This document shows, one piece after another, positions 1 through 64,000 of a stretch of 64,000 bases of DNA. Numbering within the stretch: position 1 is the first letter of the stretch; each line of letters starts with the position of its first letter. A program made the translations under genes and the position numbers. Source of the stretch: Membranipora membranacea (Eukaryota > Bryozoa > Gymnolaemata > Cheilostomatida > Membraniporidae); contig OU612069.1 of assembly GCA_914767715.1 (NCBI GenBank), positions 15,001,387-15,065,386 on the forward strand, given 5' to 3'. The notes under the pieces were generated by a model. That model ran no database searches, was not told the origin of the DNA, and saw only the letters and a program-made list of their open reading frames with translations.

Positions 1-154
1 ATTTCTTGTGAGAAGTAACTTGTTAGAAAAACTTCTGAATGGCAGCTGAAGCAGATTTCATGCTGAGAATAAAATGAAAGTTTTATGTTATTATGTTTTG
101 GCCTCGCCATGAAGGACACTCATAAGAATCTAGCATATATTTATCTTTTGACAG

Positions 155-2938
155 AAGCTTGTCTAGACCTCCGTCATCTTTTGACGAGATCAGTGAAGCC
201 CCACAATCTCATCTCCACCACCATAGAACCCTACAAGGTGGTGAACAGGTGGCAATAGAACAGGATACTGACCTTGTAGAAGAATCAAAACAACAAGGAA
301 TTGTCCCTCCGCATTTACTGTCACCTGAGTACTATAGGTATGTCAATCTTCGGTAAACTCTGTGTAAGGGTGGAGAGAAGAGAGCTGTTCGATGATTGTA
401 TTTTTTCACCAAGATGACTTCAGCGCTTGCATAGCTTTGATCGATCTTGTTTGTCCCATGATCAATCTTCAATTATTGGTTGCTGATCGAAACCTGAATC
501 CAGGAATATACTGATTATCCAACCTCATCCAGAGACTAACATGGGAGGATTTTCTATGTTTGTTGTTTGTTAAGTAATACCCATATATGTTGTTCCGATT
601 AAAGAGTGTTTCAAAATGCAACCCAATCATTTGCAAGTTATTCTCAAAACTGAATCAACAATGCTTGAGCTACAAAGCTCCAGCAGTTGTATTATAGTTC
701 AGGGTGCAAAGTTGTGAACTTTGCTACAAAGACTGGCCAGCTGTTGATGGCAATGGGTTAGGGTGTGGTTTGAGTACTAAAGACAAAACCACCTGCACTT
801 TCGAGGGAAAAACAATCTCTCTGTTTTAATATTCAACTTCTAGCTTCATTGCTGAAACTTCTTTCAAATCAGATGCTTCAGATGAGCTTCCAATTAGCTG
901 CCTGTTGGTACAGCCAATATGATAGCTCTGATCGGCTTGGTTGGGAGACCAAACGCAACCCAACCAGTCAGAGTCAGTCGCTTTGGTCTATCTGAAGTAT
1001 TTCATTTACATCTCCACACTCCCTTCAAACATGTTTTATGATTACAGGAGACAAACATCTGGAGGGAAGAGATTGTTGGGTAGACAGTTCAGTAACTCAA
1101 CGTGTAGTGTAGACTCAGGATACACTAAGAGCTTAGGATCGAGCGCTGCAGCTTATGCCTTTTATGATCTAAGGAGCAAAGGTAAGAGTCGCGACGTTTT
1201 TGTACCATGTGGTAGCTAGGGATATTGCTTCTGTGGTCTTATCTACTCATGTATCACTATAGTGCATTTCTGAATAGTCCCATGTGCTTGTGTTTGGTTT
1301 TGTTTTGATTAGCTGATGGGTTTTGGTTTGTTGTTGTGGTTCTGGAGTTATCTGGAGTTATCTGTTCACCCAACCTGATTAGATAACTCCAAATTGTTGG
1401 ACTGAATCCCAGGCTAACAATGCGGTGATCTTAATGACTACACAAACACTTTATCAAGTGTGGCAACATGTTAGGTTGTGAGTTAGACTTAATCTTTGAC
1501 TAACAAAATGTTATGAGCTCACTACCTGTCACACATATTATTGGTGAAGACTGCATTTCAATATATTGAAATCCTCACTACACAAATGTAACCTTGGTCT
1601 AATATTGAATCACATTCATTTCATTTCGTTAGCATATAGATGGATTAAGTCTTATCCTGTTTGCCTGCTTTGTGGAAGCTCCCCTTCCGCGAGTCACTCT
1701 GCAGGCATGGCTAGTGGTGGGGAAGCAACTCCAAATGCAGGCAAATGGACCAACTTGGCCTAGCAAATATATCATACCTGATAGAAAGTTTGATACTTTT
1801 TCAAACAAGCTTGACTTTTTTTCTAGGAGAAAATGTGGATACCAAAGCAAAGAAACATGTGCCTCCTTCCTCGTCAACATCAAATCGAAACCACATGGAG
1901 GACATGAACAATAACTCATTCGACAGTGAATTACATGTTATATCAATACATGAAGGGACAGAGTTGGTGACTAACTCAGGAGTCGTCTCCCCAACCATTG
2001 CAGAACAAAAGCCGAGAAAGCTCTGTGGGAATACCGCCAGACGAAGTCCGGAAGCATTGCAAAATATGAAAGACTATATGACAGTGAAGCATGCCCTGCC
2101 TGCGGATATCCTCTCTGAATACGAGGAGTTCAACCTCCCTGATGATGCTGCTGCTTCTGAGGATGAGAAAGTATATGAAACAGTGATTCCAAATCGAGGA
2201 CACGAAACCAGTCCTGTTCTTATAACTTCGGATCCTTTGTCGCTCACTGCTTTAGCCGAACTAGTGACAAAAGATGTCAATGTCTTCCTGCATTCTCGAA
2301 CAAACTCCAATGTTAGTTCTCAGCAATCAGTCACCTCGTATCCACAGCTACAGCATTCAGATACTATCAGTCAGTCGAGTGAGGCATCATACCTGACGTT
2401 CTCAAGTACAGCTGAAAAACCCCTCAACGTACGTTTGGACAAGGAACTCTTTCTCGATAAAATAATATCAAGCCAAAATAATAAAATACCTGAAGGTTCT
2501 TCTAACAGTCGGTTCATCTACAGATCCGGAATAAGTAAATCACAGTTGTACTACAGTAAAGAACTAGCAGCTATGTATGACATAATAACACCAAAGCTAC
2601 TCTACCTCAATGACAAGACAACTCGGCGACTGTTGACAGAATATCGGCATCAACTGTCACAGCCTACCGTCTCTCAGGTAAGAGGGAAGAATAATTTTGT
2701 CTAGATGTTATGCATATGTAGAAATTCAACTGAAACAAACCCAGGTATAGTTTCTGAATTTGATATTTGGCAGAAACACTGCCTTATCCATCTTATTTGT
2801 GATAATTATGTAGCACTAGTCTGTGGTGCAGGATTAAATGTTTGATTTTTCTGAAGCTACATGTTAGGTGACACCTTTTCATTATCGCAGGGTTGTTCCA
2901 TTCATTGGACATTCCATAAAAAGCCCAGTTCTGTATGA
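155..2938 (+). CDS. 3' part of an unrecognised tyrosine-motif-rich protein (partial)
   Basis: Three exons join in phase: 155-337 (acceptor TTTTGACAG, donor GTATGT), 1048-1181 (donor GTAAGA) and 1827-2677 (acceptor TTTTTTCTAG, donor GTAAGA). A short last exon, 2891-2938, would fit in phase 0 and end in ...KPSSV-stop. The 5' end lies outside the window. The translated part is hydrophilic, Ser/Thr/Gln/Asn-rich and has no membrane segment. It carries many tyrosine motifs (SPEYY, SGYTKS, FYDLR, KDYMTV, SEYEEF, KVYETV), as in scaffold proteins or receptor tails. A more ordered C-terminal stretch contains YYSKELAAMYDIITPKLLYL. I do not recognise the family. The last exon is the weakest join; it would give a C-terminal SSV resembling a PDZ ligand. 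Joint open phase over three exons makes the gene itself likely. Confidence 0.7.
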
Positions 2939-5146
2939 GCAGTAGCAAGATCTATGAAAAAATTGTAGTCAAGGGTTTGTTGGTGCAGGCAGTTTTCTGT
3001 GCTAAGACATATTATTTTAGGTACTTAGTCCATTCTAACACATTTCCCGTACAGCACCTACCCGACCTTGCAACACCCGTCGCCAGCACCGACTTTAATT
3101 GCCGATTAAGAACAGCATAATATTTGTAACAAAAGTGAGGCGATTCAATGTGATCTTTAGCTCTTTGAAGGCTGACTATGCATACTTTGACTGTTAGTTC
3201 TGCCTTTTACTCTGTTGTCAATTATCTGTTTATAATTATAGCTATTGCTGATTGGTGAGAAATGCTGGTTAGATGTCCCGGTCTGCTCTGCTGATCTCGT
3301 CCAATCACAGATAAGAAGATTTTTCAGCAGTACTACGTCAATGCCTACAGAACTTAATACAGTCACACCCTCTCTATGACAATATATATATTTAAACAAC
3401 TTTTGTCAACAGTAATCACTGCTGGATTGGCGTGTGAAATAACATAGGTTAGTAAATAACTTGCCAATCAGTCGAATAGAAAGTAATTGTTTTCTACCCT
3501 AATTCTAACAAAATCGATATTTAGACATAGCGATAAACTAAGTACTACGAATAAATGAATTAAATTTCTACCTTGAGTCAGACCAAAATCAAACGCTTCT
3601 ACCTGCTGATCATAATACTGGCAAAAAATTAGCAGAGGTCTTTAGGTCCAAAGCAAAGTGAGAGAAGATAGCTATCATATATTCTAACCATTTTTATCAG
3701 AAATTGACATCAAACTATGACCAGAAATGGAGAAGATCAGGTAAGGCTATGTTGAAAGTTGTTGCAACCATTGTATCCGACTCCTGCCAGTATAACAGCA
3801 TAATTTTCACTAATAGTATATATTGTATTATGGTAATATTGTGAGCACATTGTAATTTACATAGTACCATTAAATGCTTCTCAGGATTCAGTTAGTCGCT
3901 TGATGGGTTTGGGTGGCAAAATGGATAGGTTAGTTGTTGAGCTATTAAAGCAGGTAAAAGTAGATGAGAGAATATGTAAGTGAGATACGAATTGATAAGC
4001 AATCACTAACTTCTATGTTCTGAACTCATGTTCCGATGAGCTGGAGTGTCTTAGTAGTTGGCCCACCTAGTTTATGGAGGGGACAACTTTGCCATGGATA
4101 TTATGTTATGTGAAAAAAGGTTTTTGTTGTGAGCTCTAATCTATAACTTAATTTCAATTGTAGTAGGAAGTCAAAGAATAATATGAACATGTTCATGAGT
4201 TGTATTAGATGATATGCCGTATGGCAACTCGGTTACTTGAAATAAAATATTGTCATATTGGTGTCAGTGTTCTCTTGTCGATTCATATCATAGGGAACAT
4301 AAAATCGCCAAATGCATCCTGCTACAATGACTCAAATCATGTGCTGCTTTACTGATCAAAATCCGGTTGACAGCCTAGTACCTTAACAACCTATGAGGAA
4401 AGATTTCTATTTTCGGTCACAGGATTTCAAAAAAACTTTTAATGAAGGCACAGAATTGACAGTCGGTGAGAACCAGTGCTCAGCTATGTCTCAAGTTAGC
4501 CTTGAATATTTCTAAGTCTATGGCCAGACTGAATGCTCTAACGTATAAATTATTTAGACTTATGGCTCTGAGAAATTGTTGTTAATAGGTATGGTTTTAT
4601 CTTCTCATCCCTTAGGACTCAGTGCAGTACTGAGGACATTGAAAACATTGTCGGTCGGTTTGAGTAACATCGGCCTGCCATTTCTCATAGACAAGACAAA
4701 ACAGTGATGGTTGTGGTGGACTTATTAACCGTTATTTATTGTGTTTGTATGATTAAGCCTATAGTTACAGTAAAACATAATACAGAGTGATCGCTTATCG
4801 AGCTGTAAGCCATCCATGTTAAAGAGTTATTGTCAGGTCCAATCTGTATGTATCGAAAAGAAAGAATGAAACATGGACTTTTTTTTACACTTGTGGCATG
4901 GAAGGTAAAATTTCTTGTCACTTCTTGCAGATTCTTCTATGTATGATTGGGTTTATTTGCCTTCTGACTCCTAACCATAGACTTAAGTGATGCTAAGCCT
5001 ACACTGCATAATATATCGACACAGGGAATACTGGTTTTATAGAAGTGACTGATTAGTGATTGATAAGTTGAATTGATTGAAGTTTGAAGTTTTGAAATGC
5101 TTGTTTTAATGTTTTAATGGCTATACTGTAGAATATGTAATTATGC
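2939..5146. other. Intergenic stretch, nothing recognised
   Basis: AT-rich sequence with only short open frames and no convincing splice-linked coding segment. It separates the plus-strand gene ending near 2.9 kb from the minus-strand PAN-like gene whose stop codon is at 5147, so the two genes converge. Confidence 0.5.
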
Positions 5147-7508
5147 CTAATTGACCACAGGGGTTGTGGGTTCTGGGGGATCTGTTAGATGAGCAAACTG
5201 AGAAGTCCCCGTATAGATAGTCTCAATAGGAGCAGCGGTGGTGCTTGTGGTAGTAGTAGTTGTAGTGGTAGTAATAGCAGGACAGTCACCTACAAATCAT
5301 AGAAGCATACAGTTTCCAGTACACACTCAAATGAGCCTTGGGTGATAAAGGCTACTAGAATAACACTAATTGTCTCATCATTGAATCATATGGGATAAAT
5401 GTATGTGTTGATAACTGCATATGGCGATTTTTTCTTTCTTTCTTTCATATTTAGAATTCCTAAGTTCACACAGTTTTCATTACCATCCCTTTTTTTATCA
5501 TCATGATTACAGTGCTGAAGCCTCGGAACTGGTTTTTAATGATAATCTCTACAGAATAGGCCACCATTTTGGAAAATTGCAAACTTTGTGGATGCATCCA
5601 ACTAGTGGTGGTTTCAAAATGCACGAGTGGAAGCATCTATGATATGATGAACAGGCTATTTCAACTGAAAGGTTTAATTGGCCTTACCTGTCACAACATA
5701 TCTTGCATAGCTTTGCTCTGCTGGGCTTGCAGACGGATCTAGAGACGGGCCATACAGAAAACACTGTCCATCGTAATGACTGTTAACAAATCTGAAACCA
5801 CAGCAGATTTCATCTGTACTGGTAAGGCATAATAGTGAGCATCCGATAACGCTGTGGGCAGTCAGTTGTTTGAAGCTGTTGTGAGCAGCATGGTAGTTGG
5901 TATGTACAAAGTTTACCGGCTCTACAATGCGTGAGTCACACATTTTTATCCTGACATACAAGATCATGATCATTGGCAATCCTAAAAAATGAAAAAATCA
6001 GAATATGTACATGCATCAAAACAATCATTGCAGGCTGCGCTTATTTCTACTTAATATTTATATGCAAACTCAATTGGAGTTGATGGATCAAAACCAGATG
6101 AATCAAAGATTTTTATGCTGTTGGTTGTTGGTCTTGCAAGCACATATTTGTAAGGTGAACAAAAAGTCAATTTGATGATAAAGAAAAGGTTGTCTCCATA
6201 TCTTGAATATAGCTATGTTGTGATTTTATTCATATCCTGTTGAAATGGTTGCATCTAGAAGCAAATCTTTGAAGAGAAATTCCATGTATCAATTATTTAT
6301 CGATTTGCAAAGTATTATAATATAGTTTTCAAATGCAGTGAGCTGTCACAGTCCCAGCATTATTACCTCTGATGTCATCATGTGCCTTGGGATCGAAATT
6401 AACTATGTTTTTAGTTTCTTAGCACCTTAATAAATATTATTGAGATATACACTGACGGTACAGTGTTACATGAAACATGCGACTGTAGTATTGTTATCTT
6501 ATTCACATTATAGCGAGTGTAAATTATTTATTACTTAACATGGTCACTACTTTTTGTGCCATTCTTGCGAGAGAATGGATCATTGTCAGAGTTTATGAGA
6601 CTGAATAATGCATGGCTTTGCATATGACTAAAATGAGAACAAATTACTGCTGTCCAGTTGCAACTGTTTTGTCTTACCCTTTTCATTCACAAATTTCATC
6701 ACATGATTTAGAAGGGTTTAAAATAACTTTAAGTTTTAATAAAGGAGTCTCACGTATGATGGTAGATTTGGGAAGTTCCCATTGGATTGAAATTCTTGAT
6801 GTGAATCACAAATTAAATTAAGTTGTGATTCGTTTAGAATAGCTTATGCAGCTAAAATAATCTCTGAAATAAGACGAAGCATTGGAGGGTAAATAGGAAC
6901 TTAAATTGTTTTTCTTCAAATAAATTTGAAAATGCAATATTCTTATATAAATCGCAGCAATGATAAAATATGAAAAGACTGATCCACCCCATGGCCACAA
7001 ACATGGAAAAGCAGATGAAGACCATCATTATGAGTGGTTAATTAGGAAATATTATAATAGTGTATAATATAACAGTGTGCTAGGGGCTGTTACAATGAAC
7101 CTTCTAAGCTATCCCCAGTGCCTTGATGTCAAAACAACAATATCAAAAGCGCAGTTGAATAACTGTTGCAGGCAATGCAAAGTTCTTTCTGTTGGAGCAC
7201 GCTTGTACACGATGGCCAGACACAGTAGCAGCTGGCAGGTTATTGCATTAACACCACTCTATGAATCGAGAAGCTGATAAAAACTAGTTAAAATCATCTG
7301 TAAAAATAGTCGCTGAATACTAAGGTGGAGCTTTGAGATTTGTGAATCAAATGTATCATGTATGAATAACTGATGCATTATTTTGCCTTGGAAAGCTGAA
7401 ACCAGATATACTGGCTGCAGAGTAAAGAAAACTGTTTTTATTACAAAGTAATGATGATTTATTATACATACCTGCAAAATAGCCAGCGTGCGCTCGGTAA
7501 CCCACCAT
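5147..7508 (-). CDS. PAN/apple-like small secreted protein, copy A
   Basis: Three exons in phase 1 throughout: 7508-7472 (start; MVGYRAHAGYFAG), 5981-5688 and 5289-5147 (stop TAG). Product about 157 aa. The N-terminus continues over the first splice into a hydrophobic stretch (LPMIMILYV), suggesting a signal peptide or anchor. The middle exon holds one cysteine-rich domain with the pattern CSLLCL-x6-ICCGFRF-x8-QCFLY, which resembles a PAN/apple fold (assigned from spacing only). The last exon is a Thr-rich linker (run of eight Thr) rather than a second domain. Copies B and C share the exon plan, splice phases and 37-nt first exon. Ligand and role unknown; PAN domains usually bind protein or carbohydrate. 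Confidence 0.7.
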
Positions 7509-9733
7509 GCTGCAACGTGAGGGAGAGAGTAAGTGATGCTGAACATTGTGAACTCTCTCTCTCATTCAGCGAACATCATATATTATTAAACTGTCCATTC
7601 TTGACATAAATGGTGTTTTTTATTCCCCTGAGCACCATATTCATTTCTTTTATGGATATGCTCTTGTCTTGATTGTTCACCGACTGATATCCAGATACAT
7701 GGGTTTACACTTATCATGGGTATTGTGCTTTCCGATTCCCTGAAGTTGATAATTCCAAGTTCTTGGGTGTAAGATCACAAGACTCCTCAAGCCTGAATTC
7801 GCCGCTTGTGTTATAACTACACAAGCTAGAGTTCCGTCTATTTCTAATAAGTCTACTTTGTCATGATTCATCTTCAATTCTCCAGGCATGGGAGAAGACA
7901 AAAATTGATTAGTCTGCACATTTATATTTTATTGATGTTTATTTTAGGGTATGAAGAATCTGAAAAAAACAAAGTTAGAACTCTGTGAATGTTTTAAGAA
8001 AACTCAAAAATGTTTGCCAAAATTGAAAGTTGTCTGCTCTTTGTAATATTCTCATTGACCAACACTGAATGAGAATACAACTTGTAATTTTCTACGAAAT
8101 TGGATATATGTCTAGTAAGATGCTCAGGAAATGCAAAATCCCAAAAACTTCCTGGCGTACACTCACATTTAAAGGTGATTAAACTTGTGATATATGTTGA
8201 ACTTTGTCGGGGTTTTATGACAAAAGCGAAATATCAAAAAATGAATCAATATTTTCATCAATTAAAGAATAAATATAGAGTGGGTGTTGAGTAGTACATA
8301 TTAACTATCTCCTCCTCCTCCTTATGAAGAGAGCAGCCCACAAAGTCAACTATAGTATTGTGGGGATAAAGTTGTATGTGAAGTATGGGTGATACAGTAC
8401 TAGCCCAACAATGCCGGATAATGTAAGACTATTGCTTCAATAATATTGTTGATTTTGTCAATTAAGTGGGACCAATGTTGTTTTATGCATCAATCTTGCT
8501 TTGTGATTGGTAAGGAACAAAGCTTACGTTTGCCCTCTCGAAAAAAGAATTCAAATGAGCCGAAATACCAAGACTTTAGTTCTCAGAGGATGAACCGGAG
8601 ATGAATTGGTCAGTAGCATCTAACTTATCAAAGACCAACTAGCTACCAAACATACTACATTATGATGCTATACAAGGCACTTGGTACACACAGGGGCTGC
8701 CAGCGAGAAACAAGAAATTAGTGAATGAATGCTCTATCTAGCACGTCATCACTATATTGATCACAGTGTCCATGTGTAGCGTTCTTGGAGCTTACATGGT
8801 GCATTACTGGTACCTTTTGTTATGTTAAGGTGTCTTACTTGCTTGTCAGCACAGTGTTCCTTGTTTTCACATGTCAAAGTTATAGCCAAATGAGCTTCAA
8901 ATATGACACAAACCCTCAGGTAGTAACTACAAGTATAATTGGTACAACAAATTTTTTTCATATATTATCTGATAAAAGAGGATATGGTCCAAATGTGTCA
9001 CATTTTTTTGTAGCTTTCTGTTGATTTAAGGGAGCAGACAAAACTACAAAAACCGCTGTATTTTGTTAGTTTGGTCATGATGACTTAATTCTCCTTACAT
9101 TTAAGTTATAAATCATAATATTAAATAAGAAATATTGAATTATTTCTGTTGCAAACTCAAGTTGATGATTGATGATTAATTGGCAAAGTGATTGAATACC
9201 ATCAATTTAACTTATATGTTATTGGGAACAGCCAGATTTGTTTCTAGAAGCACAACAGTCATCTTTTATTTGTTTCAATCTTACTGCATTAACACTCATA
9301 TCAATTACAAAAACGTCTTCAAAAACAATATAAATGTTTACAACAAAGAAAATCACGCATTTTCTAAACATTGGATTTTCAATGTTGAGTATGTTACCTG
9401 TCTTTGAAATAAAATTGTAAGTGCATTCACGTTTAGTGGTGCCAAAATTGAATGCTATAACATTAAAAGTATCAAAGCATGGCACATAAATAACCAATTT
9501 TGTAGATTAGTAGTGACCTCATTTAACCTCATTTAATGGTATGCACATATTTGTACTTAATCAAATTTTGTGCAGATACAGCCAAATGAAAGTCAAATTT
9601 GATATTGGTGGTGGTCAATTTTGAAGTTATTGCATTCCTGTCAGTGTATTCAGCGCATTAATATTTCAAGAAAGCACGTGATACTGTGAAAATAATAATG
9701 CCCCAAATCTGCTGTGGTACGTTCACCAGATAT
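7509..9733. other. Spacer between PAN-like copies A and B
   Basis: No gene seen. The stretch just above the start codon of copy A (about 7510-7600) resembles the sequence upstream of copy B, so promoter-proximal DNA was duplicated with the gene. About 7980-8140 and 9370-9660 match 17410-17190 and 17190-16890 in reverse complement, placing this spacer in the outer left arm of the inverted duplication. Confidence 0.5.
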
Positions 9734-12700
9734 TTATCCCCTTCCAGCTGCAGGTGTAGTAGGAGTAGTAGGAGTAGTAGGAGTAGTAGGAGTAGTAGGA
9801 GTAGTAGGAGTAGTAGGAGTAGTAGGAGTAGTAGGAGTAGTAGGAGTAGTAGGAGTAGTAGGAGTAGTAGGAGTAGTAGGAGTAGTAGGAGTAGTAGGAG
9901 TAGTAGTAGTAGTAGGAGTAGTAGGAGTAGTAGGAGTAGTAGGAGTAGTAGGAGTAGTAGGAGTAGTAGGAGTAGTAGGAGTAGTAGGAGTAGTAGGAGT
10001 AGTAGGAGTAGTAGGAGTAGTAGGAGTAGTAGGAGTAGTAGGAGTAGTAGGAGTAGTAGGAGTAGTAGGAGTAGTATAAGTTGTAGGAGGAGTACAAGGT
10101 CTAGTAAAGGTAGTAGGAATAGCAGTAGATGAAGGATCATGAACATAAGGAGACGTAGGAGCACAGTGAGTGGTAGCGGCAGTAGTGGTGGTTGTTGTGG
10201 TTGTAGTGGTGGTAGTTCCCAGACATCCGCCTACAAATTCAATAAAGTATATTCTTAGTTTTTCATATGTGCTAGAGGTTTCTCTACTTAAGAAGATGCT
10301 CAGTATTGAATGAGTGTGATGATATGGTCAACGTAGCTGTGCGACAGAACTAGATTAGACTTACTTTTCGTTTTAATTTTTGCTTAACTCAACTGATAAT
10401 TATTATCAATTTATCACAATATCATCCTTGAAAATTGTCCTTACCTGTCATAATATATACATCATAGCTTTGCTCTTCTGGGCTCGCAGACGGATCTCTA
10501 GGCTGGCCATATAGAAAACACTGTCCGCCGGTATCAAACCTGAATCCACAGCAGGTTTCTTCTACACTGGTAAGGCATGTCAGTGAACATTCTGAAACAC
10601 TGCGCTCAGTTAGTTCATAGAAGCTGTTGTTTGCAGCATGGTAGTTGGTACGCTCAAAGTACGCAGATTCTATAATGTGTGAGTCACATAATTCAATCCC
10701 AACATACAGTATGACAGTCATTGCCAATCCTAAAAATGGAAAAATATTCGACAGAAAATAATCATGCATCAACAGTAACGCAATCATTGCATGTTGCTCT
10801 TACTAATACTTAATAATCCTCAGGGTTGATAAGCTTTGATAGCGCATATGATCACATCCTTGGCTATCAAACAATAGGTGAGGGGTTCTACTGGTGGGTG
10901 GCGAAATTTGGTTGCCTTAAGGGCTAGGCCGCAATGTCTGCGCCATTCTGCTCTCAGTTTGCAGGCAGGTCGGAGCACACCTGGGGGCCAACCGAACCCC
11001 AGTAGTCGATTGACTGCAGTGGGATTTGAACCCACGACCTTCATCACTTGTATGTTGAAGGACTGACTCTCTAACCAACTGAGCCACTTCCTACTCCCTT
11101 AGCCCTCTCGTCTCGAGAAATTTACCCTGGCTTCTTTTTACCCATATACCACAAAATCTGAACAACTTCAACCAACAACACTCACAAATCATCCATATCT
11201 CAAACTCTGACAACTCTCTTAATCACAGCACTGACAGATAGAACATACTCATCCTTCTAACATCAAGAATGTGTTCTATCAGTAAATGTTAATGTTTTCA
11301 AGGGTTCTTTGAAGAGTTCTCTGGAGAGTACAGTCTCATACCACTACCCTTCCCCCCAAGACAAGAAAATACATGCCTCATGTTTGCCATGTGGCTGTCA
11401 TCATGTTGGAGTTCGAATGGAGGTGATAATTAAAATCAGGTGCCTCAAAGCATTAAATGCAGCCAATACTATTGTCATCCCTAAAATGAAAACAATATTA
11501 ATATGTTTAGGCTCTACACAGGCCCTGCCCCAGTTGCACAATGCTCAGGCATTTGCAAGAGACAGGGGTTACGAAGAGAAAACCAATGGCCAATCGGGTG
11601 TCAAAAACAGTGTACACCAACCCTATATTAACGTCAATTTTTTGAAACACTGATTTATTTATCTTGATCTTACAGAAAACCAGAGACATTGTTGTATAAA
11701 ACTAATATTGTAATTGCAAACACCATTTGTGAATAGTTTTGAAAACACTGATTTATTTTCCAGTTATTGATTTGTAGCCGACAGCAAATATTCTAAAATG
11801 GTACTGGTTAATTTGTGTGCTCGGACTCAATTTTCATACACTTATGTGGCTAGAGCCAGGTTTGGATCAGGGAAGGTAGGTTTAGTCGACAAGTGTGGAG
11901 CGTCAACAAGAGAGTATTTTAGCTCAGGAACAAATGCTGTTGCTCAATAGATAACTCGGCATTTGTGCCTGTGGGTTTTCTCTAATTTTCATGTGCAGTG
12001 TCTCGATCAAGGAAATTTTCCTTTATGAATATTTATCAGTTTGCTAAGTTCTCCTATCAATGCATTGAGCAGTCGCTGTCTCAGCAATATCCTCTGTTAG
12101 CCATCGTGTGCCACAGGATTGGATTTTTAATTAACTTTTTTTGTTTGTTGGTAAGCACATGTTTGTTGGGGTACATGAAACATTTGACTTTATTGATGTA
12201 ATCTAAGTTCACAATTTATCGAAGACACTAGTGTGTATATTATTAAAATTTTGGTTTTACCAAATAAATTTACTTTTTGCCACTCTCAGGAAATCTCTAA
12301 GGACTGAGTGCAATGCTGAGGCGACGTATTTTTGCTACATTTTTTGAAAATAAATAGTGCTACTCTTTGCAGGTGAATCAAAAGGACACAGAATACAAGT
12401 CCTCATCTTGTGGCCATGTCATCTGAGAATGTCAAGCACAAATCTCCAAAACTGAACCAAATTGCATGTAAAAAATGCTGTGTTTATTATAGCCATTTTA
12501 ATTCAAAGATTCCATATTTTTGTGACTTTAAAGTTTCAAATGAATAAGTAGCATGCGTAATGATTGACTAAGATTAAGTGTTGGATGAAAGAGTAACTCC
12601 AATTGAGTTTTTTTCAAACAAATTAGTAGGATTAGGAATCAAAATATGATCATGAGAAAATGTAGGCCTCCCTATTACCACTGCTGATATCACAACTCAT

Positions 12701-13321
12701 TCACTGCTGCTGCTTAATATTACTAAGCATATTAGAGTCAAATAATTCTTAGATTCTTGATTCTTAGACAGTTCCCTTACTTAACCCTTGAAAATAATCA
12801 ACTTGGCATCAAATTTTAGAATTTATTTGACTCTTTATTCACCTTCAAGCAATATCAAAAGTGAGTTGATTATTTCAAGGTGTCAAATCACAGCTGATTG
12901 TTCTTCATTCAGCAGGTCATAAATAATTCATTGCAAGGGTAAAGAGGGGAACTATCTCAGAATCAAATCAACACTAGCTTTTTATTGTGTTTGGCAACCA
13001 CATAATCAAGAAAATTTCTAGGCCTTCCTATTGCCTTGCAGCTGTCTTTGTTTTTACCCTTTACTCTTGGTTTTGAAAAATTAGGTTGGTAAATCAATGA
13101 TACAGACATTTCAACACCAGTGATGTGTCCAAACCAAGCTTCAAGCGTCAGGATTTTTATCCCTTATTGGATAAACACTTATCTTAGAAATTTGAAGGGC
13201 TGAAAAACAGCAAAATGAAGATATTATCTGTCTGCAGAATAATTAAACTTGGAATTGTTATATAATAATGTAGATATCACATACCTGCAGAAACATTGAA
13301 GAATATGCTGTGACCCATCAT
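9734..13321 (-). CDS. PAN/apple-like protein with Thr-Thr-Pro repeat stalk, copy B
   Basis: Exons 13321-13285 (start; MMGHSIFFNVSAG), 10729-10445 and 10230-9734 (stop TAA), all joined in phase 1, giving about 272 aa. The second exon encodes a hydrophobic run (LAMTVILYVGI), then the cysteine domain CSLTCL-x6-TCCGFRF-x5-QCFLYG, resembling PAN/apple. The third exon starts Thr-rich and then runs through about 35 copies of Thr-Thr-Pro, encoded by a 9-bp minisatellite read without a stop or frameshift, ending PAAGRG-stop. Such Thr/Pro stalks are typical of mucin-like, O-glycosylated spacers on secreted or surface proteins. Copies A and C have a short Thr-rich exon in the same place, so the expansion is specific to B. 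The domain label is inference from cysteine spacing. Confidence 0.72.
9755..10075 (-). repeat. In-frame 9-bp coding minisatellite (Thr-Thr-Pro)n
   Basis: Plus-strand unit GTAGTAGGA, about 35 copies, very homogeneous, with one interruption near 9899-9915 where the Pro codon is replaced so that Thr codons run on. On the minus strand every unit reads ACT ACT CCT in the frame of the copy B last exon. The long open frames in the other five frames are by-products of the repeat having no stop in any frame. Confidence 0.9.
10830..11097 (-). mobile_element. tRNA-derived SINE (family 1)
   Basis: Reverse-oriented copy of a tRNA-like element: head near 11090 with a box A-like AACCAACTGAGCCAC and box B-like GGGATTTGAACCC (as seen on the plus strand), followed by a body also found at 20.05-20.3 and 24.83-25.1 kb (conserved GTTGCCTTA-GGGCTAGG-GCAAT-TCTG). 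It lies in intron 2 of PAN-like copy B and is absent from copy C, so it inserted after the inverted duplication or was lost from C. Confidence 0.8.
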
Positions 13322-14854
13322 GCTGGAGTAAGGAGGTAAGTGACTCGAGGCAAAGCAGTTTAATCTCTCTCTAAACATCATATATAATCAAAAATTCTAT
13401 TCATTCAAAAAATAACGCATGCCCGTGGGACAAATATGGCCTAATAACAACTTTTAAGTGGCCCACTTGCCCTTTTGATTGTTCAGGCCTGGCGCCAATG
13501 CCTGATAATCATTGTGCGGCGTGACGAGTGGAAAAATAGTTTACACTTTCTCTAAACTTCATTTATTATTCAAAACTCTATTTATGCTATAAATGACCTA
13601 GGCTTAGGTGTGCCCAAAACACAACCCGTGGGCCAAATGTGACCCATTAGCAAGTGTTAAGTGACCAACTTGTCCTTTTAATAATTCTAGCTTGGCGCCA
13701 ATGCTTACTGATCATTCTTGCATGGCGCCAATGCCTTACTGATCATTCTTGCATGGCGCCAATGCCTTACTGATTATTCTTGCATGGCGCCAATGCCTTA
13801 CTGATCATTCTTGCATGGCGCGAACGGACTTCTGATAATTCATCCGCATATTGCAGTCGCAAGAGCAAAAAAACACAGCTCTATAAGCCTACATAATTTT
13901 CCCTGCCGAATAATTTTTTAGGCTACAGCATGTGGTCTACACTAGCTCAAAATAAAATCCCAAATGCAATATTGACAATTTTTCCAGCAACCTCCTAGTG
14001 GCCAAACTAGATTTGGCTGACTAAAATTTTCTAAATAACACTAATATGGCCCGCTTCAGAAAAGGTTTTGGTTTCAGTATGATGTGTTTTGGAAACTTAA
14101 ATTATTCTTAACCGCAATAAAACTCAATAAATTGTTGTGTAGGGGTTAACAATTTCAAGGCTACCCTCAAGCTCAAGGAATAACTTAGGTCAAGGGTGCA
14201 TAGACTTCTTCTGCAGTCGGCCATACTGTTGTTATTGAGCAAATTTTAGTCAGCCAAATGAGTTTGGCCACTATGTGGTTGCTGGCAAAATTCTCAATGT
14301 TTCATTTGGGATCTTGTTTTTGAGCTAGTGTAGACTGTATGCTGTAACATCAAAAATATAAAGCCGGAAGAGATTTATCATTGCCAATTATGTAGGCTTA
14401 TAGAGCTGTGTTTTTGCACTTGCGACTTCAATATGCGGATGAATTATCAGAAGGCCATTCGCGCCATTCAAGAATGATTAGAAAGGCATTGGCGCCAAGC
14501 TAGAATTATTAAAAGGACAAGTTGTCACTTAAGACTTGCTGGTGGGTCACATTTGGTCCACATACCGCATTTTTTGGGCACTCTTGACATATAGGTCATT
14601 TGTAACATGAATATAGTAATGAATAATATATAAGTTCAGAGGAAGTTTAAACTAATTTGCCAAGCGTAATGTTGCACCAAACATCAGAAAAGGATCGGCG
14701 CCGGGCCTGAACTAACACAAGGCAAGTGATGCGTTAGTTGGCCATGTTTGGCCCACAGGCGTAGGTCATTCATAACATGACTAGAATTTGAATCATATAT
14801 GAATTTCGGAGAAATTTTAAACTGTTTTGCCTCGCCTCACTTTCTCATTTCAGC
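13322..14854. promoter_or_regulatory. Palindromic divergent upstream region between PAN-like copies B and C
   Basis: The two start codons (13321 minus, 14855 plus) face away from each other over an imperfect inverted repeat. In each arm a segment of about 180 bp next to the start codon is itself present twice (about 13330-13440 and 13510-13620; mirrored at 14845-14760 and 14680-14590). It contains a CTCTAAAC...TCAT-ATAT block also seen upstream of copy A. This is the expected place of the promoters. No TATA box is assigned. Confidence 0.5.
13691..13835. repeat. 31-bp tandem repeat, about five units
   Basis: Units share GCATGGCGCCAATGCCTTAC followed by TGATCATTCTT. The first and last units are diverged. 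The mirrored right arm (about 14455-14520) has only one or two units, so the array expanded in the left arm or shrank in the right arm after the inversion. Confidence 0.85.
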
Positions 14855-17410
14855 ATGATGGGTCGCAGTATGAACATCGGTGGTTATGCATGTATGTAGT
14901 ATCTTCAGTATTAGATAATAAAGATGAATCTCAAATCATACCAAGTCTTGAGGGTGAGAGAATTCATCGACAATAATCGTTGCGGACGATTCGACTTTCG
15001 AGTTTTCATCAGGTTATTGCATTTGATGTGGGTGTTTATTCAAAAACGGTTAAAAGATTTGAAGCTTGATAGGCCGGTTAGATACATTGCATATCTGATT
15101 TTGAAATGTCTGTATAATTGATTTTTCAACCTAGTTTTTTCAAAAATATGAGTAGAGGGTATAACAAAGCCACATGCAAGAAAGTGAATTCTTTTCGATA
15201 AATGAAAATAAAAATGGAATAAGAAAGGCCTACATATTGGCTTGATCATATTATGATTCCTTCTGTAAATTTAAATTTAATTATCAATTGGAGCTACTCT
15301 TTTTTACTCCAACACCTCATCATTTATTTTAAAATTATATGCTGAAACTATTTTTATAATGGTGAAATAGTCAATAATTTCACTCCAATTGATGTTTTAG
15401 CCAATCAGTATGCATGATACTCAAGCATTTAAAACTTTTTACTCACAAATTTACGGAATCTTTAGAATGGAAAGGTGGAAAAATGCTGTTTTACTGATAG
15501 ATGGGTCCAGACTGAGGGATTTGTGCTTGACAAAGTCAGTGGACCTCTGGATGACATGGCAACAAGATGGGCACCCACATCCTATGTCCTTTTATCCCAC
15601 CTGCAAAGGGTTGCACTATTCATTTTTCAAAAAGTCTAGCAACAATACTGTGCCTAAGAAATGTGCTCAGTCCTTCGGGATTTCCTGTGCGTGAAACAAT
15701 TCATATAGTTGAAAGAATCAGCATATTAATAATTTACACACTAGTGTCTATGCTAAATTGTGAACTTAGATCACATCAATAAAGTCAAATGTTTCATTTA
15801 CCCATGTCCTTATGCCATCGGTGTATCCGAAATCAATAGTATTGAGGCCGCTTACCAACAAACAGCACAGTTAATTAAAATTCAATCCTATGACACACGA
15901 TGGCTGCCAGAGGATACTGCTGGGACAGCGACTGCTCAATGCATCGATAGGGGAACTTTGCAAACTGATAACTAATTCATAAAGGTAAGTTTCCTTGAAT
16001 GAGATATTGAACATGAAAATTAGAAAAGACCCACGGGCAAAAATGTCGAGATATTTATTGAGCAATGGCATTTGTTCATGAGCTTAAATACTCTCATGCT
16101 AACGCTCCACAACAGTCAACTAAACTAGAGACATCCAGTTATAATTATCAACTCCTTTTGAATGCCAATATGATGGCAGCGGCTGAATGGCGAGCCTCTA
16201 TTTTCTGTTAAATATTTCCCATTCACAGGATTAGCAATGATCATGATCTTGTATGTTTGAATAGAAAAGTGTGACTCACGCATTATGGCACTGCATTATT
16301 TGAACGCACCAACTACCATCCTGGACACGACAGCTACCTCCAATTGACTGCATGCAACTTTTTAGAATGTTCACTGGCATGCCTCGCCAGTGCAGACGAA
16401 ACCTGCTGTGGATTCAGATTCTCAACCGGAGGACAGTGTCTTCTGTATGCTGAAGATCTGTGCGCAAGACCAGAAGTGCAAAGCTACGCTATTTACATTG
16501 TGGCAGGTAAGGAGACTTGCAAGAATCTGATAATAATTTATCAGTTGAGAAAAGCCAAGTTAAAAAGAAAAACAACTTTGATCGGGTTCTGGCTCAGCAA
16601 CATTGGCCTTCTGTCGCTACCATCACACTCATTCAGTGCTGAGATTATTCTCAGGTCGAGAAACAATAAAAAATTCTACAGTTACCTTAGGGGAAATGAA
16701 TTACTAAGAATAAACTTTATGCTGTCGGTGATTTTGTAGGTGGATGCAACCTTGCTACTACTCCTCCTCGGTGGTGGACTACACATTATGATTGTAGAAC
16801 TACTGCTACTAAATCTACTACTCCTTCAAATCCTGCTGGGCGGAGATAAAATATCTGGAGATCATACCACAGCAGACTTGGGATACTATATTATTTTCAC
16901 AATGTCACTTTCTGTAATAATTATTACTGTAGTGAATGCAATGGATACAATGAAATAGCTTTTAAAATCGAAAACCCCCGAATATCAAATCTGACTTTCC
17001 TTCGCTTGTATCTGCACACATTTTGTTTTAGTACAACTATGCGTATATTGTGAAGACACAAAATACAGCGGTTAATAAGGTCACAACTGGCGTCTGTATT
17101 TTTATAGCCTCATACTCGGACACCACTAAATGTCAATTCACTTGCAATTTTTCCTTTAAAGATAGGTAATATACTCAACATCCATTGAAAATCTGTGTGT
17201 GTGAAAAAGGTGTCTTCGATGTCGTATTTCCTGAGCGCTTATTAGAAATATGTTTCCAATTTTGTATAATAAAAAGTTATGTTCTCTCTGATCTAATTCT
17301 GTGTTGGTCAATCAACTTATTGCAAAGAGCAGACAACTTTCAATATAAAAAAAGAGACATCGGCCTATTTCTTAAACCGTTCAGAGATCGCTTTCCAAAA
17401 AAGGTTGGCA
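14230..17410. repeat. Right arm of the large inverted duplication (PAN-like copy C)
   Basis: Reverse complement of much of 7980-14080, shorter because insertions in the left arm, including the SINE and the expanded Thr-Thr-Pro minisatellite, are missing here. Contains the plus-strand pseudogene C. Confidence 0.85.
14855..16849 (+). pseudogene. PAN/apple-like copy C, disabled
   Basis: Same exon plan as copies A and B: 14855-14891 (MMGRSMNIGGYA), 16229-16506 and 16740-16849 (Thr-rich, ending NPAGRR-stop). Splice sites are intact but the reading is broken three ways. The first splice would itself create TGA. The hydrophobic segment carries an in-frame TGA just after ILYV-like codons (about 16258). 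The length of exon 2 is not a codon multiple, with a one-base shift near 16290. After the shift the cysteine domain (CSLACL...TCCGFRF...QCLLY) is still well preserved, so inactivation looks recent. It could still be transcribed. Confidence 0.8.
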
Positions 17411-17603
17411 CTGAGCATAAACATCAACAAAAATGTCGTAGTATAAACTCACTCGCCTGAACTACTGTAAGTGTCAAGATTGATGGTTTGAAGCTCTGTT
17501 GCCCAAATCGGTTTGTTCCATTTTTTACTTCAAGGGCCTCTAGAATAACCAACAGTTTGTGTAGTAGTTTTGCATCTAGCGCTAAATATAGGGAAGAGAA
17601 TAT

Positions 17604-18105
17604 TTGTGGACTCAACTCCATGATAACATTATAAACAACATCTACAGCTTCCTAACAGGACAATCTCAGCGGGTCATCACTAAAGATGGTATGTCGTCAT
17701 CACTACCAATGTCTATATGCAGCCCACAGGGATGTGTCCTAAGCCCTGTGCTATTCACCATATGTGTACAGCACATGCCACCTACTGCTTTATGTATCAT
17801 CTCAGCACAAATCATGGTCGTATGTCTAAGACCAGCATGAAAATCATCAATCATGTTATCAAGCTAGACTGGGAGACTGTACATTTCATGATATTGACAC
17901 TGTATATAATCGGTGCATGAAATCACGCTGCCTCCGTATGTTTGCAACTGGAACTGACAACCCCCTCTTCCTGTTAGACCGCGCCTACCATCAGGTTGAT
18001 ACAGAACATTGTGAACTAGAGTTAGCCTTTGTAGCAACTGCTACCGAGCGTTTTAGGGCAACAAAATTTATTAGTTATTATTATATGATATTGCAGTGGT
18101 TGTAA
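17604..18105 (+). mobile_element. Degenerate non-LTR retrotransposon reverse-transcriptase fragment
   Basis: The frame starting near 17640 reads SFLTGQSQRV then SSSLPMSICSPQGCVLSPVLF. The GSPQGCVLSPLLF-type motif with the preceding SFLTGRSQRV is characteristic of LINE-type reverse transcriptases. The frame then shifts (VVCL near 17815), and further traces continue to about 18.1 kb (ATERFRAT resembles the C-terminal ERFR motif of such elements). No complete ORF, so this is a dead 5'-truncated copy. Confidence 0.75.
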
Positions 18106-18222
18106 CTCTTCTAAATATGTTCACACCTTGTCAGGGTGTTGCTCTATAATGCAATATCTGTAAATTTTCATAACATATCAGTCTGATTGATATACAAATT
18201 AATCACAAATTGACAATTTGGC

Positions 18223-18242
18223 GGGGGGGGGGGGGGGGGGGG
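18223..18242. repeat. Poly-G run of 20
   Basis: Uninterrupted run of 20 G directly after the LINE fragment region. Its exact length is probably unreliable in the assembly. Confidence 0.9.
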
Positions 18243-19400
18243 TCATGAAAGCCCATCTAATCTCAGCAAACATACATACTTACTGCACGTTTCACTCAAA
18301 ATGCTAGTGACAGGATAGGCTTTATTTAAACATGATTGCCCACCTAGACTTGTTCCGTGTTTTCCATTTTTAATCCCGGCTATTGTGTTGCTAGCAACTA
18401 GCACTGAATGTAAGCTTCAGCTACAGGGAATCGTGTAGCTCAGTACCCATGATAAGTTTTGCTTAGAAAAAATATGGTGAAACTCATGTATCCATTCGGT
18501 TGGTGAGAAATCAAGATAAGAGGATATTCATGTCTGCGATTTACACTGCCCTTAGAGCTATAGTAGGGCCTCTCCATATTGAAGGTCTCTAATAAAGAGC
18601 ACCATGGAAACATTTGAAATAGCCTATGGACACAGTTGAAACAATTTGCTATACTAAAATGTAAATTTCTCTCAACTTTTCTCAACCACTAAGGTTGTCC
18701 CCTCTTTATCGTTTTATAACATATAAATATATATGAATTACTCAAATTTCAGATCATGGCGCCCTGAAGTTGAGAAAACTTATTGCAAAATGTGTTTGTT
18801 GGCAAGTGATTTGTAACCCAAGTAAATGACACAATCCCATAAGGCTATGGCTTTAACAATGATCTGGCTAGGAATGAAAATAAAGCACAAGGGAATAACT
18901 GAGCTCGTATATTTCAAGAATTGGTTCTTCAATAATATATGAGTTCCCCGTGATGTGAGAGAGTACACTGTTTTCCTTTGAGTCACAGACATTTTCTTTC
19001 ACACTGCAGATATGTAAAGTATTATTTCATCATTGCTATAAATCCAGGTTCCTTTATTCTGCAGCCAGCAAATAGTTTTTTGAGACATTCAAAGGCAACA
19101 AAATGAATGAGTTATTAATATGTTTGTCTCTGTTATTGCTCATCTAACTTGTTTTCACACTTGGTTCACACTTATTTCAGAGTTTTGCTCTATATTGGTC
19201 CAGCTGTTATAATAGCTGAATTAGCTGTTCCAAGCGAAATTCAACTTAATTTTGTTTTGTGTGGGACATCATGAATTTAATTCCGTTTGGACATCTCAAA
19301 ACAAAGCCTATAAATCTGCAGGAAACTCATTAATTTAAATTATGAACTTGGTTTGTTGAAAATTTAGCAAATCACATTACAGAATCAATGCAGGAGGAGC
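18243..19400. other. Intergenic stretch, nothing recognised
   Basis: AT-rich DNA with only short unsupported open frames. Confidence 0.45.
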
Positions 19401-19720
19401 GCTGTTTGAATCCAGTTCAGTTTGGTTAGTGAATTTTGCCTGACACAGTCAGCTAATCCCATGTCAACAGAGCAACATTTTGTTCTCATTTTTGTCACAT
19501 ACATAGGCATGCATCATCAATTCTCAAAAAGACTAGCAGTAATTCATTACTGCAGCAATGCACTCAGTCTCTCAGATTCTCCTGGGAATTACACAAAAAT
19601 TTAATATAAATTAACCATAATATCAGTTATTTACACTTGTGATCTGGCTATGTTGCGAATAAGAATATTTAAGTACAGTCAGATGCAGTGTACAGTACAG
19701 TTAATTCAATACACCTCTAT
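19400..19720. repeat. Remnant of the PAN-like gene unit (intron 1 DNA)
   Basis: Resembles 15510-15800 of copy C in the same orientation. Shared blocks include the ACAGTCAG...CCATG...TTTTGTCA stretch, CAAAAAGACTAGCA, GCACTCAGTC-TC and TTTACAC. No exon 1, 2 or 3 could be found with it. It is probably a fourth, decayed copy of the unit. Confidence 0.55.
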
Positions 19721-19794
19721 CAATAATTTTTCTTTTGATTTAAGACTTCAATTGCCATCAATCTGAGAATATTTTCACAACAAAATGTAAAATG

Positions 19795-20481
19795 ACGAGA
19801 CAATTAAGGATGCTTGGTTGATCGCCATACAGCTAAACCCACACCTGATTAGGAGAGAAATAAAATGGATGAGTAACTGAAATCATGGAAGAAGGGTATA
19901 AGGGCAGCATATTATTAAACAGATTTCAGGTCTAACTCACTTAGTGAGGAAATATTTATTTAAGGTAAACTATAATTGCAGTTTATATTAGGCGACTCTA
20001 TCAATAAAAAATTCCATTTTGGTGCAGTATTCACTGCACAACTAGTATTAGGAGTAGGAGGTGGCTCAGTTGGTAAGAGCGCCGGTCCTGCAGCAGGTAA
20101 GTGATGAAGGTCGTGGATTCGAATCCCACTGCAGTCCATCGACCCCTGGAGTTTTTTTGGCCCCAAGGTGTGCTCAAACCTGCCTGCAAACTGAGAGCAA
20201 ACTGGCTCAGGCATTGCGGCCTAGCCCTTAAGGCAACTAAATTTTGCTGCGCATGCTTCGAGATATGGCGAGTGATATGACTTTCTGATTTAAATCAACT
20301 ATTTGATTTTAATCAACCATTTGTGGAAGTCCAATCAGATGACTTCCACCCACAGCCCCTACTAGATGTCTACTTCACTATGGCTGAGGAGGTTAAGCTG
20401 CTGCGCTAGGTGAATGGTCTGACCAAGCCTCCAATCATGCACCCACAGGTAAAGCACAATCATGCTGCTTCCAATGCTTGA
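19795..20481 (+). pseudogene. Broken MMACHC-like last exon with part of its intron, split by a SINE
   Basis: 19795-19980 resembles the last intron of the minus-strand MMACHC-like genes at 29.6-31.7 and 42.6-44.9 kb, and 19982-20049 the first third of their last exon (retained CAGTATTCACTGCA). After a SINE, 20321-20481 matches the rest (CCAATCAGATGACTTCCA, CTGACCAAGCCTCCAATC, down to GCTTGA at the stop). An in-frame TAG replaces the Trp codon in the LLSW motif. Intron sequence is present, so this is a genomic duplicate and not a processed copy. Exons 1-4 were not found. Confidence 0.85.
20050..20320 (+). mobile_element. tRNA-derived SINE (family 1) inside the MMACHC-like pseudogene exon
   Basis: Head GTGGCTCAGTTGGTAAGAGC (box A-like) and GGATTCGAATCCCACTGCAG (box B-like), then the shared body up to GACTTTCTGATTTAAATC. 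It sits exactly between the two halves of the exon. Flanking duplications are too short to call. Confidence 0.85.
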
Positions 20482-21319
20482 GTGAACAAGATGCAACATA
20501 TCTTCAATTGACAGCTACTGCAGTCAAAACTCTCTTGAGAGATATGGTTATGGATTAAAGAGAACAGATTTTTTATTAACAATATTTATTATATTTATTT
20601 TTTATTTATTTTTCACCATTTTCTTTCCTGCTGTGTCTTTCTTGTCTCATCAACCTTTATCGTCAAACAAATTTTAGCAAATGCCACAACTGTGACATAT
20701 ATAAAAAAAATTAAATGTTCTATGGCTGTCAAATCAGTGAGTGAATCGTCTTTTTTCCTGGTATGGTGAGGTAAAATTTTCACTTGAATAATGTTTGATA
20801 TGAAGGAGTAGGAGGTCACGATGTGATCAATATTTTAGAACAGTGAAAACAGTAACATTTTTGCTTTGTTGATTTTCCGTGCAAGTACTATTTATGGCCT
20901 ATGATTGCTAAGGGAATAGCGAAAATTAAATTTGTTGTTCAAATCTATTTAAATGAATGTTACTCTGCATTCAAATGTACTTCTAAAAGAACTCACAACT
21001 TTCTCTAGGATGAACTTTCATTTAGGTACCAAGTGGTTAAGTTACACACAGGAATCTGTTTTCAGGTCATAGTTCTTATTAAGTAGACATGAAGAAGTCA
21101 GCATCAGCTCAGCGTAAGTTCCTGTCTTTGTCTTGGTTGGATAAACTAGCCTGGCGAGTGAAAGAGAAAGAGAAAAGAGTGTTTCAGTCAAATGGGGCCG
21201 AAAGCTGTTCATGAAATTAGAGAATTTTACTAAAGTAGACTGAGAAATCTAGAATTCTGTCACGATCAGTTTAACATAGAGACAACAATGATAAAGTCAA
21301 ATAGCTTAATAAGGAAGTC
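20482..21319. other. Intergenic stretch, nothing recognised
   Basis: AT-rich DNA with no supported coding segment, between the MMACHC-like pseudogene and the stop codon of the NHL gene on the minus strand. Confidence 0.45.
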
Positions 21320-24300
21320 TCACGGGGGAATCTTTGTGATGACGGCAAGACTAAAAATGGGATATTTGCTCTGTTCAACAAGCCTTGCTGTCAGTCTCTG
21401 CTTCAATGCCTCTGGTATTGATGTGACTGTACCATCAAAGGTGATATCGGTCGTCCAAGTTACAGCTAGAGAATCATTCTCACAACTCAGCTTAGCCTGA
21501 GAACCGGTTTGCAGGTTGCAGTCTGTAAGATAGAAAGATTTGTTTACCCTGCATCAACTCTGTACAGGTCTAAATAATAATAATGATTTGTTACACTGTC
21601 GATAAATAGATACTAGCATTCTTACAAATAATATCATACCAAATGCCTTCTCTTTGGCAAGTTAAGTTAAGTTATATATACCTATCGGGCAGATTCTAGG
21701 TTAATTTAGCTTTCCTCAAGTTTAATTGGCCTATAGGAGAGTATCGTACCATTGCAACGTTCAAGGTTCTCAAAATCTGTTAAGCCTTGGTCTTAGTTAT
21801 GTCAACAGATAAAATTTGAAACCGTGACTAACCATCTCAATGTGTTTCAACTAACCAACTGACCTTGCTGACATATTTCTCTTATCTGGTTGATATTCCC
21901 ATTAGCAAGGCTTGTGAGTGTTGACAGAGCAAGCTTATCACTCAGTAATGAACATTCAATATCATACACGGCAACCATATCAACACTTCTCACCAACAAG
22001 TAATCTGAAAACCGTTAATGGATTGATGAACAACAGATAACCAGATCCAAGTGTTTAACTTTGTCCCATACTAGTAACACATGATGAACCCTGATCCCCA
22101 ATAGCAGAAGAAAATCTCGCGAGTTTTAAGACTTTTTCAAGGACTTTAAATACTCTTGTAAGAATCCTGCCACTTTTGAAATATTGTGGTTCACAAATGA
22201 ATTAGATTAAACTTTAACAGTCTTGCAATAGTTGTACAATAATCTTACAACTCCTAAATTTGAGGTTCACAATTGACTGTAGAATCTCTAAGATTTAATC
22301 TGAGTCCGATTATAGCATATACCCTATGGTTCACAATAGAATCTATAAATATATCACATTGTCACCATTGTCTTGCAAATATCTCAAGGGCCTGATGTCG
22401 TCAGAATTCTGACATTGGTTATGGAAGACCTGCAAGAGTCTTAAGACACTTAAGACTGCTGAGATTTATGTGGTTCAAAATTGCAGAATTTGGTATGACA
22501 GGCAAAAATGAATCAACCATAACAGTATCTGAATTGAAAATGGCGGAATAAAACACCACAAAGCTTACCTTTAATTTCTACTTTAAGTGAACAGTTATTT
22601 TTCTCTCCATATATATAGTAGTTATATACTCCAATAGGCAGCTCTAATCTGTGTGTAGTACCATCTAGTGTCAGATCCAGTGCAGATAACCAAGTATCAG
22701 GGGCGATAACCCCTCTTATTACTTCTGGGCATTGCATTGACTTTAAACTTGTACCTGTTGCATACGTAATATCAAAAGTCACAACATGACATAGTATCAA
22801 GCCGGCTGGTGGGAATGTGTTTTTTTTTCATCGATATCATGGTCATCCTACCACACCAGAATAATCGTATATGATGTATCATTGTATCATCTCAGATTTA
22901 AACACATGTAAAGGGATCTGTACTTGGTGAGTTCTGAATGTTCACTCTTTAATTTCTTTACATGTTGTATACTCGCTCAATATCTTAGTTGGGTTATTTT
23001 CAGTACTCGTCATAAGATAATATGATAAGGTAAAGTAAGCGTGGTGGCAAAGGTATAATACATATTAATGTTCTGAATAAAAACAAATGCAGGAATCATG
23101 AACATGGTGATACTGAGGATGATATTAGTTTTAACATACCATTATTGATGACTTCTACCCTGACTGTACAGCCATTGTTATATATCACTGACACTCCAAC
23201 AGGAAGCTCAGTTTTAAGTTCAGGAGTTATCTCGACTAGTGCTCTTGTTTCATTGGTTGTTACAAAGGCTGTAATATTTCTGTCCTGGCATTGCATGAGA
23301 TCCCCTGTTCTTCCGGTAGAAGTGGTTGTTGTGGATTTGGTTGTGGTTGTTGTTGGTGTCGTAGTTGATGCTGTGGTTGCAAGTTTGTGATCTACAAAAG
23401 TCAAGAAGTTTCAAATTCTTTTGCACTGTTTGTCAAGATGAAGTATTAAAAACTCGCAGCAGCAAATTAATGATCAAATGATCAATGATCGAAAGCTGAA
23501 CAGTTTCAAAGCAACTTTCCTATGCATCATAATATTGCACGCTCAAGTCTCAGCAAATAATTCACCTTGAAAGAATTGCTGGATTCGACCAGGCTGTCCA
23601 ACATACATAGAGCGGTCTGTCATCAAAAGAGAGATCGGCGCCTTAAGACATCCTGAGCAGAGATTAAGCGTACTCACTGTGTCTGTGCTCATGTCTACTA
23701 TCCTAACCCTATTGTTGCTGGTGTCGGCCACAAGAAGAGTCTGATTTCCGATGAATATGAGGTCACGTGGGTTGTAAAACAGTGAGTTGACAAGAGTGCT
23801 GTCTGTGAAGCCTGATCTTTCTGGTGAGCCTGTGATGAGTTTGACAGACTTGTCCTTGTACGCTATACAACCAATTGCATGGCTCTGAATAGTTGCATAC
23901 AAATCACCGCTCTCATGCTGTGTCAGGTGTCTTATATTGAAGAGAAACTTAGATTTGATAAATGTTCTGACATACCCGGTGCTTATCGCTACTATTCTGA
24001 TAGCACTGTTACTCCGGTCAGAGACAAGCAGCTGACTCTCATCTTTTTTGTCTCTTATTACAGAGTAGGGAGAGGAGAATTGCCCAGTAGGTCCATCTGT
24101 GTATCCTCCTAACTCACATTGTCCACTGAACGCCGATGTCATCTCTGTCACACGGTCAATGAGCCTAAGACAATGGTTATTACGGTCTACTACAACTACA
24201 CTCTTATCAGTTATTTGAGTGAATCCTACGATTAAATTGAATCGAGCCGAGTCCCATCTTCCCTCTTTGTATCCTCGTTCAGATAAACTACCTACTATAA

Positions 24301-25253
24301 GGCGTGTATCTTTACCGTTGCTAGTTCTCAGAGAGTGAGTTTTGATGAAGATTATGTAGCCTGGTCTGTACTGGTCCAACTCCATATGCCAGGTATAGTA
24401 GTTAGGTGTATTGAGAAAGTTTTCTGCTGTAGAATTCTCTAAACTGTCAACAAAAATTACACCAATTAATATTTGTACATTACTGATTATGAATGAATAG
24501 TGAATGGTCTTAGTTGTTTGTCTGGACTATAGTATACATCAGAATGGAGCGGGGTGGAGTGGAGTCAATTAACGATTTCAGACTGTTTTCTCAATCAACT
24601 CATTTATCATTATGAAGAGTAGCTTACCGCTCGACTTGCAGCTGAGCATCCTCATCCATACACAGGCCAGGATTCATAGCCACACAACAAAATATCTGTA
24701 ATAACATTTCTGTAATGAATTATCTGTCAACACTAGCATCATTTGTCATTTTCAGCACAACTGTCTCTTTTGAAGGGATTGTCAATGTTTGAGAAGTCAT
24801 CATACTGAAGCTAATGGAAATATGCACAGAGATTGAGTTCAGGTTGATTAGGTTGATTAAAATCAGATGACATATCACACGCCACATCCCGAAGCATGGG
24901 CGGCGAATTACTAGTTGCCTTAGGGGCTAGGCTGCAATATCTGCGCCCATTTGCTCTCAGTTTGCAGGCAGGTCCGAGCACACCTGGGGGTCCAACCAAA
25001 CCCCAGCAGTCAGTAGACCTCAGTGGGATTCGAACCCACGACCTTCAACATTTGCATGCTGGAGGGACAGCGCTCTAACCAACTGAGCTACCTCCTACTC
25101 CTCCTCCAACTCCTACCTCCTACTCCTTCAGAAGTATTAGAATAGAGCTATTTCAGTGTAGTGATTCATACAACGAAATCTAACCAGTATTGGGTTGGCA
25201 ACAGCGATCAGCAATATTATACTCACAAGCAAAGCTATAAACTGCTGCTCCAT
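21320..25253 (-). CDS. Secreted NHL-repeat protein with Thr-rich linker and repeated C-terminal cysteine modules
   Basis: Seven exons join in phase: 25253-25227, 24695-24628, 24443-23566, 23391-23140, 22754-22569, 22004-21864 and 21522-21320 (TGA); about 584 aa. The start MEQQFIALLIFCCVA gives a clear signal peptide. The large third exon holds NHL-type beta-propeller repeats (VVVVDRNNHCLRLID, LLVSDRSNSAIRIV, LLVADTSNNRVRIVDM). A Thr-rich linker follows, then two related modules with the consensus Q-C-(x)n-LP-G-V-x-Y-x5-C-x-V-V-E (QCQDRN...LPVGVSVIYNNGCTV and QCPEVI...LPIGVYNYYIYG...CSL), then two less similar Cys-containing segments. NHL propellers usually bind protein or nucleic acid; here the protein should be extracellular. 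The C-terminal modules are not recognised. The gene appears complete. Confidence 0.82.
24830..25115 (-). mobile_element. tRNA-derived SINE (family 1) in intron 1 of the NHL gene
   Basis: Reverse copy: on the plus strand the box B-like GGGATTCGAACCCACGACCT and the box A-like CTAACCAACTGAGCTACCTC mark the head near 25095. The body toward 24830 matches the copies at 10.8 and 20.1 kb. It lies between the 27-nt signal-peptide exon and the second exon. Confidence 0.85.
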
Positions 25254-25729
25254 GATAGTTCTACTACCAGTTCGAATGATGTTCTCTTGACTCTAGTGCT
25301 AGAATGGCGATAAGCAAATGAGGCTTTGATTAAAAAGCGTTCAATAACCCCTTTACTGTTCAACATGATGATTGTCATTACCTACAATATACAGTGAAGC
25401 GCTGATAAGATCGCATACATACTTTCACTGATTACTGCTGAATTGAGTATTTAGTATCAGTGTAAATAATGACAAGATAGCAGAATGTGTATACTTACCA
25501 ATCTAGCTTCCCAGTCAGATTTTTCAATCAGGTTTTTGTTCATGTAAGCCACCATTTGAAGCAATTGTTTGTGAGAGTTATCTTCCCAAATTAATATAGA
25601 ATTTATTCCATGGATAGTAATGATTATAGGGATGTATCAATATAAGAAAACAATAATATGCACGCGGCTAACAATTGACACTCACACTATGTTTAGCTGC
25701 CATTGTAAAATACTATATCCCCTGCATGA
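25254..25729. other. Upstream region of the NHL gene
   Basis: About 480 bp between the NHL gene start codon and the left target duplication of the THAP transposon. It should hold the NHL promoter. No clear TATA box or other site recognised. Confidence 0.4.
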
Positions 25730-25918
25730 GAAATGACCATAGACCTACTAATAATAAACCTAGACAGGTGACAGATATAGAGCTTATACAGTGACCAGTG
25801 AGGCCTATAATAACTGGAATTTCCCAATGACACAACGATACTGTGTTGTGCACAGTGCATGCTGCAATGAATGGTTTTACTATATGAGCGTGACTGATTA
25901 TTAGGTATAATGGCATTA

Positions 25919-26206
25919 GGTAAATTCGCGACCTTGGTATATATATTAAATAATCAATAAATAATCAATGGAAATCCCATTTTCATTGGGAAAGCCAACT
26001 GAATCCAACTTGAATTCAAGTTGTCTCCCTATTACCAATGAGGAGATAATTCTAAGTTTCATGACATTAAACTTATTATCTCCTCATTGGTGATAGGGAG
26101 ACAACTTGAATTCAAGTTGGATTCAGGTGGATTTCCCAATAAAAATGGGATTTCCATTGATTATTTATTGATTATTTAATATATATACCAAGGTCGCGAA
26201 TTTACC
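25919..26206. mobile_element. Palindromic MITE nested in the transposon's left terminal repeat
   Basis: 288 bp that are almost wholly one imperfect hairpin. The left arm from GGTAAATTCGCGACCTTGGT and the right arm ending ACCAAGGTCGCGAATTTACC meet around 26055-26065. It is flanked by TA on both sides (25917-25918, 26207-26208). Comparison with the uninterrupted right terminal repeat shows the empty site, confirming insertion at a TA. Confidence 0.9.
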
Positions 26207-26522
26207 TATTTTGTCATAGAGATATCGTAGACCGATGCCTACAAGTTAATTTTATCTGAAAGGTGATGTACCAAGCAACGCCATAGTCTCTGAATATTTT
26301 CTCTAGCTTAAATATTGAATGAGATACAACCATTAGAAGTCGGCAATATCTGTAAACGTTGATACATTATAGCAAGGAACAACAGTGAAGATAAAAATGT
26401 GTCTTGTATTGGTTGTAATAATAAATGAGAAGTCTTATTCTTACTATGCAACTGAACATCCAGAAGTACCACTAGAAGTTCGAGTTGCGTACCTTATATC
26501 ATGATATGCATAGATAGACCAG

Positions 26523-27515
26523 TTACTGATGCTGAAATATTACCAATCTATTGAGTTTAGATCGGATGTTTTCATTTTCCTCTGATGTTATCTTCTGGGT
26601 TTCGTAATGAACTCGTATCATTATGTATCGGTGGATAAGGGATTTGATTGTTGAAGTGGAATGCACAGCACATTTCATAAATCCATGCAAATTTCCTAAA
26701 AGAATATGGTTGAGGACTCTGTTTCGGGTTTTGATAAGTATGTTTGTGTCAACACCATTGCATGTTATATAATTGCGGAGCAGTTGCTCGCTCACTACGA
26801 AGAGCTTCTTTGTGTTGGGAGAAAGTACAACAAGCCCGCCCCTATTCTTGACGGACACCAGTGTAGTATCATCATTCGGGTCGTTAGTGTCTGTATCTAT
26901 AAGTGAATCTCTACAGTCTGAACATGTCTAAGATACCTATCATGTTACGTTGTACTCTCTCCTTCTCAAATCTGCATATGTGTTGCTGCAATGTCTTTAT
27001 TCGCCTCCTTTGTTTCGGAACTTTGGCTTCAGGAGTTGTCTTCTTTTGCCCACGCCCCTCCTGCGGCGCATCGCTACTCAGTATCAAGGGTATATCTGGA
27101 ACTACAGGTTCTGCTGCTTCAGCAGGAACTGTATCTGCTTGCACAGTATGTAAATCCTCACTAGTTTCTGCGCTGGAACTCGGAGGGGGGGTTTGCAGCG
27201 TCTCTGCTTAACACTCTACTTTTTTGGGTTGTGGGGGTCGTAGATACGCAGGATACTCCGGAAACATAGTAGGCACTGCATTCGGGTAGAGCATAGCCCG
27301 TCTCCCTGGAAGGTTAGGAGGCACTCTGTATGCACCCTTTCCAAAATGCTTGCTGCATAGAACAGAGTTTGTGCTCGGTTTCCAATCTTTATGGGACACT
27401 GCTTCGATCCATTTGTCACGCGTTCCTGCTGAGGCAGAAAACGGTGGAAGGTGAGGCTTGCATCCTTATTGGTGTGTTGCTACAGCCAAAAGCACAGCAG
27501 CAGTGTCGACTACTT
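26523..27515 (-). pseudogene. Decayed THAP-domain transposase remnant
   Basis: Minus-strand pieces in order. A THAP zinc finger at about 27515-27230: CCAFGCSN, then TFHRF, RDKWIEAV, DWKPS, LCSKHF and AVPTMF, i.e. the C2CH ligands, the conserved Trp and the AVPTxF signature. It needs at least two frame changes near 27440-27480. Then a basic, coiled-coil-like stretch at 27144-26911 (RRRIKTLQQHICRFEKERVQ). Then a C-terminal segment at 26858-26523 (NRGGLVVLS...LFVVSEQLLRN...IMIRVHY) of the type found near the end of THAP transposases. The catalytic core that should lie between is missing. Not functional. Confidence 0.75.
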
Positions 27516-28556
27516 TTACTGGTCTGTAAAATTGAGAAACTCATAAACATGACATCAATCTTTCTCCTACTTTGCGAAAGTGAAAAAAGAGCATAATGTC
27601 GCGCCTGTCATTGCCACCTTTACCTGACAGTATTGAAAAGTAGAGCATACCATACCATGGAACTGAAACAAATTAAAACACAAGTATAGTTATGAATCTT
27701 ATCTTACCGATTGCGATGTTGATGCGATGTCAGGTGTGCAAGAAATCCACTGAGCAACTGGACAGTTTAGTCTCAATAAGGCAAAGCCCACCAATGAAGA
27801 GTATGCAAAAATTAAGCTAATCCTACAGCGATAACTTTCAAGATCATGCTACGTATGGGGACGTGTCACAAACCCCTTGAACTACAATACAGATGGACAC
27901 AGCATGTGCAAGGTTGACCAAGGTTATAGCTATTTTTAGCTAGCCATGCTTTGAGTCATCAACTGATTGCAGCAAACCCACATGGTAAGGCCTGTGTCTT
28001 TCAGAACGCATAAACAAATATTTTCACGCAACAGTCAGTCATTGAGTCATGATATTTCCGACTTCTAATGGACGTAACTCACTCAATAGTTGAGTCAGAT
28101 ACAAAATTCAAAGACTCACAGCTGGCTTGGTCCATCACATTTCACATAAAATTAACTTGCTTGCATAATTTCTCGATGAATCTGTGAGAAAAATGCTATT
28201 TTCTTGCTGCAATGCTTAAATAATGTATCACTGTTTACAGATATTGCTGGCTTCTAATGGTCGTATCTCATTCAATATTTGAGCTAGAGAAAAAATTCAG
28301 AGACTATGACGTTGCTTGTTACATCAACCTCCAGATAAAACTAACTTGTAGGGATCAGTCTTCGATATCTCTATGAGAAAAATGACATTATAGCTAATAA
28401 TCAGTCACGCTCATATAGTAAAACCATTCATTGCAGCGCTCACTGTGCACAACACAGTAACGTTATGTCATTGGGGAATTCCGGTCATTATAGGCCTCGC
28501 TTCAGCTGCGCAGGTCACCTGTCTAGGTTTATTATTAGTAGGTCTATGGAAATGAC

Positions 28557-29200
28557 AAGCTATCTTTTTTACCTCAAAGACAAGGAAGTGCGACACAGCA
28601 TGCAATATGAAGTTGAAATTGATGTTGCGGATGTATGTATATAGGTCAATGCACAAAGCTTTGGCCGAGACCTTGATTGACGGTGACGCTTGATTGATGG
28701 GAATATAGCACATCTATACAACCAAGCTAACTTCAAAAAAATTAAATGGACAATCTTGATCAGAATCTAAGTATACCTCTCCAAAGGTCTTTGGCAATTT
28801 TGTCATAGTATCAGAGCACTTGCAACAACGATGCAAAGCCTTTCAAGGGAGGAATCACTACTTTGGTTAGACAGTGTTGATAAATAGGCTGAAGTTGTTC
28901 TATAAAAGTATTTAACAATTATGGTGGTTTTGCAGGGTCTTCTCACGAAATGTTTTTTCTTCAACTGTTATTCAAGCCAAGGTTGTTGCATTAATTGGCT
29001 GTGGGTGTGCTTCAGGTAATATAATCAGGTCAGATGTCAGGTGAAAGTATCCATTGAGATATAGTGAAACTGTAACTGAATATAGAATCGCTTTCACAAT
29101 ATTTCTATAGGAATAGTATGTCTGATCTTCATCTACGAGGAACCAATCAGGGCCAATACAATACATAAATTTAAAACTTGCTCAAATTTACTCACCTGTT
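28557..29200. other. Intergenic stretch, nothing recognised
   Basis: Between the transposon and duplication block 1. Only short open frames with no splice-linked partner. Confidence 0.4.
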
Positions 29201-29560
29201 TTATTATATAGACAAACTCATACTTATTTGTATCATTCAATATTTTGTTATTGATTGAATGGATTAGACATTATAACCGGCACACAAAGCCCCTCATTGT
29301 TTTGAGCTGAATTGTATAGAAATTATCCTAAGATTCTACAAGCAAAGTACATTCATTTTTAAAAAAGGGTCACAGTTATGGGATTACCTCATTTCTATTT
29401 GCGAATCAAGTCCGTAGAGAAAAATAAGATAGGAGAAAACATGTTGAATATAAACCATTGAAAATGTTGTCATAAAAAAGTATCCTCTATTTAATTTATA
29501 TTCCTGTCAAGAGAGTGGTGACATTGGTAGTCGTCATATGATACCTTGCATCCGGTACGC

Positions 29561-31148
29561 TCAAGCATTGAAAGCAGCATGATTGTGCTCAACCTGTGGA
29601 TGGGTGATTGGAGGCTTGGTCAGACCATTGACCCAGCTCAGAAGCATTATCTTCTCTGCCTCAGTGAAGTAAACGTCTATTGGGGGCTGAGGATGGAAGT
29701 CATCTGATTGGAGGTCTTCAAATACTAGCACTGCAGTGAATACTGTACCAAGACGGAAGTCGTTGTTGATTGAGACGCCAAATATGGTCTACAATCACAA
29801 TAAACCTTTATTTAACAAAGCATTAAACATAATTTCCTCACTAAGTGAATTTGACCTGATATCTGTTTACCAATATGGTGACTCTGTACACTTATTACAG
29901 TTTCAGTTACCTATCCATTGTAATTCAGTTACCAATCAATTGAATTTCCAGCCTAATCAGCCACGGACCTACCTGGATGGCAGTCAACCAAAAAAGCCTT
30001 AAATGTCTTGGTATCTTTGTTTTGGTGAGAAATCTTATGACAAAATAAATGAACTTCCTGACAATAACTCATTTAATGTGATCTGTTGCTCTGATAATAG
30101 TCCAATTGATTAGAATTGATGCCACAAATTCGAATCTGACAAATATAAGATGAAGTTCCACATACTTTTCCGTCCCATGTAGTTGGAGGCGCTGTGACTT
30201 GTGTCTTTTGGTAGTAAAATGCATTCCCTGATGCATTTCCTGCAGTTTGAACATGGCAAACCGGAAGTTTAGTAGATGGATTTATCTCATTGGCTCCAAT
30301 GTATCTGATCTTGAAGGAACAGAATTTCTACAACAGTGTAATCAAATTGAAAAGAATTGCCTTTGAATATCAACAAAAGATGGAAGAATGTTTCGTTCCC
30401 TGCCATAAAATCGTTATGACATTGTGAAATGCATCTAGATTACCATATTAGCGATAACCTATATTTCTGCCTACCAAATGGTATGCGTCCTTGGTATAGG
30501 TAGTATTCAATAGCCAACAGTTCACAGAGCTTGTCTAACCTTGTACCACAGGGAAAAATTGTTATGAGCAAACTGATTGTTGTGTATTGTAGCTGCCAGC
30601 TGTCCAGACATGTTTGTTAAATAAAGTGACCAATTATTGAATATTCAAAGTATTGAGCGCTAGTCAAAACGCTGAAGTAACTAATGATTTTAAATCGCAT
30701 TAAATATGACGTGTTATGTTACTAAATTAACCTAGAGCCCTACATTATAAAACCAATCAACAAGCCAATAGACCAACCTGTTTAATATTGGCAAATTCAG
30801 TTTGAAACGCTTTGACGGCCTCCATGAATTCTTTGTACTGTACAGAGTTATATGTCACCGTGAAAGCTAAGGTGTTATCTGGGTAGTCTAGTTCCATCTT
30901 TTCACCTGTGCTGCCCGGATAGTTTGTGGTCACTTGTGTGTTGTAATCTCCTATCTAAAAAGGAGGCAGGGTGTAAGGATCAGTTGACTTCAACTGCACG
31001 CTATAGCATCTCCTAAGGAGCATAGAGTTCCGTAAATATTCTCTAGAAAACTAAATACCCAAGTTCTCAGTGATTTTGTAGGGAACGAAATCCACAAATT
31101 GTTCATGGAAATATGGAGACATTTGCCCTAAATTACAACAGCAGCATC

Positions 31149-31204
<56 letters not shown>

Positions 31205-31676
31205 CCACAACAACCACAACATCAGCATAAACGTCGGACAATGACCATGACATTGACATTAACATACATGCGGGCGGCAGTTCATACTTTCAAACCTACA
31301 TTGTGATTCCAGACTTTCAATACACACAGACACATTGGTACAATGACAGCAAACAGCCAATATTATAAAATCATTTTATGATCATGTCCTACCTTGAAAG
31401 CAGATGCTTGCATTCCAACCTCTTCTGACCTAGAAATGAACACGAACAAAAAAATGTTTGTAAACGAGGGATCAGTCTGTCAATAGGAAACCCTTCACGC
31501 CAATATGTTGTTCAAATTTGTGTCAAAGGAGTGTCTATGAGTTTTAGCAAAAAATCAGACCTAAAATCAATAACGAAGGAGCAAACAGATTTTCAATCGA
31601 GTCAGGTAACAAATTAAAGTTGCCAATGACCATACCTCTGCTGAACGTAGTCGATGATTTCTTTGACATCTGTCAT
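29561..31676 (-). CDS. MMACHC-like (CblC family) protein, minus-strand copy 1
   Basis: Five exons: 31676-31636, 31429-31393, 30954-30778, 30327-30166 and 29788-29561 (TGA); about 214 aa, starting MTDVKEII. Family assignment rests on an ordered match to MMACHC: VGMQASAFKIGDYN (human GFEVYPFQVAWYN region), NTLAF (PTLAF), VQTAGNASGNAFYYQ (QTAAHVAGAAYYYQ), FGVSI (SGVCI) and TEAEKIMLLSW (TRADRIALLEG). MMACHC binds cobalamin and removes its upper ligand with flavin or glutathione in the cytosol. No signal peptide. Human His122 is Asn here (residue 116), Arg161 is not kept, and the chain ends before human Arg206, so chemistry may differ. The frame upstream of the ATG stays open and is conserved in the partner copy, so the true start is not certain. 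Confidence 0.85.
31148..31204. repeat. (CAA)19 microsatellite in intron 2
   Basis: Nineteen perfect CAA units. The equivalent intron of the block 2 copy (about 44219-44260) has only scattered CAA/ACAAC units, so the array expanded after the block duplication. Confidence 0.9.
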
Positions 31677-31766
31677 GCTTTTGCCTTTTCTATCACAGTG
31701 AAAACTTGAACCTGCGAAGTCCTGACTGTTTGACTGATAAATGATCACAACAGAGTAACAGCCTGA

Positions 31767-31773
31767 CTTTATA
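31767..31773 (-). promoter_or_regulatory. Probable TATA box of minus-strand MMACHC-like copy 1
   Basis: Minus-strand TATAAAG in the context TTCATATAAAG, about 90 bp upstream of the chosen ATG. The same motif at the same place precedes the block 2 copy. A start site about 30 bp downstream would give a 5' UTR of roughly 60 nt. Confidence 0.55.
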
Positions 31774-34700
31774 TGAAGGTCACACTACACCACGAGGAAG
31801 TGGCAGGCATGACAAATCGTTATTATGGTCATACTGCTATTAGATGTTGTAAAGACATTATATTGCTCAACGACTTCCTTGAATAGAGTTTGTTATTATT
31901 GAATTTTTGCATAGTATCGATCAAAGCTGTTGTTTTGCTGCGCATTAGTGATGAAGCATTTCATGCAATTCTATGGAAGAATTTTTTTATCATTGATTTT
32001 ACTGGTCATACTTTTAGCCCATAATACGAGCAGTCTTTTGATAATAAAATAATAGCATTCATAAAATTCCACGAAAATCATTTGTTATTGATTTTACAGA
32101 GCATACTTTTAGTCCATATGTTATGATAACTAAATGATAGTATTCTTATATTCCATGAAAAACATTGATTGTTTTTTTGTAACTAATACCCCAGCAGTAG
32201 TTGTTGAAATTTACCAAAACGAAAATGTCTAAGCACTGGTTAATCTACACCTAATGGAAGTTAAATGAATACATTTGATGTGTACATAACACTGTCTTGA
32301 ACAGCTTGAGCGTAATCTCATTACACGAGGATTGAAAAGCAGAAAACTGTGTACGGTATACTTAAAAGCAGCAATTTTTTCCGTTCTGTGTTGTCTGACA
32401 TGCCTCGGAAAAAATTTATGCAATACATTTTGAGCAAGTTGCATATGATCTTGCAAAATCCACTGATGATACACAGCAGCAACAAAATTCCTTGAAGCCT
32501 GACAAGATGACCTGTTTTTTATAATTGCTTCCTCATAGCTTTCCTAATATGGAACGCCATTTATTGTGATAACGCTCTGAAAAAATATGGGTCATATAAA
32601 TCGTGCAGCCTGTCAAATCTAGCTACGCTACGTTGTGATGTAACTCAAATTATTATGACACACATTTTGCAAAGGTTCAGAGAAATATTGCAAAATAGAT
32701 ATCCCTTGTCAGTAAGTAGGGGGGAGGGACACTTGTGTTCAAGTTTGCTTCCTTATTGATCTACTAATAAGGGAACGCCTGTTTTATATTTATAACACAG
32801 ATGTACTTTATATAAAAGAATAAGGTCACAAACAAGCGAATATATGTCACATTGCAACACTAGAATGTGGCATATAACTCAAAAATCATGCCATGCGTGT
32901 GAGAACAGAATTCATGATGTGTTGTAACTAAGGCGATGATGACACTTATTCTGCAACAGTGTCAGGGTAAATAGAATAACAGACAATATATTTGCAAAAG
33001 TGTCGATCTAGATAGCAACAAAATCTGTTTGGGATTGCATAAATCTTACAAAACAAAAATTGACTGGTATAACCCTATTCTTTGTTTTACTAGAAGGATG
33101 TCTGTGTTTAAATCTCCTTACTAGTAGCACTCCTAATAAGGAACACATGTTTTACATAAGTGAACTTTTTGTGAGGCATTGTCATGTGATTGTCTGCCAA
33201 ATAAAATGGTGTATATATTTAATAAGAATGTCAAAATTGGTAGAATCACATATCAAATAAATTGGCTGCCAATATAAAAATAGGTCATGTTTCAGGGAGA
33301 AAAGAACAACAGGCAATTTTATTTGTAAAAGTGAATGGTCCTAGTTGTCTGCATAAGATCGAACAAGATGCACTGTATTAGTTGATTATCATGCCACCAA
33401 TAAAAGTAGGTCACGTTGTGATGAAATAAAGATGATCCATGTTGAATGACTGATATCCTAAGTACCAGTGCCATTAGTACCCTAATACATTTTTAACACT
33501 GTAAGAGGTGGCGGAGATATTTTGCAAGCCATTGATTGAGAAACTGAATAACAGGATAAATATATGATCATCTAATTGTTTTTATTGGTTCTGCCTCTTT
33601 TATTGGACCCGCAAATCATTCCGTTCCGCAGCTGCTGCGAGAGGGGGAGGTGATTTTGCAACAGGACAGGATGCAGCTCTGAATTTTTTCTCAAAATGCT
33701 GTATTGTGGTTATGATTATATCTTACTATTAAATACCATCAATGATTAGTCAATTGCAAGGTCATATCACTTGCCACATCTCAATGAATTAGCAACACGA
33801 TTGCAGTTAAAATCGGCAAAAGCTTGCACTACTTCTCAATCGTTTCACTCTCAGTTTGTAGGCAGGTATAAGCAGAATGGAGCAAGTCAGAGTAAATCTG
33901 GGGCCAAAAAAACCACTAAGGCAATGGACCGCAAATGTGAGACAAAACCGGAACCCCCTGTCACTTCCTCACAGATAGGCCCGGAGCTCTAACAATTGAC
34001 TGATATCCTACTCCTAGTCAATTCATCATCATCACTGTTGAAATAGCGGTTGGCAGGTCAGTTTATACTGAGAAGATAGGAATTTGAAGGATTCTAATTA
34101 TTAATGCAAAGTCAGATTACAATCTAAAACTAGATGTCGATTGCTTACAGTTCACTTAAAGGGTCTCACAATATTGAATCATCAACATTGTTTTTAAATA
34201 ATGTTTGTCTTAGAGAAAATTCATTGAAACAAAACCAATTATTCGGTTTTGTCAAAAATGGATGATATCAGAATACATTTTGTGATGGTTGTTGTTGACA
34301 TTAAATGAGCCTTATTAGTGTGCGATAATCTGGTAGTTCAGGGATGGACCTAGACAGGGCACCCTGCTCATAACAGCTTCAATATCCTTCAGCAAACGAT
34401 TTTCTATATACCACAATTTGAGGACAGGACAGATTTAATAAGACATGTATTTCTCTCAAGATTCCATTTTTTTCAAAGGACAGAATGTAAGCAGGCAGAA
34501 CAACTTAGTAACAAAACAAGTAGATGTAATTTGTATTCTATTCAAAGATGGTATGTCAACAATTTTATTTAAGATAAAGGCTGTTACTTCAGGATCATCT
34601 AGACCAATAATACCGGGCTCTCCCTTTCTGTCTACGCCCCTGCAAGGCTGCTCAATATAGATTTGGTCAATAAATCATACTATCGAAATAATCGTAAGAT

Positions 34701-34887
34701 CCTTGTTGAGGACAAATTGAGCGGTCAACAAAATGTATGCAATAAATCATGTGTCCTGTCGCAATCCATGTGTGACAGGGTACACGCTGAAATATATTAT
34801 TAAAGCTTTTGCCGTTTAAGATAATCGTCAGTTTTAATTTGACAGTTCAGCGGGATAAACTGTGTCTCATCTCTGATCACTGTACCA
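31774..34887. other. Divergent intergenic region, MMACHC-like pair 1
   Basis: About 3.1 kb between the two divergent genes, corresponding block by block to 45035-48431. It contains the old SINE near 33.75-34.02 kb and no coding segment. Just upstream of the plus-strand gene, a short block (GTCAGTTTTAATTTGACAG) is also found before the block 2 gene (GTCAGTTTCAATTTGACGA), a candidate shared promoter element. Confidence 0.5.
33740..34020 (-). mobile_element. Old tRNA-derived SINE, shared by both blocks
   Basis: Diverged reverse copy with GCTTGCACTAC, TAGGCAGGTATAAGCAGAAT and the tRNA-like head near 33990-34010 (CTCTAACAATTGACTGATAT). The equivalent copy lies at 47.33-47.55 kb at the matching position of block 2, so the insertion predates the block duplication. 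Confidence 0.7.
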
Positions 34888-37800
34888 ATGGCAAAATTCA
34901 TCATTGCGATCTTCTCACTAGCCTTGTGTGTATTAGGTAAGTACATCATGTAGCTGTGTATGTGTAAATGTTTACGCTGTATTGTTTTACTGTACAGTGG
35001 ATAATCATTGGCAGTTTAGTTCTGGTCTGCTTGTCTATTTTGATGTCTTCGACTGTTGCCTTAGCCTTGTCACGCGGCTGCTTTTCTGTTTTTTAGCCGC
35101 CTGAAAAGGCGACGGTTGCCTATTGGTTGTTCATAAGTGTTGTCTACTTGTGTTGCCTATTTTCTTGTCTTTTACTATTGTCTATGGTTGATGTCTATTT
35201 TGTTGCCAACTTTTACATTGTCTATCTATTTGGGTGGGTGTTGATGTATTCTGATTCGGTATTCTTTATTGATATTTCTCTCATTTGCAGTTACAGAAGC
35301 TAATAGCCTAGGACAGTGTCCATCTAAGTTGCCTGCAAGCCGTTCAAGACCCAGGTGGTGTTTATCTGAAGATCGGTGTCCAGGATCTCAAAAATGTTGC
35401 GGTAAGTTGCATATGAACTCGGCAACTTATATTCCTGCTGCAAGACTGTCCCAAAAGAAAGGACAAGGATCACATAAAAACGAGGCGCCAGTGTCAGCCT
35501 GAACCGCTTCCTACGAGCTTTCAAACTGTAAATTGATTGATTGATTGATCTATATCCAAAACCCTTTGGATTGCATTTGACCAATGACAAACCAACCCTT
35601 ACTATCCTATCAAAGTTACTGGCACATAAAATTTATGATATGCAGTCTTCCACAAGAACAAGATAATTTCACCATATGAGTGTATCCCATGTATGTTGTG
35701 AGCAACATTCAATTGAAAACTCCATATAAATTATTGCATCCGTACAAGGTTCTCCTCAAGAACCTTTCCACGTGTGATCTTGCAACTTTGCCAATAATAG
35801 TGCATCTACATGAGTTGGCGGAAAAAATATTATGGCTTCAATTGCGGATCAAAGATCTTTAAAATGGTATGGGATATGCCTCAAATGGTTGGTTTCATCG
35901 CCTTAATAGCTCACCTCCTTGATTATTTATGGTGTCCCGTTAAAATGAATCAAAAGAATCTTGTATTTTCATGTTACCCTAAAACTTCTTTCTCTTCCAA
36001 CAGCTTTTGGGGACCATGGCTGGAAGAGATGTGTTGATGCAGTTCTTTCTCCCTGGTAAGAATAATTTAATACTCATTACTTTATAAGAAATGTAAACTC
36101 ACCAGAGACAGCCAATATAATCAACTATCTCTGGTTACACACTCAAATAAGGGTCTTGCCGTAGATTGCCAAAGCCTTTCAACACGATAATGTTATGAAA
36201 CAGTCAATTCCCTTACAACACAATGCAATTTTTTATTGCAGAGTTGTGGTTTAAATTACTATTTTGTGGTGTAGTGGTTGTAATGCAGTCTTAATAAGGA
36301 ACCTAGGGGTTGTCATAAGGGGAAGATGTACATAAATGAGCACTCTTGACTAACGCAAATCCCATCAACGTATGACCAGAGTGTTAAAGGGTAAATTACA
36401 TTGTTACATTCCGCATGATTATGTGTACATGATGAATAACTCAACAGCTGACTAGAAGGTGTTTGTTGCAAGTTTTTTTGTCCCTCTATGTAAGCTATAG
36501 TATACCCCTTAGTCTGATGAATCATGGCAAACAACAGTTTTCAATCCTCGCCATTATGGTGAGGTGATAGGAATCTAGGGCTATAGGAGAAGAAGGAACA
36601 TAGGTCTAGAAGAGGACAGCATAATCTCATGACCCAAATACATTTTATTCCTGTTCCAAAATAGACTTCTTTTGAAGATTACAATCCAGTATGGGAGGCA
36701 TTCCACCAGCCAGCCTAATGTAGCCATGCATATTTAAATTGATGACTAATGTGTGTTCAATGGACTGGCAAAACCAATGATTGTAACATCGGAGAGCGCA
36801 AAATTTCCTGGTAGGCGTGATTGAAAATGTGCCAAGATGATGACAAAACTAAACCCGCAAACAACTGATACACAAACACCGGCACAGCCATGTAAATCGT
36901 TATCAAATTACCAAGAAATCTTGCAGTATCTGCCAAGTTCCTCATCACGTAGCAGCTGTTATGCAATACCGTACATTACTGTACCAGTTTCAAGACACCC
37001 CAAGATAATATAAATCTTTTCAATTGTAGCTCAACTAATGTGCAGCAGATCATCCAAATTGTGAAGCAACAGTAAGTACCATATTGATAAACCCCCCCCC
37101 CCCCTGCAACAACAAAGCATTGAACTATGAGCTCAATGATATTTTGGATATATGAGTGAGTGCCTAGAAACTGAGCTTAAATTTGTCATACATGATAACA
37201 TATAACAAACATTATCGCTTGGCCTGCACATCAGTCTCTTGGTGATTTGTTTTCGGACTTCAAGGATCAGCCAATGAGTTGCGTTGTTCTGATCGGTTGT
37301 TGGACGGGGAAAGAGAAACAATGCAAGGTCAACGAACGTGCCCATTGAGATGAAGTGAAGGCTGTTTCATGATTTAGCAGATTTTTATAAGGATGGTATG
37401 TCCTGATACCAGATTCCAGTTTGATGATGTCATAGACGCTATTTATATAGTAAAGTCAAATTGATGGCAGTAAAATGATCACAACGTCCTTAGGATTAAG
37501 CTGTTGGGGGAATTTGTTTGATCAAAGTCGTTGTGAGATGAGACCAGCTCATAACAACAATTTGTGGTTTTTTTTTCAAGGTCAAATATGGTTGGGATGC
37601 AAGCTGCAGCGTTCAATGTAAGAGAAGGTTGAGTGCTTATATCATTATAAGCAGAAGGGTTAGATATTTGTTATCATTGATGTTATTAACGATATATTCA
37701 CATGCTAGATCCATTGATATAAAATACTATTGAATTATTTATTGATGTTTGTTATATCAGCGTTTGATTCAATTGGCGTGTTAAGAATGCAAAATACTTT

Positions 37801-39355
37801 ACTCCTGTAGGGTTACTGACATATCTTTTTCTTTTCTTTTCCTAGGTAGGAGAATACAACTCGCAGGTTTCCGTCAACTTCCCTGATGAAAGAGGACAGA
37901 AACTGCAGCTCCCAAATCCAGACAACACATTAGCATTTACAATCACCTACAACTCAGAGCAGTATGGAAAGTTCTCAGAGGCTGTTGCTGCTTTTGCACC
38001 AAAGTTTGCTGAGATTGAACAGGTTTGTGTTTGACTTTTTCCTGGGTAGGGATTTTCCTCAATCCTTGATGATTGTTCCATGAAATCTGATATAAATAGA
38101 CGAGAAAAATAAGAGGCATTTCGAGATTCTGAACTGACAGTTTATTGCTAAGATCGCAACAATCATCAGCGGAATGCTGAACTCTGGATCCTTGTACATT
38201 CAACCACAGCTATTACAATCCTATCAATTGATCAGTGCCAGGCATTTGATGGCCATTTAATGACCATTATCAAGTAGAAAAAGTTAAACTTAATGTTAGT
38301 TAGATTTGTGTGCAATACTCAAAACTATAAGTATTTAAATGATCCATTCTCAGTGATAAGAGCGGTGCCAGGAAGAGCATGCCGCTCTCTTACTACATCA
38401 GTGGAAAAACCTGTTAAAACTAGGCAGGATGGCAACTGTAAACAAGCGTGAGTTTTCAATCTTGTCGATATTATTTATTTGCAGTTGTTCAGTTGCCACC
38501 AAATAAGATACATAGGTGGTAACGATTTCAACACGACCATAATGTTACCAACTGTTCATATACAGACAGCTGCCCATGCTTCTGGGAATGCTTTCTACTA
38601 CCAGAGAACTCAAGTCACCAATCCTCCATCTACATGGGACGGACAGGTAAGGCCTCTTTTTTTAAATAAATGAGAAAAAAAAATTATATTTATGAAGATG
38701 ATAGGGGTAGAGACCATCACCCAAGACAGTTCTCCCCTTTGGACTCAAAGCTGCAACTCCTATGGTACCTAAAGCATGCAAATGAATGGTCCATTCAGCT
38801 AATATAAAATAAATTTGTTACACCAATGACATCAATGAATCAGAACACATTGCTCAACAGTCCCCACTATTTTCTTTAGAACTTCACAGTAGAGATATTT
38901 ACTGGGGAATAGCAGCAGCGTTGTCAAATCTTATGCTGCACCTAAATTTAAGCATTGCTATTGTAGAAGGAGTTAGATCCTTGTATTGACAATGTCTAAT
39001 GAGGTGGACCAAAAAGTTGATAGACTATATCAGTCAGAATAAAGGCGATATTTGGCACCCATCATATAGTTAGAGTTAACTCCTTGTATTTACCTTGTCC
39101 CATTGCATAGCTTGAGCGTAACACTGTTAGTGTAATTTGTGATTGCAGACCATCTTTGGCGTTTCAATCAACAAAGATTTCCGTCTTGGAACAGTATTCA
39201 CTGCAGTACTAGTTTTTGAGGACGTCCAATCAGATGCTTTCCATCCACAACCACCAGTAGATGTGTACTTCACTGAAGCAGAGAAGATTATGTTGCTGAG
39301 TTGGATTAATGGTCTGGCCAAGCCTCCGTTTGTGGCCACAGATCATGAAGCATAA
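34888..39355 (+). CDS. Secreted WAP-like + MMACHC-like (CblC family) fusion, plus-strand copy 1
   Basis: Eight exons in phase: 34888-34936, 35291-35401, 36004-36055, 37030-37071, 37581-37617, 37846-38022, 38485-38646 and 39149-39355 (TAA); about 278 aa. MAKFIIAIFSLALCVLG is a clear signal peptide. Exons 2-4 form a WAP-like module (C1-P-x12-C-x5-CPGSQKCC-x10-C-x8-C) with seven of the eight usual cysteines. From exon 4 (TNVQQIIQIV) the protein aligns with the cytosolic copies and shares their 37-, 177- and 162-nt exons: NTLAF, HIQTAAHASGNAFYYQ (His187 and Gln196 match human His122 and Gln131), FGVSI, TEAEKIMLLSW. The human Arg161 position and the C-terminal region are not kept. Predicted extracellular cobalamin or flavin binder; untested. 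A polyadenylation signal lies at 39591. Confidence 0.87.
37092..37104. repeat. Poly-C run of 13
   Basis: Homopolymer in intron 4 of the plus-strand copy 1, absent from the matching intron of copy 2. Confidence 0.9.
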
Positions 39356-42300
39356 AAAGCTTATGTATTATATGAGAATTTTAATCACTGACATAAGATA
39401 AACATATGAACATAACGAACCAATAATTTTGTAATAATTATCCACCGTCAACGGGTTCAAATATAGATATCTAATATGTTGATAATTAATTGAATTTTGC
39501 TGTATGCATTTATATACTATAAGTATACAAATTCTGCAAATTACCTTTACATCCGGAAAACGTTCCGCTACTGGAATGAAAGAGACTGTCAATAAAAGTG
39601 TTAAAAAAAATATTCAAAATAAAGTAAAATCCCTGATAAAAAGATTGAAGTTACAAAAATAAATTTTGCCTTTTTTTTTTATTCACTTGTTAAATGTTTC
39701 TGTTGACATATTAAGCAGGCCATAAATCGATTCCTGTTCAAACCTCCATGCTGTTTTTTTTGTAAAAATTGAGGTCTTCCAATGAATCTTTAAACTATCA
39801 TCTTGTAACAGTCTAGGTTGGATTGATGAAAGTGATGATTATGGTAAGAAATCCCAGAAGACAAAAGGTCATACAGGTTTGTTGGGGTTGTGGTTAAAGT
39901 GTCCTCCCATCTAACTACAAACTTTCTATTTTTATTGCAACCACCATTTCTTCTACTTTTTTTTGTGGATTAGATGAGCAATATGACATCTCGATTTCAA
40001 CTACCATCATCATAGGTTTCCAAAGCTAAAGTCAAAGTCTAGAGTCTAAAGGATTAATTATTATTACTATGTTGTGGATGAATTAATGTTAGCCTGCACT
40101 AAACTGAGATGAAGTTTAAAAATTGTAACAAGGGTGGGTGAATTTTAGCTAGCCTTAAAGTAGCAGACAACCACAAAAGTTATATTTTGACATTTAATGT
40201 GCAATGATGTACTCTGTCTAAACTGGGATTTTATAGATAAATATCAAATTGGAAATTTTAATTATGACCATTACAAACTGTTTTCCACTATTTTGTTTTA
40301 GTAACACAAATACCCATAGATCTCAAAATGAATATATAATTAGAAAATAATGATGTATATAGGAATTTGTTTTAGAATCGAAGCAGTTAACTTTTGTTAG
40401 TGTCAATCTTAATACATAAACAGTCATCTCCGTTACAAAATCATCTACAAAAACAATATTATTGCTTTCAATAACAAAAATAAAGCATTGATCATTGAGA
40501 TAATAAAGTAAACAAAACATAGTTTCTCAATTTAATTAAGTTTATTGCAGCCTGGGGCTGCTGACTGCCCTGTGGTGCAGAACCAAAGCTTATACCTTGA
40601 AATTTCGTTGTTGAGCATATTGCCTACTGGTGAAGGTTAATCGCTTCATGGTTGGTATTCAGTGGTGCCAGGGTTTAGTGCTACTTAAAATTGGCTATTC
40701 CAAACCTATGCAAAATATTTAACTTTTCCTTCTATGAAATTTTTGTTTTCTAGGGTAACAGTAACACAAAACCAGTCACATGATTAGGGGATATCGGGCC
40801 AGATTTTATGGTCAGGGACAATAAAAATGTATATTTTGATCAATGTTGATAGATCGACAGTAGTAACTTTACTGTTTGATTTAGTCGCCTCAGTTGGTAA
40901 TTGAGAGCAAAACAGCATGAAAACTGGTCCTATTACACTAAGCGGTAGCCCGTTACGAGTCAGTTGCGATATCTTACGGGCTCTAGTCATTGCTATATCC
41001 ATTCAAATTTTCAACAGCACGAGCTGTCTTTGACTATACCGGGGACATAGCGCAGAGTATGGTGATTTTAAAACATAACTCAACCCCTCTGCTGGATGCG
41101 CAAAAACTAACCACTGATTATGTCAAAACCATGACCCATAACAAAATGGCAAGCTGCCACAAAAACCACAAAGGTCCCAATGAACACATAAGAGTGTGGA
41201 GGTGATTGATATTTGAAAAGTTCTAAAAAAAAGCTAGTGCTAATCAAGGTTTATTCCCACACAACTTTGCGAGTATCTTGTTACCACATAACTATACAGA
41301 CAGATCCAATCAATGAGCCCAACCAATTATGTCTGATACGGTAGAGGAGAATTGTTTATGAATGGTTTGTCCATGAAACATAATCCTTCATAAATACTCA
41401 ACCATATCGGAGTTAACTGCTCTTGCTCAGAGAGAGAATAACTTTACCTTAATCTGGTAAAATTATGTAGCCGGATAATCCAAATTACCCTATCATATTT
41501 CATGTGTACTGTACTTCAAACACATTAGAGAGTACAACTCAATCATCATAAATAGCATATATTGCATTTCCTGATATCCTTGACCCAACAATAGTATATT
41601 TAAGAGGTGCAGCTGTCTGAAATACAAAATGTCAATCGCTTAGCTTCTTTCAATTCCACAGGCTTCATTACGTGGGAGGAAGTTATTTCACAACCTTACA
41701 TCAACAACTCATACTGCCGAACCAGCTGTGCCCACAAACCACCGCACTGCGCACGGAGTCTTTGTGTCTGTCGATGGGTAGCAAATACTTCTGTTACTGA
41801 TATTATACTTTATGTTATAATAAAGCTATAAAAAAATATGTATAGGTTTTATTGTTGTAACTAGATTAATAGATCCTATTGTAGTGTCCAGTTCAATAAA
41901 ATATGGTCACTTTAAAAGACATTATGACGTTATGCCAAGACTAAACATATTTATAAATCAGTGTGTCCAATTTTGAAAAATTAGTTTGTAAATTTTTTAA
42001 CTTTCTACCTGCATATTAGCAACAAAAACTAAAACCTATGTCACTCTGCTGTTGCCTTCAATCTGCTTAGAATAAGATGAGATGACTGCGCGTATCATTC
42101 TCAATCTCACCTCAACAGCTACATGGACCGGACCCAATAATAGTATTACCATTTTTACTTTTTAAAAGACTTTTACTTGGCTAGTGCTTGCAGACTCCCC
42201 TTCACGATTTCTTCTCTAGGGTACATAATTCATAAAAATAAAAGAATTGTGTCATTCAATTTTTGTTTTATTGACTGAAAGTATAAGACATTGTAACCAA

Positions 42301-42556
42301 CACACAAGGCGCTTTATTGTTTTGAGCAAAGCAATTAGCCTAAGATTCAACAAGCAAAGCACATTCATTTTATGCAAGGTAACAGTTGTGGGATTAATTT
42401 TATTTGCGAATCAAATCCGCAGAAAAACTAAGACAGGAAAGAACATGTCGAAAATAAACTGTTGAAATTTAGTTTGAAGTTGAAGTTTGAGAATCTCTGC
42501 CAAGGGAGTGGTGACATTGGTAGTCATCATTTGAAGATACCTTGCACCTGGTACGC
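39356..42556. other. Intergenic region between the two blocks
   Basis: Convergent 3' ends. AATAAA at 39591-39596 is a likely polyadenylation signal of the plus-strand gene. No further coding segment. 40370-40500 resembles 9240-9370 (a dispersed repeat of unknown type). The block boundary falls between about 41.75 and 42.24 kb. Confidence 0.5.
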
Positions 42557-44937
42557 TCAAGCATTGAAAGCAGCATGATTGTGCTCAACCTGTGGATGGG
42601 TGATTGGAGGCTTGGTCAGACCATTGACCCAGCTCAGCAACATTATCTTCTCAGCCTCAGTAAAGTACACATCTATTGGTGGCTGAGGATGGAAGGCATC
42701 TGATTGGATGTCTTCAAATACCAGTACTGCAGCAAATGCTGTACCAAGGCGGAATTTGTTGTTGATCGAGATCCCAAATATGTCCTACAATCACAAATAA
42801 CCATAATTAGACGTAATATCCTCACTAAGTGAATTAGACCTGATATAACAGATGGCGCCCCTATACCCATATATACTGATTTCAGGTAACCATACATTTC
42901 ATAAACCACCTAATCAGCAGTGGACCGAGCTGGATGGCTGTCAAACAAGCATCCTTAATTGTTTTTACATTGGTTTTGGTGAGGAATCCTTTTTTTTTAA
43001 ATCAACACTTCCTGATGTTTATATCATGTCATGTAACCTAATAGAAAAATAGATTTCAATTGATGTCATAAATAAAAAAAGATTTCCACATACATTCTCG
43101 CCCCATGTAGATGGATGCGCTGTGACTTGAGTCTCTTGGTAGTAAAATGCGCTCCCTGATGCATTTCCTGCAGTTTGAACATGGCAAACAGGAAGCTGAG
43201 TAGATGGATTTATCTCATTGGCAGGAATGTATCTGATCTTGGGAGTGCAGAATCGCTGCAACAGTGCAATTTAATTAGATTGTAAAAAAATTGCGTTAAA
43301 GTAGTATCAAATGATGAAACTTTTCATTCTGTTGCGACATTAAAAAGTGGCAATATTGAAATCCATCCAGACCATCTGACCAGAGATGATCTATTAAATA
43401 CAAAACATTGCGGTGTCTGGTAGCCCATCAGTTAATAACAGTCACCAAGCTTCTCTAACTTATTTTGAGCAAACACATATTGATCCTGACCCCTGCATTA
43501 GGAAACAATCGATAAGTTTCAATAAATAAGATAAGAAGCAATGGATAATCTCAAAAGATAAGAAACACTAGATAGTTTAAAATAGATATCTCTCATGTGT
43601 CAGTCAGGCGAAGGATGGCCATGACAAGTAGCCAACTTTGAATAAACTCAATAATTTGATCTAGTCAAGGGTTAAAAAAATTGTGTTCAAGGTCACTGAT
43701 GATTTGAAAGCAAATTGAAAATGAAGAACAAAGTTACCCTATTTACATACAGCTTAACATTATGATACTCAGGATATTATTTAAGTTATATACCCTCAAT
43801 CACTCTCAACAAGGCAATAGACCGACCTGTTTTATATTGGCAAATTCAGGTGCAAGCCCTTTGACGGCATCCATGAATTGTGGGTACTGTACAGAGTTGT
43901 ACGCCACCGTGAAAGCTAAGGTGTTATCAGGGTAGTCTAGTTTCATCTTTTCACCTGTGCCGTCCGGATAGTTGGTGGTGACTTGTGTGTTGTAATCTCC
44001 TATCTGAAAATGATGTAGTTTGTAATGAGCAGTTGACTTTAACTACACACTTTGGCCTTGCAATCATTGGACTAATCAATCCCCTAAACATAGGAGCGTA
44101 GAGTTTCCGTGTGGTTTCCCTTAAAAGCTCAATATTTGAGTTGTCAGTGATTTTGTGTGGTGCGAAATGCACTTACTGATCATTGATTTATGGACACCTC
44201 ATTACAAACCTTTCAACAGCAACACTATCAAAAACAACCACAACATCAGCATAAACAACAAAGTCAGTGATCATGGCATCAACAGATCGCTGCCCTAGGA
44301 TGCAAACATGCTAAATGATGAAATTCAAAAATTGACTTTTCAAATTTTTTACATAATATATTCACGAGTCCAATGTTACCAGAAATTGGAGGATGTATGA
44401 CGGTTTAAAATGCTAATTTAATCTCATTGAAGTTTCAACTTTGCATTGTCTTTTATAGAAATAGTCAAACAAAAGGCCAATTATTAGCGAGCTGCTTTGA
44501 CATTGCAATAACATTCATTTGGCAGTTTATACACATGATACAAACCTGCCACGTGATGCAAGACCTTCTATATACACCAACACATTGATTCAATAAAGTC
44601 TGCTAAATTTACAAAATAATTTGATGTTTGTACCTTACCTTGAAAGCAGATGCTTGCATTCCAATTTCTCCTGACCTAGAAAAGAAAATGAGTAAGTAAA
44701 TGATCTTAAGTAAGGTGTAAAAGAGGGGTCAGTCTGTTGAGAGGTAGCCTACAGAAGCATCTTCATGCCCAGATGTGACTAAATTGTTGTTTCAAAGAAG
44801 CATATGAGCTACAGCAAATAATCAAAACTAAAGTCAATGGAGCAAGCAGAATTACAATCAAGCCATGTAAGAAATTGAAGATGCTGAAAATCATACCTCT
44901 GCTGAACGTGCTCGATGATTTCTTTGACATCCGTCAT
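42557..44937 (-). CDS. MMACHC-like (CblC family) protein, minus-strand copy 2
   Basis: Five exons of the same lengths as copy 1: 44937-44897, 44675-44639, 44003-43827, 43255-43094 and 42784-42557 (TGA); about 214 aa. Core motifs are retained: IGMQASAFKIGDYN, NTLAFTVAYN, VQTAGNASGSAFYYQ, FGISI, TEAEKIMLLSWVNGL. As in copy 1, the residue matching human His122 is Asn, and the C-terminal extension of vertebrate MMACHC is missing. There is no signal peptide, so a cytosolic cobalamin-handling role is the default. The frame is intact throughout and most changes from copy 1 are conservative, which argues for a working gene. A TATA box lies at 45028-45034. Confidence 0.85.
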
Positions 44938-45027
44938 GCTTTTGCCTTTTCTATCAAAATGAAAACTGGAACCTGCAAAGTCCTCACTGTTTGACTGATA
45001 AATGATCACAACAGAGCAACGGCCTAG

Positions 45028-45034
45028 CTTTATA
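45028..45034 (-). promoter_or_regulatory. Probable TATA box of minus-strand MMACHC-like copy 2
   Basis: Minus-strand TATAAAG in TTCATATAAAG, about 95 bp upstream of the ATG, matching the motif at 31767-31773. Confidence 0.55.
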
Positions 45035-45713
45035 TGAATGTCACACTACTCCACAAGGAAGTAGCAAGCATGACACATTATTTTTATCAGTTGTTATGTT
45101 AGCAATTATTGTGGCAAACAATAGGTTATGATACCAGCGTTGATCGATTTTGACATCTAATATGCTGTTGGAAAGCTGCTGAGCTGCTGATCGCTAATAG
45201 CTCATCAAAAACGTGATTGGATGACGTTGCGTCATTTTATCGGAGAAATGAGGCCGAAAAGGCTGTTTTTACCAAAGTGGATGGCTGCGCTACATTGATT
45301 GCTAGAAAGATTGCTAAACAGGTTACATTCATTCTTAGAGGCATAGTTCATCCTAATTTTAGGTTGAAAATAATATTTGATAAGCCCAAAATGGCTTTTT
45401 ACGTCACGTCATAATGCGTGTGGTTTTTTAACATTGATGATATAATGCGAAATTTTAAGCAACGATTTGAGACAGACCAAATTTTTCGCTTTTCTCCACT
45501 ATATTGCTGTTTAAATGACACACACAACAAATTTCAGCAGTATATCTAATGTATCAATATCAGCATAGACTATCAAAGGTAGATACATTTTTCGCTATTT
45601 ATCAATAACGTCAAACATGCTGTCAAAAGGTCCAGCAAATTTATTTTGAAAATTCTCACATACGAAGCCGCTTTGATTACGCATAGTACAAACAGGAAAT
45701 GCCAACAGAATAT

Positions 45714-45842
45714 GGCACTATGTATTAGTCTTCCTCGAATTATACCACACAGAATGCCAAAAAACACCTTAAAACGCCCCTTAAATTGGCTGTTTTGGGC
45801 ATTCTGTGTGGTATAATTCGAGGAAAACTAATACATAGTGCC
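45714..45842. repeat. Inverted repeat, 45-bp arms with 39-bp loop
   Basis: GGCACTATGTATTAGTCTTC...AGAATGCC (45714-45758) is mirrored at 45798-45842 with very few mismatches. It is not present at the matching place of block 1, so it is probably a small foldback or MITE-type insertion. Confidence 0.85.
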
Positions 45843-47319
45843 TTTCACATCGGAGAGAATGCATGCAATACACTTTTAACAGATTGCATATATCTTGCGG
45901 AAGCTGACCCCACTGCTGATGCACAGCATAAAGAGAAAAACCTTGAAAAGCCTTAAAGAATGACCTGGTTGGATTTGTGCTCCCTCATAGCTTTCCTAAT
46001 ATGTAACTCCAATTTTAGTTGTGATAACACTCTAATGTACTCCTGTATGAAGCAATAATTTCATAAATAAGTACACACATGTCACATTGTAACAACAGAC
46101 GTAAAATTGCCAAAATATATCATGCCATAAAGATAAGCTAATATGTGACTATCTCATTATGACTACACACATTTTTTCCAGAGAGATGACTATTTTGAAT
46201 CGCCTGCGTATGGTTGAACAAGATAGCAATCGATATCTGTCATGGGATCGCTTATAAATAGAATAGAATTAGATAAATAAATCCCTTGTCAGTTAGGAGG
46301 GGGTGAGCAATTGTGTTTAAGTTTGCTTCTTCATTGCACTCCTAATAAGGGAACCCTGTTTTATATTAATGTCATTTATATTATATGTACTCTGCATGGA
46401 ACAATCATATCATATCTTATCAAACAAGTGATCACATGTTAGTCAAATATCGTGCAGCCTTGAAATTAATTTATGATGTGATGTAACTCTGGCGGAGATA
46501 TTTTGTAACATTTATTAAACTTTGCAAAATGAAAATCCAAACTTCTCTTGTAGCACTCCTAATAAGAGAAACTTTTTTGTGATGCATTTTTATGTGATTG
46601 TGCGCAAAATAAACTAGTGGCTAATAAGAATGTCAAAAACATGTTCAATCATTTATAACTCTAATTCATTTTCAACAGTGAATACATCGAAGGATATTTG
46701 CAAGTCATTGATTGAGAAACTGAATAACAGGATAAAGAAATAATCATGTAAATATGTTCATTTGTTCTGCGTTTTTGAACACACCTGCAAATAATTCCAT
46801 AATACAGCTGCTGTGAAGGGGATGGAGCTGGTTTTGCAACCGTAAAGGGATAGGATACAGCTCTGATTTTTTTGAAAATGCGGTGAGCATACATGACAAG
46901 TTGGTAGACCAAGAAATCAGGAGGTCTCCGCGGACGAACTCCCGACCCGGAGTTCCACTCTGCGCGTCCCGCAGTGAAGGTGCAATTTGGCCATTGTTGT
47001 CATTTGTTTTAAGCCAAAACTAGATCGTTCATATTATGAAATGCATAATTTTACCTGATTTTACAAATTATATTGTTGTACTTTATCCGAACGAGGAGAG
47101 ATGGTATGTTAATAGGCAATTATATCTAGGTATATGTACCGTGGGGGTAGAAAAACATAGTTTTTCTTGCAACAAGAAGCTTAAAAAGTCTTCTGGGTGA
47201 AGGAAGCTGAAAAAAGGGAGGAAAAGGGGAGATAAAGAGGAGGTAGAAAATACCCCTAAAAACTGGGAGGCTCCCTACCAAAATGGGTGACTTGTCAGGA
47301 ATGGCGGTGAGGTCAAAGC

Positions 47320-47550
47320 ACTCACCGCATCTAAATGAATGAGTAGCATTATAGTAGTTGAATTTGGGACAAGCTTGCACTACCTGAGTCAATCCACACT
47401 AAGTTTTTAGGCAGGTATGAGCAGAATGGATCAAGTCAGGGTAAATGGCCAATGGACCGGAAATAGAAAATCGAAACCGGGACCCCCATCCCTTCCTCAC
47501 TGAAAGGCCCGTAGCTCTAACCAGCTGACCCATATGCCACTCCTGATTAA
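47320..47550 (-). mobile_element. Old tRNA-derived SINE, block 2 counterpart
   Basis: Same diverged SINE as at 33.74-34.02 kb (AAGCTTGCACTAC, TAGGCAGGTATGAGCAGAAT, GGCCCGTAGCTCTAACCAGC), in the same place relative to the plus-strand gene. Confidence 0.7.
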
Positions 47551-48431
47551 TCGATTAAATGGGAAGCTCAGTCCAGATCCAACTTCTCTCATCCCTAATT
47601 GGGTTGATAAATCAAACAATTCTGATTCCTTACATGTGCTTCATTTTGGCGCTAAATGCAACATAGATTTTTGTTTACATGGATTAGGCTGGACTTGACA
47701 TCTTGTGTAGGACCCTCATAGACGATTGACAACGGACAGCTTATTACTGTCATAATGGCAGCCAACAGGTCAGTAGATCTGACAAGATTAGAATTTTAAG
47801 TTTTCTAATTATTAATGCCTAGTCAGATTATGATATAAAATAAGAGTTTGATTGCTCACTGTTCACTTTGATAATGTAAGCAAGGATCACAGCATCGTTC
47901 TTAAGAAATTTTTGCCAGATTGGAAATTCATAATAACAAAACCAATTATTCGGTTTGTTGAAATTCTTTGAGATCGGTCAAGTGCAGAATATATAAAACA
48001 TTTATTTCTCTCAAGATTACATTATCAATGGACAGACATGTGAGCAGTCAGAACAACATAATAACAAGTAGATGTCACTTGTATTTAATTCAAAGCTGGT
48101 ATGTCAACAAATCTTTTTTAAGACAAAGGCTGATACTTCAAGATAATATATATAATTCATCGAAGGACTCTCACTTTTTCTCTACCACCCCTGCAAGACT
48201 GCGCGAAATAGATTTGGTCAATTAATCATACTATCATATTAATCGTAACATCCTCGTTGAGAACAATACAAGCGATGATAACCATGTATGCAATTAATCA
48301 AGGGTCATGTTGCAATATTAACTTGACAGGGTACGTTTGCTACAAAACCTTGAGCCAGTTGAGGTGATAGTCAGTTTCAATTTGACGATTCAAGGGAGTT
48401 ACACAGTATTTAATAACTGAACACCATTTCA

Positions 48432-51400
48432 ATGGCGAAATTCATCGTTGTGGTCTGCTCTCTAGCTTTGTGTGTATTAGGTAAGTACGGCATTGTGTAT
48501 GTGTAAGTGTAGCTGTTTTTCACTATTTTCTTTTGCTGTACCCTGGGTAATCGGGAGCCACTTTACTTTTAATCTAATTGTCTATTTTGATATTGATCTA
48601 GTACTGTTGTCGATTTAGATTCTATTATCGATGTTGATTTTGCTGCCTATTACAGTTGTCTATTGCTGTTTTCTATTGTGTTGCCTATTCTGTTGTTTTG
48701 ATGTTGTCAAGTTTTGCATTGTCAATCTATCTTATTTGGGTTTTGAAGTTCTGTTATTAGGAATTCTATACTGATATTTCCCTCTTTTGTAGTCACGGAA
48801 GCTAGTCCATCTAGTTTGCCTGCTTACAATTTGCGTCCAGCTTTGTGTAAATCCGACAGCCGGTGTCCAGGGTCTCAAAAATGTCGTGGTAAGTTGCATA
48901 TGAACTCGGCAACATTTATTTCCCCTTAAAAACATTTCCACACTGTCCCAAAGAAAGTGGGGATAAGTTCAAAACAACAAAGCTGTTCGATCCACTTGCA
49001 ATTGTACATTATGTTGCAACCTGTAAAAACGCCAGCTAACCTAACACTTTGCTAGTGAGTAAGAAAACTGCGCCATCTACAATTGTAAAGGTTATAATAA
49101 ATCTTCGCCTGCATCCAGAGCAACAGAAAAGTAAAACCTACAATGCATTAAAATTGTTTTCTGCTCAAGTACAACATTATTACAGAACAATGATTTTCAT
49201 CACATAAATGCATATGATGAAGGTTGTTCGCAACCTACATCAGATGCATTTATGTGATGAATATCATAAATGCATCTGATGTAGGTTGCGAACAACGTAC
49301 ATTTGCAAGCTCTATATCAATTATTGCATGCGTACTATGTCCTCCGCAAAATTCTCTCCCCGTGCAATTTTTTCAACTTAATAATGGTGATTCGTTACGA
49401 GTTGGCGGCAAGCAGAAACCTGTTTGGTCACAATTGCGGTTAAAAAAAACCTTAAAATTTTATGGGAATTGCATCAAACCAGTGGTTTCATCAGGCTCAT
49501 TTCTCACCTCTGTCATTTACAGTTTGCCATTTAGGTTTGTCAAAGCAAGCTTGTCTTTTATAATTACCCTACACTTTTCTGTTCCAACAGTTTTTGGGGA
49601 CCATAGCTGGAAGAGATGTGTTGATGCAGTGCTTCCTCCCTGTTCAGTAGGAGCCAGGTAAGAATGATTCAATAATGATTACTTTGTAATAAGTTTACAC
49701 TTAACAGGGACAGCCAATATGTTTAAATTTCTCTGGTGACTCACTCAAATAAGGGTCTTGAGTAACATACCGCAGATTTTGATTGTACATGTAAAAAGTG
49801 ATGTGAAATTTTACCAATCTGACTTTCACATGACGTGGAAAAGTCTTAGGAAGTAAATGACTTCTTGACAGATATGAGTAATTCCATTATGTAGGCATAC
49901 AATGGTAGGGTATGAAGAAAGCTAGAATAAATGGTCAGCTGTGAGGCCGTCCGTCCATTATTTATACCATATAGCATACTCTTTAGTCTAGGCATAGCAA
50001 ACCACATGTTTCAGTCCCTGCTCTGAATGGTTAAGTGATATGAAACTAGGACTAAGGTAAGAAGGTAATTTTGCATATTTAAATTTATGATTACAATAGA
50101 CAATCATCTGATAGTGCCAAAGTTCCTGGTAGGCGGGATCGAAAACATGCCAAAATGATGAGATAAACAACTAATACACAAACACCGGAAACAGCATCTG
50201 CCAAGTTTCCCGAAACGCAGCAGCTGTTATGCTAATCGGTAAATTATTGTACCAGCCTCAAATTACCCAAAGATAAACTATTTCTTTTCAATTGTAGTTC
50301 AACTAATGTATGGCAGATCATCCGAATTGTGAAGCGAAAGTAAGTGCAAATTGTTAACCCACAACACCAAAGCATTTTGTACTAGGAGCTCAGTGATATG
50401 CATAGCATGAGTGCCTAGATACTGAGCTTACTTTTGTCAAACATAGTTTTGGAACCACTCCCAAGAAAAATCACTCATCATTCTTTTGGTGATCTTGTAT
50501 TTGGACATTAAGGATCAGCCAATGTGTTGCGCTGATCTGATTGCTTAATGGACAGGAAAAAGAAACAACGCAAGGTCAACAAACATGCCCATTGAGATGA
50601 AGTGAAGAGTGTTTCAGATTTGCCATATATCACAAGGTACCTCAATGAAAGCACCAACCGACCTGATATTGGCTCTCACCCACCCACCAGCCAATCAGGG
50701 CCAATGCATTGTTCTCTCTCATCCACCAGCCAATCAGGGCCAGTATCTTGGCTAATGAAAGATTAACCTGCTGGCGATAGATTAGCCATGATTGAGCAGA
50801 CATTTATAAGGATGGTTTGTCCTGACATCAGTTTCCTGTTTAATGATGTCATCAGAAGCCATTTATCTCGTAAAAGTCAAATTGATGGCAGTGAAATGAT
50901 CACAACTCCCTGAAGATTAAAAAATTGAAAAGCCGAAAGTCGAAATTTATCTAACCATAAATCATCATGAGATGAAACCAGTGTATAACAACAAACTGTC
51001 GTTCTTATTTTCAAGGTCGGCTACGGTTGGGATGCAAGCTGCGGCGTTCAAGGTAAGAAGATGTTGAGTGCTAATATCATTATAAGCAGGAGGGTGAGAT
51101 GTTTGTTATCATTGATATGTAGTTAATGATAAATTCACATGCTTGACCCGTTGATATCAAATACTGAATACTGAAAATAATGAATTATTTATTGATGTTT
51201 GTTATATCAGTTTATCAGTTGGCAAATCCGAATACAAAATACTTTACTCCTTGAGGGTTACTGACATATCCTTTTTCTTTTCTTTACCAAGGTAGGAGAA
51301 TACAATTCTCAAGTTGCCGTCAACTTCCCTGATGAAAGAGGAAAGAAACTGCAGCTCCCAAATCCAGACAAAACATTAGCATTTACAATCACCTACAACT

Positions 51401-53190
51401 CAGAGCAGTATGGAAAGTTCTCAGAGGCTGTGGCTGCTTTTGCACCAAAGTTTGCTGAGATTGAACAGGTTTGTGTTTGACTTTTGACTGAGTAGGGATT
51501 TTCCTCAATCCTTGATGATTGTTCCATAAAATCTGATATAAATAGACGAGAAAAATAAGAGGCATTTCGAGATTCTGAACTGACAGTTTATTGCTAAGAT
51601 CGCAACAATCATCAGCGGAATGCTGAACTCTGGATCCTTGTACATTCAACCACAGCTATTACAATCCTATCAATTGATCAGTTCCAGGCATTTGATAGCC
51701 ATTTAATGACCATTATCAAGTAGAAAAAATTTAACCTTATGTTAGTTAGATTTGTGTGCAATATTAAAACTATAAGTATTAAAATGATCCATTCTCAGTG
51801 ATAAGAGTGGTGCCAGGAAGAGCATGCCGCTCTCTTACTACATCAGTGGAAAAACCTGTTAAAACTAGGCAGGATGGCAACTAAACAAGCGTGAGTTTTC
51901 AATCTTGTCGATATTATTTATTTGTAGTTGTTCAGTTGCCACCAAATAAGATACATAGGTGGTAACGATTTCAATACGACCATAATGTTACCAACTGTTC
52001 ATATACAGACGGCTGCCCATGCTTCTGGGAATGCTTTCTACTACCAGAGAACTCAAGTCACCAACCCTCCATCTACATGGGATGGACAGGTAAGGCCTCT
52101 TTTTTTTAAATAAATGAGAAGAAAAAATTATATTCATGAGGATTATAGGGGTAGGGACCATCCATACATGACAAGTTACCCTATATCATAGGGTAACACC
52201 AGATATATTGACTGATTACCCTATGAGACCAGATGACCCTACAACCACCCCACTTTTGCTGCTAAGAGCTAAGTGCAGTTTTATTTGCTTAGTCAGCAGT
52301 CATGAGGTCTAGTTTACAATCAATTATAACCAATTGCAGCTAGTTTAAACTTTTCACGTAATAATACTCTGTGTAACACTTGCTAGAATTTGGCAAATCA
52401 TGGTTTTCTCATAATAAAACAGCAGAATAACGAACATTTGGTGGCTTGGGTTCTACCCCATACCGCTGAAAGGAGGTTTTCAGGGTCCCCCAGACCAACC
52501 CAGCCCGCATGGTGCTGTACCACCAGATATGGAGTACAGCCAACTTGTCATGCATCACCCAAGACAGTTCTCCCCATTGGACTCAAAGCTGCAACTCTGT
52601 GGTATCTAAAGCATGCAAATGAATGGTCCATTCAGCTAAAATAATATAAATTTGTTACAGCAGCGACAAATTGAAGCAGGACAACAATGCTCAACAATCC
52701 CAATATTTTTTTAAAACTCCACAGTAGAGATTTTTACCGGGGAATGGCTGCAGCGTAATTGAATAAAATTCTGCACCCTAATTTAAGCATTGTTAATGAC
52801 CAAGGTGTAAGCTCCTCCCCTTCCTTGTCTCATCTAATGTGAGGGACTGAGAAAGATGATAAAAATATCAGTCAGAATACAGGTGATTTTTGGCCCCGAT
52901 CATATAATCAAAGTTAAATCCTTGTATCCTTGTCCGATTTCTTCGCTTGTGTGTAACTCGGTAACTTCAATTTGTGATTTCAGAACATCTTTGGGGTTTC
53001 GATCAACAACGATTTCCGTCTTGGTACAGTATTCACTGCTGTACTAGTATTTGAGGATGTCCAATCAGATGACTTCCACCCACCACCGCCAGTAGACGTG
53101 TACTTTACTGAGGCCGAGAAGATTATGCTGCTGAGCTGGATTAATGGTCTGGCCAAGCCTCCGTTTGTGGCCACAGATCACGAAGCTTAA
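48432..53190 (+). CDS. Secreted WAP-like + MMACHC-like (CblC family) fusion, plus-strand copy 2
   Basis: Eight exons: 48432-48480, 48793-48888, 49591-49657, 50298-50339, 51016-51052, 51292-51468, 51928-52089 and 52984-53190 (TAA); about 278 aa. Signal peptide MAKFIVVVCSLALCVLG. The WAP-like module is reduced: relative to copy 1 the first cysteine is Ser and the second of the CC pair is Arg (CPGSQKCRG), leaving five. The MMACHC-like core is intact and very close to copy 1: FPDERGKKLQLPNPDKTLAF, HIQTAAHASGNAFYYQ with the His matching human His122, FGVSI, TEAEKIMLLSW. Exon 3 is 15 nt longer than in copy 1 and exon 2 is 15 nt shorter, so the total length is unchanged. A likely polyadenylation signal is at 53214. 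Predicted extracellular; function inferred from the family only. Confidence 0.87.
49223..49296. repeat. Perfect 32-bp inverted repeat with 10-bp loop, in intron 2
   Basis: GTTGTTCGCAACCTACATCA...TTTATG (49223-49254) and its exact reverse complement (49265-49296). Part of the same sequence (ATAAATGCATATGATGAAGG) precedes it at 49204. Absent from the matching intron of block 1. Confidence 0.9.
52164..52552. mobile_element. MITE-like insertion of about 390 bp in intron 7
   Basis: Block 1 reads ACCATCACCCAAGACAG straight through, while block 2 has about 390 bp between ACCATC and CATCACCCAAG. The insert starts CATACATGACAAGTT and ends AACTTGTCATG, short terminal inverted repeats, with CATC as a possible target duplication. 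It has no coding potential. Confidence 0.75.
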
Positions 53191-55875
53191 AAAGCGTATC
53201 GCAGATTAAGCATAATAAACAGCTTATGTACGAAACCTTCAATCACCGGCATAATAGAAACATACCAGGCTTGTAATTTTGCAAACATTGTACAATATGT
53301 TTTAAAATAGATATCAATTATGTTGATAGATTGAATTATGCTGCATATATTTTATTATAAACCCGAATAGAAAAAATTTAAGCTTAGATGATAGATCGTC
53401 TGCCTTTTTTTTTCAATTACCTGTAAAATATTTTTGCTGATATGCAAAGTAGGCCATAATTCAAACTTTGTGTTCAAACCTCCAAGCTGATTTTCTTTAA
53501 TATTAATTTTAATGTGTTTTTCAAATAAATCTTATACTACCATCATGTTACAGTCTAACTGGCCTAATTGATGAAAGTGATGAATGCGGTAAAGACAGAA
53601 AGCTAAATTTAATACAGGTTTGGGCCAAAGTGCCTCTCCTCTACCTACATAGATTTTTTTGTTTATTGCAACCGCCTTTTCTTCTTCCTTAGCTAAGATT
53701 AGGTGAGCAATATTATATCTTGATTCTAACCGCCATTGTCAGCCAACAAATTGCAATGGCCATGAGTCGCAATTTAGAGGCTTTCAGTAACCTAGAGTAT
53801 AGTTTAGCTAGTTTTGGGATGAATTGATGATAGCAAGCACTAGATTTTTCCTAGCTGAGAAAAAAGTTTATATGACGTAACGACGGTGAGTAAATGTTAG
53901 CTAGCCTTATATTTGGGTATTTCAAACTTTGCAAATTGTCGAACATTCCCTCCTCTAAATATTTTCTATTCTCTGAACCAACGACATTAATTGGGGAAAT
54001 CGGGCCAGTGAGGAACAAATAAAATGGATGTTGATCGATGGTGATAGATTGCGAGTAGGAACTTTGCTGTTTGATTCAATCTAGAGCAACATGTCATGAA
54101 ATCTGGTCCTATTACAACAAACAGCGGCCTGATGTAGGTCAGTTGTGAACAGCAACTTGCAATACACAGCGGACGCTAGTCATCGCTGTGCGATTAAAAA
54201 TGATTAAAATCTGTGATCTACAATTCCACACTGCAATCTAGAGATAGGACGTGGTTATTGGGCCAACTACCATGTAAGAAAATACATCAATCTTTTTGAC
54301 AACACGAAGCCGCGAGTAGTCTTGTACTATACCAGGGACATAACACACAATGAGGTGAATGAATAACATCGCTCAACCTCTCTACTAACCTAACTAACAA
54401 ACCCTAACCACTGATTATGTCAAAGCTCTGTCCTTTAAAAATTTTGATATAATTTGCCGCATGCACTGTTAAAGTCCAAATAACCACATAGGAATGTTGA
54501 GGCGGTTTATAGTGTTGTAAACATAAGTAAATTAACTATTCTCAATCATGTTGCCACATATCTACTCTGAACAGATTCAATCAAAAATGATAAACTATTC
54601 TCTCCGGAACGGTAGAGAAATTATTGTTCATTCATGTTTTTGACAATGAAACAGTCAGGAATACTTAATTAAACATATTATTGGAGTTAGCTGCTCAGAC
54701 ACAGAGAGAGGATAACTTTACCTTGATATGGTAAATTATGTGTCACCCCAATCCAACTTTAAACACATTAGTTAGGTACAACTCAATAATTGGATTGCTT
54801 GGATTGGATTGCTTCCCGATAACTCAACAGCCGACTGAAGGTCAATCATAAAAAGATTGATGTAATAGGTTCGGCTGTTTGAAATAGAAAATGACTCTTC
54901 GCTGCTTTAGATTCCACAGACCTGATTGGATATAAATAAAAGGCAGTAATTTCAAAGCGTTATCTGTCAAAACAAAATGCATTCTGTTTAAATTCAAATT
55001 GACTTACACTGGAACGCTGTGTATGGGTCTCATAGTCTTTATATTTCAAATCTATAAATATCTGTATATGAGTGAAACCAACTTTTATGTGAAATCTAAT
55101 TCAGGGTCTTGCCTGAAGAATAGAGCATCGGCAAGCTTTGAAAATATGACATGGGCTGAAAATGCAATGAACCTATGAAAAAATGAAGAAAAATAAATAT
55201 ATGTGCACTGAAAGGATACCTACATTGTTGCATAGGAAACACGGGAAACATGCATCATGTGAAAATAAGACTATGGCTAAGTTAAGCACTATAAGCAATA
55301 CTATAGAGTAAAAAGCTCTGCAGAATGTCTGAAAATTCACAAGCATTGTACAGGAAAAGTTTCATCATTGTGAACGGATTAAGCTAAATAAATACGATGA
55401 AACTGTTGCACAAATAAAAAAATTAAATCCCAACATATTTCACTGATGAGAATTGTGCATTGAGCGCAGCTACGGGCTTCTACAAGAAAATGGATGGCGT
55501 GAAGCATAAAAATTTCTATCAAACCAAAGTATTTTACAACATGCGCTTTGGTCAGCAGATAGTTTCATTGAGCTTGAAGAACTTGAATAATTGAGCAAAT
55601 AAAACAAAAGCCTTTCCGTGATTCATGAATAAACACATATTTTACATTATTTTATGAGACCTGCAGTTATGTGACTATTTGAGTTAAAATTCATTTAGTA
55701 ACAACCTGTCAAAGCAGAAGTTGAATAATAAATTAAATATAAAGTCTTTTTCATAGATGAGGTACTCTGCGTGATTGAAAATGGCATCAAATGCGTCCTG
55801 AAGCTTTCATGCTATAAGATATTCTACAATGGTAACTGATACCAATATATCTTTTCCCTCTAGCTAATACAGCTG
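53191..55875. other. Intergenic region, end of block 2
   Basis: No gene seen. Up to about 54.98 kb it corresponds to 39.36-41.7 kb of block 1. From there to the FN3 receptor stop codon at 55876 it is unduplicated AT-rich sequence. The plus-strand MMACHC-like gene and the FN3 receptor gene converge here. Confidence 0.5.
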
Positions 55876-58800
55876 TCATAGTACAGTTCTACGGCTATAC
55901 ACAAGCTGTTTATCATGTAGATCAGTATCGCCGTTGCTGATTGGTTCATCGCTATAAGGCAACGTCTTGCGACGAGAGATCTGATTGGCTATTACTTCTG
56001 CCACCTCCGAGCTGATTCGACTGTCTCTCATGCTCACTCTGCTGCTGCTTCGCTCTCCCTGTTGAGAAACAAAATTGAGGTTATAGTATTTCCATTGTTT
56101 TCTGTGTATTTAGCCAAGCGGTCCATGTCTCACTTCCATTTTTCTTCTTTTATTGTATATTGTTTTGCATGCTTGGGCACATCAGGAACACCATCATTTT
56201 AATAGTGAAGATTGTTTTCAATAAATGTTTCGAAAAAAACAGATTGACAAACCACATCAAGGAGCCACACATCAACAGCTGGATACCAAATCAAATTCTC
56301 AAACCAACAGTCTTGTTGTTCGATTGATAAGATTTCAGAATTTCATTCAGATCCACATAGCTAACCATAGAGACCAAGGAACACCATCAAGCCTATTGTC
56401 TTTCCTCCAAGGCGCACAGCTCGTTCATTTTTTCAAAGGCATGGTGTAAGATTTGTCAAGTACGAGGAGAGGAAGTAGGAAGAACTTTATATCAAAATGA
56501 AATATGAAATGGCATACATAAAGCAAAGCTATGGCATTTTTACCTGAAACAAGCCTGAATCTACTTTCAAATGACTAGAAGATGTTGATATCACCGGGTC
56601 TGTCGTGGAGATCATTGAAAACACTGGTATTTCACTAGATGACATCAACACAGAATGAGGTGATGTAAGCAGTGATGATGGTGATGCAAACACTTCTATA
56701 GTAGGACTACTTCTGCTTGTTGTTGTGATGTCATCACTTTCTGAGTAGTTTGGGTTATCAAAGCCTGCGAAGTTAAAACATTAGAAGTACACTCACTGCA
56801 AAAAGCACACAACACTTAATTGTTAGGCAAAGCACAAGTAAATGGTCTATGAGGTCCAAAATAAAAGCCAAAGTGTAACATGATAGCTGGAAGTATGTAA
56901 CTATGCTGCTGGATTATTTTATCGACAGGCAGACTCAGTGTACCATATGTCGAGACAAGCTCAATTGCAAGTTCGTTCATTGAATTTAATATTTTCATCT
57001 TCAGTTAGTCAAAAATGCTTTGCAAAATATGTTAACATTAAAGGACGCTGGAAGTCAAAGACCCTAAACAGCAAAATATTCCAACGGAATCAGTTCTTAC
57101 CGGCCTCAGTTTAATTTGACAGGAAAGCATCTAAAAACACTCATAAGGGAAGCAGACTCTAAAGTGACAGGCCCACAGCCACTGGACATGGCATGGAGGA
57201 GACTATGAAAGTGCAGTAAAACTCCTTACCAGAACTATCAGAGAATGTGGCTTGCCGTATATCGTCCCGATAGTCATACAGCTTATTTTCAGGAATATAG
57301 GCTAGGCCCATCTCTGTATCACTGACCTGATGCAAATCAAAGTCCTCAGGCTCCAGTCGCCTCCGAGGAGAGCCTGTCTGAAATTGTCAAAAGTAAACTA
57401 AACATAACTTCAGATCAGACATTTATATTTATATATTCTATTGATATCATGGTCCCACTATTACCAAGATGCTGATTGCTGTTTGCTAGTGTCAGCTTAG
57501 TCCCGGTCTTAGTACCTCATATGTAACCACCTGCCCTTTCTAATAGAAATTGACCTCGGGTTGTCACACCATATTCGTTCTGAAGGTTCTCGAGCTACAT
57601 GAATGAATTCATACCGTAGAGATACTCATGCAATAGAATAACACATAATCGATGTGCTAAATATATCTAACCAAAGAAAGAAATGCTTGCAAGATGTCTG
57701 ACGGAGCAGCAGCATCATACTGACCTAGTTATTGCATCACCACACTGATATTGTGATGCACAATTGCACATTTATATCTCTTTTCAATGACGCATGAACA
57801 AATGCATGTGACCAAAGAACAACGATGGATGAGACCACTCGAAGCCAAATTATAGGGTTGAGGGGGGGGGGGGGCGTGTGTTTCTTTCACGAGAGAGATT
57901 ATCACAAATATTTACTAGAGGCAAGAAAAAGCATCTGTAAAAAACTATTTTCATGTGTTTTGGCTTAAAGAAAGAATCCTAAGAAACTCTGGCAGGGCTT
58001 ATATGGATACGAAATTACTATGTGATCCTACATACTCTTGAGCATTTGGTATGGGTCAAGTGGCCGTTCTACTCATCAAATGGCGTTGAACCCATCAAGA
58101 TCAAATTGCAGCCCCAATAAAAAGCAACGCATTTCCATGTTTGGTAAGGGAACATCATGTAGTTACCTTATATAAGTGACCTGGTCCCGGTAGTGAGTTA
58201 GATCTAGTTATCTCCCCTCGGCCCTGTCTGATACTGTAGTAATGTCCTGGTGACATATTATACCCTTCTACCATATACATCTGCTCACCAGGCATGTCTG
58301 ATAATCATCAACAAGATGGAATCATAGACTCGATTCTAATAATGGTACAGTATGATTCAGGTGATTCATCGTTGTGTCTATTGGATCAACTATTATGATA
58401 AGTTGGAAAGGCACATCAGGTCCCATATGCCTATAAAGAGGGGCTGATGATGGAGATCTCTCTATATATATCTGCTTTTTTGTTCCCTACATTTTAAAAT
58501 AATATGTCCTCTTGAGGGTTGGCAGATGGAAAAAATTGACAATTGATACTACAGTTTTATAATAAATATCAAAAATAAAATTTTTTTTATCATGTAAAAC
58601 ATACCGGCGTTTATTTGGATATTGTTGAGATTTGTCATATGGATATCTTGACCTGGTGAGTGTCTGCCCTTAGTGGTTCTGCTACTGTTTGTATACTGAT
58701 GATTCGCCTCAGCTGTCTGATTTTTCTCAAACTCAGCGGACAGGGTGTCCGACCCTTCTGCTACAAGTGCAGTCTGTGAACTAAACTTGTTCATGACTAG

Positions 58801-61800
58801 AAATAAAATAAAAACAATATAGCCTCGAACAATACGAGAATAGTTCTGAACACACCATCAATGTCTACACTTCTAATTTTTACACCCTGGTCTTTCTCAA
58901 TCTCGGAGATGGTCGTCCACAAAAGAACTCTTAAATGATCAAATGAGTGATCAGTTTGTAAATCTTCGTAGGTAGACAACTTAAATATACTTGGATAGCA
59001 ATGCTGATAAATTTTAAAAATGGCGCTGTTACATGTCTGCAGATGCAGGATGTAATGTGGCCTGGGTGGCGTAGTGGTTAGGATTCGAGTTTCTCAATCT
59101 GAGAGTCACAGGTTCGGATCGCGGTCACTACCCATGCTGCTAAAGGAGGTGAGCTCTCCCGACAATAGCCTAGCTTGCCCACTCCTACCTTGTACAGGAG
59201 TGCGCTAAATAGATGTGATAAAATCTTGTTCTACTGTAAGCATATTCTCATTTGCCTCGAAAGGGGTCTTGAATAGCAAATAAAGTTGATGTTATTTATT
59301 ATTATAAGAAGGGCAGCTTAGTTGACAGGTTCCTTTCTTACCCCACTTGAACAAAACTTGCAACAAATTGTAATTTCAGCATGTAATTACATGAAATAAA
59401 ATAAATAGCAAAGTAACTAAATATCCATCTGTTCATCTGTTCCGATGGATAAATTTCATGACTAAAATAAGACTTGGCACACTAAGGATGCTCCTAGTTG
59501 CCATTGCAATTTGCCTAAAATGTGACAGGGAACAAGTTATCTTTAATTGAGCTTACATGGAAAGGATGCATCCTTGTCGCATTCAAAATTGTGGATTCTA
59601 TTGTCATGCTGGACTTATTGGTTGATTAAAAGGTTAATAAACACTTGATTATGCAAAAAAATCTCAAACCAAAATTAACTCAAAGAGTAACAAACAAATT
59701 AGGTTACATGCAATATTAAGACAATCATTTTTTTTTTGGTTCAAGCTGTATGAGAAAAAACGACTTGGATGCTCGGCTTCAAGTTGGATGTTGAGGTTAT
59801 TTTAGCTGACACCTTTTTCGTTGGTTCCAGCTAGAGATTTTCTCTGGGGGTCAACTGATAAAACATAGATAAATAATATTTGAAAAATAGAAAACCAAAT
59901 AAATCACAACTTTTTGAACCTGGGTTGTACAGTAGTGAAGACCTATCATGGCTATCAGCTGAAATAAGTTTGATTTGGTCAAAAGAATATGCCCTATTTT
60001 GCACTTGTAATAAACACAGGTCATTAAGTTTGTGAAAAATTCCTATCTAACTGTAATCGGACAATATCATGCTAGAAGTGAAAGTAACAAGCAAAACTGA
60101 TGTTGTATTAAAAGCAGTCAATTATTATGTAGTTAAAATTATGTTAACAACTGAAAATAACATACCTCTTGAAGCTTTATATGAAAGTAATGTGAGAACA
60201 TTGAAAGGCAACTTATAAAACTCTGGTGTGGTTAGCTATTACGTTATAGCTCTTGTTGGCTGGAGGGAGGGAGGGAACCAGAGCCAGGTCACTGAAACCA
60301 CCCACTGAGATATAGTGAAAGTGAAGATTTTCAGTTTCACTTTCACTATATTTCATGGAATCTCTAACCTGGCATGGGGTCTCTCCCTCCCACCCAACAG
60401 CCAGCCGTGTTGGCTGGTGGCATGTGCAATAAGAAGAAAGTGGTGGACCGCACTCAGAAAGTTGACAATACACGTTGTATGGATGCCATTGTGTTGGCCC
60501 TGAATTGATTTTGTTGGTAGTTCTTCATCCGAGCAGAGTTCAATGACTGCCGGACAGCTCCATTATAGATAACCGAATACCACAACATACATTCTACGGT
60601 CTTAGACTAGTGTTCACAAGGCTATTTTTTATTGCAGCTTCTTGGTTTTTGCCCTCATATAATGATATAAATATTGAAACTTGTTTACAATTTGTATAGG
60701 TACTTACAATATTGCATGTTTTCAGCTCTCAGTCTACGTTTCCTACACCACACTATGAGTGAGCTTACAAGGAGTATGGTACACAGGGCTATTATAGGTA
60801 GTACAATCACAGCTACTAGCTCTATCTTACTCAAGCCGCTATTTCTCACATCTGATTGGTCGTCTGTGATTGGTTCTGTTGTTCTATTGCCTAGTTTATC
60901 AGTGGTGGGAGAATCTGGTGATTCAAATATAAAAAGCGTAAATGTCAGGTAGGATAATGGTTTTATCCATGGTACTCTGATGACATTCATTGCATATACT
61001 TATGCATCAAGATAGAAAGTGATTGTAGAAAACGCCCAAAATGACGATGTTGCCATAAGTCAAGATAGGTGACATGATAATGCCTGATTTTCTGACACAT
61101 TTTCAGTAACAGCAAAGTTTTTTCTGCAACTCATTTTTTCTCTTATTTATAATATGATCAACTCCAAGCCTGAAGCCCCAATTCACCTGACTTATAGAAA
61201 AATGTTCCCGCAAAAAAAACATGCCAGCAAGCAACAGTTACGGATGTCACAATTATCTCAGTAACAGTTGCCTACTGAAGTGGTCAACTATAGTTCTCAA
61301 CCACTGGACTATGCGTTTTGCTGATTGGTGGGTGGGTTTCTCCCACCAACCAATCAGAGCCAAAACACTGGCTAGGTGACTGGTGGCTTACGGAAAGGAA
61401 TCGCAAACAAATAGAGTAAAATCCTAACTAACCCCTAAAGTCACAGTTCAACAATGAATGAGTTCTAAACCTATCTAACATAATGTTGGATCTAGTTAGC
61501 CAAAGAAAATAAAAGAAACACGCTGTGGCAATGCCTTCAAACAACATTTGTTGTGGAGACCAAGATAGGCAATAAACACTTCAACCAGATGCACAGGTGT
61601 AATATCAAACCTACCTGTTATAGGAGTAATAAATGTCCTCGCTGGAGTCGTTGTGAACCTGATCATGGTGAAGATAACATCTCCTTCAGCCGCTGTAATC
61701 ACAGAGAGATGGATAAATGTAAATATTAGCTTGGCTGTAGTTTAGCTAGCTGAGGAGTGGCTGAATTTAAGTTAACTTCAACATAGATTCCCTCTAGCTA

Positions 61801-63232
61801 AGGTTGGAGTTCTCACAAAGTAATGAGGTTGAGTAAATGTTAGCTAGTCAGGAATCCCACTATGTCAAGCATGTGTGAAACAGCAAACTTTTCCCTCTTC
61901 CCTCTTCCCTAATGCTCTACTCCTATAGTGTAGATATACAAGCTGCATCCTGACACGGTAAACCTTCCCTCCTATTAACCCTTTGAGAGTCCAAATATGT
62001 TTAGCTCCAATAAAATAACTTGTACCAAAAAGAACTAACAGTTGAACCTGCCTCATATGGATCATTCTTGCTAATAAAGCAACAACCCAAAAGTGTCATA
62101 CACATGTTTCCTCTGACACATGTTAAATGAGTCAGTTCTGCTGGTCTAATCAGAAGTTGAGAGATTGACGTTAATGTTCATGATTGATTAGTATTGAATG
62201 TATGAGTTACATGAGCCAGATAAGGAAATAGACATTGCATTGTTAGGATTTATAAACAGTAGGATGGCCTCTGGCTTCCATAAGCTCACAGAGAGTAAGG
62301 ATATATATCTGTACTCTGTGATTAGCTTGCATGTAGATAAACCCAACAGTACAATGGGTTATCTATCGCATGTGGTGCAGACAATGGGCTGTAATCTCCC
62401 CTGTTATAATATAACGATTAACTGTGACAAATGACTAGAATCCTAGATTCTATTCTTGTTTTAAACTTTGATGATTCACCTGTTGCAACTGGCATAATGG
62501 CCGCAGAGCTTATCCCTTCACTGTTATAGGCAACTACGGCTATAGTGTAAGAAGTATCTGGCACCAAACCTGTGATAACAATAAAAGCTTCGAATGAAGA
62601 TTGCAATGACAATGCTGTATGGTAATAATTGTTTGTAACTGATAAACAATTATACAGCACTCCTGTGGCAGTGCAGTATGTCTAAAGCAGATGACGATTT
62701 CAACCACACCTCATATTCACTATAAGTTTTACATTAGATTAGATCCATTATATTGGGATATAAAATCAATGACATATCACAATATGCACCAGGTGTGGTT
62801 AAGTATTCACCTAACTTATCATATGCACCTGGCAGAAGAATCAGCCACGCAACACCAAATAACATGCAAACCTAGCTGGAATTTCCTAGGAGACTTGGTT
62901 ATACTCTTATATGCAATGTTTGAAATGAGACTGCTGGGAATTCCAGAAAATTGCATTCTGGGATACTCTTAAATTGCAACATAAGATTGATTTATCATCG
63001 ATCAACAGCAACAAAAACAATCAGAAAACCCAAACCTTACCTGTCACATTGGCTGTCGTCTCAGTAGATGATGCTGATTTACTGTAGATAACTACTCCAT
63101 AATTGTCATCGCTAGCTGTTATATTATAGCCTGAAATCAGCCCTCTGAATGATGCAGTTGGAGGTTCCCACTTTACCAACACAAACCTTCTGGCAATCAT
63201 CAATGCTCTCAGTCTAACAGGCATTGTTGGAA
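55876..63232 (-). CDS. Fibronectin III single-pass receptor, 3' part
   Basis: Minus-strand exons: 63232-63041 and 62569-62480 (one FN3 domain split by an intron: VLVKWEPP...ISGYNITA...YTIAVVAYNSEG), 61692-61615 (stem), 60914-60708 (stem, membrane segment VAVIVLPIIALCTILLVSSLIVW, stop-transfer RKRR), 58979-58856, 58796-58605, 58297-58167, 57377-57230, 56764-56544 and 56058-55876 (TGA). All are in phase except between 60708 and 58979, where phase 1 meets phase 0, so a small exon was missed. The tail is Ser/Tyr-rich with no kinase or phosphatase domain. It has GFDNPNYSE (NPxY, PTB binding or endocytosis) and ends RRTVL (class I PDZ ligand). The 5' part with the signal peptide lies beyond 64 kb. 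Probably an adhesion or guidance-type receptor; the exact family is not recognised. Confidence 0.8.
57862..57874. repeat. Poly-G run of 13
   Basis: Homopolymer in an intron of the FN3 receptor gene. Confidence 0.9.
59055..59308 (+). mobile_element. tRNA-derived SINE (family 2)
   Basis: tRNA-like head GGGTGGCGTAGTGGTTAGGA (box A-like) and GGTTCGGATCGCGG (box B-like), an unrelated body (compared with family 1), and a tail AATAAAGTTGATGTTATTTA with short ATT repeats, typical of SINEs that share a LINE 3' end. It lies in the large intron after the membrane-segment exon of the FN3 gene. The head is too diverged to be called a working tRNA. Confidence 0.8.
60252..60422. repeat. Foldback element in an FN3 receptor intron
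   Basis: The core ATATAGTGAAAGTGAA (from about 60310) is mirrored by TTTCACTTTCACTATAT ending near 60351. Outside it, GTTGGCTGGAGGGAGGGAGG (60255 onward) is mirrored by CTCCCTCCCACCCAACAGCC (about 60385-60404). It is therefore one imperfect hairpin of about 170 bp. Confidence 0.75.
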
Positions 63233-64000
63233 CTACAATATTGATATGACATATAAAACTTCACAGGGGTGATATCACATTACAATGGTAGGATATTTGA
63301 CTATCCAGCGACTATCAAATTCCTGACTTCTCATTTTTTACTGTAATATCATGGCAAACCAATCCTCAAAGGCTTAGATCAAGAGCTCGCATTTATTGCA
63401 CAATAAATTTATCGAACAGGCGCCCTTTCCCCTTCCTGTCTACACTCCTTATACAACACAAAGTTAACAGGAAAAGTCAAGCGGTAATAAAACTTTGTGT
63501 AAGCCTGATATAAGATAAAATGACTATAGTAGTGTATATCAATCAAGCTCATAACTTTGATGTACTTTGTGACAAAGTTAGGGCTAACATGTCATGTATT
63601 GTCAGGCGTTCCAGCTTGTATGGATAAGACTCCAAACAACATACAGCAAAACAGACACACAAATAAGGGCATGGATCGATTCACCTAGCATGAGTTCCTC
63701 AATTGGAGAAAAAAGAGACCCCCTTCCCAATTATTCAAAGACATTTGGAATAAATAGGTTCTGTATCTTCCTTATGACTAATCACTGGAAGCTTAAACAC
63801 TAAACCCAGCTTGCGACTTACTCATATCAGGAAAAAATTACATACAGTTCATTATTTTAAAACTTTCAAACACGGATATTGAACACACAAATAATGCTTT
63901 GCATAACAACTTAAATGTAAACTGGAAATCAGTTCTCAAAAATAAAACAATGCTGAGAATATCTTTGGTTTTAAAGCAATATAATACCCCAAAAATATTC
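63233..64000. other. Intron or upstream part of the FN3 receptor gene; nothing coding recognised
   Basis: The first FN3 exon in the window has an acceptor at its 5' side, so the gene continues beyond this stretch. No minus-strand open segment with fitting splice sites was found here. Confidence 0.45.

Follow-up and report, generated by a model that had tools for sequence, protein, structure and literature searches.

Background

CblC, also designated MMACHC, is an intracellular enzyme that processes vitamin B12. We analysed a window of 64,000 nucleotides from the genome of the bryozoan Membranipora membranacea (chromosome 5 (C5):15001387-15065386, plus strand), for which a preliminary description had placed a signal peptide, a whey acidic protein (WAP)-like module and an MMACHC-like core in one plus-strand gene. 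This locus raises the question of whether the three parts belong to a single gene, how they were brought together, and what a CblC fold might do outside the cell. Among the matches listed in searches of the open-access literature, and as far as the accessible text of these records goes, nothing dealt with a secreted MMACHC and the only record combining whey acidic protein with MMACHC was a case report of Kallmann syndrome; no joint mention of bryozoa and MMACHC was found in the same literature.

Results and discussion

Architecture of the fusion gene

The gene in question (gene 1) comprises eight coding exons (Table 1) with GT-AG boundaries at 7 of 7 introns; exons 2-8 are entered in phases 1, 1, 2, 2, 0, 0 and 0, giving one continuous frame of 278 residues. 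The predicted product begins with a hydrophobic leader (hydropathy maximum over 12 residues 3.10, hydropathy being the sole criterion for a signal peptide used here), followed by a match to the Pfam WAP family (PF00095; E-value 2.3e-5, 25 bits against a cut-off of 20.8) at residues 24-65 and by a match to the Pfam MMACHC family (PF16690; 1.1e-19, 71.3 bits against a cut-off of 27) at residues 90-264. Exons, phases and Pfam matches thus agree with the arrangement proposed before, including the MMACHC profile search that had been suggested as its check. Among proteins of solved structure, the gene 1 product resembles human MMACHC (1.3e-7) and a C. elegans protein (4.6e-5), and the transcobalamin/intrinsic factor family (PF01122) is absent from the three Pfam families listed for it at E up to 10. 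Judged by hydropathy, a leader is present in both fusion genes of the window (genes 1 and 2), unlike in cytosolic MMACHC/CblC proteins; these genes appear to encode an extracellular protein, a location that we infer from the sequence.

Table 1. Gene models, paralogues and duplicated cassettes in the window (positions counted from its first nucleotide).
Feature	Position	Strand	Basis or remark
Gene 1 exon 1, predicted signal peptide MAKFIIAIFSLALCVL	34888..34936	+	hydropathy; duplicate at 48432
Gene 1 exon 2, WAP part 1	35291..35401	+	gene model, Pfam
Gene 1 exon 3, WAP part 2, ends within the C71 codon	36004..36055	+	gene model, Pfam
Gene 1 exon 4 (TNVQQIIQIV exon), STNVQQIIQIVKQQ, N-terminal stretch of the core, without an ATG of its own	37030..37071	+	
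Gene 1 exon 5	37581..37617	+	gene model
Gene 1 exon 6, MMACHC-like core	37846..38022	+	gene model, Pfam
Gene 1 exon 7, core with QTAAHASGNAFYYQR (H187 = human H122) and C160	38485..38646	+	
Gene 1 exon 8, end of the core; T228 at the R161 position	39149..39355	+	
Gene 2 exon 1, predicted signal peptide	48432..48480	+	similarity to gene 1
Gene 2 exon 2, WAP part 1, without cysteines I and VI	48793..48888	+	
Gene 2 exon 3, WAP part 2	49591..49657	+	
Gene 2 exon 4	50298..50339	+	
Gene 2 exon 5	51016..51052	+	
Gene 2 exon 6	51292..51468	+	
Gene 2 exon 7	51928..52089	+	
Gene 2 exon 8	52984..53190	+	stop TAA at 53188-53190
Paralogue A, 214 residues, 5 exons, without signal peptide	29561..31676	-	exons 31676-31636, 31429-31393, 30954-30778, 30327-30166, 29788-29561
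Paralogue B, 214 residues, 5 exons, without signal peptide	42557..44937	-	exons 44937-44897, 44675-44639, 44003-43827, 43255-43094, 42784-42557
Cassette 1: A (-) and gene 1 (+), head to head	29228..39838		self-comparison
Cassette 2: B (-) and gene 2 (+)	42247-53583		duplicate of cassette 1, collinear in pieces
Fragment of exon 8, broken and containing an internal stop	19985..20439	+	remnant of a further copy

Duplication of the cassette

Gene 2 is a tandem copy of gene 1, in which 8 of 8 exons, their order and their frame are kept (278 residues), with 15-base in-frame indels between the copies in exon 2 and in exon 3. Since the fusion architecture recurs in this copy with the same exon order and frame, it is more than a chance juxtaposition. 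The gene 2 product matches the MMACHC profile with 72.9 bits (cut-off 27), and its WAP match, at 17.6 bits, lies below the cut-off of 20.8. The two cassettes are arranged head to tail, and synonymous divergence is similar for both pairs of duplicates (dS 0.239 for A and B, 0.287 for genes 1 and 2).

Other features of the window include a 292-base palindrome (25917-26208, 94% self-complementary), a long open frame that contains an NHL repeat (23543-24526, minus strand), a pair of related open frames that are rich in cysteine and match no Pfam family at E up to 0.01 (10422-10799, minus strand, and 16275-16739, plus strand), and long simple-repeat tracts at 9658-10330 and 31128-31289, the latter inside an intron of paralogue A.

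One gene or two

A rival arrangement, in which exons 1-3 would encode a small secreted WAP protein and the core would be a separate downstream gene, turns on the junction between exons 3 and 4. It gains from the stop codon that directly follows the exon 3 donor in both copies if the intron is left unspliced, and from one AATAAA/ATTAAA hexamer within intron 3 of gene 2; intron 3 of gene 1, on the other hand, contains neither hexamer. Read backwards from exon 4, its frame reaches a stop after 81 bases in gene 1 and 66 bases in gene 2 without passing an ATG, so that exon 4 must be entered by splicing unless the core starts inside exon 5. The phases of exons 3 and 4 match in both copies, and the acceptors of exon 4 contain 10 and 13 pyrimidines out of 17 (the range for the other exons is 8-17), whereas paralogues A and B have only 4 and 5 out of 17 at this place but possess an ATG there, 97 bases downstream of a TATAAA common to both. 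Moreover, the chromosome-6 paralogue described below splices a signal exon to the corresponding place.

A search with the full fusion against about 5.8 billion proteins (1157 candidates) returned nothing at E up to 1, which would also suit two genes; however, the tool can miss identical proteins, and a profile query containing the public protein P0001 did not return P0001 itself, so that its silence is weak evidence. No WAP module was present in the 11 sequences read from profile searches that yielded 14 and 2 proteins. The predicted splice between exons 3 and 4, which rests on the frame, the splice sites and the duplicate copy, supports leader, WAP module and MMACHC-related core as parts of one gene, and we regard two separate genes as improbable.

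Constraint and divergence between the copies

Between genes 1 and 2, exon 1 is 85.7% and exon 3 is 92.3% identical, compared with 62.9-68.8% for introns 1-3; exon 2, with 70.8%, is barely above these introns. When the same base changes were randomly placed, 19.4 amino-acid changes were expected on average in the WAP part, against 13 observed (P 0.0008), and 77% of the placements created a stop. In the same test P was 0.0018 for residues 1-98 taken together; neither the signal peptide (P 0.47) nor exons 4-5 (P 0.26) reached significance on their own. The dN/dS ratio of the two copies is 0.07 in the core versus 0.47 in the WAP part, and this constraint speaks for a function of the core. That the copies are decaying pseudogenes of a tandem cluster, as the broken exon-8 fragment and the gene 2 WAP score below the Pfam cut-off might suggest, is highly improbable given this ratio in the core and the two open 278-residue frames.

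Identity between the copies is 96-97.5% across exons 6-7 and intron 6, and recent gene conversion between genes 1 and 2 in this region is likely. Across a longer stretch, 37368-38718 and 50787-52162 are about 90% identical, intron 6 (97%) included, which is above the upstream introns.

The WAP module

Disulfides of WAP domains are paired I-VI, II-VII, III-V and IV-VIII. We take the cysteines in exon 2 of gene 1 to be I, III, IV, V and VI and that in exon 3 to be VIII, so that gene 1 has six of the eight (without II and VII) and gene 2 only four (without I and VI, too). By the pairing given above, these losses would have removed whole pairs, leaving three of four possible disulfides in gene 1 and two of four in gene 2, and neither module has the eight cysteines of the WAP four-disulfide-core proteins (PF00095). 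Gene 1 is like these proteins in its Pfam match and in its C-x5-C-x5-CC spacing; both copies differ from them in that WAP is fused to a CblC-fold core. In the M. membranacea genome there are at least 123 WAP matches at E up to 1. On chromosome 11 (L040:2217-3108, minus strand) we observed a cysteine-rich gene with a hydrophobic start and a C-terminal six-cysteine WAP module like that of gene 1.

What the core has kept and lost

The core had been described as a full MMACHC-like domain, which turned out not to be the case. The Pfam match in gene 1 extends no further than position 179 of the 216 in the profile, corresponding approximately to human residue 197, so that about 37 positions are absent; beyond the N197 position there is an unrelated 14-residue tail devoid of arginine. 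No counterpart of human residues 203-238 was detectable, and only the first part of the four-helix cap (human 185-234) is left. The same trimming is found in paralogues A and B, in the chromosome-6 gene and in a protein of the bryozoan Watersipora subatra, with tails after the N197 position of 14, 14, 21, 21, 5 and 4 residues in gene 1, gene 2, A, B, chromosome-6 and Watersipora, respectively. The R161 position is changed in all six (in the same order T, T, T, A, A and G), and their tails together contain a single arginine, at position 201 of the chromosome-6 protein. All six retain G147 (G214 in gene 1). At the H122 position, the four leader-bearing proteins have histidine and paralogues A and B have asparagine (N). 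A canonical gene on chromosome 3 (C3:19595269-19597411), which encodes 243 residues and matches the profile over positions 1-216 with 257.9 bits, retains residues matching R161, R206 and R230.

In human MMACHC these three arginines line the glutathione pocket, according to the accessible part of PMC10740964. Compared with MMACHC/CblC (PF16690; human, C. elegans), the fusion proteins thus have a leader, a WAP module and an additional cysteine pair, and lack counterparts of R161, R206 and R230 as well as most of the cap. Without the three pocket arginines glutathione-dependent dealkylation is not expected, and should be absent from the fusion protein. The cap and the protrusions form part of the cobalamin pocket of the human enzyme, and their absence from MMADHC is held to explain why the latter does not bind cobalamin (both from the available text of PMC4705923); by analogy, the fusion protein may not bind cobalamin either. 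MMADHC/CblD itself is intracellular and has no WAP module, and its family (PF10229) is not among the Pfam matches of gene 1. A separate, true MMADHC gene is found at C4:32980283-32981069, with two exons that match PF10229 above the cut-off, so that MMACHC's intracellular partner in B12 handling is present in this genome.

Relatives and the probable origin of secretion

The preliminary description had supposed that secretory exons were placed in front of a cytosolic gene, and had proposed to look for other MMACHC proteins with a signal peptide. Such relatives exist, and they have no WAP module. The chromosome-6 paralogue (C6:17967773-17973038) has six exons and encodes 227 residues, with a leader directly adjoining the core. 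The public protein P0001 is identical to its product at 226 of 227 residues, and the longest source contig of P0001 has 1293 bases compared with a gene span of 5266, so that P0001 comes from a spliced transcript. In Watersipora subatra, P0002 ('cyanocobalamin reductase / alkylcobalamin dealkylase-like', 228 residues) has a leader, hydrophobic by the same hydropathy measure, before the trimmed core. It shares with the fusion proteins the trimmed core, the leader, the cysteine pair and the loss of R161, and differs from them in having no WAP module and in being nearer to the product of the chromosome-6 gene (it is 50% identical to P0001). A further public protein, P0003 (ENA source), is a 146-residue frame 84% identical to the last exon of gene 1, with a longer C-terminus; it appears to derive from the unspliced DNA of a relative.

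A tree was built from 15 rows, leaving out P0001 (represented by the chromosome-6 model), P0003, P0005, P0006 and P0014. It unites the four window copies with the chromosome-6 gene and the Watersipora protein in a clade (support 100/100) separate from nine canonical sequences. This clade contains a group of the four window copies (100/100), in which A pairs with B (96/97) and gene 1 with gene 2 (94/90); the branching order of the chromosome-6 and Watersipora sequences is without support, and the chromosome-3 row is on a long branch.

The four leader-bearing proteins (gene 1, gene 2, chromosome-6 and Watersipora) have a cysteine immediately preceding the core (C71, C66, C25 and C24) and another where the exon-7 region begins (C160, C160, C113 and C114); the chromosome-6 and Watersipora proteins contain no further cysteines. 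The two may form a disulfide linking leader and core. In gene 1 the codon of the pre-core cysteine is interrupted by a phase-2 intron, which in the chromosome-6 gene falls within the next codon; paralogues A and B are without this cysteine. The leader-bearing relatives devoid of WAP, the shared cysteine, the phase-2 intron and the grouping of A and B with the fusion genes favour an order of events in which secretion probably came first, the Membranipora lineage subsequently acquired the WAP exons by insertion, and A and B probably lost secretion; addition of secretory exons to a cytosolic gene is not favoured. Two independent gains of secretion would be equal in the number of steps.

Possible functions

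The reading we consider rather probable is that genes 1 and 2 encode secreted proteins in which a signal peptide and a reduced WAP module precede a CblC (MMACHC)-fold core that lacks the glutathione pocket and most of the C-terminal cap. They would have arisen in a bryozoan paralogue clade that was already secreted and disulfide-stabilised before the fusion, by subsequent insertion of the WAP exons between the signal peptide and the core. The remaining nitroreductase-like core would most likely bind a ligand or partner outside the cell, with corrinoids and flavins as the first candidates, while WAP would be a stabilising or anchoring module.

It is possible, though less probable, that the nitroreductase-like core now serves protein interaction or a structural purpose, which has been proposed for MMADHC, and that WAP carries the activity, be it protease inhibition, or a matrix or antimicrobial function. 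The loss of the cap parallels that in MMADHC (PMC4705923, available text), and WAP is, as counted above, common in this genome; yet the core is far better conserved than WAP by the dN/dS ratios, and the loss of a further cysteine pair in gene 2 indicates that WAP is not the most constrained part.

More tentatively, the proteins may capture corrinoids outside the cell, as a carrier or in order to withhold them from microbes. The positions of H122 and G147 are kept in all four leader-bearing proteins; in the human enzyme the G147D change loses cobalamin binding while R161Q retains that of hydroxocobalamin (PMC2923755, as far as its text was accessible), so that loss of R161 alone need not abolish binding. 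The predicted model of P0001, the chromosome-6 relative rather than the fusion itself, has a nitroreductase-like MMACHC fold with a match spanning human residues 4-202, and the entry for PDB 6x8z, a CblD-thiolato-cobalamin complex, suggests in the part available that a cap-poor relative can meet cobalamin. Against such a role speak the missing counterpart of human residues 203-238, in a cap that lines the pocket (PMC4705923), and the reduced affinity that calorimetry gave for R161Q with each of the three cobalamins tested, as given in the accessible part of PMC13320084. A search for the transcobalamin family found no match in this genome, nor in any of 14 controls, and is therefore no evidence that a standard carrier is missing. 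Overall, B12 capture and a protein-binding or structural role come out about equal.

Conclusions

A secreted clade without the glutathione pocket would show that the CblC fold has been re-used extracellularly. It is conceivable, though we consider it rather unlikely, that bryozoans have turned this fold into an extracellular corrinoid-binding family, one lineage of which, equipped with WAP, guards or holds B12 at the surface or in the gut; if true, such a family would be unrelated to transcobalamin, haptocorrin and intrinsic factor. The natural truncations described here are useful for investigating the part played by the cap in cobalamin binding, and the clade allows a direct test of whether there is a second kind of extracellular B12 binder in animals.
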